Positions 1-64,000 of a stretch of 64,000 nucleotides of DNA are shown one piece after another; the first letter of the stretch is position 1; the number at the start of each line of letters is the position of its first letter. The stretch comes from Streptomyces specialis. Lineage in GTDB: Bacteria > Actinomycetota > Actinomycetes > Streptomycetales > Streptomycetaceae. The notes beneath the pieces were generated by a model. That model searched no databases. It saw nothing but the letters and a program-made list of their open reading frames with translations, and had not been told where the DNA came from. The position numbers and the translations under genes were made by a program. The stretch covers positions 1 to 64,000 of the forward strand of contig NZ_LN929757.1 of NCBI RefSeq assembly GCF_001493375.1, written 5' to 3'.

Positions 1-147
1 TACACGGATTGAGGCACAGGGGACGTTAGGGTGGCTGTGCAGTTGAATGCGAAGTCGCACGAGGTGTTTTTGTTATAGGTGTCGTGCGAGCACCCGGAAG
101 AGCTACACTAGGCGCGTCGGGGGCAGCGTCAGATGTGTATAAGAGGC
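1..147. other. Library adapter sequence at the window start (artefact)
   Basis: Bases 115-146 closely match the Nextera read-1 adapter, whose mosaic end is AGATGTGTATAAGAG(ACAG), preceded by a GGCAGCGTC run. Upstream, around 88-109, is a degenerate version of the P5 sequence ending in CTACAC, then an 8-base index-sized stretch. Bases 1-87 resemble nothing biological that I recognise. This is synthetic sequence, so the NRPS gene after it has lost its true 5' end. Confidence 0.9.
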
Positions 148-3100
148 GGGGGTGCGGGGATGACGTTCCGGGTGCCGGCGGGGGGGCATGAGCGGGTCGC
201 GGGCGTGGCGCGTTCGGCGGGTGCGAGTGTGTTCATGGTGCTTGAGGCGGCGTTGGCGGGTCTTTTGACGCGGTTGGGCGCGGGGACGGATATCCCGATC
301 GGGACGCCGGTGGCCGGGCGTATGGATGAGGCGCTGGATGATCTGGTCGGGTTCTTCGTGAACACTCTGGTGTTGCGGACGGATACGAGTGGGGATCCGG
401 ATTTCCTGGAGTTGCTGGGGCGGGTGCGGGAGACCGCGCTGTCGGCGTATGCGCATCAGGACGTGCCGTTCGAGCGTTTGGTGGATGTTCTCAATCCGCA
501 TCGTTCGCTGGCGCATCATCCGTTGTTCCAGATCATGCTGGTCTTGCAGAACAATGCCGAGGCGGAACTCGACCTGCCCGGCATCCACACCACCCGCGAA
601 CGCGTACTCGGGAACAGGGCCCGTTTCGACCTGACGTTCAGCCTGCGCGAGGAACGCGGCCCCGACGGCACCCCGCAGGGCATCGCCGGATGGGTCGAAT
701 ACACCACGGACCTCTACGACGAGGACACCGTCACCACGCTCGTCCAGCGCTGGATCCGGTTCCTCGACCTCGCCACCGCCGACCCGGCCCGCCGGATCGG
801 CGCGATCGACCTGCTCACGGGCGAGGAACGGCACGAGCTCCTCGCGGTGCGCAACGAAACGGCGCGCGACATCACCGACACTCCCGTACCGGTGCTGTTC
901 GAGCGTCAGGCGGCCCGGACCCCGGACGCCGAGGCGGTGGTGTCCGCGGGCGTGTCGCTCACCTACGCCGAACTCAACGCCCGCGCGAACCGGCTGGCAC
1001 GGCACCTGATCACCCTGGGCGCCGGCCCGGAGCGTTTCGTGGCCCTCGCGACGCCACGTTCGGCCGACATGGTCGTCGCCCTCCTGGCGGTGCTCAAGAC
1101 AGGGGCGGCCTACCTTCCGGTGGACCCCGACTACCCGGCCCAGCGGATCCGGGCCATGCTCGGCGACACCGCCCCGGTCTGCCTGGTCACCACCACGGAA
1201 GTCCACGCGACGCTGGGCGACGTCGGTGACACCCCGGTGTTCCCGCTCGACGCGCGGGACAGCCGGCGCCGGCTCGCCACCTACTCAGGCGACGACCTCG
1301 ACCGGCCCGCCGTCTCGGCCTCCCACGCGGCCTACGTCATCTACACCTCGGGGACCAGCGGCACACCCAAGGGCGTCGTGGTGTCCCACCGCGGCCTGCC
1401 GAACCTCGTGCGGGCGCTCGCCGACCGGTGCCGGGTCACCCCGGACAGCCGGGTGGCGCAGCTCGCCTCGCCGAGCTTCGACGCCGCGACAGCGGAGACC
1501 TTCCTCGCCCTGCTGTCCGGGGCCTGCCTGGTGGTGCCGGACAGCGGACTCGTCGGCGCCGAGCTGACGGACCTTCTCGTCGGACACCGCGTCACCCACG
1601 CGACCCTGCCGCCGTCGGTGCTGGCAACGCTGGCGCCCGACGACCTGCCCGGCCTGGAGTGCGTCGTCCTGTTCGGCGAGGCCGCGCCGCCGGGCCTGGT
1701 GTCCCGATGGTCGGCCGGTCGCCGGATCATCAACGGATACGGCCCCACCGAGACCACGGTGGGCGCCACGCTCAGCGACGCCCTCGACGCCACGCGGGGC
1801 GGCCCGGTCCCGATCGGACGCCCGCTGGACAACACCCGGGTGTACGTGCTCGACAGCCGGTTGCGCCCGGTCCCGCCGGGTGTGGCGGGCGAGCTGTACG
1901 TCACGGGCCTCGGGCTGGCCCGGGGCTCCCCGGGGCGCCCCGCCGCGACCGCGGGCCGGTTCCTGGCCTGCCCGTTCGGCCCGGCGGGCGAGCGCATGTA
2001 CCGCACCGGTGATGTCGTCCGGTGGCGGCGGGACGGCGACCTTGAGTTCGTGGGCCGCGCGGACGATCAGGTGAAGATCCGCGGGTTCCGGATCGAGCCC
2101 GGCGAGGCCGAGGCCGTGCTCTCCGGCCACGAAACGGTCGCCCAGGCGGTGGTGATCGTCCGCGAGGACCGGCCGGGCGACGCCCGCCTGGTGGCGTACG
2201 TGGTCCCGGCCGCCGAGGGCGCCGACGGCACCGCGTTGCGGGACCACCTGCGGGAACGGCTGCCGGACTACCTGGTGCCCGCCGCCGTCGTGGTCCTTCC
2301 CGAGATGCCGCTCACACGCAACGGCAAGATCGACCGCCCGGCGCTCCCGGCCCCGGACTACGCGGCCATGGGCGGAACGGGCACGGCACCGCGGACCGGA
2401 CCGGAAGAAGTCATGTGCGGTCTGTTCGCCGACGTGCTGGGCCTGCCCGGGGTCGGGGTGCACGACAACTTCTTCGACCTGGGCGGCCACTCCCTGCTGG
2501 CGACCCGCCTCGTCTCCCGGGTCCGCGCCGCGCTGGGCACCGAACTGTCGGTGCGGGCGGTCTTCGAGGCACCCACGGTCGCGGACCTCGCGCGCCGGGC
2601 CACGGCGGCGTCGGGCGCGACGCGCCCCGCCCTGGTGCCCATGGAGCGGCCCGAGCGTGTGCCGGTCTCGTTCGCCCAGCAGCGCATGCGGTTCATGAAC
2701 CGCCTGGACGGCGAAGCCCCCGCCACGGGCGTTCCGGTGGTGTTCCGGCTCGGCGGAGACCTGGACGAGGACGCGTTGCGCGCGGCGCTGGCCGATGTCG
2801 TCGCCCGGCACGAGGCGCTGCGGACGGTCTTCACCGAGATCGACGGCACACCGGTGCAGACGATCCTTCCCGCCGACGTGGAGATGCCGCTGCCCGTGAC
2901 GGAGGTGACCGAGGCCGGGCTGCCCGACGCGCTGGCCGACATCGCCGGGCAGGGCTTCGACCTGGCCAGGGACATACCGCTGCGGGCGGCACTGCTGCGG
3001 ATCACCGGCTCCGGAACCTGGGTCCTGTGCCTCGTCGTCCACCATGTGGCCCATGACGGCTGGTCGACGCGGCCTCTGCTGAACGACCTGTCCCACGCCT

Positions 3101-6100
3101 ATGCCGCGCGGGCCGCTGGCGACCGGCCGTCCTGGGCGCCACTGCCGGTGCAGTACGCGGACTACGCGCTGTGGCAGCGGGACCTCCTCGGCTCGCTGGA
3201 CGACCCGGGAAGTCCCATCGCGGCGCAGCTCGCGTACTGGAAGGAGGCGCTGGCCGGACTGCCCGAGCAGGTCGGGCTGCCCGGTGACCGGCCCCGGCCG
3301 GCGGTCGCCGCCTCGCGGGGCGCCGGGATGGCCTTCGAGATCGGTCCCGCGACGCACGCCCGGCTGGTGCGTGCCGCGCGGGCCGCGGGTGTCAGCGTGT
3401 TCATGGTGCTCCAGGCCGCGCTGGCGGGGCTGCTGACGCGACTGGGCGCGGGCACGGACATCCCCATCGGGTCGCCCGTGGCCGGCCGCACCGACGAGGC
3501 CCTCGACGATCTCGTCGGGTTCTTCGTCAACACCCTGGTGCTGCGCACGGACACCTCCGGCGACCCGACCTTCGCCGAACTGCTGGACCGGGTGCGCGAA
3601 ACGGCGCTGTCGGCGTACGCGAACCAGGACCTGCCGTTCGAGCGGCTGGTGGGCGCGCCCAGCCCCCGCCGGACCCTGTCGCACCATCCGCTCTTCCAGA
3701 TCCTGCTGGTGCTCCAGAACGCGGCGGACGCGACCCCGGCGCTGCCGGGACTCCGGGTGACCCGGGAGCCGGCCGCGACCGTCAACGACGCGCGGTTCGA
3801 TCTCACCTTCAGCCTCCGGGAACGCCCGGACGACGGTGACGGCGCGCGGGGCATCGGGGGCTGGGTGGAGTACCGCACCGATCTCTACGACGCCGCCACC
3901 GTCGAGTCGATGGTGGAACGTTGGGTGCAGTTCCTGGACGCGGCGGTCACGGACCCGGGTACCCGCCTCGGCGCGATCGACATCCTCGGTGAGGCCGAGC
4001 GGAACCGGCTGCTGCACGCGTGGAACGACACGGCGCGCGACGTGCCCGACGTGCCCGCCTCGGAGTTGCTGGAGCGTCAGGTCCGGCGCACGCCGGACAC
4101 GGTGGCGGTCGCCGACGAGAACGAGTCCGTCACCTATGCCGAGCTGAATGCCCGCGCGAACCGGCTCGCACGCCATCTGATCGGCCAGGGCGCCGGTCCT
4201 GAGCGGTTCGTGGCCCTGGCCGTCCCCCGGTCGGTGGACATGATCACGGCGATGCTCGCCGTGCTCAAGTCCGGTGCCGGCTACGTGCCGATCGACCCGG
4301 ACCTGCCGGCGGAGCGGATCCGCCTCATGATCGACGAGACCCGCCCGGTCTGCCTGGTGACCGCCCGGGACGCCGTCGCCGGACCCCGGACGGTCCCCGT
4401 CCTCCGGCTCGACGACCCGGACGTGCGCGCCGCCGTGGCCGCCCGGCCCGGACACGACGTCACCGACGCCGACCGCGCGGCCCCGCTGACCCCGGCCAAC
4501 GCCGCGTACGTCATCTACACCTCCGGCACCACCGGGCGGCCCAAGGGCGTCGTGGTCAGCCACCGGGGCCTGCCCAGCCTCGCCGTCTCGGCCGCGCGGC
4601 GCTGCGGTGCCGGGCCGGGCGCCCGGGTCCTCCAGTTCGCCTCGCTGAGCTTCGACATCACGGTGTGGGAGATCTGGATGGCCCTGGCCTCCGGCGCCCG
4701 GCTCGAACTGCCGGACAGCGGGATGGCGGGCGACGAACTCGCCGCGTTCATCGACCGGCGCGGCGTCACCTACGCGACGCTGCCGCCGACCGTCCTGGCG
4801 CCCCTCCCCGAGGACGGCCTGCCCAGCCTGGAATGTGTTCTCGTCGGCGGCGAATCGGTGTCGCCGGGACTCATCGGGCGGTGGGCCGCGGGCCGCACGG
4901 TGCTCAACGGCTACGGCCCGACGGAGGCCACCGTCGGAGCCACCATGAGCGCGCCGCTGACCGGGACCGAACGGCTCGTGCCCATCGGGACGCCCCTCAC
5001 CAACATGAGGGTCTACGTGCTCGACGACCGTCTGCGGCCGGTGCCACCGGGCGTGGCCGGCGAGCTGTACCTCGCGGGTGCCGGCCTGGCCCGCGGCTAC
5101 CTGGGACGCCCCTCGCTGACCGCGAGCCGGTTCGTGGCCTGCCCGTTCGGCGGCCGGATGTACCGGACGGGCGACGTGGTGCGCTGGTGGCGGGACGGCA
5201 ACCTGGAGTTCGTCGGCCGTGCCGACGACCAGGTGAAGATCCGCGGCTTCCGGGTCGAGCCGGGCGAGGTGGCGTCCGTGCTGTCCACGCACAAGACCGT
5301 GTCGCAGACCGCGGTGGTCGTCCGCGAGGACCGGCCGGGCGACCCCCGCCTCGTCGCGTACGTGACGCCCGCCGACGCCGCCGCGGGCGTCGACCCCGCC
5401 ACCCTGGTGGACTTCCTGCGCGAGCGGCTGCCGGACCATCTGGTCCCGGCCGCCGTGGTGGTCCTCGACGCGCTGCCGCTGACCCGCAACGGCAAGGTGG
5501 ACCAGCCGGCGCTGCCCGCCCCGGACTTCCAGGCCGCCACGAGCGGCGGGGCGCCCCGTACCCCCGAGGAGGAGGTGCTCTGCGGCCTGTTCGCCGAGGT
5601 GCTGGGGCTGACGCGGGTCGGGGTGGACGACGGCTTCTTCGACCTGGGCGGGCATTCCCTGCTGGCGACGCGGCTGGTCTCCCGGGTCCGCGCCGCGCTC
5701 GGCGTCGAACTGTCCGTCCGGTCGGTGTTCGAGGAGCCGACCGTGACCGGGCTGGCACGCCGGCTCAGGCGGGCCTCCGGCACGACCCGGCCCGCTCTGC
5801 GGCCCGCCGCGGGCGCCGATCTGGTGCCGGTGTCCTTCGCGCAGCAGCGGCTGTGGTTCCTGCACCGGCTCGACGGCCCGAACCCCGTCTACAACATGCC
5901 GGTGGTCCTGCGGATGACCGGGACACTCGACCCCGAAGCGCTGCGCGCCGCGCTCACCGATGTGGTGAACCGGCACGAGCCGCTGCGCACGGTGATCGAG
6001 GAGGCGGACGGCGAGGCCGTGCAGCGGATCCTCCCGCCGCGCGCGGCCGTCCCGATGCCGGTCACCACCGTCGCGCCGGAGGACGTGCCCGAGGTGGTGG

Positions 6101-9100
6101 CACGCGCCGCCCGGCACGGCTTCGACCTGTCGGCCGGGATACCGGTCCGCGCCGAGCTGCTGCGGACCGCCGACGCCTGGACGTTCGTCCTGGTCGTGCA
6201 CCACAGCGCGAGCGACGGCTGGTCGATGGGACCGCTCCTGCGCGACCTGGGCCTGGCCTACACGGCGCGGGTCGCCGGCCGGCCGCCGGTGTGGCCGGCG
6301 CTCCCCGTGCGGTACGCCGACTACGCGGTATGGCAGCGGGAGTCGCTGGGCGCCGTGGACGATCCGGCCGGCCCGATCGCGGACCAGCTCGCGTACTGGC
6401 GGGACGCGCTGCGGGATCTGCCCGAACAGGTGGGGCTGCCCGGCGACCGGCCGAGGCCCGGCGTCGCCACCCACCGCGGTGGCGACCTGGAGTTCGCGAT
6501 CGACCCCCGGACGCACGCCCGGATCGTGGACACCGCGCGGGCCGCGGGCGCCACGGTGTTCATGGTCCTTCAGGCCGCACTCGCGGCACTGCTGACGCGA
6601 CTGGGCGCGGGCACCGACATTCCGATCGGCACCCCGGTGGCGGGCCGCACCGACGCGGACCTGGACGACCTGGTCGGCCTGTTCGTCAACACGCTGGTGC
6701 TGCGCACCGACACCAGTGGCAACCCGACGTTCGCCGATGTGCTCAGCCAGGTGCGCGAGCGGGCGCTGGCCGCGTACGCGCACCAGGACCTGCCGTTCGA
6801 GCACCTCGTCGACGCGCTGCACCCGCACCGGACGCTGGCCCGCCATCCGCTCTTCCAGATCATGCTGGTGCTCCAGAACAACGCCGACGTCAGCCTGACC
6901 CTGCCCGGCACGCGGGTCGAGCAGGTGCCCGTCACCGGGCGCACCGCCCGGTTCGACCTCACCTTCAGCATGCGCGAACGCCGGGCCGCCGACGGCGGCC
7001 CGGACGGGATCTCGGCGCACGTCGAGTACAGCGCCGACCTGTACGACCGGGAGACCGTCGAGGCGCTGGGCCGTCGGCTGGTCCGCCTGCTCGACGCGGC
7101 GACGGCCGATCCCGGCCTGCGGGTCGGCGCGATCGACCTGCTCTCCGCCGAGGAGCACCGCGCGCTGTCGGCGTTCGGCACCGGGGACGCGCCGGCGGCC
7201 GGGAACGAGCCGGTCCAGGCGCTGTTCGAGCGTCAGGCCGGGCTCACTCCCGACGCCGTCGCCGTGGTCGGGGACGACCGGTCGCTGACGTATCGCGAGG
7301 TGAACACGCGGGCGAACCGGCTGGCGCGCCGGCTGATCGCGTCGGGCGCCGGCCCCGAGCGTTTCGTCGGCGTGGCGGTTCCCCGGTCGGCGGACCGGAT
7401 CGTGGCCGTACTCGCCGTGCTCAAGACGGGCGCGGGCTACCTGCCGATCGACCCGGACCATCCCGCGGACCGCGTGCGGCTGATGCTCCGGGACACCCGG
7501 GCGGTCTGCGTCGTGGCCCCCCACGACACCGCGCCGCGGGACGTCGGCGACATGCCGTTCGTCCCCGTGGAGGCGGCCGACGACGCCGGCCGGTCCGGCG
7601 ACGACGTCACCGACCCGGAACGGCTCGCCCCGTCGCGGGCGGCGCACCCCGCGTACGTGATGTACACCTCCGGATCGACCGGCACGCCCAAGGGCGTCGT
7701 GGTCACGCACGCCGACGTGACCGGGCTCGCGCTGGCGACATGCTTCCGCGCCGGGGCCCACCGGCGGGTGCTGGCGCACTCGCCGGCCGTGTTCGACGCG
7801 TCGACCTACGAACTGTGGGTCCCGCTGCTGTCCGGCGGACGTGTGGTGCTCGCGCCGGGCGACCTCACCACCGATGTCGTACGGTCGGTGGTCGCCCGGC
7901 ACGGGGTCACGGCGATATGGCTGACCGCCGGGCTGTTCCAGGCGTTCGCCGAGGAGGCGCCGGACTGCTTCGCCGGACTGCGGGAGGTCTGGACCGGCGG
8001 CGCGGTGGTCCCGGCCCCCGCCGTCCGCCGCGTGCTGGCCGCCTGCCCGGGCCTGGTGGTGGTCGACGGCTACGGCCCCACGGAGACCACCACCTTCGCG
8101 ACCTACCACCCGATGACGGCCGAGGTGCCCGACCGGATCCCCGTCGGCACGCCGATCTCCGGCGTGCGGGCCTACGTCCTCGACGCGGGCCTCGCCCTGG
8201 TGCCGCCCGGGACACCGGGCGAGCTGTACCTGGCCGGTTCGGGTGTGGCACGCGGCTACCTGGGTCACCCCGGATCGACCGCCAGCCGGTTCGTCGCCTG
8301 CCCGTTCGGGGAAGCGGGCGAGCGCATGTACCGGACCGGCGATGTCGTGTGCTGGAACGGCGACGGAGTGCTCGAATACCTCGGCCGTGCCGACGATCAG
8401 GTGAAGATCCGCGGCTTCCGGGTCGAGCCGGGCGAGGTCGAGGCGGTCCTGGCCGGCCATGACGCGGTGGCCTCGGCCACGGTGATCGCGCGGGACGGCC
8501 GCCTCATCGCGTACGCGGTGCCCGCCGCCCTGGCCGGGGACGGTCTCGCCGAGGAGGTCACCCGTTTCCTGCGGGAGCGGCTGCCCGACTATCTGGTCCC
8601 GGCCGCCGTGGTGGTCCTCGACGCGCTGCCGCTGACCCGCAACGGCAAGATCGACCGGCGCGCGCTGCCCGCCCCGGACTTCGCCGCCGCCTCCGGCCGG
8701 GGCGGCGCTCCTCGCGGTGCCCGCGAGGAGACCCTGTGCGCGGTGTTCGCCGACGTGCTCGGCCTGCCCTCGGTCGGCGTCGGGGACAACTTCTTCGACC
8801 TGGGCGGCGACTCCATCTCCGCGCTGCGCCTGGTGACCCGGATCCGGGCCGCCGGGCTGGTGGTGACCACGCGCCAGGTGTTCGAGCACCCGACGGTCGC
8901 GGCCCTGGCCCCGGCGGCGGCCGAGGCCGTGGTCACGGACGACGCCGACGACGGCGTGGGAACCGCGCCGCCGACACCGATCATGAGGTGGCTGTTCGAC
9001 GGCGGCGGCCCGGCGGTCGACTCGGTCAGCCAGGCGATGCTCGTGGACTGCCCGGCGGGGATCTCCGAGGACGCGTTCCTGGCCGGCCTCCAGGCCGTAC

Positions 9101-10392
9101 TGGATCAGCACGACGCGCTGCGCATGCGGATCGGCGAGGCCGAGCCCTGGACGGTCGAGATCACCGAGCCGGGCTCGGTCCTGGCCGCGACCTGCGTCGA
9201 CCGGATCGACCTGTCCGGGCTGGACGCGGCGGCCCGGGACGAGGCGCTGAAGCGCGCGGCCACGGCGGCGGTGGCGAAGCTGGCGCCCCGGGCGGGAACG
9301 ATGGTGCGGGCGGTGTGGCCCGGCTCCGGCCAGGTGCTGCTGGTGCTGCACCACCTCGTGGTGGACGGCGTGTCCTGGCGGGTCCTGCTGCCGGACCTGC
9401 GCGCCGCCTGGGAGGCCGCCGCCGAGGGCCGCGTCTGGCGGCGCGCGGGTCGTGGCACGTCGTGGCTGCGGTGGTCCCGGCTGCTGTCCGAGGGCGCGCT
9501 CAGCCGGGAGCGGGTCGCGGAACTGCCGCGCTGGACGGCGATCCTGAGCCAACCGGACCCCTGGCCGGTGCGCGCGCTGGACCCCTCGGTGGACACGTCG
9601 TCCTCGACACGGTCACTGACAATGTCGCTACCGCCCGACGTGACCCGGCCCCTGCTCACCGAGGTGCCGGCGCTGTTCCACGGCGGCGTCAACGACGTGC
9701 TGCTGGCGGCGTTCGCGGCGGCGGTCGCACGGTGGCGCGTGTCGCTCGGCGGCGCGGGCACGGCCGTCGTGGTCGAGGTGGAGGGGCACGGCCGGGAGGC
9801 CGACGCGATCGGCCCCGGCCTGGACGTGTCCGACACCGTGGGCTGGTTCACCAGCATGTACCCGGTGCGGCTCGACCCCGGCGCCGTCGACCTCGGCTCG
9901 GGAACGGATCTGGACCGTGCGGTCAAACGGGTCAAGGAGCAACTGCGCGACATCCCGGACCACGGCATCGGCTACGGCCTGCTGCGCCATCTGAATCCCG
10001 AGACCGCCCGCGTCCTGGCCGGACTGCCCCGCCCGCTGCTCGGCTTCAACTACCTCGGCCGGTTCGCCGCCGCGGCGGACGGAGCCTCGGACCTGTTCCA
10101 GGTCACCGCGCCGGACGCCCCGGCCACGCCGCTGCGCCACCTGATCGACCTCAACGCGGTCACCCACGACCGGCCGGACGGCCCCCGGCTCACCGCCCAC
10201 TGGACGTGGGCCGGGAACCTCTTCACCGCCGGCCGACTGGCCGAGCTGGCCGAGCTGTGGTTCACCGCGCTGACCGGCCTCGCCGACCATGCCCGTCGCC
10301 CCGAGGCGGGCGGCCTCACCCCGTCCGATCTCCTCGTCCCGCTGGACCAGACCCAGATCGACCAGATCGAAAACGCGTGGAAGGACCTGTGA
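148..10392 (+). CDS. Nonribosomal peptide synthetase, three modules, 5' truncated (C-A-PCP, C-A-PCP, C-A-PCP-E)
   Basis: This cytoplasmic assembly-line enzyme activates and condenses three amino acids and epimerises the third. It opens in the middle of a C domain. Order by nucleotide: partial C1 148-850; A1 880-2345 ([11 protein letters not shown] near 1345, GYGPTE near 1738); PCP1 with GGHS serine at 2491; C2 2640-3990 with HHVAHDG at 3040; A2 4020-5520; PCP2 serine 5656; C3 5820-7150 with HHSASDG at 6199; A3 7200-8665; PCP3 GGDS serine 8812; E domain 8980-10380 with HHLVVDG at 9349 and the NYLGRF motif. Hand-aligned ten-residue codes are DAATVFGVGK (A1), DIWTLGGVGK (A2) and DAYWWGGTFK (A3, resembling Val codes); treat these as tentative. 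The stop overlaps the next start (TGATG). Codons before about 560 are G/T-ending, unlike the rest. Confidence 0.93.
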
Positions 10393-13300
10393 TGGCCAAG
10401 CCCGCCGACATCCTGCCTCTGTCTCCGCTCCAGCGAGGGCTGTGGTTCCACGCCTGGTACGAGTTCGAGTCCGGCGCCGCCGACGGCGATGTGTACGTCA
10501 TCCAGCAGGTGCTCGAACTGGACGGCGACATCGCCGAGGAACGTTTCCGGTCCGCCGCGCACGCCCTGCTGCGCAGGCACCCGCATCTGGCCGCGGGGTT
10601 CTTCCACGACGGCCTGGACGCCCCCGTGCAGGTGATCCCGGCCGACATCAAGGTGCCGTGGCAGAGCTTCGATCTGTCCGGGCTCGCCGGACGGGCCCGC
10701 GAGGACCGGCTGGCGGAGATCCTGGACGCGGACTGGCGCCGCCGGTTCGAACCGACGCGTCCGCCGCTGCTGCGGTTCACATGGATCCGCCTCGCGGCTC
10801 GCGAGGTGCGGCTCGTCGTGACCAACCACCACATCCTGCTCGACGGCTGGTCGGTGCCCCTCCTGCTCCAGGAGCTGTTCTCCCTCCACCACTCCGGCGG
10901 CGACACCACGGCCCTGCCGTACGTCCCGCCCCTGCGCGGCTACCTGGAGTGGCTGCACCGGCAGGATCGCGACGCCGCGCGCGAGGCGTGGCGGACCGCG
11001 CTGGCCGGGCTGCCGGGACCGACCCGGCTGGCGCCGGGAGTGCCGACGCGGGACGCCGGGACGGTTCCGGAGGCCCTTCAGCTCCGCCTGCCGGCGGAGC
11101 TGACCGAGCGGCTCGGCGCCAGGGCGCGGGAGTGGGGCATCACCCTGAACACGGTCGTCCAGGGGCTGTGGGCGACCCTGCTCGGCGCGGTCACCGGCGG
11201 CGACGACGTCGTCTTCGGCACGACGGTGTCCGTACGGCCACCGGAACTCGCGGGCAGTGACCGCATGATCGGGCTCATGATCAACACGGTTCCGCTGCGT
11301 GTGCGGCTGGAGCCCGCGGAATCGATACGCGACCTGCTGGTCCGCCTGCAACGGGAACAGGCGGCCCTCATGGGGCACCAGCACCTCGACCTCGGCGAGA
11401 TCCAGCGCCTCGCCGACATCGACGAGCCGTTCGACACCTTGACCGTGTTCGAGAACTTCCCCGTCGACGCCCGGGCGGCGGAGTCCGGAGCGCCGTTCCG
11501 GCTGGCGCGGCGCGGCGGGCGGGGCGGCGACGCGTCGCACTACCCGCTGAGCCTGGTCGTCTCGCCCGGCCGGGAACTCACCCTCCGTTTCAGCCACCAC
11601 CCCGACGTGCTGGACCGCGCCATGGTCTCCGCGCTGGCCGATCGGTTCTCCCACCTGCTGGAAACGACGGCCCGCACCCCGGAGCGGCGCCTCGCCCACC
11701 TGGACCTCCTCTCCGGCGCCGAACGCCACCGGCTGCTGACCGCGTACAACGACACCGGCAGGCCCCGGGGGCCCCGCACCCTGCCCGAACTCTTCGAACA
11801 GCGGGTCGCGGGGGCACCGGACGCGGTCGCCGTACGGGCCGGGGGCACGGCGACGCGCTACGGCGAGCTGAACGCCCGGGCCAACCGGCTGGCGCGGTAC
11901 CTGATCGCCGAAGGCGTCGGGCCCGAGCAGTTCGTCGCCCTGGTCATGCCCAACTCGGTCGAACTGCTGGTGGCGCAGCTCGCCGTGGCCAAAGCGGGTG
12001 CCGCCTTCCTGCCGATCGACCCGGACTACCCGGAGGAGCGCGTCCGCCGGACGCTGGCCGACGCCCGGCCGGCCCGGACCCTCACCCTCGGCGGCGCGCT
12101 CCCCGGCACCGGCGGCCCGGTGATCGCCGTCGACGACGAGGAGGTGGGCCGCGCCCTGCGCGCGTTGCCCGCCACGGACATCACCGACGCCGAGCGACGC
12201 GCCCCGCTGTCCCCCGCGCATCCCGCGTACATGATCTACACGTCCGGCACGACCGGACGGCCCAAGGGCGTCGTGGTGCCGCACGCGGGAGTGCCGAACC
12301 TCGCCGAGGCGGTCCGCGCGCGGTGCGCGCTGGGCGCGACGAGCCGGGTGTCGCGGCTCGCCTCGCCGAGTTTCGACGCGTCGGTGCTCGAACTGGTGAT
12401 GGCCTGGGGCGCGGGGGCGAGTCTCGTCGTCCCGGAGCGGCGACTGGTGGGCGACGACCTCGCCGCGTTCTGCGCCGAACAGGGCGTGACCCACGCGATG
12501 CTGTCGCCGACCGTCCTGGCGACGCTGCCCGCCGGCCGGCTGCCGGGCCTGGAGTGCGTGGTCGCCGGCGGCGAGGAGATCTCCACCGGACTGGCGGCCG
12601 AGTGGTCGGCGGGGCGTGACCTGATGAACGCCTACGGCCCGACCGAGATCACCGTGTGCGCCACGATGAGCGCTCCGCTGGCCGGGGCGGACGGGCTGGT
12701 CCCCATCGGCGGGCCCCTGGACAACACCCGGGTGTACGTGCTGGACGGCTGGCTGCGTCCGGTGCCGCCCGGCACCGCGGGCGAGCTGTACGTGGCCGGC
12801 GCCGGAGTGGCCCGAGGCTACTGGGGCCGCGCCGGGCTGACGGCGAGCCGGTTCGTCGCGTGCCCGTTCGGCGGCCCGGGCGAGCGCATGTACCGGACCG
12901 GGGACACGGTGCGGCTGCGGGCCGACGGCGACCTGGAGTTCCTCGGCCGCACCGACGATCAGGTGAAGGTCCGCGGCTTCCGGATCGAGCCGGGCGAGGT
13001 GGAGTCCGTTCTCTCCACCCATCCCGCGGTCGCCCACGCCGTGGTGGTCGCGCGGCAGGACACGCCCGACGCGGCGCGGCGTCTCGTCGCCTCCGTCGTA
13101 CCCGCCGCCGGCCACGGTGCCGGCGGCCTGCCGGACGCGGCACGCGCCTGGTTGCGGGACCGGCTGCCGGACCATCTGGTGCCGTCCGCCGTGGTGGTGA
13201 TGGACACGCTGCCCCTGACGCCGCACGGCAAGGTCGACCGGCGCGCGCTGCCCGCTCCCGGCCCGGTGGCGCGCGAATCCGGTGGCCGCCCGGCGCGCGG

Positions 13301-16300
13301 ACCGCGCGAGCGGACGCTGTGCGAGCTGTTCGCGGCCGTCCTCGGGGTGGCCGATGTCGGAGCCGAGGACAACTTCTTCGACCTGGGCGGCGATTCGATC
13401 TCGGTGCTGCGCCTGGTGTCCCGCATGCGGGGAGCGGGCCTGACCGCGACCGCGCGGGACGTGTTCGAGCACCCCACGGTCGCGGAACTGGCCATGGCGG
13501 TGGCGCGGGCCGAACAGCCGGACCCCGCGCCGGCGGACGACGACGGGGTCGGCGAGGCGACACCGACCCCGGTCATGAGCTGGCTCCTGGCGAGCGGCGG
13601 ACCCGCCGTCCGCTCCATCCACCAGGCGATGCTGGTGCGGTGCCGCCCCGGGATCGGCGAGCCGGAGCTGGTGACGGGCCTGCAGGCGGTCCTCGATCAG
13701 CACGACGCGCTGCGGATGCGGCTGACCGGGTCCACCGTGGAGATCACCGGGCCGGGCTCGGTCCTGGCGGGGGACTGCTTCGAGCGGGTCGCGCTGTCCG
13801 GTACGGACGACGACGAGGAGATCGGGCGGGCGGCAGCCGCCGCCGTCGCGCGCCTCGATCCCTGGTCCGGGCGCATGGTGCGGGCCGTCTGGCTCGACCG
13901 GGGGGAACGCCCCGGCCAGGTCCTGCTGGTCCTGCATCACCTGGTCGTGGACGGGGTGTCGTGGCGGGTGCTGGTGCCGGACCTGCGTGCGGCCTGGGAC
14001 GCGGCGGCCGAGGGCGGGACATGGCGGCACGCCAGGCGCGGAACGTCATGGCGGCGCTGGTCACGCCTGCTGACCGAGCAGGCGTCCAGCCCGAGGCGGC
14101 TCGCCGAACTGCCGCTGTGGACCGGGATCACCGAACCGTCCGGCTCTCTCCCGGTCCCGTCCCTCGACCCGGCGGCCGACACCTCGTCCTCGCTGCGGTC
14201 GCTGCGGGTGTCGCTGCCCCCGGACGTGGCGGGACCGGTGCTGTCGACGGTGCCGTCGTTGTTCCACGGCGGTGTCAACGATGTGCTGCTGACCGCGTTC
14301 GCGGTGGCCGTACGACGCCAACTGGCGTCGCTCGGCGGGGCCGGCGCGGCGGTGCTGGTCGAACTGGAGGGGCACGGCCGGGAGTCCGCCGCGATCGGCC
14401 CCGACGTGGACGTGTCCGACACGGTCGGCTGGTTCACCAGCGTGTACCCGGTCCGGCTCGACCCCGGCGACGGCGACCTGGGACAGGCCGTCAAGCGGGT
14501 CAAGGAGCAGTTGCGGGAGATCCCGGACCACGGCATCGGCTACGGCCTGCTGCGCCACCTCAACCCGGAGACGGCCGGGGTGCTGGCCGACCGGCCCGAG
14601 CCGCCGTTCGGCTTCAACTACCTCGGCCGGTTCACCGCCGACAACGGCACCGGCGCCGAGGCCGGGACCGACGCCGAGCTGTTCCTCGTCCCGGCCACGG
14701 ACGGCGCCGAGACCCCGCTGCGCCACCTCATCGATCTGAACGCCGTCACCTACGACCGGGCGAGCGGCCCCGAGCTGTCCGCGCGCTGGTCCTGGGCGGG
14801 GAACCACTTCACCGAGGAGCAGATCGCCGGCCTCGCCGACACGTGGTTCGCCGTCCTGAAGGAACTCGCGGCACTCACGGCGGGCGGCCTGACCCCGTCG
14901 GACCTCATGGTCCCCGTCCCGCAGCGGATGATCGAGCGATGGGAGGCCGGCGACAGGGGAGTCCGGGACATCCTGCCGCTCTCCCCGCTCCAGCAGGGCA
15001 TGTGGTTCCACGCGCGGTATGCCCAGGAACACGAAGCCGGGGCCGAAACCGAAGCCGGAGCCGGGTCCGCCGGCGGGGCCGACGCGTATCTCGTGCAACG
15101 GGTCCTGGAGCTGCGCGGCGACGTCCGGAGCGATGCCCTGCGGGCCGCCGCCGCGGAGCTGCTGCGGCGCCATCCGCATCTCGCCGCCGGGTTCTTCGAC
15201 GACGGGCTGGAATCACCGGTGCAGGTGGTGCCCCGCGATGTCGAGCCGCCGTGGCGGGAGATCGACCTGTCCGGCCTCGCGGAGGACGACCGCCGGCGCG
15301 AGCTGGCGGACATCGTCACCGACGACCGGAACCGGCGCTTCCGTCCGTCCCGCCCACCGCTGCTGCGTTTCACCCTGGTCCGGCTCGCTCCCGGCGATGC
15401 CCGCCTGGTGTTCACCCACCACCACATCCTGCTGGACGGCTGGTCCAGCCCGCTGCTCATACGTGAACTGTTCACGCTGTACCGGTCGGGCGCCGACCAG
15501 GCGGCGCTGCCGTCCCCGACGCCGTACCGGCAGTACCTGACATGGCTGCGGGAACAGGACCGGGAGGCGGCACGCGCCGCGTGGCGGGACGCACTGGCCG
15601 GGCTCACCGGGCCGACCCGGCTGCTTCCCGGCTCCCCGGCACGGGACGCGGCGGCCGAGCCGGCCTCGACCCGCGTCCAGCTCTCGCCGGAGCTGACCGA
15701 GACACTCACCGCCCACGCCCGGACGTGGGGTATCACCCTGAACACGCTCGTCCAGGGCGCGTGGGCCCTGCTGCTGGGGCGGGTGACCGGAAGCGGTGAC
15801 GTGGTGTTCGGCACGACCGTGTCGATCCGCCCGCCGGAGCTGCCGGGCAGCGCTCACATGATCGGACTGCTGATCAACACGGTCCCGGTCCGGGTCCGGC
15901 TGCGCCCCGAGGAGCCGATCGCCGCGTTCCTGACCCGGCTCCAGCGGGAGCAGGCGGCCCTCGTGCCGCACCAGCACGTGGAGCTGACCGAGCTTCAACG
16001 GCTGGCCGGGGTCCCGGAGCTGTTCGACACGCTGACCGTGTTCGAGAACTACCCGCACGACGCCCCGTCCGGTGGCGGCGTCGGCGGGGACGTCCGGGTG
16101 TCGAACGGCGGCGGGCACGGCGGCGCCGCGTCCCACTACCCCCTCACCCTCGTCACCATGCCGGGACAGCGGCTCACCTTCGAGTTCGGCTACCGCCCCG
16201 ATGTCCTCGGCGCGGCCGACGTCGCGGTGATCACCCGCCGGTTCACCCGGCTGCTGGAAACGGTGGCCAGGGACCCCGAGCGGCGGCTCGTCGCGATCGA

Positions 16301-16688
16301 CCTGCTGGACGACGAGGAACGACGCCTTGTCCTTGACGAGTGGAATGACACGGTTCGGTCGGTGTCTTGTGAGTCGTTGCCGGTGTTGTTCGAGCGGCAG
16401 GTTGTGCGGTCGCCGGATGCGGTGGCGGTGGTTTCCGCGGGTGTTTCGTTGAGTTATGCGGAGTTGAATGCGCGGGCGAATCGGTTGGCGCGGTATTTGG
16501 TGGGTTTGGGGGCGGGGCCGGAGCGGTGTGTTGTGGTGGTGGTGCCGCGTTCGGTGGATCTGGTGGTGGTGTTGCTGGCGGTGTTGAAGTCGGGGGCGGC
16601 GTATGTGCCGGTGGATCCGGAGCTGCCGGTGGAGCGGGTGCGGTTCCTGGTGGGTGATGTGGGTGCGGTGTGTGTGGTGGCGGGGGTT
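10392..16688 (+). CDS. Nonribosomal peptide synthetase, second subunit, part 1 (C-A-PCP-E-C-A...)
   Basis: The subunit starts at ATG 10392, one base into the stop of the upstream NRPS, so the two are translationally coupled. It opens with a C domain of the type that follows an E domain (LPLSPLQ start, HHILLDG at 10827), which fits the upstream epimerase. A4 spans 11760-13250 (tentative code DALMVGAVCK). PCP4 has its GGDS serine at 13395. A second E domain covers 13560-14930, then another C domain with LPLSPLQ spans 14960-16310, then the start of the last A domain. The coding sequence stops abruptly at about 16689, where adapter begins. The next pieces of the same protein are at 16882 and 17469. 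From about 16340 codon usage shifts to G/T-ending codons. Predicted residues: a D-amino acid at position 4, then the residue loaded by the broken A domain. Confidence 0.92.
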
Positions 16689-16689
16689 T

Positions 16690-16881
16690 CCACATCTTCG
16701 GGGCCACGAGACAGGGAGCAATCTCGTTTGCCGTCTTCTTCTTGCATAACAGTATATTATGTCCTTATCTACCTTTATTCTTCTTTGACTTCTTCTCCTG
16801 ACTTGTTTAGAACAGACGAGAGGTCCGGAGGAGAGGTGCTGAGGGGTGGAAGGGGAGAGACAGATAAGAGAAAGAGACAGG
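16690..16881. other. Adapter block inside the NRPS gene (artefact)
   Basis: Bases 16691-16712 match the Nextera read-2 end followed by CCACGAGAC. Bases 16713-16720 are an index-sized octamer. Bases 16721-16744 match the P7 tail (ATCTCGTATGCCGTCTTC-like, two or three mismatches). Noise follows to about 16862, and 16863-16880 is a degenerate mosaic end (GATAAGAGAAAGAGACAG). Local GC is far lower than in the surroundings. About 25-40 residues of the A domain between its core motifs 2 and 3 appear to be missing. Confidence 0.95.
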
Positions 16882-17331
16882 TATGGGGCGGGGGATGTGG
16901 GGGATGGTGAGCGGTGTGCTCCGTTGCGGGTGGAGTATCCGGCTTATGTGATTTACACGTCGGGGACGACGGGTGTGCCGAAGGGTGTGGTGGTGGCGCA
17001 TGCGGGTGTGGTGAACCGGCTGGTGTGGATGGTGGAGCGGTTCGGTTTGTCGGTGGGGGACCGGGTGGTGCAGAAGACGCCGGCTGGTTTCGATGTGTCG
17101 GTGTGGGAGTTTTTCGCGACGTTGTTGTCGGGTGCGGCTTTGGTGGTGGTGCCGCCTGGTGAGCATCGGGACGCGGAGCGGGTGGCGGAGCTGATCGGGC
17201 GTGAGGGGGTGACGGTCGCGCATTTCGTGCCGTCGATGCTGCGGGTTTTGCTGGGGGTGGCGGGCCGGGAGCGGTTGGCGGGGTTGCGGCAGGTCGTCTG
17301 TAGTGGTGAGGCGTTGCCGGGTGAGGTGGCG
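16882..17331 (+). CDS. NRPS second subunit, part 2: core of the last A domain (fragment)
   Basis: This fragment continues the adenylation domain after the adapter block. It contains core motif A3 ([11 protein letters not shown], about 16948-16980), A4 (FDVSVWEFF) and the region up to CSGEALPGE. Hand alignment to GrsA gives the first six specificity residues as D-V-W-H-V-S, which match the well-known serine-type code; the last residues are lost. No start codon belongs here: it is an internal fragment of a broken gene. Codons end mostly in G or T (GTG, TTG, GCG, GGT), unlike the C-ending neighbours, as in the piece before and the first 150 bases of the piece after. The A5 motif (YGPTE) is missing at the following junction. 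Confidence 0.88.
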
Positions 17332-17468
17332 GGCTCTTTGTCAACTCTGAAGGCGGCGGACGGGTGGGATGGACGCGCGTGTGTGTGCAGCGTAGTAATG
17401 AAGCAGTGGGCAAACGGGGTTTCTGCCTGGCTCGTGGGCTCGGGGATGGGTGGTGAATAAGGAGAGGG
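17332..17468. other. Adapter block inside the NRPS gene (artefact)
   Basis: Bases 17430-17443 (GCTCGTGGGCTCGG) match the Nextera read-2 adapter, followed by a degenerate mosaic end to about 17467. Bases 17399-17420 weakly resemble the P7 primer (GAAGCAGTGGGC...). Roughly 60-80 residues of the A domain, including the YGPTE and part of the PIG-NT region, are absent between the flanking pieces. Confidence 0.88.
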
Positions 17469-18953
17469 TTGTATCTGGCGGGGGTGGGTCTGGCCCGGGG
17501 GTATCTGGGGCGTCCTTCGCTGACGGCGGGGCGGTTTGTGGCGTGTCCGTTCGGCTCGGTGGGTGAGCGGATGTACCGGACCGGGGATCTGGTGCGGTGG
17601 GGCGCGGACGGGAACCTGGAGTACCTGGGCCGCTCCGACGATCAGGTGAAGATCCGCGGCCACCGCATCGAACCCGGCGAGATCCAGGCCGTCCTGGCCG
17701 AGCACGAGGACGTGACCGAGGCCGTCGTGATCGCCCGGCGCGATCACTCCGGAGACCAGCAACTGATCGCCTACGCCGTTCCGCACCGGGACGCGCGGCC
17801 GAAGGCCGCTGTGCTGCCGGGCACGCTCACCGGGTTCCTGCGCGAGCGCCTGCCCGGCCCCATGGTGCCGGCGGCGATGGTCCTCCTCGACGCGATCCCG
17901 CTGACCCCGAACGGCAAGCTCGACCGACGAGCCCTGCCCGCACCCGACTTCGCGGGCGCGGCCGGAACCGGCACACCGCTCAGCCCACGGGAAGAGCTGC
18001 TGTGCGGCCTGTTCGCCGAGGTCCTGGGACTGCCCCGGGTCGGGCTGACGGAGGACTTCTTCGACCTCGGCGGCCACTCCCTGCTCGCGACACGGCTGGT
18101 GTCCCGCATGCGGGAAACGCTGGGCGTGGACCTTTCGGTCCGCTCGGTGTTCGAGGCACCCACCGTCGCCGAGCTGGCCCGACGGACCGGAAGCGAGCAC
18201 AGCGGCGACGACTTCGACGTGCTGCTCCCGCTCCGTCCCAAGGGGTCGCTGACACCGTTGTTCTGCGTCCATCCCGTCGTGGGACTGAGCTGGACCTACG
18301 CGCGGCTGCTGGCACACCTGGGCTCCGACCGTCCCGTGTACGGGCTCCAGGCCCGCGCCATCAACGACGCCGCGAAGGCTCCGGAGAGCATCGAGGCCAT
18401 GGCCGACGACTACATCGAGCACATGCGCCGGGTGCGGCCGGCCGGCCCGTACGCACTGCTCGGGTGGTCGTTCGGCGGAGTCGTCTGTCACGCCATCGCG
18501 GCGAAGTTGCAGGCCATGGGCGAACAGGTCGAGCTGCTCGTGATGCTCGACTCCCGGGTCCCGGACGGCCAGGACCCACTGATCACCGAGGACGAGGACG
18601 CCCTGCTCACGGAGAAGATGAAACGGGCGGGCGTCGGCGAAGAGGCGCTGGCGGAGTATCTGGCCCAGCTCGAACCGGCCTTGCGTGACCGCGTCCTCCA
18701 GCGCGAACAGGGCATCGCCCGCGCGGCGGTCCGCAACAACACCCTGCTGCGGACGTTCGTACCGGGCCGGATCGAGGGCGATCTCCTCTTCTTCACCGCG
18801 GGCGACGGTTCCGCCGTCGCCGAGTCCTGGCGCGAACACGTGGCGGGCAGGGTGCTGAATCACAACATCCCTTGCGAGCACCGGGACATGCTCACCCCGG
18901 GACCGGTCGCACGGCTCGCGGAGATCATCACCCGCCACATCGGACAAAGCTGA
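17469..18953 (+). CDS. NRPS second subunit, part 3: A-domain end, PCP and terminal thioesterase
   Basis: This is the 3' end of the assembly line. It resumes at [15 protein letters not shown] (A-domain core 6), continues through GDLVRW and the A10 lysine motif NGKLD, then a PCP with [15 protein letters not shown] (phosphopantetheine serine codon 18078). A type I thioesterase follows at about 18230-18953 with nucleophile motif GWSFGG (serine codon 18468) and a late histidine in CEHRDML. The TE releases the finished peptide by hydrolysis or cyclisation. The TTG at 17469 is not a genuine start; the piece belongs to the gene that begins at 10392. The stop lies 22 bases before the prenyltransferase ATG, so the two are probably co-transcribed. 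Codon usage returns to C-ending at about 17620. Confidence 0.92.
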
Positions 18954-18975
18954 CCACAGGGAAGGACGACCATCG

Positions 18976-20091
18976 ATGACCAGCGTGCGATTCCGCCCCT
19001 GGCCGCTCGCGGCCGACTACATACCCACCTCCTACGGCGATCTGATCAACACCTACGTCGAGGGTGCCTGCCGGCACCTCGGTCTCTCCACGGCCGATCT
19101 GGTGCCGCAGGCGAAAGCCCTGACGTCGGTGCTGGGCGCGTGGGCTTCCGCCCCCCTGTCGAACTTCGAGCACCACACGTCATGGGTGGCGAACAACGGG
19201 GCGCCGCTGGAGTTCTCCATCGCCCACTCGGCATCGGGGATCGTCGGAGTCCGTGTCCTGCTGGAGGCTCTGCGGGAACCGGTGACGCCTCGCTCGTGCC
19301 AGCAGGAAGGGCACGCGTTCACACTGCGGCTCGCCGAGGAGTTCGGCGTGCACCTGGGCCGCTACCACGAGATCGAGGACCTCTTCCGGTCCGAGGACGA
19401 ACCCCGCGGACCCTTCTCCTTGATGCACGCCGCGGCGCTGTCACCCAAGGGCGAACCGCCGCTGTTCAAGTTATATCTCAACCCCGGGGCCACGGGCGCC
19501 CCGCCCTCGTCCGTGGCCGCCGAGGCGCTGCGCCGCCTGGGCCTGGCCGAGCAGTGGGCGGCGGTCGTCGACCACTTCCCGGGCGGCGATCTCGACGCTC
19601 CCGGGCACGAGGTGGCCCTCGTCGGGCTCGACCTGTCCGCGGACGAGGACGCGCGGGTGAGGGTCTACCTGCGACACACGGGCGTCGACGCCGAGGCCGT
19701 CGAGCGGGCCGGCGCCGTGGCGGCGGACCACCGGGAAGGGGTGTTCGCCCGGGTCGTCCGCGCGATCGGCGGCGAGGTACCGGTGGCGCGCTGGACGAAG
19801 GCCCCGATGACCTGCCTGACCTTCCGTCGGGACCACGCCGTGCCGTCGTCGGCGACCCTGTACTGCCCGCTGGAGCCGAATCTCGTCAACGACGGGGTCG
19901 CCGCGGAACGGGCCGCCCTGGTGATGTCCATGGCGGGTGTGGATCCCTCGCTGTACCGGGCCACGGTGGCCGCGATCTCCGGCCCGGAACCGCGCCGCCT
20001 GCGCCGGCTGAGCTGGGTCGCCTACAAGAACCCCGCCGCCCCCGTGTGCACGCTGTACGCCGGCCTGAACAGCCCGGGCGGCGAGGCATGA
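18976..20091 (+). CDS. DMATS-type aromatic (indole) prenyltransferase
   Basis: This 371-residue soluble enzyme of the ABBA/DMATS fold transfers a prenyl group from its diphosphate to an aromatic ring, usually Trp or Tyr or a peptide containing one. Family features are the PLEFSI segment holding the probable catalytic Glu, and the Lys/Arg/Tyr diphosphate-binding strands FKLYLNP, RVYLRH, TLYCPLEP and CTLYAGL. Length is typical of bacterial members (350-390). A GAAGGA ribosome-binding site precedes ATG 18976, 22 bases after the NRPS stop, so it likely decorates the peptide or a precursor amino acid. The leucine of FKLYLN is encoded by TTA (19471-19473), which in Streptomyces suggests bldA-dependent translation. 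Regiochemistry and prenyl donor cannot be read from the sequence. Confidence 0.92.
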   Translation: MTSVRFRPWPLAADYIPTSYGDLINTYVEGACRHLGLSTADLVPQAKALTSVLGAWASAPLSNFEHHTSWVANNGAPLEFSIAHSASGIVGVRVLLEALREPVTPRSCQQEGHAFTLRLAEEFGVHLGRYHEIEDLFRSEDEPRGPFSLMHAAALSPKGEPPLFKLYLNPGATGAPPSSVAAEALRRLGLAEQWAAVVDHFPGGDLDAPGHEVALVGLDLSADEDARVRVYLRHTGVDAEAVERAGAVAADHREGVFARVVRAIGGEVPVARWTKAPMTCLTFRRDHAVPSSATLYCPLEPNLVNDGVAAERAALVMSMAGVDPSLYRATVAAISGPEPRRLRRLSWVAYKNPAAPVCTLYAGLNSPGGEA

Positions 20092-20116
20092 GAGGCGAGG
20101 CGTGAAAGGGGCGCCG

Positions 20117-20190
20117 TCAGGCGTTCCGTGACAGGCGGTTCAGGAAGGCTTCCCAGGTCGGGGGGAACCAGATGGGGGGACGGGGGTCCG
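20117..20190 (-). pseudogene. C-terminal fragment of an unidentified gene, cut by adapter
   Basis: Reading leftwards from the adapter edge, an open frame gives about 22 residues ending PPTWEAFLNRLSRNA and a TGA at 20119-20117. The pattern (aromatic/Trp, then AFL and a short charged tail) vaguely resembles the C-termini of DUF397 proteins, but it is too short to assign. If real, it is a gene convergent with the prenyltransferase whose body is lost at the junction. Confidence 0.3.
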
Positions 20191-20192
20191 TT

Positions 20193-20319
20193 TCTGTCTC
20201 TTCTACACCTCTGACGCTGCCGGCGAAGAGGGGAGGGTAGGTGTAGGGGGGCGTCGGCTGCTTTCAGCAGAGAAGACATAGAGAAGCCAGGCGGACACGG
20301 TACTACTCAACGGATGCAT
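20193..20319. other. Adapter block (artefact)
   Basis: Bases 20193-20226 match the reverse complement of the Nextera read-1 adapter (CTGTCTCTTaTACACaTCTG, then ACGCTGCCGACGA with few mismatches). GTGTAG at 20242-20247 starts a degenerate P5 tail. The remainder to about 20319 is noise. Nothing biological is visible here. It marks an assembly break between the NRPS/prenyltransferase region and what follows. Confidence 0.95.
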
Positions 20320-20480
20320 CGGCAGGCCGCGGTCTCCGGCCCGGAACCAACCGGCCTCGGCCGGCTGAGCTGGGTGCCCTACAAGACCCCCGCCGCCCGG
20401 CCTGTTCAGGCCGGCGTACAGCGTGCGCACGGGGGCGGCGGGGTTCTTGTAGGCGACCCAGCTCAGCCGGCGCAGGCGGT
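20320..20480. repeat. Fold-back chimera of the prenyltransferase 3' end (inverted repeat)
   Basis: Bases about 20327-20400 are an imperfect forward copy of prenyltransferase bases about 19974-20046 (encoding SGPEP..RLSWV.YK.PAA). Bases about 20401-20480 are a nearly exact reverse complement of 20002-20077, with one mismatch seen. The inverted copy meets the leftward gene at a shared CGCCTGCG stretch (TEYRLR), which looks like microhomology-driven template switching. The order and orientation of sequence on the two sides is therefore not established. Confidence 0.8.
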
Positions 20481-20679
20481 ACTCCGTGAACTTCCGCGCG
20501 ATCTCGTCGGCGATGCCCGTGCGGAGGGAGAAGAACGTGCCGGCCACCCGTTCCGCCGGGATCGCCACCGTCCGGGCGCCGCGGCCCAGGGCGTCGCCGA
20601 TCAGGTCGAGGGCGCTGCCGTGACCGTCCAGCGGTGGGCCGGCCGGGGGGCAGAACAGGACGGGCGTGCCGTCCACCAT
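20481..20679 (-). pseudogene. DUF4180-like domain, truncated
   Basis: From ATG 20679 the frame reads MVDGTPVLFCPPAGPPL, then ALDLIGDALGRGARTVAIP, FFSLRTGIADEIARKF and TEYRLR. This is the conserved N-terminal half of small DUF4180 proteins, which are about 115-120 residues long. The expected continuation after YRLR is replaced by the inverted prenyltransferase copy, so the gene is truncated. The frame is continuous with the kinase upstream, with no stop between them. Function of the family is unknown to me. Confidence 0.6.
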
Positions 20680-21318
20680 CACCACCGGGCTGATGATCCG
20701 GTCGCAACGGGACCTCGACTCCTCCACCAGCGCGGCGTTGGGGCGGTCGTTGCCGTCGATCCAGGCCCGTGCCGCCTCCGGCGTCCGGCCGTGCGCCGTA
20801 TGGCGGCGCATCAGCCGCGCGTCGCGCAGCGCGTCCGGGGCGTCGACGTACCACACCTCCGCCATCAGCGACCTGGCCTCCCGCCAGCCGGGCAGGTCGG
20901 CGGCCAGGCAGTTCCCCTCGGCGACGATCAGCCGGGCGCCCGGCGGCACCCGGTGGCGGGCGGCCACGGGCTCGTCCAGGGCGCGGTCGAAGTCGGGAAC
21001 GTACACGTCGCGCGGCCCGTCGTCCGCGAGGCGCCGCAGCAGCGCCGCGAACCCCCACGCGTCGAAGCTCGGCTCGGAGCCCTTCCGGTCGCGCAGGCCG
21101 AGGCGGTCCAACTGGGCGTTGGAGAGGTGGAAGCCGTCCAGCGGCACGTACGCGGCCTCGTCGCCCAGGGCCCCGGCGAGCGCGCGGGCCAGCGTGGACT
21201 TCCCGGTGCCCGGCGGGCCGGTGAGGCCCAGCACCGCGCGCCCGCCGTCCCGGAGCAGGGCCCGCGCGTCGGCCGCCAGCAGGGGCGCGTCGGCGCGGAA
21301 CGGCCCTTCGAGATCCAT
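20680..21318 (-). CDS. P-loop nucleoside/nucleotide kinase family protein
   Basis: About 213 residues from ATG 21318. The Walker A motif is GPPGTGKSTLARAL near residue 35. A PLDGFHLSN motif, then VPDFDRALDEPV and VAEGNCLAAD are typical of the phosphoribulokinase/uridine kinase/pantothenate-kinase-like group annotated as nucleoside/nucleotide kinase. The exact phosphate acceptor is not evident. The frame has no stop where the family normally ends (about 205-215 residues, near RSRCDRIIS) and runs into a DUF4180-like segment, so either a real fusion or a joining error sits near 20680. The start lies 9 bases downstream of the ligase stop on the same strand, so the two are probably one operon. Confidence 0.8.
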
Positions 21319-21327
21319 GGCCGCACC

Positions 21328-22323
21328 CTACGGCCAGGCGGGGAGCAGGACGTCCGCCGGGTCCTTGTCCGGTCGCAGCCCGCGCCAGGACGGCTGCCGC
21401 AGGCGGCGGTCCCTGGTCCAGGCCCGGTACGCGACCTCGCCGACGAGCCGCGGCTCCGCCCAGCGCGCGGTGCGGGCGTGTTCGCGCGGAACGGGGTCGT
21501 CGAACGGGCTGCCGCGCCGTGCCAGCGGCGTCAGCGCGTCGAGGAGACCGGCGAGCGCGGCCTCGGTGAAGCCGCTGCCGACGTGCCCGATGTAGTGCAG
21601 CCGGCCCTCGTCGTCGTGGGCGCCGAGCAGCAGCGAGCCGACCGTTCCCGAGCGGCGGCCGTCGCCGGGCTGCCAGCCGCCGACGATCGCCTCCTGGGTC
21701 CGCACCAGCGGCTTCTTGAGCCACATCCGTGAGCGGCGGCCCGGCTGGTAGGGGGAGTCGAGGCGTTTCGCCATCAGCCCCTCCAGGCCGTTCCGTTCGG
21801 CCACGTCCAGCAGCGCCCCGGGGCCGAGGCCCTCGTCGGCCGCGTAGTACCGGGGGACGGCGAGCCCCTCCTGCTCGGCGGCGTCCGTGGCGACCAGCCC
21901 GCTCAGCGCGGCGCGCCGCCGCTCGTAGGGCTCGGCGATCAGCGTTTCGCCGTCCAGCAGCAGGAGGTCGAACGCGAAGAAGACCACCGGCTGCGCGGCC
22001 AGCAGCCGCGCGCCGGGGCTGTGGCGCTGGTGGCGGCGCTGGAGGAGGCCGAAGTCGGGCCGGCCGCGTTCGTCCAGCGCCACGATCTCGCCGTCCAGGA
22101 CGGCCGACCGGCCGCCGAGGGTCGCGCGGGCGGCGTCCCCCAGCTCCGGGTAGGTGGCGGTGATGTCGATGCCGTTGCGACTGGTGAGGCGGGTGGCGCC
22201 GCCGCGCGCGGCCCGCAGGCAGCAGCGGTAGCCGTCCCACTTGAACTCGTACGCCCAGGGGCCGCTGGGCAGTTCGCCCTCCACGGCCAGTATCGGCGGG
22301 ACCGGGTCCGGGATCTCCTCCAT
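21328..22323 (-). CDS. ATP-dependent DNA ligase (LigD/LigC ligase-domain type)
   Basis: A 331-residue ATP-dependent ligase that seals nicks and ends through a lysine-AMP intermediate. The adenylation lysine is K28 in EFKWDGYR. Further nucleotidyltransferase motifs are VLDGEIVALD, FFAFDLLLLDG, EGLMAKR and MWLKKPLVR. The C-terminal OB-fold part contains GHVGSGFTE. Length matches stand-alone ligase-domain proteins of actinobacterial NHEJ systems; no polymerase or nuclease domain is attached and no Ku gene is in the window. ATG 22323 is chosen because the protein begins directly with the usual N-terminal strand. The kinase gene follows 9 bases downstream. Confidence 0.92.
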   Translation of the reverse strand: MEEIPDPVPPILAVEGELPSGPWAYEFKWDGYRCCLRAARGGATRLTSRNGIDITATYPELGDAARATLGGRSAVLDGEIVALDERGRPDFGLLQRRHQRHSPGARLLAAQPVVFFAFDLLLLDGETLIAEPYERRRAALSGLVATDAAEQEGLAVPRYYAADEGLGPGALLDVAERNGLEGLMAKRLDSPYQPGRRSRMWLKKPLVRTQEAIVGGWQPGDGRRSGTVGSLLLGAHDDEGRLHYIGHVGSGFTEAALAGLLDALTPLARRGSPFDDPVPREHARTARWAEPRLVGEVAYRAWTRDRRLRQPSWRGLRPDKDPADVLLPAWP

Positions 22324-22446
22324 GGCCCCCAGTAGACGCCGCCCCCGCCGCCGGTCCGGGCAGCGTCACCGGAACGGCCGACATCAGCGCGTCACAAGTG
22401 GCTCATGCGCCCCGCATATGGCGCTCTGCAATTTTCAGGTTATCTG

Positions 22447-22475
22447 TTGCGACATGAACTTGGCAGTGAGATAGT
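22447..22475 (+). promoter_or_regulatory. Candidate sigma-70-type promoter
   Basis: TTGCGA (22447-22452) and GATAGT (22470-22475) are separated by 17 bases, in an unusually AT-rich stretch about 70 bases upstream of the HATPase ATG. This is good agreement with HrdB-type promoters, by inspection only. Confidence 0.45.
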
Positions 22476-22542
22476 ACAGTTGACAACTTGTCCAGCACGC
22501 TGGGGCGCCGCCGCGGCAACGGCAGACGAAAGGCGAGATGCC

Positions 22543-23025
22543 ATGGCCTTCCCCGTCACCACGCCCGGTTCGGCGCGTCCGTCACCGGTGGGGACAGGGG
22601 ACAGGGGGGAGTCCTGGGCGGCCGGGCACTCCGGTGGCGCCTTCCGGCTGCCCGCCCGGCCGCGTTCGGTGGCCGAGGCCCGCACCCGCGTGCGCGGGAC
22701 CCTGACCCGCTGGGGGATGCCCGCCGACGCCGTGGACGACGCCACGCTCGTCGTCTCCGAGCTGGTCACCAACGCCCTCGTGCACACCGGGACCGAGACG
22801 ATCGGGTGCGCGCTGCGGCGCGGCGGCGGACGTCTGTACATCGAGGTGTCCGGCCTGCGGTCGGGCCCCACGATCCCCCGGCCGCGCGCGGCCGGCCCCG
22901 ACGAGGAGAACGGCCGCGGTCTGGCGCTGATCGAGGCGCTGTGCCTGGCGGGGGGCGTCGCCGACACCACCGACGGCCGGGGCCGGGCGGTATGGGCGGC
23001 ACTGGCGACGGGCCCGAGGACCTGA
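22543..23025 (+). CDS. Anti-sigma-factor-type ATP-binding protein (HATPase)
   Basis: A 160-residue protein of the small GHKL/HATPase_c_2 family, abundant in Streptomyces as serine-protein-kinase-like anti-sigma regulators. Motifs are LVVSELVTNALVHT (N box, near residues 69-82), a reduced G1 region, and GRGLALIEALC (G2). ATG 22543 is chosen over upstream in-frame starts because GAAAGGCGAG lies just before it and similarity begins soon after. A second ATG at 22538 is out of frame. The next gene starts 17 bases after the stop on the same strand. The target sigma factor or partner cannot be deduced. Confidence 0.85.
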   Translation: MAFPVTTPGSARPSPVGTGDRGESWAAGHSGGAFRLPARPRSVAEARTRVRGTLTRWGMPADAVDDATLVVSELVTNALVHTGTETIGCALRRGGGRLYIEVSGLRSGPTIPRPRAAGPDEENGRGLALIEALCLAGGVADTTDGRGRAVWAALATGPRT

Positions 23026-23042
23026 ACGGAACCGGCGCCCTG

Positions 23043-23561
23043 ATGGACCCCGTGCACCCCCTTCACCCCGCCGACTCCGGCGACCCCCGCGATGCCGGCG
23101 ATCCCCGCGACCCCGGTGGGTACGAGCGCGCGGACGTCGCGGCCCGCCGGCGCCGCAATCCGTTCTACCTGCCGGTGAACGGCCCTGACGGCACCGAGTG
23201 CGACGCCGCCGGGGGCTCCGAGGAGCACGGCCGCCGGCTCATGACGTCGCTGCCGCGCGCGGGCGCGGTGTTCGCCGTGGGCCGCCGCTGGTGGTGGGTG
23301 GTGCCCTCCCAGTCGCAGGTGGGCCTGGAGTGGCCCGCCACCGCCCACTACTGGGCCGGGGCGGGCCGGCCGCGCGCCCCGCGCCGCGACCGCCCCACCC
23401 GCGCCGGGCGTCCGGCGGCGCCGCCGAGGGCGCCGAGGAGCCCGGGTGGCCCGGGGGAGCCGAGGCTGATCCACTGGCCCAGCGACGCGGCGCCGTACAC
23501 GCATCCGCTGCTGCTCTACATCGCCGTCTGCCGGCTCTCCGGGGTCCCGCCCGTGCTGTGA
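23043..23561 (+). CDS. Hypothetical protein downstream of the HATPase gene
   Basis: A 172-residue protein with a Pro/Asp-rich N-terminus (repeats of GDPRD), then a charged RRRRNPFYLPVNG segment, a central RRWWWVVPSQSQVGLEWP motif and a conserved-looking tail (LIHWPSDAAPYTHPLLLYIAVCRLSG). No catalytic motif or membrane segment is evident. The start could be ATG 23043 or ATG 22992, which would overlap the HATPase gene. HATPase genes followed by a small protein of this kind occur in Streptomyces, so a partner role is plausible but is inference. Confidence 0.6.
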   Translation: MDPVHPLHPADSGDPRDAGDPRDPGGYERADVAARRRRNPFYLPVNGPDGTECDAAGGSEEHGRRLMTSLPRAGAVFAVGRRWWWVVPSQSQVGLEWPATAHYWAGAGRPRAPRRDRPTRAGRPAAPPRAPRSPGGPGEPRLIHWPSDAAPYTHPLLLYIAVCRLSGVPPVL

Positions 23562-23583
23562 AGGACCGGCGCCGCCGTCGCGT

Positions 23584-25323
23584 TCAGATGGCGCGGCGGC
23601 GGACGCGGGCCTCCCAGGGGCCGAGGGCGCCGGGGGCGCCGGGCGGTGGGGCGTTGGTGATCAGGGTCTCGGCGCCGGTCCAGTCGTCCGGGAGGTCGAG
23701 GGCGATCGGGTCGCCGCTGAAGTTGCCCAGGACGAGCAGCTCGGTGCCGCTGTCCTCGTGGCGGCGGACGAACGCGTACAGGCGCTCGTCGTCGGGGGCG
23801 AGCATGTGGAAGTCGCCGTGGGCGACGGCCGGTTCGGTGTGGCGGAGCTGGATCAGGCGCCGGTAGTGGTGGAACACCGAGTGCGGGTCGGCCACTTGCG
23901 CCTCGGCGTTGATCTCCCGGTGGTCGGGGTTGACCGGGAGCCACGGGGTGCCGGTGGTGAACCCGGCGTGCCGGGAGGCGTCCCACTGCATGGGCGTGCG
24001 GGCGTTGTCGCGGCTGCGGGCCCGCAGGCCCTCCAGGACGCGTGCGGGGTCCTCGCCCGCGGCGGTGGCCTCGCGGTAGTGGTTGAGGGACTCGATGTCG
24101 CGGAACTCCTCCAGGGAGCGGAACGGGTAGTTGGCCATGCCCAGTTCCTCGCCCTGGTAGACGTAGGGCGTGCCGCGGTGCAGGTGCAGGACGGTGGCGA
24201 GCATCGTGGCGGACCGGGCGCGGTGGCCGGGGCTGTCGTCGCCGTAGCGGGAAACGACGCGCGGCTGGTCGTGGTTGTTCCAGTAGAGGCTGTTCCAGCC
24301 GGTCTCGTGCAGGCCGGTCTGCCAGCGGCCCAGCGACGCCTTGAGGTCGGTCAGCCGCACTCGGCGCGGGTCGAACTTGCCGCCGGGGCCCGAGTCCAGG
24401 CCGACGTGCTCGAACTGGAACACCATGTCCAGCTCCTCGCGGGCCGGATCGGTGAACAGCTCGGCCTCCTCCACCGTCACCCCGGGCATCTCCCCGACGG
24501 TCAGCAGGCGTTCGGAGCGGCCCGCGAAGACCTCGCGGTGCATCTCGGCCAGGAACTCGTGGATGCGCGGACCGCAGACGTACCACGGGCTGCCGTCGCC
24601 GTACCGGCTGCCCGGCCGGGCCCGGCCGTCGCGCAGGGCGGGGTCCTTGGAGATGAGGTTGATGACGTCCATGCGGAAGCCGTCGACGCCCCGGTCCAGC
24701 CACCAGCGCATCATCGCGTGGACCGCCTGGCGGACCTCCGGGTTCTCCCAGTTGAGGTCGGGCTGCTTGCGGGAGAACAGGTGCAGGTAGTACTCCCCGG
24801 ACGTCTCGTCGAACGTCCACGCCGGGCCGGAGAAGATCGACTCCCAGTTGGTCGGCTCGGCGCCCGGTGTACCCGGCTCCATGCCGTCGCGGGCCGGACG
24901 CCACCAGTACCAGTCGCGCTTCGGGCCGGTGGGGCCCTGGTCGCGGGAGGCGGTGAACCAGGGGTGCTCGTCGGAGGTGTGGTTGACCACGAGGTCCATG
25001 ATCAGCCGCATCCCCCGGTCGTGGAGGGCGGTCAGCAGCCGGTCGAAGTCGTCCAGCGTGCCGAAGACCGGGTCGATGTCCTGGTAGTCGCGGATGTCGT
25101 ACCCGTTGTCGGCGTGGGGGGAGGGATAGACGGGCGAGAGCCACAGCGCGTCCACGCCCAGCAGGGAGAGGTGGTCCAGACGGCTGATGATCCCGGGGAT
25201 GTCCCCGATGCCGTCCCCGTCGGAGTCGGCGAAGCTGCGTGGGTAGATCTGGTAGACGACGGCGGACTTCCACCACGGCTCGACGGCCGCTGCCTCGCTG
25301 GGTGACACGTCGGAACCTCGCAT
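23584..25323 (-). CDS. GH13 alpha-glucosidase / oligo-1,6-glucosidase
   Basis: A 579-residue intracellular hydrolase releasing glucose from alpha-glucosides. The GH13 signatures are DLVVNHTSDEHPWF (region I), DGFRMDVINLI with nucleophile D219 (region II), VGEMPG with acid/base E278 (region III) and NHDQPRVVSRYG (region IV). QPDLNWENP and the DARTPMQWD-like run (NARTPMQWDAS) place it with alpha-glucosidases/trehalulose-type enzymes rather than amylases. ATG 25323 (MRGSDVSPSE) is chosen because homology begins at WWKSAVVYQIYPRSF; the open frame extends 170 codons further upstream without family similarity. It is divergent from ramC, with about 278 bases between. Confidence 0.92.
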   Translation of the reverse strand: MRGSDVSPSEAAAVEPWWKSAVVYQIYPRSFADSDGDGIGDIPGIISRLDHLSLLGVDALWLSPVYPSPHADNGYDIRDYQDIDPVFGTLDDFDRLLTALHDRGMRLIMDLVVNHTSDEHPWFTASRDQGPTGPKRDWYWWRPARDGMEPGTPGAEPTNWESIFSGPAWTFDETSGEYYLHLFSRKQPDLNWENPEVRQAVHAMMRWWLDRGVDGFRMDVINLISKDPALRDGRARPGSRYGDGSPWYVCGPRIHEFLAEMHREVFAGRSERLLTVGEMPGVTVEEAELFTDPAREELDMVFQFEHVGLDSGPGGKFDPRRVRLTDLKASLGRWQTGLHETGWNSLYWNNHDQPRVVSRYGDDSPGHRARSATMLATVLHLHRGTPYVYQGEELGMANYPFRSLEEFRDIESLNHYREATAAGEDPARVLEGLRARSRDNARTPMQWDASRHAGFTTGTPWLPVNPDHREINAEAQVADPHSVFHHYRRLIQLRHTEPAVAHGDFHMLAPDDERLYAFVRRHEDSGTELLVLGNFSGDPIALDLPDDWTGAETLITNAPPPGAPGALGPWEARVRRRAI

Positions 25324-25601
25324 CGCTGGGGGAGGGGGCGCCAAAGCGGGCGCCACCTCATTGTCCCGGCGGCGTTTTCCCCGCGTCAACTTGTCCCGGT
25401 TCGCGTCGCATGACGCATACGTGTGCTTCCCGGCGCCCGGTCCGGCGCCCGAGGTCCGCGCCCGGCGGGGCGCGGGCGGCATCCGTCCGCCGCGACACGT
25501 GAATCGCGATATGTGCATTCCGCACGGCCGTCTCATGACATGCGTGACTGTCCGGGCGGCCGGGGGGCGTGACAACCTCTTGCCAGTGCCGAAGGAGGGC
25601 G

Positions 25602-28241
25602 ATGGACAAGAGGTACGAGGTTTTCTGCCTGGTTGACAAGTATTTCTACGAGACACCGGACCGGGTGACCGAAAAGGCCACCGGTCAGGGCGAATCGCAA
25701 GGACTGTACGAGACCGCGCAGCGCCCCGTGCCCGAGGGCTGGTCCACCAGAAGAGTCGGCGACTGGCTGCACCTTCAGCCGCCCGCCGCCACCATGCCTC
25801 TCCAGGGCTGGAAAATCCACGTCTCCGCCGCACTCGGCAACGCGGACAAGACCGCCGCGAAAATCTGGGAATACTGCGTGCCCCGCCGCATTCCCTTCAA
25901 ATTCGTGCCCGGTCAGCAGCAGCTTTTCCTGCGGAACTCGAAATACGCCGGACGCGACAGCAGCGGCAAGTTCGCCACGATCTACCCGGCGGACGACGAG
26001 CAGACGCACACCGTCCTCACCGAACTGGGCGAGCTGCTCGCCGGCGAGCCGGGGCCGTACATCCTGACCGACCTGCGCTGGCACGAGGGCCCGCTGTACG
26101 TCCGGTACGGCGCGTTCGCCCCCCGCTACTGCGACAACGGCTCCGGCACCCTCGTGCCCGCCATCGAGGACGCCGAGGGCCGGCTCGTCCCGGACCGCAG
26201 GACCCCCACCTTCAGCGTCCCCGAGTGGGTCACCCTGCCGACGTTCCTCGAACCGCACCTCGCCGCCCGCAACGGCGTCACCGTCGGCGACCTGCCCTAC
26301 CGGATCGACGGGGCGCTGCACTTCTCCAACGGCGGCGGCGTCTACCGGGGCACCGATGTGCGCACCGGCGACCCGGTGGTGCTGAAGGAGGCCCGCCCCT
26401 ACGCGGGGCTCGCGGCCGACGGCGCCGACGCCGTGACCCGGCTGGAGCGGGAGAAGTCCGCGCTGGAGCGGCTGGCCGGCCTGTCGGTCGCGCCCGGCCT
26501 GCGCGACTGGTTCACCCTCGGCGACCACCGCTTCCTGGTGATGGACTTCCTGCCGGGCCGCACCCTCAACTCGTTCTTCGCCGAACGCCATCCGCTGCTC
26601 ACGGTCGCCCCCGAACCCGCCGCCCTGGCCGACTACACCCGGTGGGCGCTGACGATCCACGCGGGCGTCGAACGCGCCGTGGCCGCGCTGCACGAACGCG
26701 GCCTCGTCTTCAACGACCTGCACATGTTCAACGTCATGGTCGCCCCCGACGGCGAGTCGGTGTCGCTGCTGGACTTCGAGGCCGCCGCGCCGGCCGCCGA
26801 CAACGGCCGGCAGATCGTCGCCCACCCCGGGTTCATGGCCCCCCGCGACCGGACCGGCTTCGCCGTGGACCGCTACGCGCTGGCCTGTCTGAAGCTCGCC
26901 CTGTTCATGCCGATGACCTCGCTGTTCGCCGTGGACGCGGGCAAGGCCGCGCACCTGGCCGAGGTGGCCGCCCGCGAATTCCCCGACCTGCCCGAGGGGT
27001 TCCTCGACGAGGCCGTCGCCGAGATCGAGGGCCGCACACGCCCCGGGGCACCGCCCGCCGCCCGCCCGGCGTCCCCGGCGCCCCTGCCGCTGCCGTCCGG
27101 CGACTGGGAACGCTGCCGCGACTCCATGGTCCGCGCGACCCTCGCCTCGGCCACACCCGAGCGCGACGACCGCCTCTTCCCGGGCGACATCGCCCAGTTC
27201 GCCACCGGCGGCGGCCTCGGCCTGGCCAACGGCGCGGCCGGCGTGCTCTACGCCCTCGCCGAGCGCGGCGCCCCGCCGTACGAGGAGGGCGAAAGCTGGC
27301 TCCTGCGGCAGGCCGCCGCACCGCCCGAGGGCAGCCGACTCGGCCTGTACGACGGGCTGTTCGGCGTCGTCCACACCCTCCACCGGCTCGGCCACACCCA
27401 GTCCGCGCTCGACCTGGCCTCCCTCGCGCTCGCCGAGCGGTGGGAGCGGCTGCCCGCCGACCTCCACGGCGGCCTGGCCGGCGTCGGCCTCGCCCTGGAC
27501 GAACTGGCCGCCGCCACCGGCGACGACACCCTCGCCGCCAAGGCCGCCCGCGCCACGGAACTGGCCGCCGCGTCCCTGACCGCACCGCCCGAACCGCGCG
27601 GACGCAAGCGCGCCGGGCTGCTGTACGGCGCCTCGGGCCCCGCCCTGCTCTTCCTGCGGCGCTACGAACGGACCGGCGACCGCGCCCTGCTGGACCTGGC
27701 GGCCACCGCCCTGCGGCGCGACCTGGACCACCACTGCGTCCTCGACAGCCGAGGCACGCTCGTGGTGGACGAGGGGGACCGCATCCTGCCGTACCTCGGC
27801 GAGGGCAGCGCCGGCATCGCGGCGGTCCTGGACGACTACCTCGCGCACGACGCCGACGCGTCGTTCGAGCAGGCGCGGGCGCGGATCCTGCCGGGCGCGA
27901 TGCTGCGCTACTACGCCCAGCCCGGCCTGTTCCGGGGCCGGGCGGGCATGGTCTGGCCCCTCGCCCGCACCGCCACGCCCGCCGCCGGGGACCCGGCCGG
28001 ACTGATCGCGCAGCGCGACGCCATGGACTGGTACGCCATGGACTACGACGGCGAACTCGCCTTCCCCGGCGAGCAGATGATGCGCCTGTCGATGGACCTG
28101 GCGACCGGCACCGCCGGCTGTCTGCTGGCGCTCGGCGCGGCCCGGCACCGCCTCACGGGAGACACCGGGCCCGCCCCCCGGCTCCCCTTCCTGCCGCCCC
28201 CCGGGCGGCCCACGGACCGGACCTCCGACGGGGGTCCGTAA
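25602..28241 (+). CDS. ramC: RamC-like class III lanthionine synthetase (LanKC)
   Basis: This 879-residue trifunctional enzyme dehydrates Ser residues of the RamS peptide and forms (methyl)lanthionine or labionin-type rings. The N-terminal lyase region (about 1-220) begins MDKRYEVFCLVDKYFYETPD, typical of RamC. The kinase domain has VVLKEARP (Lys about 262), LVFNDLHMFNVM (Asp about 373) and LLDFEAA (about 391). The C-terminal cyclase-like region (LYDGLFGVVH, DLHGGLAGVG, YLGEGSAGIAAV, GLFRGRAGMVW) lacks the Cys/Cys/His zinc ligands of LanC, as expected for class III. ATG 25602 has a strong GAAGGAGGGCG ribosome-binding site; the upstream in-frame ATG has none. First gene of ramCSAB. Confidence 0.95.
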   Translation: MDKRYEVFCLVDKYFYETPDRVTEKATGQGESQGLYETAQRPVPEGWSTRRVGDWLHLQPPAATMPLQGWKIHVSAALGNADKTAAKIWEYCVPRRIPFKFVPGQQQLFLRNSKYAGRDSSGKFATIYPADDEQTHTVLTELGELLAGEPGPYILTDLRWHEGPLYVRYGAFAPRYCDNGSGTLVPAIEDAEGRLVPDRRTPTFSVPEWVTLPTFLEPHLAARNGVTVGDLPYRIDGALHFSNGGGVYRGTDVRTGDPVVLKEARPYAGLAADGADAVTRLEREKSALERLAGLSVAPGLRDWFTLGDHRFLVMDFLPGRTLNSFFAERHPLLTVAPEPAALADYTRWALTIHAGVERAVAALHERGLVFNDLHMFNVMVAPDGESVSLLDFEAAAPAADNGRQIVAHPGFMAPRDRTGFAVDRYALACLKLALFMPMTSLFAVDAGKAAHLAEVAAREFPDLPEGFLDEAVAEIEGRTRPGAPPAARPASPAPLPLPSGDWERCRDSMVRATLASATPERDDRLFPGDIAQFATGGGLGLANGAAGVLYALAERGAPPYEEGESWLLRQAAAPPEGSRLGLYDGLFGVVHTLHRLGHTQSALDLASLALAERWERLPADLHGGLAGVGLALDELAAATGDDTLAAKAARATELAAASLTAPPEPRGRKRAGLLYGASGPALLFLRRYERTGDRALLDLAATALRRDLDHHCVLDSRGTLVVDEGDRILPYLGEGSAGIAAVLDDYLAHDADASFEQARARILPGAMLRYYAQPGLFRGRAGMVWPLARTATPAAGDPAGLIAQRDAMDWYAMDYDGELAFPGEQMMRLSMDLATGTAGCLLALGAARHRLTGDTGPAPRLPFLPPPGRPTDRTSDGGP

Positions 28242-28250
28242 CGAAAGACC

Positions 28251-28274
28251 CCTCCGCCGCACCCGCGGCGGAGG
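28251..28274 (+). promoter_or_regulatory. Stem-loop between ramC and ramS
   Basis: A perfect 10-base-pair GC stem (28251-28260 with 28265-28274) closes a 4-base loop, 10 bases after the ramC stop and about 33 before the ramS ATG. It may stabilise or process the ramS message. There is no U-run. Confidence 0.5.
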
Positions 28275-28307
28275 CGACATCGGTAAACCGACGAAAGGAA
28301 GTGCCCC

Positions 28308-28439
28308 ATGTCCCTTCTCGACCTGCAGACGATGGAGCCGGAGACCGCGACCACCGGCGGGGGCGGCGGCGACCAGAGCAGCCTCAGCCTCCTCGCCTGC
28401 GACAAGCACAGCTCGAACAGCTTCCTGCTCTGCCTCTGA
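28308..28439 (+). CDS. ramS: RamS-like class III lanthipeptide precursor (SapB-type)
   Basis: A 43-residue precursor, too short for ordinary gene calling. The leader is MSLLDLQTMEPETATTGGGG, with the class III recognition motif LLDLQ at residues 3-7. The core ends SSLSLLAC (24-31), DKH, SSNSFLLC (35-42), L. Each half has the Ser-x2-Ser-x3-Cys pattern (S24, S27, C31 and S35, S38, C42) that gives two rings in SapB. AAAGGAAG at 28294-28301 is the ribosome-binding site. It lies between ramC and ramA, the same position as ramS in S. coelicolor. The expected product is an amphipathic surfactant-like peptide supporting aerial growth; ring type is inferred from the family. Confidence 0.95.
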   Translation: MSLLDLQTMEPETATTGGGGGDQSSLSLLACDKHSSNSFLLCL

Positions 28440-28464
28440 GCTGTTCCGGCTCGACGCCGGCGGC

Positions 28465-28491
28465 GGCCCCGCGCGCTCCTCGCGCGGGGCC
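28465..28491 (+). terminator. Strong hairpin between ramS and ramA (attenuator/terminator)
   Basis: A perfect 11-base-pair stem (GGCCCCGCGCG with CGCGCGGGGCC, 28465-28475 / 28481-28491) has a 5-base loop and starts 26 bases after the ramS stop. It would favour high ramS mRNA relative to ramAB by partial termination or 3'-end protection. Confidence 0.75.
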
Positions 28492-28581
28492 GTCCCCGTT
28501 GCCCCGTCTCTCCGTTCTTTCGTTCCGCCCGGTCCCCGTCCCAGGACCGGAGCCACCGCCTTCAGGAACCCGAGGAGCCAC

Positions 28582-30366
28582 ATGGAGCGGCCCCCGGAGC
28601 GCGAGCGGCCGGGCACGGCCGTCCGGCACAGCGCCGCGCGCGTCACCGTCCTGACCCTGCTCTCGCTGGCCGACACCGCCGTCACGCTGCTGCTGCCCGC
28701 CGCGCTCGGCCACACCCTCGACCTGCTGCTGGGCGGCGCCGACCCCGGCTCGGGCGCCGGGCGTCGCTGGGCCCTGATCTGCGCCGGCCTGGTCGCCGCG
28801 CAGATCGTCCTCGACGCCGCCACCGCCGTGCTGACCGCCACCACCGACGCCCGCGAGGCGGCCCGGCTGCGCGGACGGCTGCTGCGGCACGTGCTGGCCG
28901 TCGGGCCGCGCGCCGCCGACCGTTTCCCGCCGGGCGACCTCGTCACCCGCGCCACCGTCAACGCCGCCCACGCGGGCGCCGGGCCCGCCGCCCTGGCCGC
29001 CGCCGTCTCCGGCGCCGCCGCCCCGGCCGGCGGCATCGTGGCGCTGGCCCTGGTGGACTGGCGGCTGGCCGCCGCGTTCGCCGCCGGGGTGCCGCTCCTC
29101 GCGGTCCTGCTGCGGGCCTTCGCCCGCTCCACCGCCGACGCCGTCGCCCGCTACCAGGAGATCCAGTCCGACATCGCGGGCCGCCTCGTCGAGGCGCTGG
29201 GCGGCGCCCGTACCATCGCCGCCGCGGGCACCGAGCCGCGCGCACGGGACCGCGTGCTCGCGCCGCTGCCCGCGCTGAGCGCCGAGGGCCACCGGATGTG
29301 GGACGTCAACGCCAGGGCCGTCGCCCGGGCCGCCGGGCTCGCCCCGCTGCTCCAGCTCACCGTCGTCGCCGTCGCGGGCCTGCTGCTGGCCGCGGGCGAC
29401 CTGACCGTGGGCGGGCTGCTGGCGGCGGCCCGGTACGTGGTGATCGCGACCGGCGTCGGCGTCTTCGTCGGCGACCTCAACCGGCTCGTCCGCGCCCGGG
29501 GGGCCGCGCGGCGGCTCGCCGAGGTGTTCGCGGAACGGCCCGTCCGGTACGGCGACGCGACCCCGCCCCCCGGTGGGCCCGGCCGCCTGGAGTTCAGCGG
29601 CGTGACGGCCCGGCGGGACGGGCGCGACGTGCTGCGCGGCCTCGACCTAGTGGTGCCGGGCGGCGCCACCATGGCCGTCGTCGGCCGTTCCGGAGCGGGC
29701 AAGTCGCTGCTGGCCGCGCTCGCCGGGCGGCTGACCGACCCCGACGACGGCGAGGTCCGCCTCGACGGCGTACCGCTGACCGCCCTGCCGCGCCACACGC
29801 TGCGCGCCGAGGTCGGATCCGCCTTCGACCGGCCCGCGCTGCTCGGCGGCACCCTGGCCGGCGCCATCGGGTTCGGCCAGGACGCGCCGCCCGCCGAGCG
29901 GATCGCCGCCGCCGCCCGCTCGGCCAGCGCCGACACGTTCATCAGGACCCTCCCCGACGGCTACGCGACCCGCTGCGCCGACGCGCCGCTGTCCGGGGGC
30001 GAGCTGCAACGGCTCGGCCTGGCACGGGCGTTCACCCACACCGGGCGGCTGCTGATCCTGGACGACGCCACGTCCAGCCTGGACACCGTCACCGAACTGC
30101 GCGTCGGGCGGGCCCTGCTCGCCGACGCGGCGGCCCGCACCCGGCTGATCGTCGCCCACCGCGCGTCCTCCGCCGCCCGCGCCGATCTGGTGGCCTGGCT
30201 CGACAGCGGCCGGATCCGGGCGCTGGGACCGCACCACGCGCTGTGGCGCCGGGCCGACTACCGCGCGATGTGGGAAGCCGGGGACACCGGCGACACGGGG
30301 GACGCGGGAGACTCCGGAGACCTTCAGCGGGCCGGGAACGAGCCGGAGGGCACCCACGGTGACTGA
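28582..30366 (+). CDS. ramA: ABC transporter with fused membrane and ATPase domains (RamA-like)
   Basis: A 594-residue half-transporter. The N-terminal membrane domain has about six hydrophobic segments in residues 20-290. The ATPase domain has Walker A GRSGAGKS, signature LSGGELQRL and Walker B LLILDDATSSLD. In the ram/SapB system RamA and RamB are proposed to form a heterodimer exporting the mature peptide. ATG 28582 follows GAGGAGCC (AGGAGCCAC). The 3' end overlaps ramB by 8 bases, so the two are translationally coupled. The Walker B carboxylate reads D-D rather than D-E (ILDDATS), a degenerate site often found in one half of heterodimeric exporters. Confidence 0.92.
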   Translation: MERPPERERPGTAVRHSAARVTVLTLLSLADTAVTLLLPAALGHTLDLLLGGADPGSGAGRRWALICAGLVAAQIVLDAATAVLTATTDAREAARLRGRLLRHVLAVGPRAADRFPPGDLVTRATVNAAHAGAGPAALAAAVSGAAAPAGGIVALALVDWRLAAAFAAGVPLLAVLLRAFARSTADAVARYQEIQSDIAGRLVEALGGARTIAAAGTEPRARDRVLAPLPALSAEGHRMWDVNARAVARAAGLAPLLQLTVVAVAGLLLAAGDLTVGGLLAAARYVVIATGVGVFVGDLNRLVRARGAARRLAEVFAERPVRYGDATPPPGGPGRLEFSGVTARRDGRDVLRGLDLVVPGGATMAVVGRSGAGKSLLAALAGRLTDPDDGEVRLDGVPLTALPRHTLRAEVGSAFDRPALLGGTLAGAIGFGQDAPPAERIAAAARSASADTFIRTLPDGYATRCADAPLSGGELQRLGLARAFTHTGRLLILDDATSSLDTVTELRVGRALLADAAARTRLIVAHRASSAARADLVAWLDSGRIRALGPHHALWRRADYRAMWEAGDTGDTGDAGDSGDLQRAGNEPEGTHGD

Positions 30367-32302
30367 CGCGGAAACCGGGACAGTTGAGCGGGGCCTCCTC
30401 CGCAGGGGCGTGCGCTTCCTGCTCGCGCGCCCGCGTGCGCTGGGCGCACTCGTCTGGTGGTCAATGCTCCAATCCGCACAGACCTTCCTCACCGGTTACG
30501 GAATCGCCCAAGCCCTCGACAAGGGTTTTCTCGCCGGGCACACGGCCACCGGACTGTGGTGGCTCTCCGTCACCGCGGCCGGTGTCGCGGCGGGCGCGCT
30601 GAGCGCGGGGCGCGTCTACCGGGCGGTCGCGGCGCTGGTCGAGCCGCTGCGCGACACGCTGGTACGGGGCGTCGTGGAGCGGGGGCTGCGCCGGGCCGTG
30701 CGGGACGGGCGCGCGGACGGCGCCGCCGCCGTGTCCCGCCTGAACCACCAGACGGAGATCGCCCGGGACAGCTTCGCCGGCCTGGTGCTCGTGGCCCAGA
30801 CGTTCGTCTTCACCACCGCCGGGGCGCTGGCCGGGCTGCTGATGCTGGCCCCGGTGCTGCTGCTCGTGGTGGTGCCGCCGCTGCTGGCGGGCCTGGCCCT
30901 CTTCGCCTGGTCCCTGCGCCCGCTGGCGCGGCGGCAGCGGGACGTGCTGATCGCCGACGAGGCCCTGGCCGACACGCTGGGCGGGACGGTCGGCGGGCTG
31001 CGTGACGTCGTGGCCTGCGGCGCGGAGGACCGCACGGCCGCCGAGGCCGGTGACCGCGTGGCGGACGAGCTGCGGGCGGCGCGGTCGCTCGCCCGGTGGG
31101 GTGTCTGCCGGGTGCTGGCGCTGGGGCTCGGCGGCCATCTCCCGGTGCCGCTGCTGCTGTTCCTCGCGCCCTGGCTGATGGACCGGGGGGTGAGCGCGGG
31201 CGCCCTGGTCGGCGCCCTGACGTTCGTCGCCCAGGCGCTGCTGCCCGCGCTGGCGAGCCTGGTCAACGGGATCGGCGGGGCGGGCGCCCGTCTGTCCGTG
31301 GTGATCCCCCGCCTCCGCGAGGGCCCGGCGCCCGCGCTCCCGGCCGCCGGACCCGTTCCCGTTCCCGTTCCCGTTCCCTCTGCGGCTCCGGCCCGGCCTT
31401 CGGACCGCGCGCCCGCCGTCGTGCTGCGCGGCGTCACCTTCGCGTACGGCGGGCGGGCCGACCCGGTGCTGACCGGCGTCGACCTGACCGTCCCGGCCGG
31501 GGGCCACCTGGCCGTCGTCGGGCCCAGCGGCACCGGCAAGTCCACCCTCGCCGCCCTGACGGCCGGTCTGCTCGCCCCCGACGCCGGGGAGATCCGGCTG
31601 TGCGGCGAGCCCGTCACCGGCCGCCCGGCCGCCGACCTGGCGCGGCTGCGGGTGCTCATCCCGCAGGAGGCATACGTCTTCTCCGGCACCGTCGCCGACA
31701 ACCTCGGCTACCTGCGCCCCGGCCCGGTGCCAGGACCGGAGCTGCTGGCCGCCGCCGAGGCCGTCGGCGCGGACGGCCTCGTGGCCCGGCTCGGCGGCCC
31801 GGACGGCCGCGTGGTACCGGGCCGGCTGTCCGCCGGGGAACGGCAGTTGCTCGCCCTCGCCCGGGCCTACCTGGCGCCCGCGCCGGTCGTCCTGCTGGAC
31901 GAGGCGACCTGCCACCTCGACCCGGCCGCCGAGGCGCGCGCCGAACGCGCCTTCGCCGCACGCCCCGGCGGCACGCTCGTCGTCATCGCCCACCGCATCA
32001 GCTCGGCGCGGCGGGCGGAACGCGTCCTGGTCCTGGACGGCGCGCGCCACGTCTGCGGTGACCACCACGCGGTGCTGGAACGTTCCGCCCTCTACCGGGA
32101 CCTGGCCGGAAGCTGGTCCGGCGCCGACAGGGTCCCGGAGGCGTCAGACCCAGCCGGCGGTGCGGGAGATGCGGATGGCGTCCACCCGGTTGCGGGCGCC
32201 GGTCTTGCGGATGATCGCGGCCAGGTAGTTGCGGACGGTGCCCTCCGCCAGCCACAGCTTCTCGGCGATCTCGGGCACGGGCGCGCCGTCGGCGGCGAGT
32301 GA
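30359..32302 (+). CDS. ramB: ABC transporter with fused membrane and ATPase domains (RamB-like)
   Basis: Up to 647 residues. The membrane domain is about 20-320, followed by a Pro-Val repeat linker encoded by four GTTCCC hexamers (31354-31377) and an ATPase domain with Walker A GPSGTGKST, signature LSAGERQLL and Walker B VVLLDEATCHLD with the catalytic Glu intact. It therefore complements RamA's degenerate site. Family similarity fades after SALYRDLAG (about 32110). The remaining 60 or so codons run antisense through the 3' part of ramR, so the frame overlaps the convergent ramR by 159 bases. This may be a real long tail or the result of a sequence error removing an earlier stop. Confidence 0.88.
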   Translation: MTDAETGTVERGLLRRGVRFLLARPRALGALVWWSMLQSAQTFLTGYGIAQALDKGFLAGHTATGLWWLSVTAAGVAAGALSAGRVYRAVAALVEPLRDTLVRGVVERGLRRAVRDGRADGAAAVSRLNHQTEIARDSFAGLVLVAQTFVFTTAGALAGLLMLAPVLLLVVVPPLLAGLALFAWSLRPLARRQRDVLIADEALADTLGGTVGGLRDVVACGAEDRTAAEAGDRVADELRAARSLARWGVCRVLALGLGGHLPVPLLLFLAPWLMDRGVSAGALVGALTFVAQALLPALASLVNGIGGAGARLSVVIPRLREGPAPALPAAGPVPVPVPVPSAAPARPSDRAPAVVLRGVTFAYGGRADPVLTGVDLTVPAGGHLAVVGPSGTGKSTLAALTAGLLAPDAGEIRLCGEPVTGRPAADLARLRVLIPQEAYVFSGTVADNLGYLRPGPVPGPELLAAAEAVGADGLVARLGGPDGRVVPGRLSAGERQLLALARAYLAPAPVVLLDEATCHLDPAAEARAERAFAARPGGTLVVIAHRISSARRAERVLVLDGARHVCGDHHAVLERSALYRDLAGSWSGADRVPEASDPAGGAGDADGVHPVAGAGLADDRGQVVADGALRQPQLLGDLGHGRAVGGE

Positions 32303-32752
32303 CAGGACGTTCAGCTCACGCGGGGTCAGCGGCATCTCGGCCGCGCTGAGGAAGTCGAAGGCGAGCGCGTCATCGACATAGCGGCTGCCCTTGGCGACCC
32401 GTCGTATCGCCTCGATCAGCCGCTCCGGCGGCGCGTCCTTGCTGACGAACCCCAGGGCTCTGGCCTCGAAGGCCCGGTGCAGCAGCCCGGGTCTGCCGGT
32501 CGGCGCCAGCACCACGATGTCGGTGCCCATGGCGGCGTCGTCCGCGCGCTGGCGTGCTTCCGGGCCGGTGAGCTGGGAGAAGCCCGGAGAGTCCACGTCC
32601 ACCAGCATCAGGTCCGCCGGACGACGCGCGGCCTGCTGAGACAGCTCCGCCCAGGAGGCCGGAACGACGTCCATGTCCGGCTCCGCGATCAGCAGCGAAG
32701 TCAGCCCACAGCGCAGCAAGTTGTCGTCGTGCACGAGCAGTAACCGGATCAC
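32144..32752 (-). CDS. ramR: RamR-like orphan response regulator (NarL/LuxR type)
   Basis: A 202-residue DNA-binding activator of the ram operon. Receiver domain: acidic pocket D9-D10 (VHDDNLLR), probable phosphoacceptor D52 (LVDVDSPG) and conserved K105 (GFVSKDAP). The C-terminal HTH (about 138-202) has PLTPRELNVLSLAADG and the recognition helix region AEGTVRNYL. No sensor kinase gene is nearby, as for RamR elsewhere. It is convergent with ramB, whose open frame overlaps it by 159 bases. ATG 32752 follows a GAGGCACC-type site. Together with ramCSAB this completes the standard SapB gene set. Confidence 0.92.
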   Translation of the reverse strand: MIRLLLVHDDNLLRCGLTSLLIAEPDMDVVPASWAELSQQAARRPADLMLVDVDSPGFSQLTGPEARQRADDAAMGTDIVVLAPTGRPGLLHRAFEARALGFVSKDAPPERLIEAIRRVAKGSRYVDDALAFDFLSAAEMPLTPRELNVLSLAADGAPVPEIAEKLWLAEGTVRNYLAAIIRKTGARNRVDAIRISRTAGWV

Positions 32753-33271
32753 GTTCGGTGCCTCCTAGGGCATTCACTCGGATCGCACCTGGATCTCCCA
32801 GGTCCCCACCATCCTCAACTCCGTTGCCCATTAATGGATCGGGAATGCGGAACACCCACGGAGCACGACAGGCGCGGAAGGGGGCGCGTTACGGGAACTT
32901 GTGCTCCGGTTGCGTGAACTTATGTCTTGAGCAAGGAGGTTGAGTGTCTGCGGCCAGGGCGCAACTCCCGGGGGCACGTGCGCGCCAGGGCATATGGCCG
33001 CATTGCCCGCCTCCTGAAGTGCGCGCCGATGGACGATTTCGCGCCGAATCATGCTCATCGGGTGAGTACGCGGGGGAGAAGACGTGCCGGAGGCGGGACC
33101 CGGACGGGCCACGCGGGCCGGCGTGCGCGGCACGGCACGGCCGGAACGGCGACCGCGCAGCGTGACGATCGCCGCACACGGTCCCGGCCCGCTCTGGTGC
33201 CTCCGGGGGAAAACGGCCGCCCGCCGCGTCGTGTCCCCGCCGCGCGGGACCGGCGCGCGTACGTTGCCCGG
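32753..33271. promoter_or_regulatory. Intergenic region upstream of ramR; possible small ORF
   Basis: 519 bases with no confident gene. It must hold the ramR promoter on the left and that of the membrane protein on the right. A near-perfect AAGGAGG (32933-32939) lies 4 bases before GTG 32944, opening a 73-codon frame (to 33165) with four Cys and many Arg. This could be a small protein, but composition is poor and I cannot support it. Confidence 0.3.
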
Positions 33272-33679
33272 ATGGACGCCATCGAACTGCTGCCCGTGAT
33301 CTCGCTCCTCTCCCTGGTCACCGTCGAATTCGGCGGCCACGCCCTGCTGCGCTTCCTCACCGTGGACCGCGACGCGCTGAAGGGCCCGACCGCGCGCGCG
33401 TTCTTCCGCGCCGGGCACGCCCACGCGGGGGTGCTGCTGACCCTCTCCCTGGTGTACTTCCTGTACCTGCCGCGCGCCGATCTCTCCTCCGGCGCCGAGT
33501 GGCTGTCCGGGATCGTGCTGCTGGCCGGTGTGCTGGCGCAGTCCGGCGGCTTCTTCCTCCACCTCGCCGTCGGCCGGGAGGAGGGCGCGTCGGCCGGCAC
33601 GACCGTCACCCGCGCGGGCGCGGTGCTCATCGCGATCGCGCTGGTGATCCTCGCGGTCGGGCTGATCCGGGCGATGTGA
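33272..33679 (+). CDS. Small integral membrane protein, four predicted TM segments
   Basis: 135 residues from ATG 33272. Hydrophobic stretches occur at about 5-25 (LLPVISLLSLVTVEFGG), 50-70 (AGVLLTLSLVYFLYL), 80-102 (LSGIVLLAGVLAQSGGFFLHL) and 113-133 (TVTRAGAVLIAIALVILAVGLI). A conserved-looking RAGHAHAGVLL motif lies in the second segment. The function is unknown to me; it resembles small actinobacterial membrane proteins of uncharacterised families. The longer in-frame open region upstream (from 32927) is Arg-rich and non-hydrophobic, so the later start is preferred. The stop is 36 bases before the convergent ogt stop. Confidence 0.75.
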   Translation: MDAIELLPVISLLSLVTVEFGGHALLRFLTVDRDALKGPTARAFFRAGHAHAGVLLTLSLVYFLYLPRADLSSGAEWLSGIVLLAGVLAQSGGFFLHLAVGREEGASAGTTVTRAGAVLIAIALVILAVGLIRAM

Positions 33680-33715
33680 CCCGTGACGGGCGGGTCCGGC
33701 GCGGCGTGCCGGGGG

Positions 33716-34219
33716 TCAGAACAGCCGGCCGGCGTCCGCCGGGGCGGGCTCCTCCAGGTCCAGCAGGAAGCGCTTGCGGGGCAGCCCGCCCGCGTAGCCG
33801 GTCAGGGTGCCGTTCGCGCCCACCACGCGGTGGCACGGGACGATGATGGAGATCGGGTTCCGCCCGTTCGCCGCGCCGACCGCCTGGGCCAGCGCCGGAT
33901 CGCCCAGTGCGCGGGCCAGGTCGCCGTAGCTGCGGCGTTCGCCGTAGGGGATGTCGCGCAGCAGCCGCCACACCGCCTGCTGGAACGCGTTGCCGCGCGG
34001 CGCGAGCGGCAGGTCGAACCGGGTCCGTTCGCCCGCGAAGTACTGCCCCAACTGGTCCCGGACCACCGTGAGTTCCGTGTCCGCCCGGGGGCCGAGCGCG
34101 TCCGGTCCCGGGCCGCGCAGATGGCCCTCGAAGTACAGCCCGGTCAGCGCGCCGTCCTCGTCGGCGACGGCCGTCAGGCCGCCCACCGGCGAGTCGATGA
34201 CGGTGTGGATCACGCTCAT
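33716..34219 (-). CDS. ogt: Methylated-DNA--protein-cysteine methyltransferase
   Basis: A 167-residue suicide repair protein transferring the methyl group from O6-methylguanine to its own cysteine. The active site is IIVPCHRVVGANGTLTGYAGG, with the Cys of PCHRV. The upstream helix-turn-helix region reads FQQAVWRLLRDIPYGERRSYGDLA, and the Asn hinge is AVGAANGRNP. Length is standard for Ogt. ATG 34219 (MSVIHTVIDSPVGGL) is the normal family start; the frame upstream belongs to the antisense of the neighbouring gene. It lies 43 bases downstream of the nuclease-TerD gene on the same strand. Confidence 0.95.
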   Translation of the reverse strand: MSVIHTVIDSPVGGLTAVADEDGALTGLYFEGHLRGPGPDALGPRADTELTVVRDQLGQYFAGERTRFDLPLAPRGNAFQQAVWRLLRDIPYGERRSYGDLARALGDPALAQAVGAANGRNPISIIVPCHRVVGANGTLTGYAGGLPRKRFLLDLEEPAPADAGRLF

Positions 34220-34262
34220 GCCGCCCACCCTATGCCCGGGCCCGCCGCGCCCGCCGCGCCGG

Positions 34263-36338
34263 TCAGGAGGCGTCGATGCCGTGGTCGGCCAGGAGCGGCG
34301 CCAGGCCGCCGGGGTAGCCCTTGCCGCCCGCCACGAAGGCCCAGTCGCCGTTGGCGCGGCGGCGGAACGAGCCGAGCACCAGCGCCGTTTCGCCGGGGCG
34401 GCCGTCCGAGACCTCCAGCCGGTCCAGCTCGGTGCCGGAGGCGTCGCACAGGCGTATCCGGGCGTCGGTGAAGCCGGACAGGTCGGCGTGCGGATCGGCC
34501 TCGGGATCGATCGCCGCGACCACCACGAGCCGGTCGGCGTCCCCGGGCAGCGCGTCGAACGCGACCCGCAGCGCGGCCCGGTCCGGCGCGGACGCGGGCG
34601 TGGAACGGACCGAACCATCGGGCGTGCGGGGGTTGTTGTAGAAGACGAAGTGGTCGTCGCCGAGGACCCGGCCGCCCCGGCAGACCAGCGCGCACACGTC
34701 CAGCGCCACCGGCCCGCCCCACAGCACGCCCAGCACGTTGTGCCCGGCCTCCGGCCCGGGGCCCGGCTCCGGTTCCGGCGTGGGCGACGGCGCGGGCGCG
34801 GCGCCGCCGTCGCCGAGGCGGCCGGGCAGCCCGGCCTCGCCGAGCAGACCGACCAGCTCGGGCCCCGAGATCAGCGTCAGCGGCTTGCCCTCCGCGAAGG
34901 CGTACGAACCGGGCCCGAAGCCCGAAGTCGTCACCAGGATCCCCTTGTTGGCGCCGGCGCCGAGCACCGTCCCGTACAGGTCGCGGACCGCCGTGGGCGG
35001 CACGGTGTTGCGGTACCGCTTGACCTGCACGATGATCCGGCCGCCGCTGATCGGGTCCGGGTCGAACGCGTCCACGTCCACGCCGCCGTCGCCGCTGAGT
35101 TCGGTGGTGACCGCCCGCATCCCCCGCGCGAGGAACAGCCGCTGGACGAGCCCCTCGAACGCGACCGGGTCCATGGTGAACAGGTCCGGGTCGCCCTCGC
35201 CGCCCAGCCCCAGCACGTTCTGCCCGACCTCCTCGGGCCGGCGTGCCGGGCGGACCGCCGCGCACTGGTCGGGGCGCGCGGATATCCGCCCGCCCAGCGC
35301 GTCCGTCAGGCAGTCCACCGCGCTGACCTGCGCCAGACGCAGCCCGTCGAACACCGTCCGGGAGGCCGACACGGACGCCAGCACGATCCGCGTGCGGCGG
35401 CCGGTGGCCGGGTCGTTGTCGTCCACGAACCCGTTGAGGGCGACCGAGTCCAGCGTCCGGAAGGTGTCGGCGGTGAACACGTCCCGCAGCACCAGCAGCA
35501 TGCTCTGCGCCAGCACGTCCTGGTACAGCGCGCGGCGCTGCGTCACCGGCCGCGCCGTCTCCCGTTCCTGGTCCGAGGAGACGACGTACCGCACGGCCTT
35601 CGCCGCCGGGACCACGTCGTACCCGGGCAGTTCCCACTCCAGCACGAGCTGCCGCGCGGCGGCGTCGTACGACGCCTCCACCTGGCGCGGGAAGTCCCGG
35701 GGCCACACGGGTCCCGCGTACAGCGCGGCGGTGAACCAGTCGACGACCGCGCCCGGTTCGGCGCGCCCGAGGCCGCCGATCAGTGTCTCGACGCTCGCGT
35801 TGTGCCGCCGGATCCCTTCCAGCGTGGTCCGCGCCCAGCGGTCGTACTCCTGCTGGTAGTCGGCCAGTTGGCGCAGCCGCTGGGCCTCGGCGGTCTGTGC
35901 CGCGTACCAGTCGCGCTCGTACCGGGCCCGCGCCTCGGCCTGCGCCCGTCGGCCGGTCGCGTGGTACCGGGCCGGGTCGGGCATCGGCACCGGCCGCGCC
36001 AGCGGTCCCGGCGCGAACTCCGCCACCGTCTCCGGCTGCCGCAGCCCGTCCACGCCGACCGGCGGCGCCGCGCAGCCGGCCACCAGCAGCCCGCCCAACT
36101 CGGCGACGCGGGCCTCCAGTTCCTCGGTGCGCCGCCGCGCGCCCGCCCCCCGGCCACGCCGGTACGCCTGGTGCCGCTCCCGCTCGGTACGGGCCTGCTC
36201 CCGCTCCCGGGTCCGCAGCCGCCGCTCCTCCTCGCGACGCTCGCGCGCCCACGCCTGGTACGCGGCCCGCTCCCTGAGCTGTTGCTGCCGCTGTGCCTGT
36301 GCCCAGGCCGTGATCAATCCGTCGGAGCGACGACTCAC
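34263..36338 (-). CDS. Mrr-like restriction endonuclease fused to a TerD domain
   Basis: 691 residues. A highly charged, coiled-coil-like N-terminus (about 10-75, many REREQARTERER repeats) is followed by an uncharacterised middle region (about 130-370). An Mrr/PD-(D/E)xK nuclease domain (about 400-520) has GDGGVDVDAFD, IIVQVKRY and the downstream GANKGILVTTSGFGPGSY segment characteristic of Mrr_cat. A Pro/Glu linker leads to a C-terminal TerD domain (about 565-690) with DDHFVFYNNPRTPDGSV and DRLVVVAAIDP. TerD domains bind calcium and occur in tellurite-resistance/phage-defence-like systems; the fusion suggests a nuclease effector controlled by or localised through TerD. Specificity, modification dependence and the inducing signal are unknown. 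No methyltransferase of a restriction system is adjacent. Confidence 0.88.
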   Translation of the reverse strand: MSRRSDGLITAWAQAQRQQQLRERAAYQAWARERREEERRLRTREREQARTERERHQAYRRGRGAGARRRTEELEARVAELGGLLVAGCAAPPVGVDGLRQPETVAEFAPGPLARPVPMPDPARYHATGRRAQAEARARYERDWYAAQTAEAQRLRQLADYQQEYDRWARTTLEGIRRHNASVETLIGGLGRAEPGAVVDWFTAALYAGPVWPRDFPRQVEASYDAAARQLVLEWELPGYDVVPAAKAVRYVVSSDQERETARPVTQRRALYQDVLAQSMLLVLRDVFTADTFRTLDSVALNGFVDDNDPATGRRTRIVLASVSASRTVFDGLRLAQVSAVDCLTDALGGRISARPDQCAAVRPARRPEEVGQNVLGLGGEGDPDLFTMDPVAFEGLVQRLFLARGMRAVTTELSGDGGVDVDAFDPDPISGGRIIVQVKRYRNTVPPTAVRDLYGTVLGAGANKGILVTTSGFGPGSYAFAEGKPLTLISGPELVGLLGEAGLPGRLGDGGAAPAPSPTPEPEPGPGPEAGHNVLGVLWGGPVALDVCALVCRGGRVLGDDHFVFYNNPRTPDGSVRSTPASAPDRAALRVAFDALPGDADRLVVVAAIDPEADPHADLSGFTDARIRLCDASGTELDRLEVSDGRPGETALVLGSFRRRANGDWAFVAGGKGYPGGLAPLLADHGIDAS

Positions 36339-36414
36339 AGGGCCCCGACCCCCTTCCCCAGTCCCCGGAAAACCGCGGGCCCCAACCTACTGTCCCGGCA
36401 GGGGAATCACCCAC

Positions 36415-36534
36415 TCATCGGTCGTCGTCCGCCGGTGACCGGCAGGGGTGGGAGCCGTGGGTGCGGCGGTGGTTGCGCTCCAGGCCCCAGAGGACGGGCA
36501 CCAGCACGGCCACGGCGAAGAGCACGGCGATCAC
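36415..36534 (-). CDS. Small single-pass membrane peptide, coupled to the methyltransferase gene
   Basis: 39 residues from GTG 36534, whose start overlaps the methyltransferase TGA (GTGA), giving tight translational coupling. Residues 1-18 (VIAVLFAVAVLVPVLWGL) form one transmembrane helix, followed by a basic, His-rich tail (ERNHRRTHGSH) and an acidic end (ADDDR). It is too short for standard calling, but the overlap, helix and charged flank (positive-inside after the helix) support a real gene. Function unknown. Confidence 0.55.
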   Translation of the reverse strand: MIAVLFAVAVLVPVLWGLERNHRRTHGSHPCRSPADDDR

Positions 36535-37346
36535 GCCGGGCCCTCCGGCTTCACGGCGACCGCCTTGAAGAACGTGTAGTGGAACGTCCCGCCGTCCCCC
36601 GCCGTGCGGCGCAGGTCCGCGACGGCGCGGTCCCAGGCGGCCGGGGTGGTCAGCCCGGCGGACAGGGCGTCGTCCCGCACCCCCTCGACCATGGCGGTGA
36701 AGGTGTTCAGGGGGAACCCCTCGACCAGCGCGGGCCGGGTGGCGTCCACGTAGACCGTGCGGGGACGCACCACGACATCGGCGAACCCGGCGCCGGACAG
36801 CAGGGGTTGGAGGCGGCGGCCGATCAGCCCGTCACCGCCGGCCGCCGCCTGGAGCTCCACCAGATGGCCGATGGCCGCGCGGGCGGCGGCGCTGTCGGGG
36901 TGGAAGAACGCCGAACCGTGGTCGCCCTCGATCACCGTCAGCGTGCCGCCCGGCCGCAGCACGCGCCGCAGGCGGGCCAGCGCCCCCGCCGGGTCCTTCA
37001 GGTGCTCCGGCACGAAGCAGACGAAGACATGGTCGAACGACCCGTCGGGGAACGGCAGGTCGAACAGGTCGGCGCGGTGCCACTCGACGCCCGCCACCCG
37101 GGCCCTGGCCTCGGCGAGCGAGTCCTCCGAGACATCGACCGCGACGACGCGCGCCCCCGGGCTGCGGGCCACCAGATGCGCCGTCTGGGCGCCGACGCCG
37201 CACCCCGCCTCCAACACCCGGCTGCCGGGCGGGAAGAACGTGTCGGCGTGCAGCAACCCGGCCAGTGTGTCCGCCTGATCGGCCAGCCGGCGGGCCTCGT
37301 CCGCCGAGTAACCGTGTACGTATCCGTTCGTCGCGAGTCCGCTCAT
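36531..37346 (-). CDS. Class I SAM-dependent methyltransferase
   Basis: A 271-residue Rossmann-fold methyltransferase. Motif I is VLEAGCGVGAQT (about 46-57), post-I VVAVDVSEDSL, motif II FDHVFVCFVPEHL, and motif III RVLRPGGTLTVIEGDHG. The pattern fits the UbiE/Coq5-like group acting on small molecules; the substrate is not evident. ATG 37346 is nearly back-to-back with the divergent MocR-type regulator, a layout usual for a regulator controlling its neighbour. The stop overlaps the start of a 39-residue membrane peptide. Confidence 0.88.
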   Translation of the reverse strand: MSGLATNGYVHGYSADEARRLADQADTLAGLLHADTFFPPGSRVLEAGCGVGAQTAHLVARSPGARVVAVDVSEDSLAEARARVAGVEWHRADLFDLPFPDGSFDHVFVCFVPEHLKDPAGALARLRRVLRPGGTLTVIEGDHGSAFFHPDSAAARAAIGHLVELQAAAGGDGLIGRRLQPLLSGAGFADVVVRPRTVYVDATRPALVEGFPLNTFTAMVEGVRDDALSAGLTTPAAWDRAVADLRRTAGDGGTFHYTFFKAVAVKPEGPA

Positions 37347-37374
37347 GACGCCAGGCTGTCGCTACTGTGGCCCG

Positions 37375-38900
37375 GTGCACAGGTCCAAATCGGCTCCCGG
37401 GGACCGGTCCAAAGCATCCGGCTCCGACTTCCTGCAACTCGACGCGGCCCACGCCCCGCGCGGCGGGCTGGCCGGGTGGCTGGCCGGGGAGCTGCGCCGG
37501 GCGATCTCGGACGGCCGCCTCCCGGTGGGCGCCCGGCTGCCCGCCACCCGCGCGCTCGCCGCCGACCTGCGGGTGTCCCGGGGCGTCGTCACCGAGGCGT
37601 ACCAGCGGCTGACCGAGGACGGGCACATCGCCGGGCGGGGGCGGGCCGGGCGGCGGGGCGAGTCCGCCCGTCCCGCCACCGCCGCCCCCTCCCCCCCTGC
37701 CCCGGCCGCGCGTGGTGTGAAGGAGCGCCGGCCCCCCCCCCGGCGCCCGGGCCCGCGCCGGGGACGCCGTTCACCGCCACACCCGGCCCCGGGGTCTTCG
37801 ACGCGGTACGGGCGGCCCCGGCCCGGGTGGGCCTGTCGCCCGGCGTGCCGGACCTGTCCGCGTTCCCCCGCGCCGCGTGGCTGAGCGCCGAACGCGCCGT
37901 CCTGCGCGACCTGTCGGCCACCGCCCTCGGCTACGGCGACCCGCGCGGCGCGCCCGCGCTGCGGCTGGCCGTCGCCCGCTGGCTGGCCCGCAACCGGGGC
38001 GTCGGCGCCGACCCGGAGGACGTCATCGTCGTCGCGGGCGTGGCCCAGGCCCAGACCCTGCTGGGCGAGGTGCTCGTCGCGGACGGCGTGCGGGCGGCCG
38101 CGGTGGAGGACCCCGGCGCGCGGGGCGCCTGCCAGCAGCTGCGCGGTCGCGGCCTCGCGACGCCGCCGGTGCCGGTGGACGAGGACGGCGTACGGGTGGA
38201 CGCCCTGCGCGCGACGGGCGCGCCGGCGGTGCTGCTGACGCCCGCCCACCAGTTCCCCATGGGCGTCGTCCTCGGCGGCGGGCGTCGGCGCGCGCTGATG
38301 GGGTGGGCCGAGGAGGGCGGGCTCGTGATCGAGGACGACTACGACGCGGAGCACCGGTACGACCGGCCGCCCGTTCCCGCGCTGCGGTCGATGCTGGGGG
38401 AGCGGGTCTGCTACCTCGGCAGCGTGTCGAAGCTGCTGGCGCCGGGGCTCCGCCTGGGATGGCTCCTGCCGCCGCCGCGCCACCGCGCCGCCCTGATCGA
38501 CGCGAAGCGGTACGCCGACCTCGGGAACGCGGTGCTGCCGCAACTGGTGCTGGCGCACCTGATGGAGTCGGGAGAGCTGGAACGGTGGCTGCGTTTCCTG
38601 CGGCGCCGCCACCGCCGCCGCCGGGACGCGATGATCGCCGCGATCGAGCGGCACCTCCCCGGGGCGACGGTGCACGGCGCGGCGGCCGGGCTGCACCTGA
38701 CGATCACGCTGGCCGCGGATGTCGCGGACACCGCGCTCGCGGAGGCGGCCCTGGCGCTGGGCGTGAAGACCCACCCGCTGTCCTGGCACACCCAGCGCCC
38801 CCACGCCCCGGGCCTGGTCCTGGGCTACGCGGCGAACACCCCGGCGGCCATCGCGGAAGCCGTCCCCCTCGTGGCGCGGGCCCTCGACACGGTGCGGTGA
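37375..38900 (+). CDS. MocR-family regulator (GntR HTH + aminotransferase domain), apparent frameshift
   Basis: The N-terminal GntR-type HTH (LAGELRRAISDGRLPVGARLPATRALAADL, then SRGVVTEAYQRLTEDGHI) is joined to a fold-type I aminotransferase-like domain with FPMGVVLGGGRR, IEDDYDAEHRYD and the PLP-lysine motif YLGSVSKLLAPGLRLGWL. The two halves are in different frames. The shift falls at a run of ten C (37732-37741) in the Pro-rich linker and would be repaired by one extra base, so a homopolymer sequencing error is likely; slipped-strand variation is possible. GTG 37375 is preferred; ATG 37345 would overlap the divergent methyltransferase start. It probably represses or activates that neighbour. 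Confidence 0.85.
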
Positions 38901-38911
38901 ACCGGCCGGGC

Positions 38912-39355
38912 TCAGCCCGCGCGGCGCTGGGCCGGGACGATCGGGACGTCGCCGCGGACCGCGCGGGTCACCGGGGTGCGCTCGGCGATGTCGAGCAAGC
39001 GGGCCCGCTGCGCCTCGTCCAGGGAGCCCAGCAGGTCTATCCGCCGGGTGATCCGCGCGTTCCTCGCGGCGTCCTTCTCGTAGCCCAGGTGCACCCGGAC
39101 GCCCTCCAGCGGCCATTCCTTGCGCTGCGCGTACATCCGCAGCGTGATGGCGGTGCAGGAGCCGAGCGCGGACAGCAGCAGGGCGATGGGGTTGGGCCCG
39201 GTGTCGGCGCCGCCCACGGAGACCGGCTCGTCCGCCGCCAGCCGGTGGTGCCCGGCGCGGATGTCCACGCCGTAGTCGGTGCCGGTGCTGGTGGCGACCA
39301 CCGCCGCGCTCCGGACGTACCCGGACGCCTGCGCGTCCGTCACCGTGTCACTCAT
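38912..39355 (-). CDS. OsmC/Ohr-family protein
   Basis: 147 residues of the OsmC fold, linked to peroxide detoxification. The peroxidatic cysteine lies in LLLSALGSCTAITLRMYAQ. The second conserved cysteine, usually in a CPV motif, is Thr here (AERTPVTRAV), so classical two-Cys OsmC chemistry is doubtful; this variant is seen in the YhfA-like branch. It is convergent with the MocR gene (11 bases between stops) and lies just downstream of a GNAT gene on the same strand. Confidence 0.88.
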   Translation of the reverse strand: MSDTVTDAQASGYVRSAAVVATSTGTDYGVDIRAGHHRLAADEPVSVGGADTGPNPIALLLSALGSCTAITLRMYAQRKEWPLEGVRVHLGYEKDAARNARITRRIDLLGSLDEAQRARLLDIAERTPVTRAVRGDVPIVPAQRRAG

Positions 39356-39370
39356 CCGCTCCGCTCCCGT

Positions 39371-39715
39371 TCAGGCCAGGCCGAAGCGCGCTCGGCGCCC
39401 CGGCGGGACCAACTCCGTGTACTCCGGGTGCTTCCCGATCCAGCCGCGGATGAACGGGCAGTACGGCAGCACCGCCAGACCCCGCTCGCGCGCCGAGTCC
39501 AGGGCGGCCCGGGCGAGCGCGCCGGCCAGGCCGCGGCCCTCGAAACGCGGGTCGATCTCGGTGTGGAGGAACGCGATCTCCCCCTCGGACAGGTGGTACT
39601 CGGCGAAACCGGCCAGGGTCTCGTCCCCTGGGCTCTCGGAGCCTTCTGGGCTTCCGGAGAGCTCGAAGATCTCGAAGCGTGACCGCTCCGGAGCGTCCAC
39701 TGCGCGGTGCTGCAT
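39371..39715 (-). CDS. GNAT-family N-acetyltransferase (YjdJ type)
   Basis: 114 residues. LHTEIDPRFEGRGLAGALARAALDSARERG contains the acetyl-CoA pyrophosphate-binding loop (R/Q-x-x-G-x-G/A), and LPYCPFIRGWIGKHPEYTELV is the characteristic C-terminus of the small YjdJ-like acetyltransferases. ATG 39715 has a GGGAGGAACG ribosome-binding site; the longer frame to 39778 lacks one. The OsmC gene follows 15 bases later. It is divergent from the WrbA-like gene. The substrate is unknown. Confidence 0.85.
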   Translation of the reverse strand: MQHRAVDAPERSRFEIFELSGSPEGSESPGDETLAGFAEYHLSEGEIAFLHTEIDPRFEGRGLAGALARAALDSARERGLAVLPYCPFIRGWIGKHPEYTELVPPGRRARFGLA

Positions 39716-39784
39716 CGTCCGTTCCTCCCACTCGCCGTCCGGCGGCCTCATCATCACACGGCGCGCCGGGAACATCATGATGTA

Positions 39785-39803
39785 GTTTATCGTTCAATCA
39801 AAC
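39785..39803. promoter_or_regulatory. AT-rich, partly palindromic promoter/operator candidate
   Basis: GTTTATCGTTCAATCAAAC has GTTT/AAAC ends and is the only AT-rich block in the divergent GNAT/WrbA intergenic region. The placement suits a MarR- or HxlR-type operator with overlapping promoter. The call is by inspection only. Confidence 0.35.
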
Positions 39804-39868
39804 GGTTCGCATCCACCGGATCGCGACCGACTCGCACCGCACGCCCCGCCCCGAACGGAGACCCGAGC

Positions 39869-40489
39869 ATGAGCCCCACCGTCAACCTCGCCGTCATCTA
39901 CTACTCCTCCACCGGCTTCAGCGCCGAGATCGCCCAGGAGATCGCCTCGGCGGGCGCGAAGGCGGGGGCCGAGGTGCGCCTGCTGAAGACCGCCGAGCTG
40001 GCCCCCGAGGCGGCCATCGCCTCCAACGAGGCGTGGGCCGCGCACGCCGCCGCCACCGCCGGTGTCCCGGTCGCCCCCCCCGACGACGTCGCCTGGGCGG
40101 ACGCGGTGATCTTCGGCACGCCGACCCGGTTCGGCAACGTCTCCGCGCAGCTCAAGCAGTTCATGGACACCCTCGGCGGCCTGTGGGCGCAGGGGCGGCT
40201 GGCCGACAAGGTCTACAGCGGCTTCGTGACCAGCGCCACCACCCACGGCGGCCAGGAGTCCACGCTGCTCGCGCTGTACAACTCCATCCACCACTTCGGC
40301 GGCCTGATCGTCTCCCCGGGCTACACCGACCCCGTCAAGTTCGTGGACGGCAACCCCTACGGCACCTCCCACGTCGACGGCCAGGGCGCCAATCCGGTCG
40401 GCGAGGCGACCCGCGACGCCGCCCGCCACCAGGCCGAGCGCGTCGTCCGCATAGCCCGCGCCCTCAAGAGCGCCCCGGCCGCCGTCTGA
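39869..40489 (+). CDS. WrbA-like NAD(P)H:quinone oxidoreductase (flavodoxin fold)
   Basis: A 206-residue FMN-dependent two-electron quinone reductase. The N-terminal phosphate-binding loop is VIYYSSTGFSAEIA, the flavin-contact segment FGTPTRFGNVSAQLKQFMD, and further WrbA marks are FVTSATTHGGQESTLL and GTSHVDGQGANPVGEATRDAA. ATG 39869 begins the usual MSPTVNLAVIY start, after ACGGAGACCCGAGC. A TPR protein gene follows 59 bases later with its own AGAGAGGAAGG site. The OsmC and GNAT genes on the other strand suggest a small redox-stress neighbourhood. Confidence 0.92.
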   Translation: MSPTVNLAVIYYSSTGFSAEIAQEIASAGAKAGAEVRLLKTAELAPEAAIASNEAWAAHAAATAGVPVAPPDDVAWADAVIFGTPTRFGNVSAQLKQFMDTLGGLWAQGRLADKVYSGFVTSATTHGGQESTLLALYNSIHHFGGLIVSPGYTDPVKFVDGNPYGTSHVDGQGANPVGEATRDAARHQAERVVRIARALKSAPAAV

Positions 40490-40548
40490 CCCCGCGCGGG
40501 CGGACACCCACGCGGCGGACACCCACGCAGAGAGAGGAAGGTCCCGCC

Positions 40549-40953
40549 ATGACCGGCGACTTCGACAGCTATCTGCCCGACGGCGAGGCGAGCCCGGCGC
40601 GTTGGGCCGGTGTCCGGCACCTGTTCGGCGGCGGCGAGACCGCGGCCGGGCGCTGGGAGCGCGCCGGACTCCTTTTCGAGGCCAGGGACTTCGCGGGGGC
40701 GGCCCGGCTGCTCACCGCGCTGGTCGAGGAGTTCCCCGACCTGGTCGCCCCGCGCCTGCTGCTGGCCCGCGCCCTCTACCACTCGGCTCAACTCAGCCGG
40801 GCCGAGGCGCAGTTGCGCGAGGTCATCGCCCGGGACCCGGTCGAGGGCTACGCCCACCTGATGCTCGGCCGCACGCTCCAGCGGCAGGGCAGGGACGCCG
40901 AGGCGACCGCCTCCCTCCGGCTGGCCGACGCCCTGGCGGGAACCGCCGCCTGA
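40549..40953 (+). CDS. Tetratricopeptide-repeat protein
   Basis: 134 residues with about three TPR-like helical pairs (ERAGLLFEARDFAGAARLL, RLLLARALYHSAQLSRAEAQL, AHLMLGRTLQRQGRDAEATASL). A short N-terminal extension has PARWAGVRHLFGGGE. Such small actinobacterial TPR proteins are often found after oxidoreductase genes. It is probably a protein-interaction adaptor; no partner is evident. AGAGAGGAAGG precedes ATG 40549. Confidence 0.82.
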   Translation: MTGDFDSYLPDGEASPARWAGVRHLFGGGETAAGRWERAGLLFEARDFAGAARLLTALVEEFPDLVAPRLLLARALYHSAQLSRAEAQLREVIARDPVEGYAHLMLGRTLQRQGRDAEATASLRLADALAGTAA

Positions 40954-40993
40954 CCGTCGCGAACGCCCGACCGTCCCGGAACGCCTGACCGTC

Positions 40994-41028
40994 CCGGCCG
41001 TCCCCGGCTCGCCGCCGGGGGCGGCCGG
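40994..41028. terminator. Bidirectional intrinsic hairpin between convergent genes
   Basis: A 15-base-pair stem (40994-41008 with 41014-41028, one G-T wobble) has a 5-base loop and sits exactly between the convergent TPR and SDR stop codons. There is no U-tract, as is common for high-GC terminators. Confidence 0.7.
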
Positions 41029-41850
41029 TCAGGCGCCGCTGGTCTCCCGCTCCCGCTTGCGGTCCTGCTCCTCCAGCTTGGCCCGCATCTGCCGCCAGCC
41101 CTTGGCGACCTGCCGGTCCACGACCTTCGGCAGCAGCCGCTTGAGCGCCACCACCACCCGCACCTCGCGGTGGGTGTGGACCAGGAACCGGCCCTTCGCG
41201 ACGGCCTCGGCCACCCGCTCCGCCACCTGCTCCGGGGTCACCGTGCCCTTGGCGATCATCTTGTGGGCGACCTCGGTCAGGACCGGGTCGGGACTGCGCA
41301 GACCCGAACCGAGGTTGGTGGGCACGAAGCCGGGACAGACCACCGTGGTCCGTACGTTCCACGGCTCCAGCTCGTACCGCAGGGTCTCGGACAGGGAGAT
41401 CACGGCGGCCTTGGAGACGTTGTAGGAGGCCATGCCCGGCAGGTTCATCAGCCCGGCCAGCGACGAGATGTTGACCAGATGCCCGCCGCGCTGCTCCTTG
41501 AACAGCGGGATGAACGCCCGGCACCCGGCGGCGACGCCGTTCAGGTTGATGCCGAGGATCCACTCCCAGTCGTCCCGGCCGATCCGCTCCATGCGGCCGG
41601 CGGCGGCCACGCCCGCGTTGTTGACCAGCACGTCCAGCCCGCCCCACGTGGAGACGCACCAGGCGCGCACCCGCTCCCAGTCCTCCTCCGAGCGCACGTC
41701 GAGCCGCTGGTACGACACATCGCCCGCCGGCGGTTCCGCCGGCTCGACCAGGTCGGCGATCAGCACCCGCCAGCCCGCCGCCGCGTAGTGGCCCGCGATC
41801 GCCCGGCCGAGGCCGGAGGCGCCGCCCGTCACCAGAATGCGCTTGCTCAT
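41029..41850 (-). CDS. Short-chain dehydrogenase/reductase
   Basis: A 273-residue classical SDR. The cofactor motif is TGGASGLGRAIA (TGxxxGxG), NNAG appears in LVNNAGVAAAG, the catalytic Ser lies in VNISSLAG, and YNVSK holds Tyr and Lys. An Asp after strand 2 (IADLVEP) favours NAD(H). The C-terminal extension is basic and Gln/Arg-rich (RQVAKGWRQMRAKLEEQDRKRERE), longer than usual and possibly membrane- or partner-associating. The substrate is not deducible. It is divergent from the PF04672-type methyltransferase. Confidence 0.9.
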   Translation of the reverse strand: MSKRILVTGGASGLGRAIAGHYAAAGWRVLIADLVEPAEPPAGDVSYQRLDVRSEEDWERVRAWCVSTWGGLDVLVNNAGVAAAGRMERIGRDDWEWILGINLNGVAAGCRAFIPLFKEQRGGHLVNISSLAGLMNLPGMASYNVSKAAVISLSETLRYELEPWNVRTTVVCPGFVPTNLGSGLRSPDPVLTEVAHKMIAKGTVTPEQVAERVAEAVAKGRFLVHTHREVRVVVALKRLLPKVVDRQVAKGWRQMRAKLEEQDRKRERETSGA

Positions 41851-42192
41851 GCCCGCTCCGTTCCCGACGCGACGACGATGCCGCTCGTGATCCCGACACC
41901 CGGCCGTGGCCGGTGGGGGCTCATCCTAAGCAATGCTCAACAACGGGGGAACCCCGGCCCGGGTGGTGCCCGGAGACCGCCTTCCGCCCCCGGTGGCCCG
42001 CGCCACCTGACGCGCCCTCAATCCCGCTCTCCTACTGGTCCGTTGCTTTCCGCGCGACTGTGCGGGCCATCGCCCGTTCGCGTTACGCTGGCCCGGAACG
42101 GGACGGCGGTTCCGGTGGGACGGGCGCCGTCCCCGGACGCGTCGTTGTCGGGGTTTCCAGGGTTTCCAGGGTTTTCAGGGACGGGAGCGGGC
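41851..42192. promoter_or_regulatory. Divergent intergenic region with 9-bp tandem repeat
   Basis: 342 bases between two divergent genes. It holds a three-fold tandem repeat of GGGTTTCCA (42151-42159, 42160-42168, and 42169-42177 with one change), directly before the methyltransferase gene. No other structure is evident. Confidence 0.5.
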
Positions 42193-42987
42193 GTGGCGGA
42201 CGAGAACGCGGACATCGACCTGAGCAGGCCCAGCATCGCGCGCGTCTATGACGCGGTGCTCGGCGGCAAGGACAACTACGAGGTCGACCGCGTGGTCGCC
42301 GACCAGGTGCGGGCGACCATGCCGCACATCGGGGACGTGGGCTGGTACAACCGGGCGGTGCTGGGCCGGGCCGTGCGGTATCTGACGAGCGAGGCCGGGA
42401 TCCAGCAGTTCGTCGACCTGGGCGCGGGCCTGCCCACCCTGGAGAACACCCACCAGGTGGCGCAGCGCGAGAACCCGGCCGCCCGCGTGGTGTACGTGGA
42501 CAACGACCCGATCGTGCTGGCCCACGGGCGGGCCCTGCTGGAGGAGAACGACCGGACCGCCGTCATCACCGCCGACCTGCGCGACCCCGCGACGGTCCTC
42601 GGCCACCCGGCCCTGCGCGAGCTGATCGACCTCGGGCAGCCCGTCGGCGTGCTGCTGGTCGGGATGCTGCACCACCTCCACGACGACGAGGACCCGCAGG
42701 GCATCGTGGACAGCTACCTGTCGGCCGTCCCGTCCGGCAGCCACCTGGTGATCACCCACTTCTGCGACACGGGCCCGGAGGCCCGTGCCGTGGAGAAGAC
42801 CATGCTGGAGTTCCTCGGCACGGGCCGCTTCCGGACCATCGCGGAGATCGAGGGCTACTTCCGGGGCCTCGACCTGCTCGAACCGGGCGTCGTGCCGCTC
42901 CCGATGTGGCGCCCCGACGGCCCGGTCGAGGAGCCGCTGACCGTGGCCCAGCGGCTGATGGCCGGCGGCGTCGCCCGCAAGCCCTGA
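42193..42987 (+). CDS. SAM-dependent methyltransferase, PF04672/DUF574 type
   Basis: 264 residues from GTG 42193, after a GGGACGGGAGCGG purine-rich site. It begins DIDLSRPSIARVYDAVLGGKDNYEVDR, the hallmark of this actinomycete-specific family, then QFVDLGAGLPTLENTHQVA (SAM site), VVYVDNDPIVLAHGRALL and VLLVGMLHHLHDDEDP. Family members are numerous in Streptomyces genomes and their substrates are unknown. GTG is chosen because upstream frame content is non-homologous; the tandem 9-mer repeat lies in the presumed leader. Confidence 0.9.
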   Translation: MADENADIDLSRPSIARVYDAVLGGKDNYEVDRVVADQVRATMPHIGDVGWYNRAVLGRAVRYLTSEAGIQQFVDLGAGLPTLENTHQVAQRENPAARVVYVDNDPIVLAHGRALLEENDRTAVITADLRDPATVLGHPALRELIDLGQPVGVLLVGMLHHLHDDEDPQGIVDSYLSAVPSGSHLVITHFCDTGPEARAVEKTMLEFLGTGRFRTIAEIEGYFRGLDLLEPGVVPLPMWRPDGPVEEPLTVAQRLMAGGVARKP

Positions 42988-43002
42988 CCGCTCACCGGCC
43001 GT

Positions 43003-44367
43003 TCACAGCCGCTCGAAGCCCCGCACCCGCTCCCAGTCGGTGACCGCCGTCTCGAACGCGGCGAGTTCGGTCCGCGCCGCCCGCGCGTAGTGCGCGACCA
43101 CCGACTCGCCGAACACCTTCGCCGCGATCTCGCTGTTCTCCCAGCGGTGCAGGGCCTCGGTCAGCGTGCCCGGCAGGCGCGGGACCGACGGGTCGGCCAG
43201 GGCGTTGGCGGTGTGCGGGGGCGGCAGCGGCAGCCGGTTGTCGATCCCGTACAGACCGGCCGCCACCGCCGCCGCCACCGCCAGATACGGGTTCGCGTCG
43301 CCGCCGGGCACCCGGTGCTCGATGCGCAGCGAGTGGCCCGAGCCGACGACGCGCACCGGGCAGGTGCGGTTGTCGCGGCCCCAGGCGATGCCGGTGGGCG
43401 CGAACGCGCCGGGCTGAAGGCGCTTGTACGAGTTGATGTTCGGCGCCATCAGCAGCGCGAAGTCCGCCAGGCACGCCAACTGCCCGGCCACGAAGTGCCG
43501 CATCAGCTCCGACATGCCGTCGTCCGCCGCCGCGTCGGCCAGCACCGGCGACCCGTCGGTGCCGCGCAGCGACAGGTGGACGTGGCACGAATTGCCCTCG
43601 CCCTCGTCGTACTTGGGCATGAACGTCAGCGCCATGCCCTCCTGCGCGGCGATCTGCTTCGCGCCGTTCTTGAACACCACGTGGTTGTCGCACGTGGTCA
43701 TCGCCTCCGCGTACCGGAAGACGATCTCGTACTGCCCCGGGTGGCACTCGCCCCGCGCCGTCTCCAACGCCAGCCCCGCGCCCGCCATTTCGCGGCGGAT
43801 GCGGCGCACCACCGGCTCCACGGACGTCAGTCCCTGGAGGGCGTAGTCCACGTTGTAGCTGGTGGCGGGGGACAGGCCGTGGTAACGGCGGTCCCACGCC
43901 GTGCGGTAGGAGTCGAGGAACACCAGGAACTCCAGCTCCGTGCCGGCGAACGCGGTCAGCCCGCGCTCGGCCAGCCGGTCGAGCTGGTTCCGCAGCACCC
44001 GGCGCGGCGCCACCGCCACCGGGGCGCCGCCGGGCCACACCGCGTCGGCCACCACCAGCGCGGTGCCCGGGTCCCATGGCAGGGTGCGCAGCGTCGCCGG
44101 GTCGGGCCGCAGCTCGAAGTCACCGAAGCCGCTCTCCCAGGCGTCGATGGCGTATCCCGGGCCGGTGTCCATCTCCACGTCGGACGCCAGGAGATAGACG
44201 CAGGCGCCGAAGCCGCGTTCGGCGGCCTCCTCCAGGAAGTACGGCACGGACAGGCGGCTGCCCTGGAGCCGGCCCTGGAGGGCGGGCACCGCGACGACGA
44301 CCTCCTCGACCCGGCCGGCCTCCGCCTCGGCCCGCAGCCGCTCCCACACACTTCCCGGCTCGCTCAT
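43003..44367 (-). CDS. Glutamine-synthetase-family ligase (gamma-glutamylpolyamine-synthetase-like)
   Basis: 454 residues of the GS fold: ELEFLVF, HPGQYEIVFRY, GNSCHVHLSL, INSYKRL and the arginine-rich RVVGSGHSLRIEHRVPGGDANPYLA. The sequence between (NHVVFKNGAKQIAAQEGMALTFMPKY) is that of GlnA3/PuuA-type enzymes that ligate glutamate to amines rather than ammonia. Its ATG overlaps the IucA/IucC stop (ATGA), making it the last gene of the siderophore operon. Inference: it forms an amide on the diamine or siderophore, or detoxifies excess diamine. It is unlikely to be the housekeeping GlnA. Confidence 0.85.
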   Translation of the reverse strand: MSEPGSVWERLRAEAEAGRVEEVVVAVPALQGRLQGSRLSVPYFLEEAAERGFGACVYLLASDVEMDTGPGYAIDAWESGFGDFELRPDPATLRTLPWDPGTALVVADAVWPGGAPVAVAPRRVLRNQLDRLAERGLTAFAGTELEFLVFLDSYRTAWDRRYHGLSPATSYNVDYALQGLTSVEPVVRRIRREMAGAGLALETARGECHPGQYEIVFRYAEAMTTCDNHVVFKNGAKQIAAQEGMALTFMPKYDEGEGNSCHVHLSLRGTDGSPVLADAAADDGMSELMRHFVAGQLACLADFALLMAPNINSYKRLQPGAFAPTGIAWGRDNRTCPVRVVGSGHSLRIEHRVPGGDANPYLAVAAAVAAGLYGIDNRLPLPPPHTANALADPSVPRLPGTLTEALHRWENSEIAAKVFGESVVAHYARAARTELAAFETAVTDWERVRGFERL

Positions 44368-46163
44368 ATGCGTTCCTCCACGAGGGCGGCGGTGGCCAGC
44401 GGGTTGGCGACGACGCCATGGACGACGTCGAACCCCTCGTCCTTCTCGGCGCGGTCATGGAACCCGCCGCCGAGCAACTGCTCACGGTTGAGCGCCACCC
44501 GGTCGAACTCACCGGCCAGCAGGCCGAACGCCTCGAAACGGTCGGCCAGTTCGGGGAAGCGCGCGTGGTAGCGGCCGATCTCCTCGCGGACCATCCCCCA
44601 GAACTCGTCCTCCGGCACGCCCAGATGCCCGGCGACCAGCGGCGCGAAGAACCGGAAGTGGCCGGCGAACACCGCGCTCAGCAGCGAGTGCGCCAGCTCC
44701 CGGGCCGGCCAGCGCAGCAGCAGCGCGTCGGCACGCTCGGACAGCGCCGCGTACTCGGGGTGGCTGCCGGGCAGCAGGTTGACGTCCTCGGCGAAGTCCT
44801 TCACCGCGATGCCGAGGGGCACGTCGGCGGCGTCGTAGAGGATCACGGTGTTCTCGCCGTGCGGGCAGAACGCCACACCGTAGCGGTACAGGTAGTGCAG
44901 CAGGCCGGGCAGCAGCGCCGCGAAGAACCGGGCCAGCCAGGCGCGCGGCGCGAGCCCGGACCGTTCGACCAGCTCGCTGACGAGCGCGCGGCCGTCCGAC
45001 CCGACCTTGAGCAGCGCGGCCATCGTGCGGGCCCGCTCGCCCTCCCGCAGCAGCGCGGCGACCGGCTCCCGCCAGACCGCGCCCAGCAGTTCGTGGTAGC
45101 GGTAGGGGGCGTCCGCCACCGACTCGTACAGCGGGTGCCGCACCGCCACCGCCGCGACCTCGCCCAGCGGGTGGAACCGCAACTCGTCCCGCAGATACGG
45201 GTCGGCGTCGCGCACCGCGTGCAGCCACTCCGTGACATCGGGCGCCGCCCGCGTCGGCTCCGGTGAAAGCCCGCGCCACACCAGGGTGTTGCGGATCAGC
45301 AGCGGCACCTTCACATTGCGCCGGTGCGGGTGGTCCAGGTTGGCGAGGGTGCGGATCGACTGCAACGGCCGGTACCGGTCGGGCCCTTCGCCCAGCAGCA
45401 CGATCCGGCCGTCCGCGACGCAGGGCGCGAAGAGCGTCGCGACGGCCTCGTCCCAGTGGAACGGGTGCACCGGCAGCCACCGGAAGTCGCCCGCGTCGAG
45501 GCCGCTGTCCGCGCAGGCGTCCCGCAGCGTCGCCGCGAACCGCGCCCGGGTGTCCCCGTCCAGCTCCTGGGCCAGCAGCGCGTCGGCGTCCAGGCCGGGA
45601 ACGCCGCCGTAGGAGGCGAGTTCGGTGTGGACGGCGGCCCACAGCAGACGCACCGAACCGGCGGCCTCCGGCGCGTAGGCGGCGGCGTCCGAGGCGGAGA
45701 AGCCCAGCCGGCCCTTGTTGAGCAGCATGCAGGGGTGGCCGTCCTGGTGGGCCTCCAGGTTCAGGTGGTCCAGGTCGGCCAGCTCGGCGGCGGGCAGTTC
45801 GCGTGCGATGACCTCCGCCTCCGCGCGGCGGGTGGCGATCAGCTCGCGCAGCACCTCGGCGGGGGGCGGCCCGTCCCAGCCGAGGACCGGCCGGGCGTCG
45901 AGCAGCAGCCGCTCCGGCCCGGCCCCGCCGTCCCCGGGCGCGGGGTGGCGGCGCAGGCTGCCGGGTTCGAGCCGCCACGTGCCGAACGTCCCCCGCGCGG
46001 CCCGGAACGACCAGTGCACGCCGTCGCCCAGCTCCAGCCGGTACCCGCCGTCCGTGCCGTCGGGCTCCGGTACGAGCAGCTCCTCGTAGGCGAACTCCTC
46101 GACGGCCTTGACGACGAGCCGCTGACCGGCCCGGGCCCAGGCGTCGCGCGTGGTGGGGTTCAT
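44364..46163 (-). CDS. IucA/IucC-family NIS siderophore synthetase (second)
   Basis: A 599-residue ATP-dependent synthetase coupling a carboxylate, typically citrate or its monoamide, to an amine or hydroxyamine. Family marks are EAHQDGHPCMLLNKGRLGFS (substrate/ATP loop), VPLLIRNTLVWRGL, and CPHGENTVILYDAADVPLGIAVKDFAEDV near the C-terminus. Similarity is to the IucC-like (type C) group acting on the half-built product. ATG 46163 overlaps the MFS stop and its own stop overlaps the GS-like start, so translation is coupled on both sides. Confidence 0.92.
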   Translation of the reverse strand: MNPTTRDAWARAGQRLVVKAVEEFAYEELLVPEPDGTDGGYRLELGDGVHWSFRAARGTFGTWRLEPGSLRRHPAPGDGGAGPERLLLDARPVLGWDGPPPAEVLRELIATRRAEAEVIARELPAAELADLDHLNLEAHQDGHPCMLLNKGRLGFSASDAAAYAPEAAGSVRLLWAAVHTELASYGGVPGLDADALLAQELDGDTRARFAATLRDACADSGLDAGDFRWLPVHPFHWDEAVATLFAPCVADGRIVLLGEGPDRYRPLQSIRTLANLDHPHRRNVKVPLLIRNTLVWRGLSPEPTRAAPDVTEWLHAVRDADPYLRDELRFHPLGEVAAVAVRHPLYESVADAPYRYHELLGAVWREPVAALLREGERARTMAALLKVGSDGRALVSELVERSGLAPRAWLARFFAALLPGLLHYLYRYGVAFCPHGENTVILYDAADVPLGIAVKDFAEDVNLLPGSHPEYAALSERADALLLRWPARELAHSLLSAVFAGHFRFFAPLVAGHLGVPEDEFWGMVREEIGRYHARFPELADRFEAFGLLAGEFDRVALNREQLLGGGFHDRAEKDEGFDVVHGVVANPLATAALVEERI

Positions 46164-47560
46164 CGGTTCTTCTCCTCGGAATGCGGGGGAACGGTGGTCA
46201 GGGCGATTCCGGACGGCTCCTGCGGGCGCGCGCCGGCGGCCGGGCCGGGCGGCGCCCACGGCGGCTCGCCCGGCCGTCCCCCGGCGGCGGACCCGGCGGC
46301 GGCGAACTCCGGTGCGGGCGTGGCGTCCGGTGCGGACGCCCGCGCCGGGCGGCGCAGCGTCAGGGCCACGGCACCGGCCTGGATGGCCGCCGCGACGACC
46401 AGGGGGAACGCCAGATCGTGGGAGACGGCGGCGGTCGCCGCGATCGGCGCCGCCAGCAGGCCCACCGAACGGGCCGTCTCCACCGCCGTGTAGCCCGGCC
46501 CGCCGGTGCCGGTCGCGCGGAACATCCACAGCTCCACGGAGACCTGCCCCAGGCCGAGCCCCACGCCGAACAGCAGCCGCCCGCCGACCAGTCCGGGCAG
46601 CGAGTCGGCCATGGCCTGCCACCCCAGCCCGGCGGCGCCCACCGCCATGGCGAGCGGCAACAGCCGGTCGCCCAGCGCCGCGTGACAGCGGCGCACGGCC
46701 GGCAGCACCGCCAGCGCGGCCACGCTCGGCAGGAAGAACAGCACCGCCGACCCGGCCTGGCCGCCGCCCAGGGCGTCGGAGAACTCGGTGAAGAACGGCC
46801 GCGCCACGTTGACCGAGAAGTCGAACGCGAGCCCGATCAGCGCCGCGTAGCCGAGCGCGGCGAGCCGCGCGCGACGGCGCGGAACGGCCGGTACGGGGGC
46901 GGCCGTCGGCACGGAATCGGGCACGGGCACCGGCGGGGCCGCCGGGGCGGCCGGCTCCCGCCCCAGCACCCGGTAGGTCAGCACCGCGAGCACCACGTCC
47001 ACCACCGCGAACGCCGAGATGCCCAGGCGCGGTTCGGGCAGCGCCAGCACCCCGGCGCCCACCACCGTCGCCACCACCACCGACAGGTGGAACACCACCA
47101 CGATGGAGCACAGCCCCGCCAGCCGCGCCCGCTCGGCGGCGCCCTCGCCGCCCTCCCCGTCGTCGCCGTGCTCGGCGATGAACGCCGGATAGGCCAGCAG
47201 CAGCGCGCAGTTGGTCGCCACGATCAGCATGGACAGCACGGTGTACGCGGCGTAGCTCGGCGCCATGCCCAGCATCAGGTCGAGCACGGCCGACCCGCAC
47301 AGCCCCGCCAGCACCAGCCGGTGCAGCGGCCACCGGCGCGCGGCCAGCCCCCACAGCGGCAGCGCGGCGAGGCCGACGACCCGGCACACCCACAGGTACA
47401 GCCCGGTCGCCTCGGCGTCGTCGATGCCGTACAGCCGCTCGAACAACTGCGGCAGGAACGGTGTCAGCGCCGTCTCGGCCACCAGGTGCAGACCGACGAC
47501 GGAGAGCAGCACCGCCTTGGCGCGCGAGCCACGCGAGCCACGGGAGTCGGCGGTTCTCAT
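46160..47560 (-). CDS. MFS transporter, probable siderophore exporter
   Basis: 466 residues with about 11-12 hydrophobic segments, a Pro-rich central loop (APAAPPVPVPDSV) and a long soluble Pro/Ala-rich C-terminal tail (about 60 residues). It starts MRTADSRG, then AKAVLLSVVGLHLVAETALTPFLPQLF. ATG 47560 overlaps the hydroxylase stop (47557-47559) and its stop overlaps the next ATG. Position between hydroxylase and synthetase genes matches exporters of citrate-hydroxamate clusters. Export is inferred from context. Confidence 0.85.
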   Translation of the reverse strand: MRTADSRGSRGSRAKAVLLSVVGLHLVAETALTPFLPQLFERLYGIDDAEATGLYLWVCRVVGLAALPLWGLAARRWPLHRLVLAGLCGSAVLDLMLGMAPSYAAYTVLSMLIVATNCALLLAYPAFIAEHGDDGEGGEGAAERARLAGLCSIVVVFHLSVVVATVVGAGVLALPEPRLGISAFAVVDVVLAVLTYRVLGREPAAPAAPPVPVPDSVPTAAPVPAVPRRRARLAALGYAALIGLAFDFSVNVARPFFTEFSDALGGGQAGSAVLFFLPSVAALAVLPAVRRCHAALGDRLLPLAMAVGAAGLGWQAMADSLPGLVGGRLLFGVGLGLGQVSVELWMFRATGTGGPGYTAVETARSVGLLAAPIAATAAVSHDLAFPLVVAAAIQAGAVALTLRRPARASAPDATPAPEFAAAGSAAGGRPGEPPWAPPGPAAGARPQEPSGIALTTVPPHSEEKNR

Positions 47561-48948
47561 CGCGGTATGCCCACCGGCGCGACGGTGACCGGCGTCGCGG
47601 CGTCCCGCCGGGGCGCGCCGAACGTCGTGAACGCCTGCCGTTCCGGCACGGGCAGCACCGTCCGCCCGGCGGCGGCGTTGAGGATCGTCGCGGCCCGCCA
47701 CGCGCCGAGCGTGAGGTCGGGGGCGCCGACGCCATGCGTGTGCGTCTCGGCGTTCTGCACGTACAGCGCGCCGGTGACCCGGGGGTCGAGCGCCACCCGG
47801 TAGTCGCCGTCCACGCGGTAACGGCCCCGGTCGTCCCAGTCCACCAGATCGGCCAGGGGATCGAGACAGCCCGGCCGGAGCGCCGCGTAACCGGTGGCGG
47901 ACACCACGGCCGATGTCCGCACCTCGAACGTCTCGCCCTGCTCGTCGTGGCGGCACGTCAGCACATAGCCGTCGCCGTCCGCCTCGGCCGCGACCAGCCG
48001 GACCCCGGGGTGCAGCGCGGCACGCGGCTCGCCGCCGCCGATGGTGCGCTCGTACAGCTCGTCGTGGATGTCGCCGAGCGTCTGCTCGCTGACGCCCTTG
48101 TAGAGCTGCCACTGCTCCCGGACCAGCCGCTCGCGCGACGCCTCCGGCAGGCCGCGGAAGTACCGGATGTAGTCCGGCGTGAAGTGTTCGAGCCCGATCT
48201 TGCTGTACTCCATCGGCGCGAACGCTGGCGTCCGCGCGAGCCAGCGGACGTACGGGCCGCCCGCGCCGTCGCCGTCCTGACGGCGCAGCAGGTCGAGCAT
48301 CACCTCGGCCCCCGACTGCCCGGCGCCGATCACCGTGACGTCGTCCAGCGCGCCCAGGCTCTCGCGGTGGGTGCGGAAGTCGGCGCTGTGCAGCACGCGT
48401 CCGGTGTGCGCGCCGCCCAGGAGCGGGCGCAGCGGCTCCGGCACCACGGGCGTCGTGCCCACGCCGAGCACCACCTGGCGGGCCGTGACCCGGCTGACCG
48501 CCCCGGCGGACGAGCGGTACGTCACGGCGAACGCCTCGGCCGCGTCGTCCCACTCCACGGCCGTGACCTCGGCGTCGAAGCGGCACGAAGGGAGGCGTTC
48601 GGCGGCCCAGCGGCAGTAGTGGTCGTACTCGCGGCGCGGGATGTGGAAGCGCTCCGAGAAGAAGAACGCGAACATCCGGTCGTGCGCGCGCAGGTAGTTG
48701 AGGTACGACCACGGGCTGGTGGGATCGGCCATGGTGACGAGATCCGCCAGGAACGGCACCTGGAGAACCGTTCCTTCCATCAGCAGCCCCGGGTGCCACG
48801 AGAAGGCCGGCTTGGCGTCGAGGAAGAGGGAGTCGAACCCGGGGACGCCGTCGGCCAGCGCGGCCAGCGACAGGTTGAAGGGGCCGATTCCGACGCCGAC
48901 CAGGTCGTAGGGGGCGGTCCGGTCGGGGGACGCCGAGGGCGAGGTCAC
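47557..48948 (-). CDS. FAD/NADPH-dependent amine N-hydroxylase (IucD-like)
   Basis: A 463-residue monooxygenase that hydroxylates a primary amine for later hydroxamate formation. The FAD site is LVGVGIGPFNLSLAAL near residue 16, the NADPH site VTVIGAGQSGAEVMLDLL, and the C-terminal ATGY motif is in VSATGYAALRP. It belongs to the lysine/ornithine/diamine N-monooxygenase family; the diamine substrate here is inferred from the adjacent decarboxylase. The start is GTG 48948, overlapping the upstream synthetase stop (GTGA). Confidence 0.93.
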   Translation of the reverse strand: MTSPSASPDRTAPYDLVGVGIGPFNLSLAALADGVPGFDSLFLDAKPAFSWHPGLLMEGTVLQVPFLADLVTMADPTSPWSYLNYLRAHDRMFAFFFSERFHIPRREYDHYCRWAAERLPSCRFDAEVTAVEWDDAAEAFAVTYRSSAGAVSRVTARQVVLGVGTTPVVPEPLRPLLGGAHTGRVLHSADFRTHRESLGALDDVTVIGAGQSGAEVMLDLLRRQDGDGAGGPYVRWLARTPAFAPMEYSKIGLEHFTPDYIRYFRGLPEASRERLVREQWQLYKGVSEQTLGDIHDELYERTIGGGEPRAALHPGVRLVAAEADGDGYVLTCRHDEQGETFEVRTSAVVSATGYAALRPGCLDPLADLVDWDDRGRYRVDGDYRVALDPRVTGALYVQNAETHTHGVGAPDLTLGAWRAATILNAAAGRTVLPVPERQAFTTFGAPRRDAATPVTVAPVGIPR

Positions 48949-50747
48949 CGCTGTGCCTCCGTCAGAGGGTTGGGGAGATCGATGTACACGGACTGGGTGT
49001 GGACGTCGCCGACGAGTTCGTCGAGGCCGTCCACGCAGGTCAGGTAGTTGGCCTTGCAGCGCAGCACGGGCGCGTCCAGCAGCATGTCCAGCAGCCCCTT
49101 CGCGGCGGGTTCGGCCAGGCGCAGCCGTTCCAGGGCGGCGCGCAGCACCCGCAGCAGGGCGTCCTCGTCCGCGAGGCCGAGGGCCCCGAAGGCGCCGACC
49201 AGGCCGAGCAGGTTGTTGACGCCGAGGTAGTACGCCACCCGTTCGTCCACGAACGCGTCGTCGAACACCAGGTCCACGCCGTCGGTGACGCCGGGCAGCA
49301 GCCGCTCCAGACCGGCGGCGCGGGACGCCGCCAGGTAGTAGCCCTGGCTGTCCCGGTACCAGCCGGCGCACGGCAGCCCGTCGCCGTCCAGCGCCACCAG
49401 CGTGTTCTGGTGGTGCGGCTCCAGCGCGATGCCGTACCGGGCGTGCAGCCGGATCAACGGCACGGCCAGCACGTCGAGATACCGCGCGAACCAGCGTTCC
49501 GCCGCCTCGGCCACCGGCACGTCCAGCGCGCGGGCGGCCTGTTCGACGGCGGCCGACAGCAGCGCCCGGTGCCGGGGCGGCGAGCCGTCGCCTGGACCGG
49601 TGCGCTCGGCGACCAGGCCCGCGACGCAGAGCCCTTCGCGGGCGCCGCCGCGGAACGGGTTGTCGCGGATCGCCGTCTCCAGGCCGGTCTCCGGGCCGGT
49701 CTCCGAGCCGCTCTCCGGGCCGCCTGCGCCTGCCGACACCCAGGCGAAGTCCCGCAGGATGCCGAACCCGGGGTGCGCGGCCCGCAGCCACCCGGCCGGG
49801 CCCGTGGCCAGCAGCCGCGCGGCCCGTACGCCGAGCCGCATCTCGCCGCGCAGGTTGTTGCGGCGGGAGTTGGTGATCCGCATGCCCAGCGACAGCTTCA
49901 GCATCACCGAGGCGTCCGGCCGGTGCACGGTCCGCACCGACGAGGTCGCGTGCCACGCCGGCCCGCCGGGGCCCAGCGGGCGCAGCAGCCCGGCGTCCAC
50001 CAGGGCCGCGACCTCCGGGCGGGCCAGTACCTCCCGCGCCTGCCACGGGTGGGCGGGCACCGGCACCATCCCCTCGGGCACCCGCAGGTCCCCGGCGAGC
50101 GGGCGCAGCAGCTCGGCGACCGGGCCGCCGTCCGCGTTCTCGCCCACCACCACGTCCGGGTGCGCGGCGAACCAGTGCAGCGCGAACGAGCCGCGCAACT
50201 CGGGGGAGTAGGCGTCGAGTTCGGCCGTGGACGCCTCCTCGCGGCTCTTGGGCGCCGGGTGGAACGGATGGCCAAGCAGCAGCGCCTGCTCGGCGTCGAG
50301 GAACGGCGTCGGCCCCCGGCCGCCGTCCGGTTCGGCCCGGCGGCGCGTCAGGTGAACGGCCGTCCGCGCCGCCGACCCCAGCACCCGGGCGGCGGCGTCG
50401 CCGCCGAGATGGGCGGGTGCCCCCCGGCCCAGGGTGCTCTCGCGGATCAGCGCCGCCGCGACCAGCGCGGTGTCGGCGGGCGGCCCGTCCGCGATGTCCG
50501 GCTCGCCGAAGCGGTGCCAGCCGGTCCGGGACCTGTACCGCACCGGGACGCTCAACGTCAGCCCGCTGGCGGGCAGTTCCAGTCGCATCGCGGCTCCGGC
50601 GGGCGGGACGGCCCGGCCCGTTTCCCGGACGTAGGCGCGGATCAGCGTCTCGGTGGCCGCCGCGTGTCCCGCGCGCAGCGGATCGGGGTGGTCCAGCGGA
50701 TCGGGGCCCGTGTCCGGCGCGCGGGTGTCTCTCAGGGGGTCGTTCAC
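48945..50747 (-). CDS. IucA/IucC-family NIS siderophore synthetase (first)
   Basis: 600 residues. Motifs are LLLGHPFHPAPKSREE (HPxHPxxK), ASVMLKLSLGMRITNSRRNNLRGE, GIALEPHHQNTLVALDGDGLP and YYLGVNNLLGL. These place it with type A synthetases that activate free citrate and attach the first amine. An internal loop of short repeats (SGSETGPETGLETA, about 49681-49730) is unlike homologues. ATG 50747 overlaps the decarboxylase stop (50744-50746). Confidence 0.93.
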   Translation of the reverse strand: MNDPLRDTRAPDTGPDPLDHPDPLRAGHAAATETLIRAYVRETGRAVPPAGAAMRLELPASGLTLSVPVRYRSRTGWHRFGEPDIADGPPADTALVAAALIRESTLGRGAPAHLGGDAAARVLGSAARTAVHLTRRRAEPDGGRGPTPFLDAEQALLLGHPFHPAPKSREEASTAELDAYSPELRGSFALHWFAAHPDVVVGENADGGPVAELLRPLAGDLRVPEGMVPVPAHPWQAREVLARPEVAALVDAGLLRPLGPGGPAWHATSSVRTVHRPDASVMLKLSLGMRITNSRRNNLRGEMRLGVRAARLLATGPAGWLRAAHPGFGILRDFAWVSAGAGGPESGSETGPETGLETAIRDNPFRGGAREGLCVAGLVAERTGPGDGSPPRHRALLSAAVEQAARALDVPVAEAAERWFARYLDVLAVPLIRLHARYGIALEPHHQNTLVALDGDGLPCAGWYRDSQGYYLAASRAAGLERLLPGVTDGVDLVFDDAFVDERVAYYLGVNNLLGLVGAFGALGLADEDALLRVLRAALERLRLAEPAAKGLLDMLLDAPVLRCKANYLTCVDGLDELVGDVHTQSVYIDLPNPLTEAQR

Positions 50748-52291
50748 GCGCTGTCACCCCGCAGCAGCGCCTCCTCCTCGGCCCGGCCGGCCTCGGTGAC
50801 GATGGCCAGCAGCCGTTCGACGTCGGCCGGTGTGGTGTGCGGGTTGAGGAGGGTCAGCTTCAGCCGGACCCGGCCCGGCCCGTCGCCGGGCAGCTCGGTG
50901 CGGCCGACCACGGCCCGGCCGCCGCGCAGCAGGGCGCGCCGGAGGCGGGCGTTGATCGTGTCGACGGCGTCGGCGCGGTCCGCCAGCCTCGGGTCCTCCG
51001 GCAGGTAGCGGAAGAGCAGCGCGGTGAGCACCGGTTCGGCGTGCGGCTGGAGCCGGGGGTGTGCGCCGATCATGGTGTGCGCGGAACGGGCCAGGTCGTG
51101 ACAGGTGTCCACGAGGCGGCCGAGGCCCGCCCGGCCCAGCGTCCGCAGGGTGACGGCGATCTTGAAGGCGTCGGCGCGGCGCGTGGTGCGCAGCGACAGG
51201 CCCAGGAGGCTCGGGTAGCCGGCCTCCTCGTCGTCGGCCGGGTTGAGGTAGACGGCCCGGCGGGCCAGCGAGGCGTACGTCTCCGCGCGCCGCACCAGGA
51301 ACACCCCGGCGGCGGCGGGCTGCCAGCCCAGCTTGTGCCAGTCCAGGGAGACCGAGTCGGCCAGGGCTATGCCGTCCAGCAGCGGCGCCAGCCGGTCGGA
51401 GAGCAGCGCGCCGCCCCCGTAGGCGGCGTCCACGTGCAGCCAGGCGCCGTGTTGGGCGGCCAGGGCGGCGCACTCGCGCAGTGGGTCCACGGCGCCGGTG
51501 TCGGTGGTCCCGGCGGTGGCGACCACCGCGACGGGCAGCTCGCCGCGCGCCACGGCGGCGCCGAGCGCGGCGGCCAGGGCGGCGGGGTCCATCCGCAGCG
51601 TGCTGTCGGTGGGGACGGCCACCACGGCGTCCTCGCCGAGGCCGAGCAGGGCGGCCGAGCGCCGTACGGAGAAGTGCGCCGCGTCGGAGGCGAAGATCCG
51701 CGGCCGGGGCGCCGCCGCGCCGGACGGCTCCGGCACGCCGGGCACCCCTGGCACGCCGGTCATCTCGACGCGCCGCCCGGCCGCCCGGCCGAGCACCCGG
51801 TCCCGGGCCAGCATCAGGCCCATGAGGTTGGACTCGGTGCCGCCGGAGGTGAGTACGCCCGCGGCCCCGGCCGGGTCGTAGCCGACGAGCCGGGCCAGCT
51901 CCTCCAGCAGCAGCGTCTCCAGGGAGGTGGCGGCGGGCGCCTGGTCCCAGGAGTCCTGCGAGGGGTTGAGCGCGGAGACCGCGAGGTCCGCCGCGACGGC
52001 CACGGCCAGCGGCGGGCAGTGCAGGTGGGCGGCGCAGGACGGGTCGGCGGGGTCGGCGCTGCCGTGGGCGAGCAGTTCGGTGAGGCGGTGCAGCGCGTCC
52101 TCGCCGCCCGGCGCGTCGAACTCGCGGGCGACCAGGGCCGCCAGTTGCGCCGGGTGGCCGGCCGCGATGGGCCCGCCGCGCCGCGCGGCGCCCTCGGCGA
52201 GCGCGCCCCGGACGGTGCGCACCAGCGGTTCCAGGGCGTCGGCGCCGCGCGTCCCGCCGGACAGCGCGTCGGTGAGGGCACCCGTCAGCAC
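50744..52291 (-). CDS. PLP-dependent decarboxylase (DDC/diaminobutyrate decarboxylase-like), 5' end uncertain
   Basis: 515 residues from GTG 52291. This is a fold-type I group II decarboxylase with LTSGGTESNLMGLMLAR, ATAGTTDTGAVDP, HVDAAYGGGALL and the PLP lysine in SVSLDWHKLGW. Beside a class III aminotransferase it fits the 2,4-diaminobutyrate to 1,3-diaminopropane route used by rhizobactin/schizokinen-type clusters. The frame remains open upstream to about 52390 and then enters adapter, so the true start may be lost. The stop overlaps the IucA-like start. Confidence 0.88.
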   Translation of the reverse strand: MLTGALTDALSGGTRGADALEPLVRTVRGALAEGAARRGGPIAAGHPAQLAALVAREFDAPGGEDALHRLTELLAHGSADPADPSCAAHLHCPPLAVAVAADLAVSALNPSQDSWDQAPAATSLETLLLEELARLVGYDPAGAAGVLTSGGTESNLMGLMLARDRVLGRAAGRRVEMTGVPGVPGVPEPSGAAAPRPRIFASDAAHFSVRRSAALLGLGEDAVVAVPTDSTLRMDPAALAAALGAAVARGELPVAVVATAGTTDTGAVDPLRECAALAAQHGAWLHVDAAYGGGALLSDRLAPLLDGIALADSVSLDWHKLGWQPAAAGVFLVRRAETYASLARRAVYLNPADDEEAGYPSLLGLSLRTTRRADAFKIAVTLRTLGRAGLGRLVDTCHDLARSAHTMIGAHPRLQPHAEPVLTALLFRYLPEDPRLADRADAVDTINARLRRALLRGGRAVVGRTELPGDGPGRVRLKLTLLNPHTTPADVERLLAIVTEAGRAEEEALLRGDSA

Positions 52292-52389
52292 GTCGGTCAG
52301 CGGGTCGGCGGCGTTCCCGGACGGGCCGGCGGAGGGTCCGGCGGACGCGGCACCGGCCGGTCTGCCGGAGGGGTCCGAGGGTGCAGGGA

Positions 52390-52505
52390 GCTAGAGCTCA
52401 ATGTGTTTATGTGCGGGTGCACCGGAGGCCTCGAAGGCGTGGACAGGGCGGGAGGGGGGGAGGGGAGGATGGGGATAAGAGACGGCCGACGCGCTGTCCG
52501 GCGGG
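52390..52505. other. Probable degenerate adapter block (artefact)
   Basis: AGGATGGGGATAAGAGAC (52466-52483) resembles the transposon mosaic end. The preceding 75 bases are G-rich noise breaking an otherwise overlapping operon, with a stop in the decarboxylase frame near 52393. Less certain than the other blocks, but of the same kind. Any gene between the aminotransferase and the decarboxylase would be lost here. Confidence 0.7.
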
Positions 52506-52507
52506 GA

Positions 52508-53905
52508 TCACGCGGACCTCCTCGCGTGCTGAGCGGCCGTCACCTCGGCGATGGCGTCGGCCAGCCGGTCGAGCACCGCCTCGGCCTCCTCGTCCGTGAT
52601 GACCAGCGGCGGCAGCAGCCGCACGGTGGCGTCGAACCGGCCGCCGAGTTCCACGATCAGGCCCCGGTCCAGGCACGCGGCGCGGACCTGCTGCGCCAGC
52701 GCGGGCGCGCAGGGCCGGGCGCCGCAGGAGTCCGGCTCGGCGTCGGGGTCCACCAGCTCGACCCCGATCATCAGGCCGCGCCCTCGGACGTCGCCGATCG
52801 CGGGCAATTCGGCGCGCAGCCCGTCCAGCCGCGCGGTCATCCGGGCCCCGACGGTCGCGGCCCGCTCGACCAGGTTCTCCCGCGTGACGTACCGCAGCGT
52901 GGCGGCGCCCGCCGCCATGGCCAGGGTGTTGCCGCGGAACGTCCCGGCGTGCGCGCCGGGCAGCCAACTGTCGTAGTCCTCGTGGTAGACGAGGACCGCC
53001 AGCGGCAGACTGCCGCCGATGGCCTTCGACATCACCATGGCGTCCGGCACGATCCCGCTGTGCTCCACCGCCCAGAACGCGCCCGTGCGCCCCACCCCGC
53101 TCTGCACCTCGTCCACGATCAGCGGGATGTCGCGTTCGGCGGTGATCCGGCGCATCGCGCGCAGCCAGTCGTCCGGCGCCGGGACCACGCCGCCCTCGCC
53201 CTGCACCGCCTCCAGGATCATCGCGGCGGGCGGCACCACGCCGCCGTTGGGGTCGTCGAGCAGCCGCTCGGTGTAGGCGGCGGACAGCTCGGCGCCGCGC
53301 TCGCCGCCCGCGCCGAACGGGCACCGGTAGGAGTACGGGTACGGCAGCCGTGTGACGTCCGCCGCGATTCCCGCCACCGGCCGCTTGGTGGAGACACCGC
53401 CCGACACGGCCAGCGCCCCGGCCGTCATGCCGTGGTAGGCGCCGGTGAACGCGAGCACGTTCCGCCGCCCGGTGGCCGTCTGCATCAGCTTCAGCGCCGC
53501 CTCCGCCGCGTCGGTCCCGGCGGGCCCGCAGAACTGCACGCGCGCCTTGTCCGCGAACGCCTTCGGCAGCGTGGCGAACAGCGCGTCGGTGAAGTCGTCC
53601 TTCTCCGGCGTCGCCAGGTCCAGCACGTGCAGCGGCGCGCCGCTGTCCAGCGTGCGCCGGATGGCCTCCAGCACCACCGGGTGGTTGTGGCCGAGCGCGA
53701 GGGTGCCCGCACCGGACAGGCAGTCGAGGTAACGGCGGCCGTCGGTCCCCTCGATCACCATGCCCCGGGCACGGACCGGGACGATCGGGAACGAGCGCGC
53801 GTAGGTGCGCGCGGACGACTCCCGGGCGCGCTGCCGCCGCAGGCTGGCGCCCGCGTCGTGGAGGGACCGCCCGGTCTCGACGGGGGCGGTGGGCTGCATG
53901 GTCAT
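52508..53905 (-). CDS. Class III aminotransferase (diaminobutyrate--2-oxoglutarate type)
   Basis: A 465-residue PLP enzyme. Motifs are FCGPAGTDAAEAALKLM, FTGAYHGMTAGALAVSG, LIVDEVQSGVGRTG and the PLP lysine in VMSKAIGGSLPLAV. It is most like DABA aminotransferases that make 2,4-diaminobutyrate from aspartate semialdehyde using glutamate as donor, the first step to diaminopropane. ATG 53905 follows GGAGTCACTCC; an internal ATG at 53899 is possible. It is second in the operon after the fold-III decarboxylase, with 115 bases between. Confidence 0.92.
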   Translation of the reverse strand: MTMQPTAPVETGRSLHDAGASLRRQRARESSARTYARSFPIVPVRARGMVIEGTDGRRYLDCLSGAGTLALGHNHPVVLEAIRRTLDSGAPLHVLDLATPEKDDFTDALFATLPKAFADKARVQFCGPAGTDAAEAALKLMQTATGRRNVLAFTGAYHGMTAGALAVSGGVSTKRPVAGIAADVTRLPYPYSYRCPFGAGGERGAELSAAYTERLLDDPNGGVVPPAAMILEAVQGEGGVVPAPDDWLRAMRRITAERDIPLIVDEVQSGVGRTGAFWAVEHSGIVPDAMVMSKAIGGSLPLAVLVYHEDYDSWLPGAHAGTFRGNTLAMAAGAATLRYVTRENLVERAATVGARMTARLDGLRAELPAIGDVRGRGLMIGVELVDPDAEPDSCGARPCAPALAQQVRAACLDRGLIVELGGRFDATVRLLPPLVITDEEAEAVLDRLADAIAEVTAAQHARRSA

Positions 53906-54020
53906 GGAGTGACTCCGGGGGAGGAGAAGGAGTGACGACGATGACGGGTCACGTGCGTGGGTGAGGAACGGGGGAGGCGCCGGCGGCAGCGGCGGCGCCG
54001 GAGCGAGCGAGCCGGGAGGC

Positions 54021-55250
54021 TCAGAGCAGGTGGCGTTCCGCCACGGGATGGCCGAGGAAGGAGTGCATGGCGAACTCCCAGCCGTAGGAGCCGGCACAGG
54101 GGAAGACGACGAGGTCGCCGGCGCGGACCCGGTCCACCCGGACGTCGCGCAGCAGGGTGTCCTCGGGCGTGCACAGCTCGCCGACGACGGTCACCCGGGT
54201 GTTCTCGGCGGCCGGACGGGGACAGCTCTCGCGCCACTCGTCGACGGGCAGCACGGCGACGTTGTGCACGATGTCCCACGAGGTGGGCAACTGGAAGTGG
54301 TTGATGCCGCCGCGCAGCACCGCGAACCACTCGCCGTAGGACGCCTTGACGTCCGTCACCTCGGCGGCGTACCAGCCGCAGTCCGCGACGAGGTAACGGC
54401 CGGGCTCCAGCAGGACCTTGACCCCGGCGGGCGGCCGGACGCGCCCGGCCAGCTCGCCGAAGCGGGCCACGTCGAAGGGTTTCTCGCCCTCGAAGGCCAC
54501 GCCGATGCCGCCGCCGATGTCCACGTGGCGCAGGTCGATCCGGCAGGCCAGCGCGGTCCGTTCGCTCCACTCCAGGCACCAGCGCAGGTACGCGGCGTGC
54601 GTCTCGGCGTCGAGGTTGTTGGACGCGGCGTGGATGTGGAACCCGGTCAGGTCCAGGCCCGGCAGTGTGCGGGCCGCCTCCAGCACGTCGGGCACGTCGG
54701 GCTCGGCCACGCCGAACTGCGAGGCCGCGCCGCCCATGTGGAGCGAACCGGTGAGGGGGATGTGCGCGGGGTTGACGCGCAGCGCGACGCGGGCGACGAC
54801 GCCTTCGGCGGTGGCGATGCGGCTGATCCGGTGCAGTTCCAGGAGGCTTTCGGCGTTGATGGCCTCCGCGCCCGCCCGCACCAGGGCGGTCAGCACCGGC
54901 ACCGACTTCGCCGGACCGGCCGCGACCACCGGCGCCGACTCCCGCGCGGTGGAAGCGAGTTCCAGTTCGGAGATGGAGGCGACCTCGAATCCGTCGACGT
55001 GCGGGGCGAGCGCCTTCACCACGCCGGGGAACGAGTTGGCCTTGACGGCGTAGTACACGGCGGCCCACTCGGGCAGCGCCGCGCGCAACTCCCGTGCGCG
55101 CCCGGCGGCGACGGCGCCGTCGTAGACATAGGCGGCCACCGGCCGCCCGCCGCCCGCCAGCTCCAGCAGACGTCGGCGGACGGGGCCGGGCAGGACGTCC
55201 ACCGGGTAGGCGGAACGCGGCGCGGCGGAGGGCGGGAACTGGACGGACAC
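54021..55250 (-). CDS. Fold-type III PLP decarboxylase (Orn/DAP/Arg family, siderophore type)
   Basis: 409 residues. The alanine-racemase-fold barrel has the PLP lysine in YYAVKANSFPG, HIHAASNNLDAETHA, the phosphate loop DIGGGIGVAFEG, and the C-terminal catalytic Cys in VGELCTPEDTLLRDV. Relatives in NIS clusters (SbnH of staphyloferrin B) decarboxylate a citryl-amino acid intermediate, so a role on the growing siderophore rather than in lysine synthesis is likely. The start is GTG 55250. It is the first gene of the operon, 41 bases downstream of the iron box. Confidence 0.9.
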   Translation of the reverse strand: MSVQFPPSAAPRSAYPVDVLPGPVRRRLLELAGGGRPVAAYVYDGAVAAGRARELRAALPEWAAVYYAVKANSFPGVVKALAPHVDGFEVASISELELASTARESAPVVAAGPAKSVPVLTALVRAGAEAINAESLLELHRISRIATAEGVVARVALRVNPAHIPLTGSLHMGGAASQFGVAEPDVPDVLEAARTLPGLDLTGFHIHAASNNLDAETHAAYLRWCLEWSERTALACRIDLRHVDIGGGIGVAFEGEKPFDVARFGELAGRVRPPAGVKVLLEPGRYLVADCGWYAAEVTDVKASYGEWFAVLRGGINHFQLPTSWDIVHNVAVLPVDEWRESCPRPAAENTRVTVVGELCTPEDTLLRDVRVDRVRAGDLVVFPCAGSYGWEFAMHSFLGHPVAERHLL

Positions 55251-55291
55251 GGCTCTACCTCTGCTCGGCTCTGCCTCTGTTCGAGAGGAAC

Positions 55292-55310
55292 TTAGGTGAG
55301 CCTAACCTAA
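55292..55310 (-). promoter_or_regulatory. DmdR/IdeR iron box upstream of the siderophore operon
   Basis: TTAGGTGAGCCTAACCTAA is a 19-base palindrome that nearly equals the actinobacterial DtxR-family consensus. It lies in the 332-base gap between the operon start (55250) and gtrA, predicting iron-dependent repression. The rest of the gap shows only a possible gtrA promoter. Confidence 0.92.
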
Positions 55311-55582
55311 TGGCTGGTCCGGAAGATGCCAAGTCCGCCCAACTGAACGAGCCATGAACCCCGGAGGGCACGACCCCTTCCGGCCCGGAGTTCCCTTCGC
55401 GGAAGAGAGCCACACTCCTCGCTCATTCGGGACGGGGTCTCGGCAAATCTTCACAGCACCGCTAAGGTCGAGGAGTACGAGGAAGCGTGTACCGCACCCC
55501 CGTTCGGTGCCTGGTCACTCCTCATCCGACTCTTAGCTGATCATCATCGGTTTCTCAGACGCGGCTCCGAGAGTGGCGACCG

Positions 55583-56112
55583 ATGACTCCTCGCACCCGA
55601 GCGGAGCCCAGGCGCGGTGCCGGGCTCCCGACCCCCCGCCGCCTCCGGCCGAAGATCGCCGAGCTGGGCTCCTTCGGCCTCGTCGGGGCCGTGGCCTTCG
55701 CGGTCGACACGGCCGGTGGCAACGTTCTGCACTTCGGCCTGGGGCTCGACGCGCTCACCAGCAAGGTGTGTTCGACCACCGCCGCGACCCTCGTGGCCTA
55801 CGCCGGCAACCGCTGGTGGACGTTCCGACACCGGGACGTCGGCAGCGTCCGGCGCTACCCCCTCTTCCTCCTGCTCAACGTGGTGGGCCTCGCCATCGCC
55901 CTGCTGTGCCTCGCCTTCACCCGCGACGTCCTCGGTCTCGCCGGGCCCCTCGCCTACAACCTGTCGGCGAACGTCGTCGGCACCGGCCTCGGCACGGCCT
56001 TCCGGTACTGGTCCTACCGCCGCTGGGTCTTCCCCGAGCGGAGATCCGGGGCGGTCGCGACGGGCGGAGCCCGCCCCGCCCCGCAGGACCGCCTCGCCGC
56101 AGTCGGTGAGAT
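55583..56112 (+). CDS. GtrA-family membrane protein, 3' end cut by adapter
   Basis: About 176 residues visible. Four hydrophobic segments lie at about 28-50, 60-75, 95-115 and 130-150. Family marks are SFGLVGAVAFAVDTAGGNVL, YAGNRWWTFRHR and FRYWSYRRWVFPE. GtrA proteins are thought to move polyprenyl-linked sugars across the membrane for cell-surface glycosylation. The natural stop is not seen: coding degenerates into adapter after PAPQDRLAAVGE. Apparent fusion to the glycosyltransferase is an artefact, though true adjacency is plausible. Confidence 0.85.
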
Positions 56113-56206
56113 AAGTCGAAAGGTAAAGTCGGTTGCGAGAACACAGCACCCAGCGGAAGCGCAAGAGCGGGGGGGGGGGGAGGAGGGGGAGGTGTATAAG
56201 AGACAG
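56113..56206. other. Adapter block between gtrA and the glycosyltransferase (artefact)
   Basis: AGGTGTATAAGAGACAG (56190-56206) is the Nextera mosaic end, with one mismatch in the part shown. It is preceded by a G homopolymer run and noise. It keeps an open frame by chance, giving a false 896-residue fusion. Confidence 0.95.
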
Positions 56207-58273
56207 GTGTGGCGCTCGCCCGACGGGCAGCCCCGCTGGGCCCGGCCGGCCCTGCTCGCCGTCGCCGCGCTCGCCGCCGCCCTCTACTGCTGGAACCTCT
56301 CCTCCAGCGACTACGCCACCTACTACTCGGTCGCCGCGCGCAGCATGAGCGAGAGCTGGGAGGCGTTCTTCTTCACCGCGCTCGACCCCTCGGCCACCAT
56401 CACCCTCGACAAGATCGGCGGGTTCCTCTGGCCCGAGGCGCTCTCGGCGCGGATCTTCGGCTACAGCGCCTGGTCCCTGACGCTGCCGCACTGTGTCGCC
56501 GGTGTCGTCACCGTGCTCGTCACCTACCGCGTGGTCCGCCGCTGGCAGGGACCGGAGGCGGGCCTCCTCGCGGCGGCGCTCACCGCGCTGACCCCGCTCC
56601 TCGCCTCCCTGTTCGGGAACGCGCTCCTGGACGGCATGCTGACGATGTGCCTGGTGCTGGCCGCCGACGCGTACCAGCGGGCCGTGCGCGACGGGCGGCT
56701 CCGGCCGCTGCTGCTCGCCGCGTTCTGGATCGGTCTCGGCTTCCAGACCAAGATGCTCCAGGCGTGGCTGATCGTCCCCGCCGTCGCCCTGGCCTATCTG
56801 GTGACCGCCCCGGTCCCGGTCCGGACCCGTGTCCGGCACACGCTGGCCGCGGGCGTCGTGCTGCTGGGCGTGTCGCTGTCCTGGGTGGGGCTGATGACGC
56901 TCACCCCGGCGGACTCCCGGCCGTACGCGGACGGTTCGACCAACGACAGCGCCATCGCCATGGTCTTCGGCTACAACGGCCTGGGCCGGCTGGGCATCGA
57001 GATCCCCGGCGCCGTGTCGGCCGAGGCGCCGAGCACCACCGACGGGCCGACCGGCACGGCGGGCACCACCGGCCCGCCCCGCGCGGCCCCCCCCGCGGCC
57101 CCCGGTGACGGAGCCGCGGCGGGGACCGGCACCGGCCCGCGGGAGACCGGCCCCGACGAGGCCGCGGCGGACCCGCCCCGGCAGCGCGAGGAGGGCGGCT
57201 GGCTCAAGCTGGTCGGCGACCGCCTCGGCACCCAGATCGCCTGGCTCTTCCCGATCGCCCTGCTCTCCCTGGCCCACGGCCTCGCGCGACGGCGGCGCGA
57301 CGGCGAACGCTACGCCGACCAGGCGCGCGGCGGTTACCTGTTCTGGGGTTTGTGGCTCGTCACCTCGGTCGCCGTGCTCAGCGCGATCTCGGTCCCGCAC
57401 ACCGGCTACGCCGCCGTGCTCGCGCCGCCGCTCGCCGCCCTGTCCGCCGCCGGCACGGTCTCGCTGTGGCGGTCGGGACGCCGCCTGCCGGCCGCGCTCG
57501 TGATCGCCGCCCAGACCTGCTGGTGCGGCCTGCCCGCCGCCGACCACCGGGACTGGGTGCCCTGGCTCCTGCCGCTGCTGATCACGGCCGCGCTCGGCGC
57601 GCTCGGCGCGCTGTGGTGGTCCGGCCGGGCGCCGGGCCGCCGCCGGATCGCCGTGGCGGGGCTGATCGCCGGCTGCGTCGGGATGTACGCGGCGCCCACC
57701 GCCTGGTCGTTGTCGGTCCTCGACGAGGACTACGGCGGCTCGTCGTTCGACGCGGCGGCGGGCCCCGCCCTTCCCGGCGGCACCGGCGGCGCGCTCCCGG
57801 GCGCCGAGGCGCTGACGGCGGAACAGGAACGTCTGCTGGCCTACGTGGAGGAGCGGAACGGAGACGGCGTCACCTACACCTTCTCCACCGACACCTGGTC
57901 CGCCGCCGCCCCCTACATCCAGGAGACCGGCAGTCCCGTCCTGCCGCTGGGCGGCTTCGGGGGCCAGGCGGCCTCGGTCACCGTCGAGGAGTACCAGGAG
58001 CTGGTCGAGAACGGCGACCTGCGCTTCGCCCTCGTCGGCACGGCAACGACCGGCACGGCGGCAACCGGCACGGCGCCCGGCGGCGCGCCCCCCACCGGCG
58101 GCCCGCGGCTCGGTGCCGCGGCCGGCGCCTCGGCGGCCGGTGCCGCCGCCACCACACAGACCGACCTGATCAGCGCGTGGGTGCGCTCGGCCTGCGTCCC
58201 CGTCGAGCCCGCGGAGTACGGCTCCACGGCGGAGACCCCGACCCTCTACGCGTGCGCGCCCGAAGGGAACTGA
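56207..58273 (+). CDS. ArnT/PMT-like membrane glycosyltransferase, 5' truncated
   Basis: About 688 residues visible, without the true N-terminus. It is a GT-C-fold lipid-linked sugar transferase: WNLSSSDYATYYSVAARSMSESW, ITLDKIGGFLWPEALSARIFGYS (catalytic loop region), multiple TM helices through about residue 510, a long Pro/Thr/Gly-rich insert (about 270-320) and a C-terminal extracytoplasmic domain (LLAYVEERNGDGVTYTFSTDTWSAAAPYI, VPVEPAEYG). The family is annotated as mannosyl/arabinosyl transferases using polyprenyl phosphate sugars. Its stop is 6 bases before the polyprenyl-phosphate mannose synthase start, so the two form an operon. Confidence 0.88.
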   Translation: MWRSPDGQPRWARPALLAVAALAAALYCWNLSSSDYATYYSVAARSMSESWEAFFFTALDPSATITLDKIGGFLWPEALSARIFGYSAWSLTLPHCVAGVVTVLVTYRVVRRWQGPEAGLLAAALTALTPLLASLFGNALLDGMLTMCLVLAADAYQRAVRDGRLRPLLLAAFWIGLGFQTKMLQAWLIVPAVALAYLVTAPVPVRTRVRHTLAAGVVLLGVSLSWVGLMTLTPADSRPYADGSTNDSAIAMVFGYNGLGRLGIEIPGAVSAEAPSTTDGPTGTAGTTGPPRAAPPAAPGDGAAAGTGTGPRETGPDEAAADPPRQREEGGWLKLVGDRLGTQIAWLFPIALLSLAHGLARRRRDGERYADQARGGYLFWGLWLVTSVAVLSAISVPHTGYAAVLAPPLAALSAAGTVSLWRSGRRLPAALVIAAQTCWCGLPAADHRDWVPWLLPLLITAALGALGALWWSGRAPGRRRIAVAGLIAGCVGMYAAPTAWSLSVLDEDYGGSSFDAAAGPALPGGTGGALPGAEALTAEQERLLAYVEERNGDGVTYTFSTDTWSAAAPYIQETGSPVLPLGGFGGQAASVTVEEYQELVENGDLRFALVGTATTGTAATGTAPGGAPPTGGPRLGAAAGASAAGAAATTQTDLISAWVRSACVPVEPAEYGSTAETPTLYACAPEGN

Positions 58274-58279
58274 GAGAAC

Positions 58280-59080
58280 GTGACCACCGCGATCCCCCGC
58301 GAATGGGCCGGCACCCGGCTCACCGTCGTCATGCCGACCTACAACGAGGCCGCGTGCCTGCCCGGCACCGCCGCCGCCCTCCTCGCCCTGCCCCTGCCCG
58401 GCCTGCGGCTGCTGATCGTGGACGACGACAGCCCCGACGGCACCGGCCGCCTCGCCGACGAGTTGGCCGCCGCCGACCCGAGGGTGAGCGTCCTGCACCG
58501 CACGGCCAAGGAGGGCCTCGGCCGCGCCTACGCGGCCGGTATCGGCGCGGCGCTGCGGGACGGCCCGGACTACGTGGCGCAGATGGACGCGGACGGCAGC
58601 CACCGCGTCGAGCACCTGCCGGAACTGCTCGGCGCGGCCCTCGCCACGGGCGCCGGGCTGGTCGTCGGCAGCCGCTACGTGCCCGGCGGGCAGCTCGCCG
58701 CCGACTGGGGCGCGCGCCGCCGGCTGCTGTCCGCGTGCGCGAACCTCTACGCCACGAGCGTGCTGGGCGTGCCGATCCGGGACCTCACGGCCGGCTACAC
58801 CCTGTGGTCCGCCGACGCCCTGGAGGATCTGGCGCTCGACGGGCTGCGGTCCGCCGGCTACAGCTTCCAGGTGGAGACGAAGTTCCTCGCCGTCCGGGCG
58901 GGCCACAAGGTCGTGGAGGTCCCCATCCGGTTCGAGGACCGCGCGCACGGCACGTCCAAGATGGATTTCGCGACCCAGCGCGAGTCCGCGCTGCTGCCGC
59001 CGCGCCTGCGCTGGGACCACCGGGGCCGCCGCCGGGCGGCGCGCCCCCAGGTCGCCCTGGCGTCCCGCGCGGACATCTGA
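58280..59080 (+). CDS. Polyprenyl-phosphate mannose synthase-like GT2 glycosyltransferase
   Basis: A 266-residue cytoplasmic enzyme making polyprenyl-phosphate sugar (dolichol-P-mannose synthase family). Motifs are VVMPTYNEAACLPG, LLIVDDDSPDGTG, the DxD-like QMDADGSH, VGSRYVPGG and FQVETKFLAVRAGHKVVEVPIRFEDRAHGTSKM. It lacks C-terminal TM helices, as in actinobacterial Ppm catalytic domains. GTG 58280 has GAGAGAAC upstream. It supplies donor to the membrane transferase encoded just before, with GtrA as probable flippase. Confidence 0.92.
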   Translation: MTTAIPREWAGTRLTVVMPTYNEAACLPGTAAALLALPLPGLRLLIVDDDSPDGTGRLADELAAADPRVSVLHRTAKEGLGRAYAAGIGAALRDGPDYVAQMDADGSHRVEHLPELLGAALATGAGLVVGSRYVPGGQLAADWGARRRLLSACANLYATSVLGVPIRDLTAGYTLWSADALEDLALDGLRSAGYSFQVETKFLAVRAGHKVVEVPIRFEDRAHGTSKMDFATQRESALLPPRLRWDHRGRRRAARPQVALASRADI

Positions 59081-59461
59081 CCTCCCTTCGGCGAATCTCC
59101 ACACCGTGCGCACGGAGGACCGGCACAGAGCCGCGATCCGGGACATATCCGGTATGCGGCCTGTGCCGGTGTAACGGGAGGTTCGGGAGGTGACGCAGGG
59201 GATATTTCGCGCGCTCCTCACTACGTCTCATGAAGAGATTGTCATCGTCCGACGAAGAGAGTCGCCCGTCGCCCGTTCACTCTTTCGAAGTTCGCGCAAA
59301 GGGTCTGTCAACGGGATTGGCGTCCCACTAGTTGCCGTGCTTACATCGTCCGCACCGCGCGGTAGTGGTCGGATCGTCTTACTAAGTCGCGACCTTGTCC
59401 ACGATTTTCTGTGATCTTCCGTGATCGCCCGTGAAAGCTTGAAATGAAGGGAATGTGCGTC
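59081..59461. promoter_or_regulatory. Intergenic region with three 10-bp direct repeats before the peptide gene
   Basis: 381 bases of lower GC. The direct repeats TTCTGTGATC, TTCCGTGATC and GCCCGTGAAA occupy 59407-59416, 59417-59426 and 59427-59436, one per helical turn and ending 25 bases before the peptide ATG. An inverted CATATCCGGTATG lies at about 59145-59157. A 74-codon frame at 59190 is not supported. Confidence 0.55.
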
Positions 59462-59704
59462 ATGCGCAACGACATCGAGACCCGTGAGATCGCCGACTCC
59501 GAGCTGGACGCCGTCGCCGGCGGTGTGGTCAGCGTCTCCGGCGGTCTCGCCGGCGCCCTGGTCGCCGACGTCTCCGGTGCGGCCAACTCGCTCCACACCG
59601 CCCAGGCCGTTCAGGGCCTCGCCGCGCAGGGCCTCGGCCAGGTCTCCGGCCTGACCGGCGTGCAGGTCGACACCGGCGCTGTCACCGGCCCCCTCGGTCT
59701 CTGA
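59462..59704 (+). CDS. Double-glycine leader peptide (NHLP/bacteriocin-type precursor)
   Basis: 80 residues. The leader MRNDIETREIADSELDAVAGG has the ELDxVxGG pattern cut by C39 peptidases after G21. The predicted 59-residue product (VVSVSGGLAGALVADVSG... ending TGPLGL) is Gly/Ala/Val/Ser-rich, hydrophobic and contains no Cys and no aromatic residue, so it is not a lanthipeptide. ATG 59462 has GAAGGG at suitable distance; ATGs at 59444 and 59453 are less well placed. HlyD, C39-ABC and a second ABC gene follow. A hairpin (59719-59749) lies directly downstream, allowing more peptide than transporter mRNA. Confidence 0.85.
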   Translation: MRNDIETREIADSELDAVAGGVVSVSGGLAGALVADVSGAANSLHTAQAVQGLAAQGLGQVSGLTGVQVDTGAVTGPLGL

Positions 59705-59718
59705 TCACCCCGCGCCCG

Positions 59719-59749
59719 TGAACCCCGGAGCCCCTCGTTCCGGGGTTCA
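59719..59749 (+). terminator. Hairpin after the peptide gene (attenuator)
   Basis: A perfect 11-base-pair stem (TGAACCCCGGA with TCCGGGGTTCA) and 9-base loop starts 15 bases after the stop, typical of high precursor-to-transporter ratios. Confidence 0.75.
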
Positions 59750-59773
59750 TGGCTGCCGAAAGTTGGTCGCGCG

Positions 59774-60580
59774 ATGCAGTTCCGCCGCAAAGCGCTCTCG
59801 AAGCTCCAGTCGCCCGAGGAACTGGACCTGCCCGTCCGTCTCGCCCGCCCGCAGGGCCGGCTCGTGCTGGCGGTGACGGTCCTGGTCCTGGCCGCCGCCG
59901 CCTGCTGGGGCGTCACCGGCTCGGTCTCCTCGCGGCTCGCCGCCCCCGGCGTCCTCACCCACGCCGAGGGCGGCTACCTCCTCCAGAGCCCGGTGGCCGG
60001 ACAGGTCACCGAGGTCCTCGCCGAGGAGGGCGACCTGCTCTCCCCGGGCGCGCCCCTGCTGACGGTCCGCACGGACGACGGCGACGAGCCCGTCCGCGCG
60101 GTCGCCGGTGGCCGGCTGACCACCGTCCTCGCCGGCACCGGCTCGGTCGTCACCACCGGCGCCGACGTCGCCACCCTGGAACGTGTCAGCGGCCCCGACG
60201 ACCCGCTGATCGCCGTGCTGTACGTGCCGGGCGACAGCGCCGCGAGCGTCCCCGTGGGCGCGGACGTCGAGCTGACCGTCCCGTCCGTGGACCGGGACGC
60301 GTCCGGCGTGCTGCGCGGACGCGTCGAGGCCGTCGGCCGCACGCCGCAGAACGAACGGCAGATCGCCGGGTTCCTCGGCGACGCCGCGCTGGCCGCCGGG
60401 TTCACCCGCGACGGCGACGCCGTTCCCGTCGTCGTCGAGCTGGAACGCTCCACCGCCACCGCGTCCGGCTACGCCTGGTCGGACGGCGAAGGCCCCCCGT
60501 ACGCCCTGGAGTCCCCGGCCCCCGTCACCGGCTCCGTCCACCTCGCCGCGCAGCGCCCCGTCGACTGGCTGCTGCCGTGA
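59774..60580 (+). CDS. HlyD-family secretion protein (NHLM/NHLP type)
   Basis: A 268-residue membrane-fusion-type adaptor. A short cytoplasmic N-terminus (RRKALSKLQSPEELD) is followed by one TM helix at about 35-55 (VLAVTVLVLAAAACWGVTG) and a lipoyl/barrel-sandwich domain (GGYLLQSPVAGQVTEVLAEEGDLLSPGAPLLTV). The coiled-coil hairpin is absent, fitting a Gram-positive bacteriocin exporter adaptor. It starts at ATG 59774, 69 bases after the peptide gene. Its TGA overlaps the GTG start of the next gene (60577). Confidence 0.88.
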   Translation: MQFRRKALSKLQSPEELDLPVRLARPQGRLVLAVTVLVLAAAACWGVTGSVSSRLAAPGVLTHAEGGYLLQSPVAGQVTEVLAEEGDLLSPGAPLLTVRTDDGDEPVRAVAGGRLTTVLAGTGSVVTTGADVATLERVSGPDDPLIAVLYVPGDSAASVPVGADVELTVPSVDRDASGVLRGRVEAVGRTPQNERQIAGFLGDAALAAGFTRDGDAVPVVVELERSTATASGYAWSDGEGPPYALESPAPVTGSVHLAAQRPVDWLLP

Positions 60581-62870
60581 CCACGACCACCGCTGCCCCT
60601 TATACACACCTGACGCTGCCGACGCAGAGGCGTGTGAAATCACGAGTGGCACACCGAACCCTAGCAGACCAGGACACACACAGCCAATCACCCATATCCT
60701 TTGCTTGGCACCCGCCCGGCCGGTGCGGACGCCCACCGTTCTCCAGATGGAGGCCGTCGAGTGCGGCGCCGCCGCCCTGGCGATGGTGCTGGCCCACTAC
60801 GGCCGCTTCGTCCCCCTGGAGGAGCTGCGCATCGCCTGCGGCGTCTCCCGCGACGGCTCCCGCGCCAGCAACCTGCTGAAGGCCGCCCGCGGTTACGGCC
60901 TCACCGCCAAGGGCATGCAGATGGACCTCGCCGCCCTGGCCGGGCAGCGCCCGCCCGCCGTGCTGTTCTGGGAGTTCAACCACTACGTCGTCTACGACGG
61001 CATGGCCCGCCGCCCCGGCCGGCGCGGCGCGTGGATCAACGACCCCGGCAAGGGCCGCCGGTTCGTCCCGCTCGACGAGTTCGACACCAGCTTCACCGGC
61101 GTCGTCCTCACCTTCGAACCCGGCGAGGACTTCCGCCGCGGCGGACGCCGGCCCGGCGTGCTGCGGCACATGCCCGCCCGCCTGCGCGGCATGTCCGGCA
61201 CGATGCTCGCCGCCGTCGTCTCCAGCCTCCTGCTGGTCCTCGTCGGCGCGTCCGTGCCCGCGCTCAGCCGCACCTACATCGACACGTTCCTGATCGGCGG
61301 CCAGACCTCCGCGCTCGGCGTCCTGTTCGCCGCCATGGGCACCGCCCTGGTCCTGACCGCCGCCCTGACCGCCGTCCAGCAGGCCAACCTGCTGCGCGGG
61401 CGCGTCATCTCCTCCACCCTCGGCGGCGCCCGCTTCCTGCGTCACCTGCTGCGCCTGCCCGTCACGTTCTTCGCGCAGCGCAACCCGGCCGACCTCGTCC
61501 AGCGCCTCCAGTCCAACGACACCGTCGCCGAGACCCTCGCCCGCGACCTCGCCGCCGCCGGGGTCGACGCCGTGGTGGTGCTGCTGTACGCCGTGCTGCT
61601 GTGGAGCTACGACCCGCAGCTCACCGTCGTCGGCGTGCTGATCGCGCTGCTCAACGTCGTCGCCCTGCGGATCGTGCTGCGCCTGCGGGCCACCGGCACC
61701 CAGAAGCTGCGCGCCGACAGCGCCCGCCTGGTCAACACCGCCTACAGCGGCCTGACGCTCATCGAGACCATGAAGGCCACCGGCGGCGAGAACGGGTTCT
61801 TCCGCCGCTGGGCCGGACAGCACGCCGCCACCCTCGACACCCAGCAGCGGCTCGGCGTGCCCAGCGCCTGGCTGGCCGTCACCGCCCCCACCCTCGCCGC
61901 GCTCAACAGCGCCCTGATCCTCCTCATCGGCGGCACCCGCGCCGTCGAGGGCCACCTCACCGTCGGCCTGCTGGTCGCGTTCCAGGCGCTCGTCACCAGC
62001 TTCACCGCGCCGATCACCCGCCTCAACGGCGTCGCCGGGCGCATCCAGGACTTCGCGGCCGACGTCGCCCGCCTCAAGGACGTCGAGAACTTCCCCGCCG
62101 ACCCCCGCTACACCCGGCGCGGGCCGGCCGACGGGGGCGGCACCCGCCGCCTGACCGGCCACGTCGAACTGACCGGCGTCACCTTCGGCCACAGCCGCCT
62201 GGACCCGCCGCTGCTGGAGGACTTCTCGCTCACCGTCGGCCCCGGCCGCCAGGTCGCGCTCGTCGGCGGCTCCGGCAGCGGCAAGTCCACCGTCTCCCGG
62301 CTGGTGGCCGGTCTGCACACGCCGTGGGCCGGGGAGATCCGCATCGACGGCACCCCGCTCGCGGACATCCCGCGCGGCGCCCTGGCCGCCTCCGTCGCCT
62401 TCGTCGACCAGGACGTCTTCCTCTTCGAGGGCACCGTCCGGGACAACGTCACCCTCTGGGACCCGTCCATCCCCGACGAGGAGGTCGTGGCCGCCCTGAA
62501 GGACGCCGCCGTCCACGACGTCGTCGCCCGCCGCCCCGGCGGCATCCGCGCGCGCGTCGAGCAGGACGGCCGCAACTTCTCCGGCGGCCAGCGCCAGCGC
62601 CTGGAGATCGCCCGCGCCCTGGTCCGCCGCCCCACCGTGATGATCCTCGACGAGGTGACCAGCGCCCTGGACGCGGCCACCGAGCAGATCATCATCGACA
62701 ACCTGCGGCGGCGCGGCTGCGCCTGCGTCGTCATCGCCCACCGGCTCAGCACCGTCCGCGACAGCGACGAGATCCTCGTCCTGGACCGGGGCACCGTCGT
62801 CGAACGCGGGCGCCACGAGCACCTGATCGCCGCCCAGGGCGCCTACGCCCGGCTGCTGCGGGAGCACTGA
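60577..62870 (+). CDS. C39 peptidase/ABC exporter (NHLP type), interrupted near its 5' end by adapter
   Basis: The true start is probably GTG 60577, overlapping the HlyD stop and reading V-T-T-T-T-A-A-P. Adapter occupies 60597-60708, then coding resumes at PARPVRTPTVLQMEAVECG. The peptidase domain has Cys (VECGAAALAMVLAHYGR, codon 60762), His (EFNHYVVYDG) and Asp (WINDPGKGRR). It is followed by six TM helices and an ATPase with GGSGSGKST, FSGGQRQRLEIARAL and VMILDEVTSALD. It should cleave the double-glycine leader and export the core. An apparent TTG start at 60705 is an artefact. Confidence 0.9.
60597..60708. other. Adapter block inside the exporter gene (artefact)
   Basis: CTTATACACACCTGACGCTG continuing CCGACG (60599-60624) matches the reverse complement of the Nextera read-1 adapter with one mismatch and a missing base. 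The remaining bases to 60708 are non-coding noise of low GC. Confidence 0.95.
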
Positions 62871-62871
62871 G

Positions 62872-64000
62872 GTGACGGCCCCGCCCCCCGCGCCGCCGCC
62901 CCCGGCGCCCGACCCGGTCGTCGCCGCCCTCGGCGCCCTCGGGGTGCCCGTCGACTGCGCGGGCCTGCGCAGCCTGCCCCTCGAAGGGCCGCACGTGCTG
63001 TGGCTGGTCGTGGACGGCGCCCTCGACCTGTTCGCCGTGGACGCCGCGCGGACCGGGCCCTGGCACTTCCTCGGCCGGCTGACCGCCGGCACCCTGCTCC
63101 TCGGCCCGGTCGAGGGCCCCCGGCACACCCTGATCGCCCGCCCCCTCCAGGGCTGCGCGCTGCGCCGCGTCGAGATCTACGAGCTGTACCCGCCGCCCGG
63201 CCCCGCCGATGCGTGGCTGAGCCCGCTGGAGGACGCCTTCGCGCGGGGCGTCGGCCGGGGCCTGCGGGTGCTGTCCCAGGTGTCCCCCGACAGCCCGGCA
63301 CCCGACAGCCCGGCGCCCGGTGGCGGGGGCGACGACGACATCCTGTGGATGCCGATCGGCCCCGGCAGCGTGGCCTACGGCGCCGGGTACGACCCGCACA
63401 CGCCCGGCACCCTGCTGGTCCACGCGGCGCTGTGGCACGCCATGGTGGACCAGCAGCACCGGCTGCTGTCCGCCGTGGACCGCTGGATCGACCGGCTCGA
63501 ACGCGCCCCCGAGGACCGCGCCGCCGCCGGCGTCCGGGCCGGGGAGGCCGCCCGCACCGAGGCCGACGCGGCGCTCGTCGCCTCCATCGGCGGCCCGGGG
63601 CGGTCCGGCCGCGCGGCCCGGCCGCGCGCCGGGGACGCCGATGCCACCCACGCCACGTACGCCGTCTGCCGCCTGGTCGCCGACGACGCGCGGATCACCC
63701 TGGCCGCGCCCGGGGCGGTGGCCGCCGCCCCCGGCCATGAGGACCCGGTCGAACGCGTCGCGCTCGCCTCCCGCATCCGCACCCGCCCGGTCCGGCTCAC
63801 CGGCCGCTGGTGGCGGGAGGACAGCGGCCCCCTGGTGGGCCGCCGCGCGGCGGACGAGGCCCCCGTCGCCCTGCTGTGGCGGCGCGGCGGCTACGTCGCC
63901 GTGGACCCGGCGAAGGGCACCCGCGAGCGCGTCGGACCGGCCGACGAGGCCGCGTTCGAACCCCGTGCCGTCATGCTCTACCGCCCGCTGCCCGACCGGC
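62872..64000 (+). CDS. NHLP-type second ABC protein, 3' truncated by window end
   Basis: 376 residues visible from GTG 62872, one base after the exporter stop. A cyclic-nucleotide-binding-like N-terminal region (LPLEGPHVLWLVVDGALDLFAVD, FLGRLTAGTLLLG) is followed by a helical part and the degenerate peptidase-like segment typical of these proteins (GRWWREDSGPLVGRR, PVALLWRRGGYVAVDP, PRAVMLYRPLPDR), just before where the membrane domain should begin. It pairs with the C39-ABC protein in NHLP export systems. The ATPase lies outside the window. Confidence 0.88.
   Translation, partial: MTAPPPAPPPPAPDPVVAALGALGVPVDCAGLRSLPLEGPHVLWLVVDGALDLFAVDAARTGPWHFLGRLTAGTLLLGPVEGPRHTLIARPLQGCALRRVEIYELYPPPGPADAWLSPLEDAFARGVGRGLRVLSQVSPDSPAPDSPAPGGGGDDDILWMPIGPGSVAYGAGYDPHTPGTLLVHAALWHAMVDQQHRLLSAVDRWIDRLERAPEDRAAAGVRAGEAARTEADAALVASIGGPGRSGRAARPRAGDADATHATYAVCRLVADDARITLAAPGAVAAAPGHEDPVERVALASRIRTRPVRLTGRWWREDSGPLVGRRAADEAPVALLWRRGGYVAVDPAKGTRERVGPADEAAFEPRAVMLYRPLPDR

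Follow-up and report, generated by a model that had tools for sequence, protein, structure and literature searches.

A four-gene peptide-export cassette

At the downstream end of the window, by which we mean the whole 64,000-nt stretch of DNA that was analysed, four contiguous genes encode a small precursor peptide, an HlyD-like adaptor, an ABC exporter with a C39 peptidase domain and a second ABC protein. This contiguity, claimed in the original prediction, is confirmed from 59462 to C3:65706, the last gene running past the edge of the window on the same contig (C3). The features are as follows.

59317..59347, + strand: promoter-like element TTGG-N-CTTACATC, 145 bp upstream of the precursor start
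59446..59451, + strand: likely ribosome-binding site GAAGGG
59462..59704, + strand: precursor peptide, 80 aa, MRND... (family alignment A1, ribosome site, conserved start)
59462..59524, + strand: double-glycine leader, 21 aa (MRNDIETREIADSELDAVAGG), with residues invariant in 24 sequences
59525..59701, + strand: predicted mature peptide, 59 aa (GG cleavage expected from the C39 exporter)
59774..60580, + strand: HlyD-like adaptor (TIGR03794-like), 268 aa
60577..62870, + strand: C39-peptidase ABC exporter (TIGR03796), readable frame from 60705
60590..60703, no strand: adapter-like assembly junk, edges approximate (repeats on other contigs, adapter 14-mer)
62872..64000, on to C3:65706, + strand: second ABC subunit without peptidase (TIGR03797), GTG start

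The exporter trio TIGR03794/03796/03797 is present, with both ABC proteins scoring over their curated cut-offs (1000.9 bits against 853.3 for the exporter; 874 bits against 709.4 for the second ABC protein, which at full length, 62872-65706, has 944 aa), while the HlyD match is significant (139.8 bits, 1.1e-40) yet falls under its cut-off of 156.2. The true start of the exporter is unreadable because adapter-like junk of ~100 bp between the HlyD and exporter genes breaks the beginning of the latter. This insert, which the original prediction missed, is not natural DNA: a portion recurs at 14 sites spread over 7 other contigs, and a transposase-adapter 14-mer (<=1 mismatch) is found in 108 copies in the assembly vs 0 in a reversed control. 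Adapter junk also affects the sequence at 56.0-56.3 kb. The real start is probably the GTG at 60577, overlapping the HlyD stop; a GTGA or ATGA overlap of the two genes is present in 4/4 relatives inspected. The C39 domain matches the solved double-glycine protease domain 6mpz (4.6e-42), and in an alignment with 6mpz and PCAT1 (4ry2) its Q, C and D positions are matched in each structure and its H position in 6mpz; we take these four positions to be the catalytic residues. Gene order, exporter family and conserved peptidase residues can be read from the DNA itself.

The precursor and its leader

The start at 59462 is upheld and yields an 80-aa precursor, of which the first 21 aa form a leader with a terminal GG and the other 59 aa the core. 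Seven leader residues (T7, E9, D12, L15, D16, G20 and G21) are invariant in 24 aligned sequences, and the leader motif occurs a single time across the six frames of the window. GAAGGG or GAAAGG lies <=18 bases before the start in 24/24 precursors. The promoter-like pattern was recovered in 57 of 80 upstream regions, vs a mean of 0.5/80 in single-base shuffles, a count that is not independent, the pattern having been derived from an alignment of 16 of the same 80 regions. No match above noise was obtained for the precursor in NCBIfam or Pfam, its leader matched neither NHLP nor Nif11 leaders (TIGR03793, TIGR03795, TIGR03798) at E<=1, and an Rfam scan of the window gave no match. The original label, 'NHLP-type export cassette', consequently holds for the exporter, which is NHLM-type, and fails for the leader.

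The predicted mature peptide has a computed monoisotopic mass of 5365.8 Da and a pI of 4.2, and its core contains 0 Cys, 0 F/W/Y, 0 K/R and 2 D, in agreement with its earlier description as a Cys-free, aromatic-free, hydrophobic double-glycine peptide. Routine methods would miss such a product, since it offers trypsin no cleavage site and lacks aromatic residues.

Distribution of the cassette

Of 246 Streptomyces genomes, 181 (~three quarters) contain the exporter at a score over the curated cut-off, a prevalence suggestive of a household function and not of one peculiar to individual strains. Related precursors, for which the original prediction had proposed a search, were found immediately upstream of HlyD in 82/82 loci compared (80 by pattern, 2 by eye), and the HlyD gene and both ABC genes likewise recur in all 82; two further loci without HlyD (L068, L070) were excluded from this set. 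Among loci chosen by HlyD, a precursor lies just upstream in 60/60 (58 by pattern, 2 by eye), these 60 having been hand-picked from 174 genomes with contig ends avoided. Because HlyD, both ABC genes and the precursor recur in 82/82 loci, the layout is more than chance. One precursor was found in each of the 82 loci. Streptomyces chartreusis NBC_00851 has a family member. When the compared loci are grouped at 50% core identity, the window core stands alone in its group.

Search for modifying enzymes and other partners

The original prediction saw no modifying enzyme at the cassette and allowed for one beyond 64.0 kb. We rejected a modifying enzyme just downstream, as no known RiPP-modifying enzyme was matched among the Pfam-scanned ORFs called to C3:90000. 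These ORFs were called by a GC-frame script, two of them (L010:10006-10512 and L009:19595-19819) lying outside the Pfam scan, and three scanned ORFs (L010:1173-1583, L010:1667-2140 and L009:9523-12033) had no Pfam match; the last of these, of 836 aa, looks permease-like by eye. Upstream, the Pfam scan comprised four ORFs at 50.7-59.1 kb and four in the ram region.

Comparison of flanks across loci gave a similar picture. When the 69 ORFs flanking the window cassette (5 kb each side, the upstream flank being 4,980 bases) were compared with the flanks of the 81 other loci, no homologue emerged under limits of E<=1e-8 and 60% coverage; relaxing these to E<=1e-5 and 30% coverage gave a single match, of a dehydrogenase-like ORF to locus L051. 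Flank families are each confined to at most five of the ten precursor clusters. These searches covered ORFs >=40 aa, a limit that shorter or very divergent immunity genes would escape, and within it no recurring immunity candidate was found beside the window-type cassette, nor any recurring receptor gene near it. Overall, we found no general enzyme or immunity partner for the cassette. The largest precursor group comprises 36/82 loci, and 32 of these have a gene for a secreted serine protease, which is a possible partner within that clade.

These results bear on whether the peptide might be a RiPP precursor, modified before export by an enzyme whose gene lies away from the cassette. Candidate enzymes exist: the genome-wide search, which covered the YcaO and LANC-like families, gave two YcaO matches (contigs C7 and C84) and two LANC-like matches, one of which is a RamC-like protein in the window at 27.4 kb and the only LANC-like match on the contig. 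Ser and Thr are present in the cores, and other NHLM exporters of the class adjoin YcaO enzymes (2/2 loci tested). However, the exporter of the cassette falls on a branch separate from the YcaO-linked one, no enzyme was found recurring next to the cassette, and not one of 73 distinct cassette cores contains a Cys, which excludes lanthionine rings and thiazolines within the core. We consider such modification improbable. The absence of Cys from all 73 cores and of any synthetase match by the cassette also upholds the earlier view that the product is unlike a lanthipeptide.

Properties of the core family

The 73 cassette cores are 43-62 residues long and hydrophobic-rich. Five contain an aromatic residue, 11 have one K/R and none more, and net charges range from -4 to 0, with none net positive. 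We examined residue spacing in 10 representatives of <50% identity against 1000 shuffles. Gly recurs at i+4 (29 observed vs 14.7 expected) and V/I/L/M at i+3 (75 vs 51.7), with 0/1000 shuffles as high in either case, and the periodicity peaks at a helical 100 degrees; no enrichment is seen for V/I/L/M at i+4 (225/1000 shuffles as high). Larger z-scores obtained with all cores were set aside, related sequences being counted repeatedly in them. For the window core alone, glycine spacing was not significant (G at i+4, P=0.36), and the helical glycine-zipper spacing is a property of the family, not of this core by itself. AlphaFold2 gave a mean pLDDT of 50.1 for the window precursor (24-row alignment; helix 22-57) and 61.3 for the L115 type (44 rows; helices 14-38, 43-57 and 62-70); both models were too weak for a fold search. 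Approximate dN/dS values are 0.51-0.68 for cores vs 0.23-0.55 for leaders in four groups other than that of the window, and such faster evolution of cores than of leaders is as expected for bacteriocins as well.

The main rival explanation is a bacteriocin, perhaps kept on the surface of the producer and killing on contact in the manner of the Caulobacter Cdz glycine-zipper toxins. The two systems (Cdz as described in PMC5380434) share a double-glycine leader, Cys-free cores rich in small residues with zipper spacing (here at the level of the family), a type I exporter and the lack of a modifying enzyme; the S. coelicolor locus is also listed as a bacteriocin cluster in PMC5733086 and PMC6414726. 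Cdz requires two glycine-zipper proteins and the immunity protein CdzI (PMC5380434), whereas here there is one precursor per locus, a Gram-positive host, an NHLM-type ABC pair and no general immunity gene found. In addition, with the cassette in 181/246 genomes, few cassette-free relatives would be left to kill. The mature peptides of class II unmodified bacteriocins are cationic. The window peptide resembles that class, as originally suggested, in its double-glycine leader and C39 ABC exporter, but the suggestion is weakened by the 0/73 cores with net positive charge and the failure to find a recurring immunity candidate. Taken together, we regard killing of competitors as unlikely.

A secreted signal peptide acting between hyphae is, in our estimation, less probable still. 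In S. coelicolor, a two-component system and an orphan response regulator influence expression (PMC6629963, PMC5733086), and the relatives with solved structures include the pheromone exporter ComA. Against this, the cores are long and hydrophobic, no receptor gene was found recurring nearby, and a helical pattern kept while sequence changes suits assembly better than receptor recognition.

Proposed role and relation to known systems

We favour, with a probability of roughly one in two, the reading that the cassette is of the SCO0753-0756 kind and that its product is an unmodified secreted peptide that assembles at the hyphal surface and alters surface properties or clumping, rather than killing competitors. 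After translation, the leader would dock the precursor in the C39 domain of the exporter, where it would be cut after Gly-Gly, and an acidic, Cys-free peptide of ~59 residues, most likely without enzymatic modification, would be exported by the ABC pair together with the HlyD-like adaptor. Outside the cell, we infer that the peptide assembles into helical structures of the glycine-zipper type, at the hyphal wall or close to it, and these may then change how hyphae present their surface or clump.

The cassette is already known in outline, a link that the original prediction did not make. SCO0753-0756, which encodes a hydrophobic peptide lacking Cys together with a type I exporter, is conserved, in the same organisation, in many Streptomyces (PMC6629963). 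The window cassette was matched to it by layout and published description, not by sequence letters: in both, a small hydrophobic peptide without Cys (77 aa in S. coelicolor, 80 in the window) is followed by HlyD and ABC genes. SCO0753 is the most overexpressed gene of a dispersed-growth S. coelicolor strain and is almost silent in a null mutant (PMC6629963); this published link to morphology is an expression correlation, not a SCO0753 knockout. We found no demonstration of the function of the peptide in the literature searched, and no report of glycine-zipper double-glycine peptides in Streptomyces in the open-licence literature. The census, the lack of partners and the lone same-leader precursors of some genomes are new here.

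Two further comparisons are instructive. The proposed surface peptide resembles SapB (ram cluster) and the chaplins as a small hydrophobic secreted product with a proposed effect at the hyphal surface, but SapB is a lanthipeptide whose precursor contains Cys, whereas the peptide here has neither Cys nor an adjacent synthetase. With the NHLP/Nif11 RiPP export systems (PMC2887384) the cassette shares the exporter trio families, whereas its leader is of the short double-glycine type and no adjacent cyclodehydratase, dehydrogenase or LanM was found. If the product is a surface peptide, Streptomyces morphogenesis and pellet formation gain an unmodified participant, of relevance to fermentation; if it is a contact toxin, Cdz-like killing also occurs in a major genus of antibiotic producers. 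In both cases, the term 'NHLP bacteriocin' in annotations applies here to the exporter and not to the product.

Lone precursors with the same leader

In some genomes, precursors with the same leader (types B and C) lie alone, away from the exporter. The exporter is carried by 13 of the 14 genomes with such a lone gene, vs 181/246 overall, the exception (G001) being a genome that is 79% complete; the association is weak (about 0.08, or about 0.02 without incomplete genomes), and related genomes are not independent. Type B matches in four genomes (G029, G072, G089 and G231) were dropped, as they adjoin HlyD matches. The lone genes break the rules of the family, with a Cys in one type B core (L174) and between one and three K/R in type C cores. 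It is conceivable, if doubtful, that in most Streptomyces one NHLM-type machine exports a set of unmodified, short-leader, self-assembling peptides, one of them adjacent to the exporter and others (types B and C) scattered in some species, as an unmodified counterpart to SapB and the chaplins at the hyphal surface. The idea that weak precursor matches were themselves chaplins was dropped: 18 of 20 stretches inspected show the same leader pattern, and of the two that do not (L163 and L170), L170 has a gene that proved to match the type B profile.

Architecture of the cassette in the window

The assembly that holds the window comprises 5.88 Mb in 143 contigs, and the window covers positions 1-64000 of contig C3; the cassette begins near its downstream edge and runs past it. 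At the level of sequence, the order of the genes, the families of the exporter proteins and the conserved peptidase positions are established. The features are as follows.

145 bp 5' of the precursor start: promoter-like element TTGG-N-CTTACATC
Start 59462, 80 codons: precursor peptide
59774-60580, after the precursor: HlyD-like adaptor
After HlyD, before the second ABC protein: C39-peptidase ABC exporter
End C3:65706, outside the window: second ABC protein
Beyond the second ABC protein, opposite strand: amino-acid permease

The precursor carries the double-glycine leader MRNDIETREIADSELDAVAGG, followed by a predicted core of 59 residues that includes two Asp but lacks Cys, K, R and the aromatic residues F, W and Y. 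An ATG further 5', at 59444, overlaps a ribosome-site region conserved in relatives. Patterns of the TTGG-N-CTTACATC type occur in 57 of 80 upstream regions against a shuffle mean of 0.5, the pattern having been derived from 16 of the same upstream sequences in which it was counted.

The junction between HlyD and the exporter is damaged in the assembly, with about 100 bp of adapter-like DNA separating the HlyD stop from the first clear exporter codon. Part of this junk matches 14 places on seven other contigs, and the 14-base transposase-adapter end (at most one mismatch) occurs 108 times in the assembly, as compared with 0 for the reversed control. Four relatives were inspected, and in each of them the start codon of the exporter overlaps the HlyD stop as GTGA or ATGA; a matching GTGA is present at 60577 in the window. 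The first 20-40 residues of the exporter are therefore unreadable in the window, and TTG 60705, which is preceded by the junk, is not a credible start. Further adapter-like junk lies at window positions 56106-56206 and 20194-20207 and at C3:73976-73989 (in the downstream stretch L009); that at 56.1-56.2 kb seems to falsely join GtrA-like and mannosyltransferase-like genes as a single 896-aa ORF.

Distribution and prior descriptions

The cassette recurs across Streptomyces in tblastn and profile searches. Of 246 Streptomyces genomes, 181 encode an exporter that scores over the curated cut-off and 174 give an HlyD match at E<=1e-25, a set that omits the window's genome even though its HlyD is clear by family profile. 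Within a class-wide sample of 296 genomes from 114 genera, the precursor profile (E<=1e-5) detects 22 genomes of a single genus, and the exporter is found in 26 genomes of three genera. A relative also occurs in Actinacidiphila, and S. chartreusis NBC_00851 carries one on a linear replicon.

The cassette itself is already known, since the S. coelicolor SCO0753 locus, its conserved organisation and the exporter trio are in print; the present analysis adds the census, the helical spacing of the cores, the finding of no general partner, and the lone precursors described below. SCO0753 is described as a 77-aa hydrophobic peptide without cysteines and of unknown function, encoded ahead of an operon for type I secretion in an organisation that is kept in many Streptomyces; the authors, who cite van Keulen and Dyson 2014, propose a possible surface effect (PMC6629963). 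Other reports list SCO0753 as an upregulated bacteriocin-cluster gene (PMC5733086), SCO0756 under bacteriocin biosynthesis (PMC6414726), and sco0756 among efflux genes upregulated on loss of Ppm1 activity (PMC5882110). The exporter trio is defined in PMC2887384.

A family of net-neutral or acidic, helix-patterned peptides

The 73 distinct cassette cores span 43-62 residues, about three quarters of which are V, G, T, L or A. None contains Cys, five contain an aromatic residue and 11 a single K/R, never more than one; net charges range from -4 to 0. Two cores found by eye (L104 and L136) agree, with no Cys and charges of -2 and -3. Among ten representatives of <50% identity, Gly at i+4 and hydrophobic residues at i+3 are well over shuffles and the period is helical, and hydrophobic i+4 enrichment is absent; Gly spacing in the window's core by itself is not significant. 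AlphaFold2 predicts helices at low confidence. In four groups excluding the window, approximate dN/dS is higher in cores (0.51-0.68) than in leaders (0.23-0.55), the absolute values being unreliable because of codon bias.

Search for a general partner, and proposed mode of action

The comparison took in 82 loci, made up of the window, two named loci, 19 selected through the precursor and 60 selected through HlyD. Every one of them has HlyD, both ABC genes and a precursor, the last found by pattern in 80 and by eye in L104 and L136; the fair count for the precursor is that of the HlyD-selected loci, 60/60. Flanks of up to 5 kb per side (shorter at three loci) were surveyed for ORFs of at least 40 aa. 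The other 81 loci contain no homologue of any of the window's 69 flank ORFs, and no flank family spans more than five of ten precursor clusters. The largest, which by letters is the family of a SpoIIE-type phosphatase identified in L142, covers 36 loci in four clusters. No general partner gene was found in these flanks across the 82 loci. In the largest precursor group (L115 type), 32 of 36 loci share a gene for a secreted alpha-lytic-protease-like protein upstream of the cassette (e.g. L115:12616-14127), which may be a partner or may reflect plain synteny. Two similar glycosyltransferase/GtrA-like/mannosyltransferase-like sets occur on both sides of the window's cassette (window 55583-59080; L009 15202-18635).

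We propose that the precursor is cleaved after GG and that the peptide would be exported without modification, may form a helical assembly and would act at the hyphal surface. The main rival is a contact toxin resembling Cdz, the Caulobacter glycine-zipper bacteriocin described in PMC5380434. This reading is weakened, in that no second peptide was found in the 82 loci, no general immunity gene was found in the flanks (up to 5 kb, ORFs of at least 40 aa), and the cassette cores bear no net positive charge.

More distant NHLM exporters

Other NHLM exporters of the class show about 50-54% identity. In contrast to the cassette, for which no general partner was found, these lie beside a YcaO enzyme at the two loci tested for it, L206 and L208, where it is a 750-aa ORF; four other comparison loci have similar ORFs. 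L208 also has a nitroreductase-family protein beside the exporter. In a 27-exporter tree, a branch (100/99) splits seven comparison exporters from 20 cassette exporters, with a warning from the tool of long branches. On a S. cadmiisoli plasmid (L217), the exporter is 57% identical and a 137-aa protein upstream of HlyD (6386-6799) gives a weak NHLP-leader match (E 0.0058, under cut-off).

Lone precursors and neighboring loci

In other Streptomyces, some precursor genes stand alone and combine the same leader with a different core; by profile, type B is present in 11 and type C in six of 246 genomes, and neither type is detected in the window's genome at E<=1e-9. One type B core contains Cys and type C cores have one to three K/R, so the composition rule is limited to cassette cores. 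Across the stretches examined, no neighbor of the lone genes is shared by more than three loci. Lone precursors lack a cassette exporter in stretches L162, L164-L168, L172-L177, L179 and L181; the exporter is present in 13 of 14 genomes with such genes, weak statistical support for a tie between them, and export in trans is possible. Tandem pairs of differing same-leader precursors occur in L169 (8671 and 9308), directly 5' of an exporter cassette, and in L171 (8929 and 9568), with no exporter in the stretch.

Contig C3 also carries a SapB-type ram cluster (window 25569-32302) with a RamC-like protein (RamC_N 3.9e-81), two ABC genes and a 43-aa Cys-containing RamS-like peptide (28308-28439). 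A siderophore-like cluster on the minus strand (47557-55250) encodes two PLP decarboxylases, along with ORFs that resemble monooxygenases and synthetases on inspection by eye only. About 20 kb past the cassette lies an asparagine-synthase-family gene (L010 8019-9929; C3:86018-87928).
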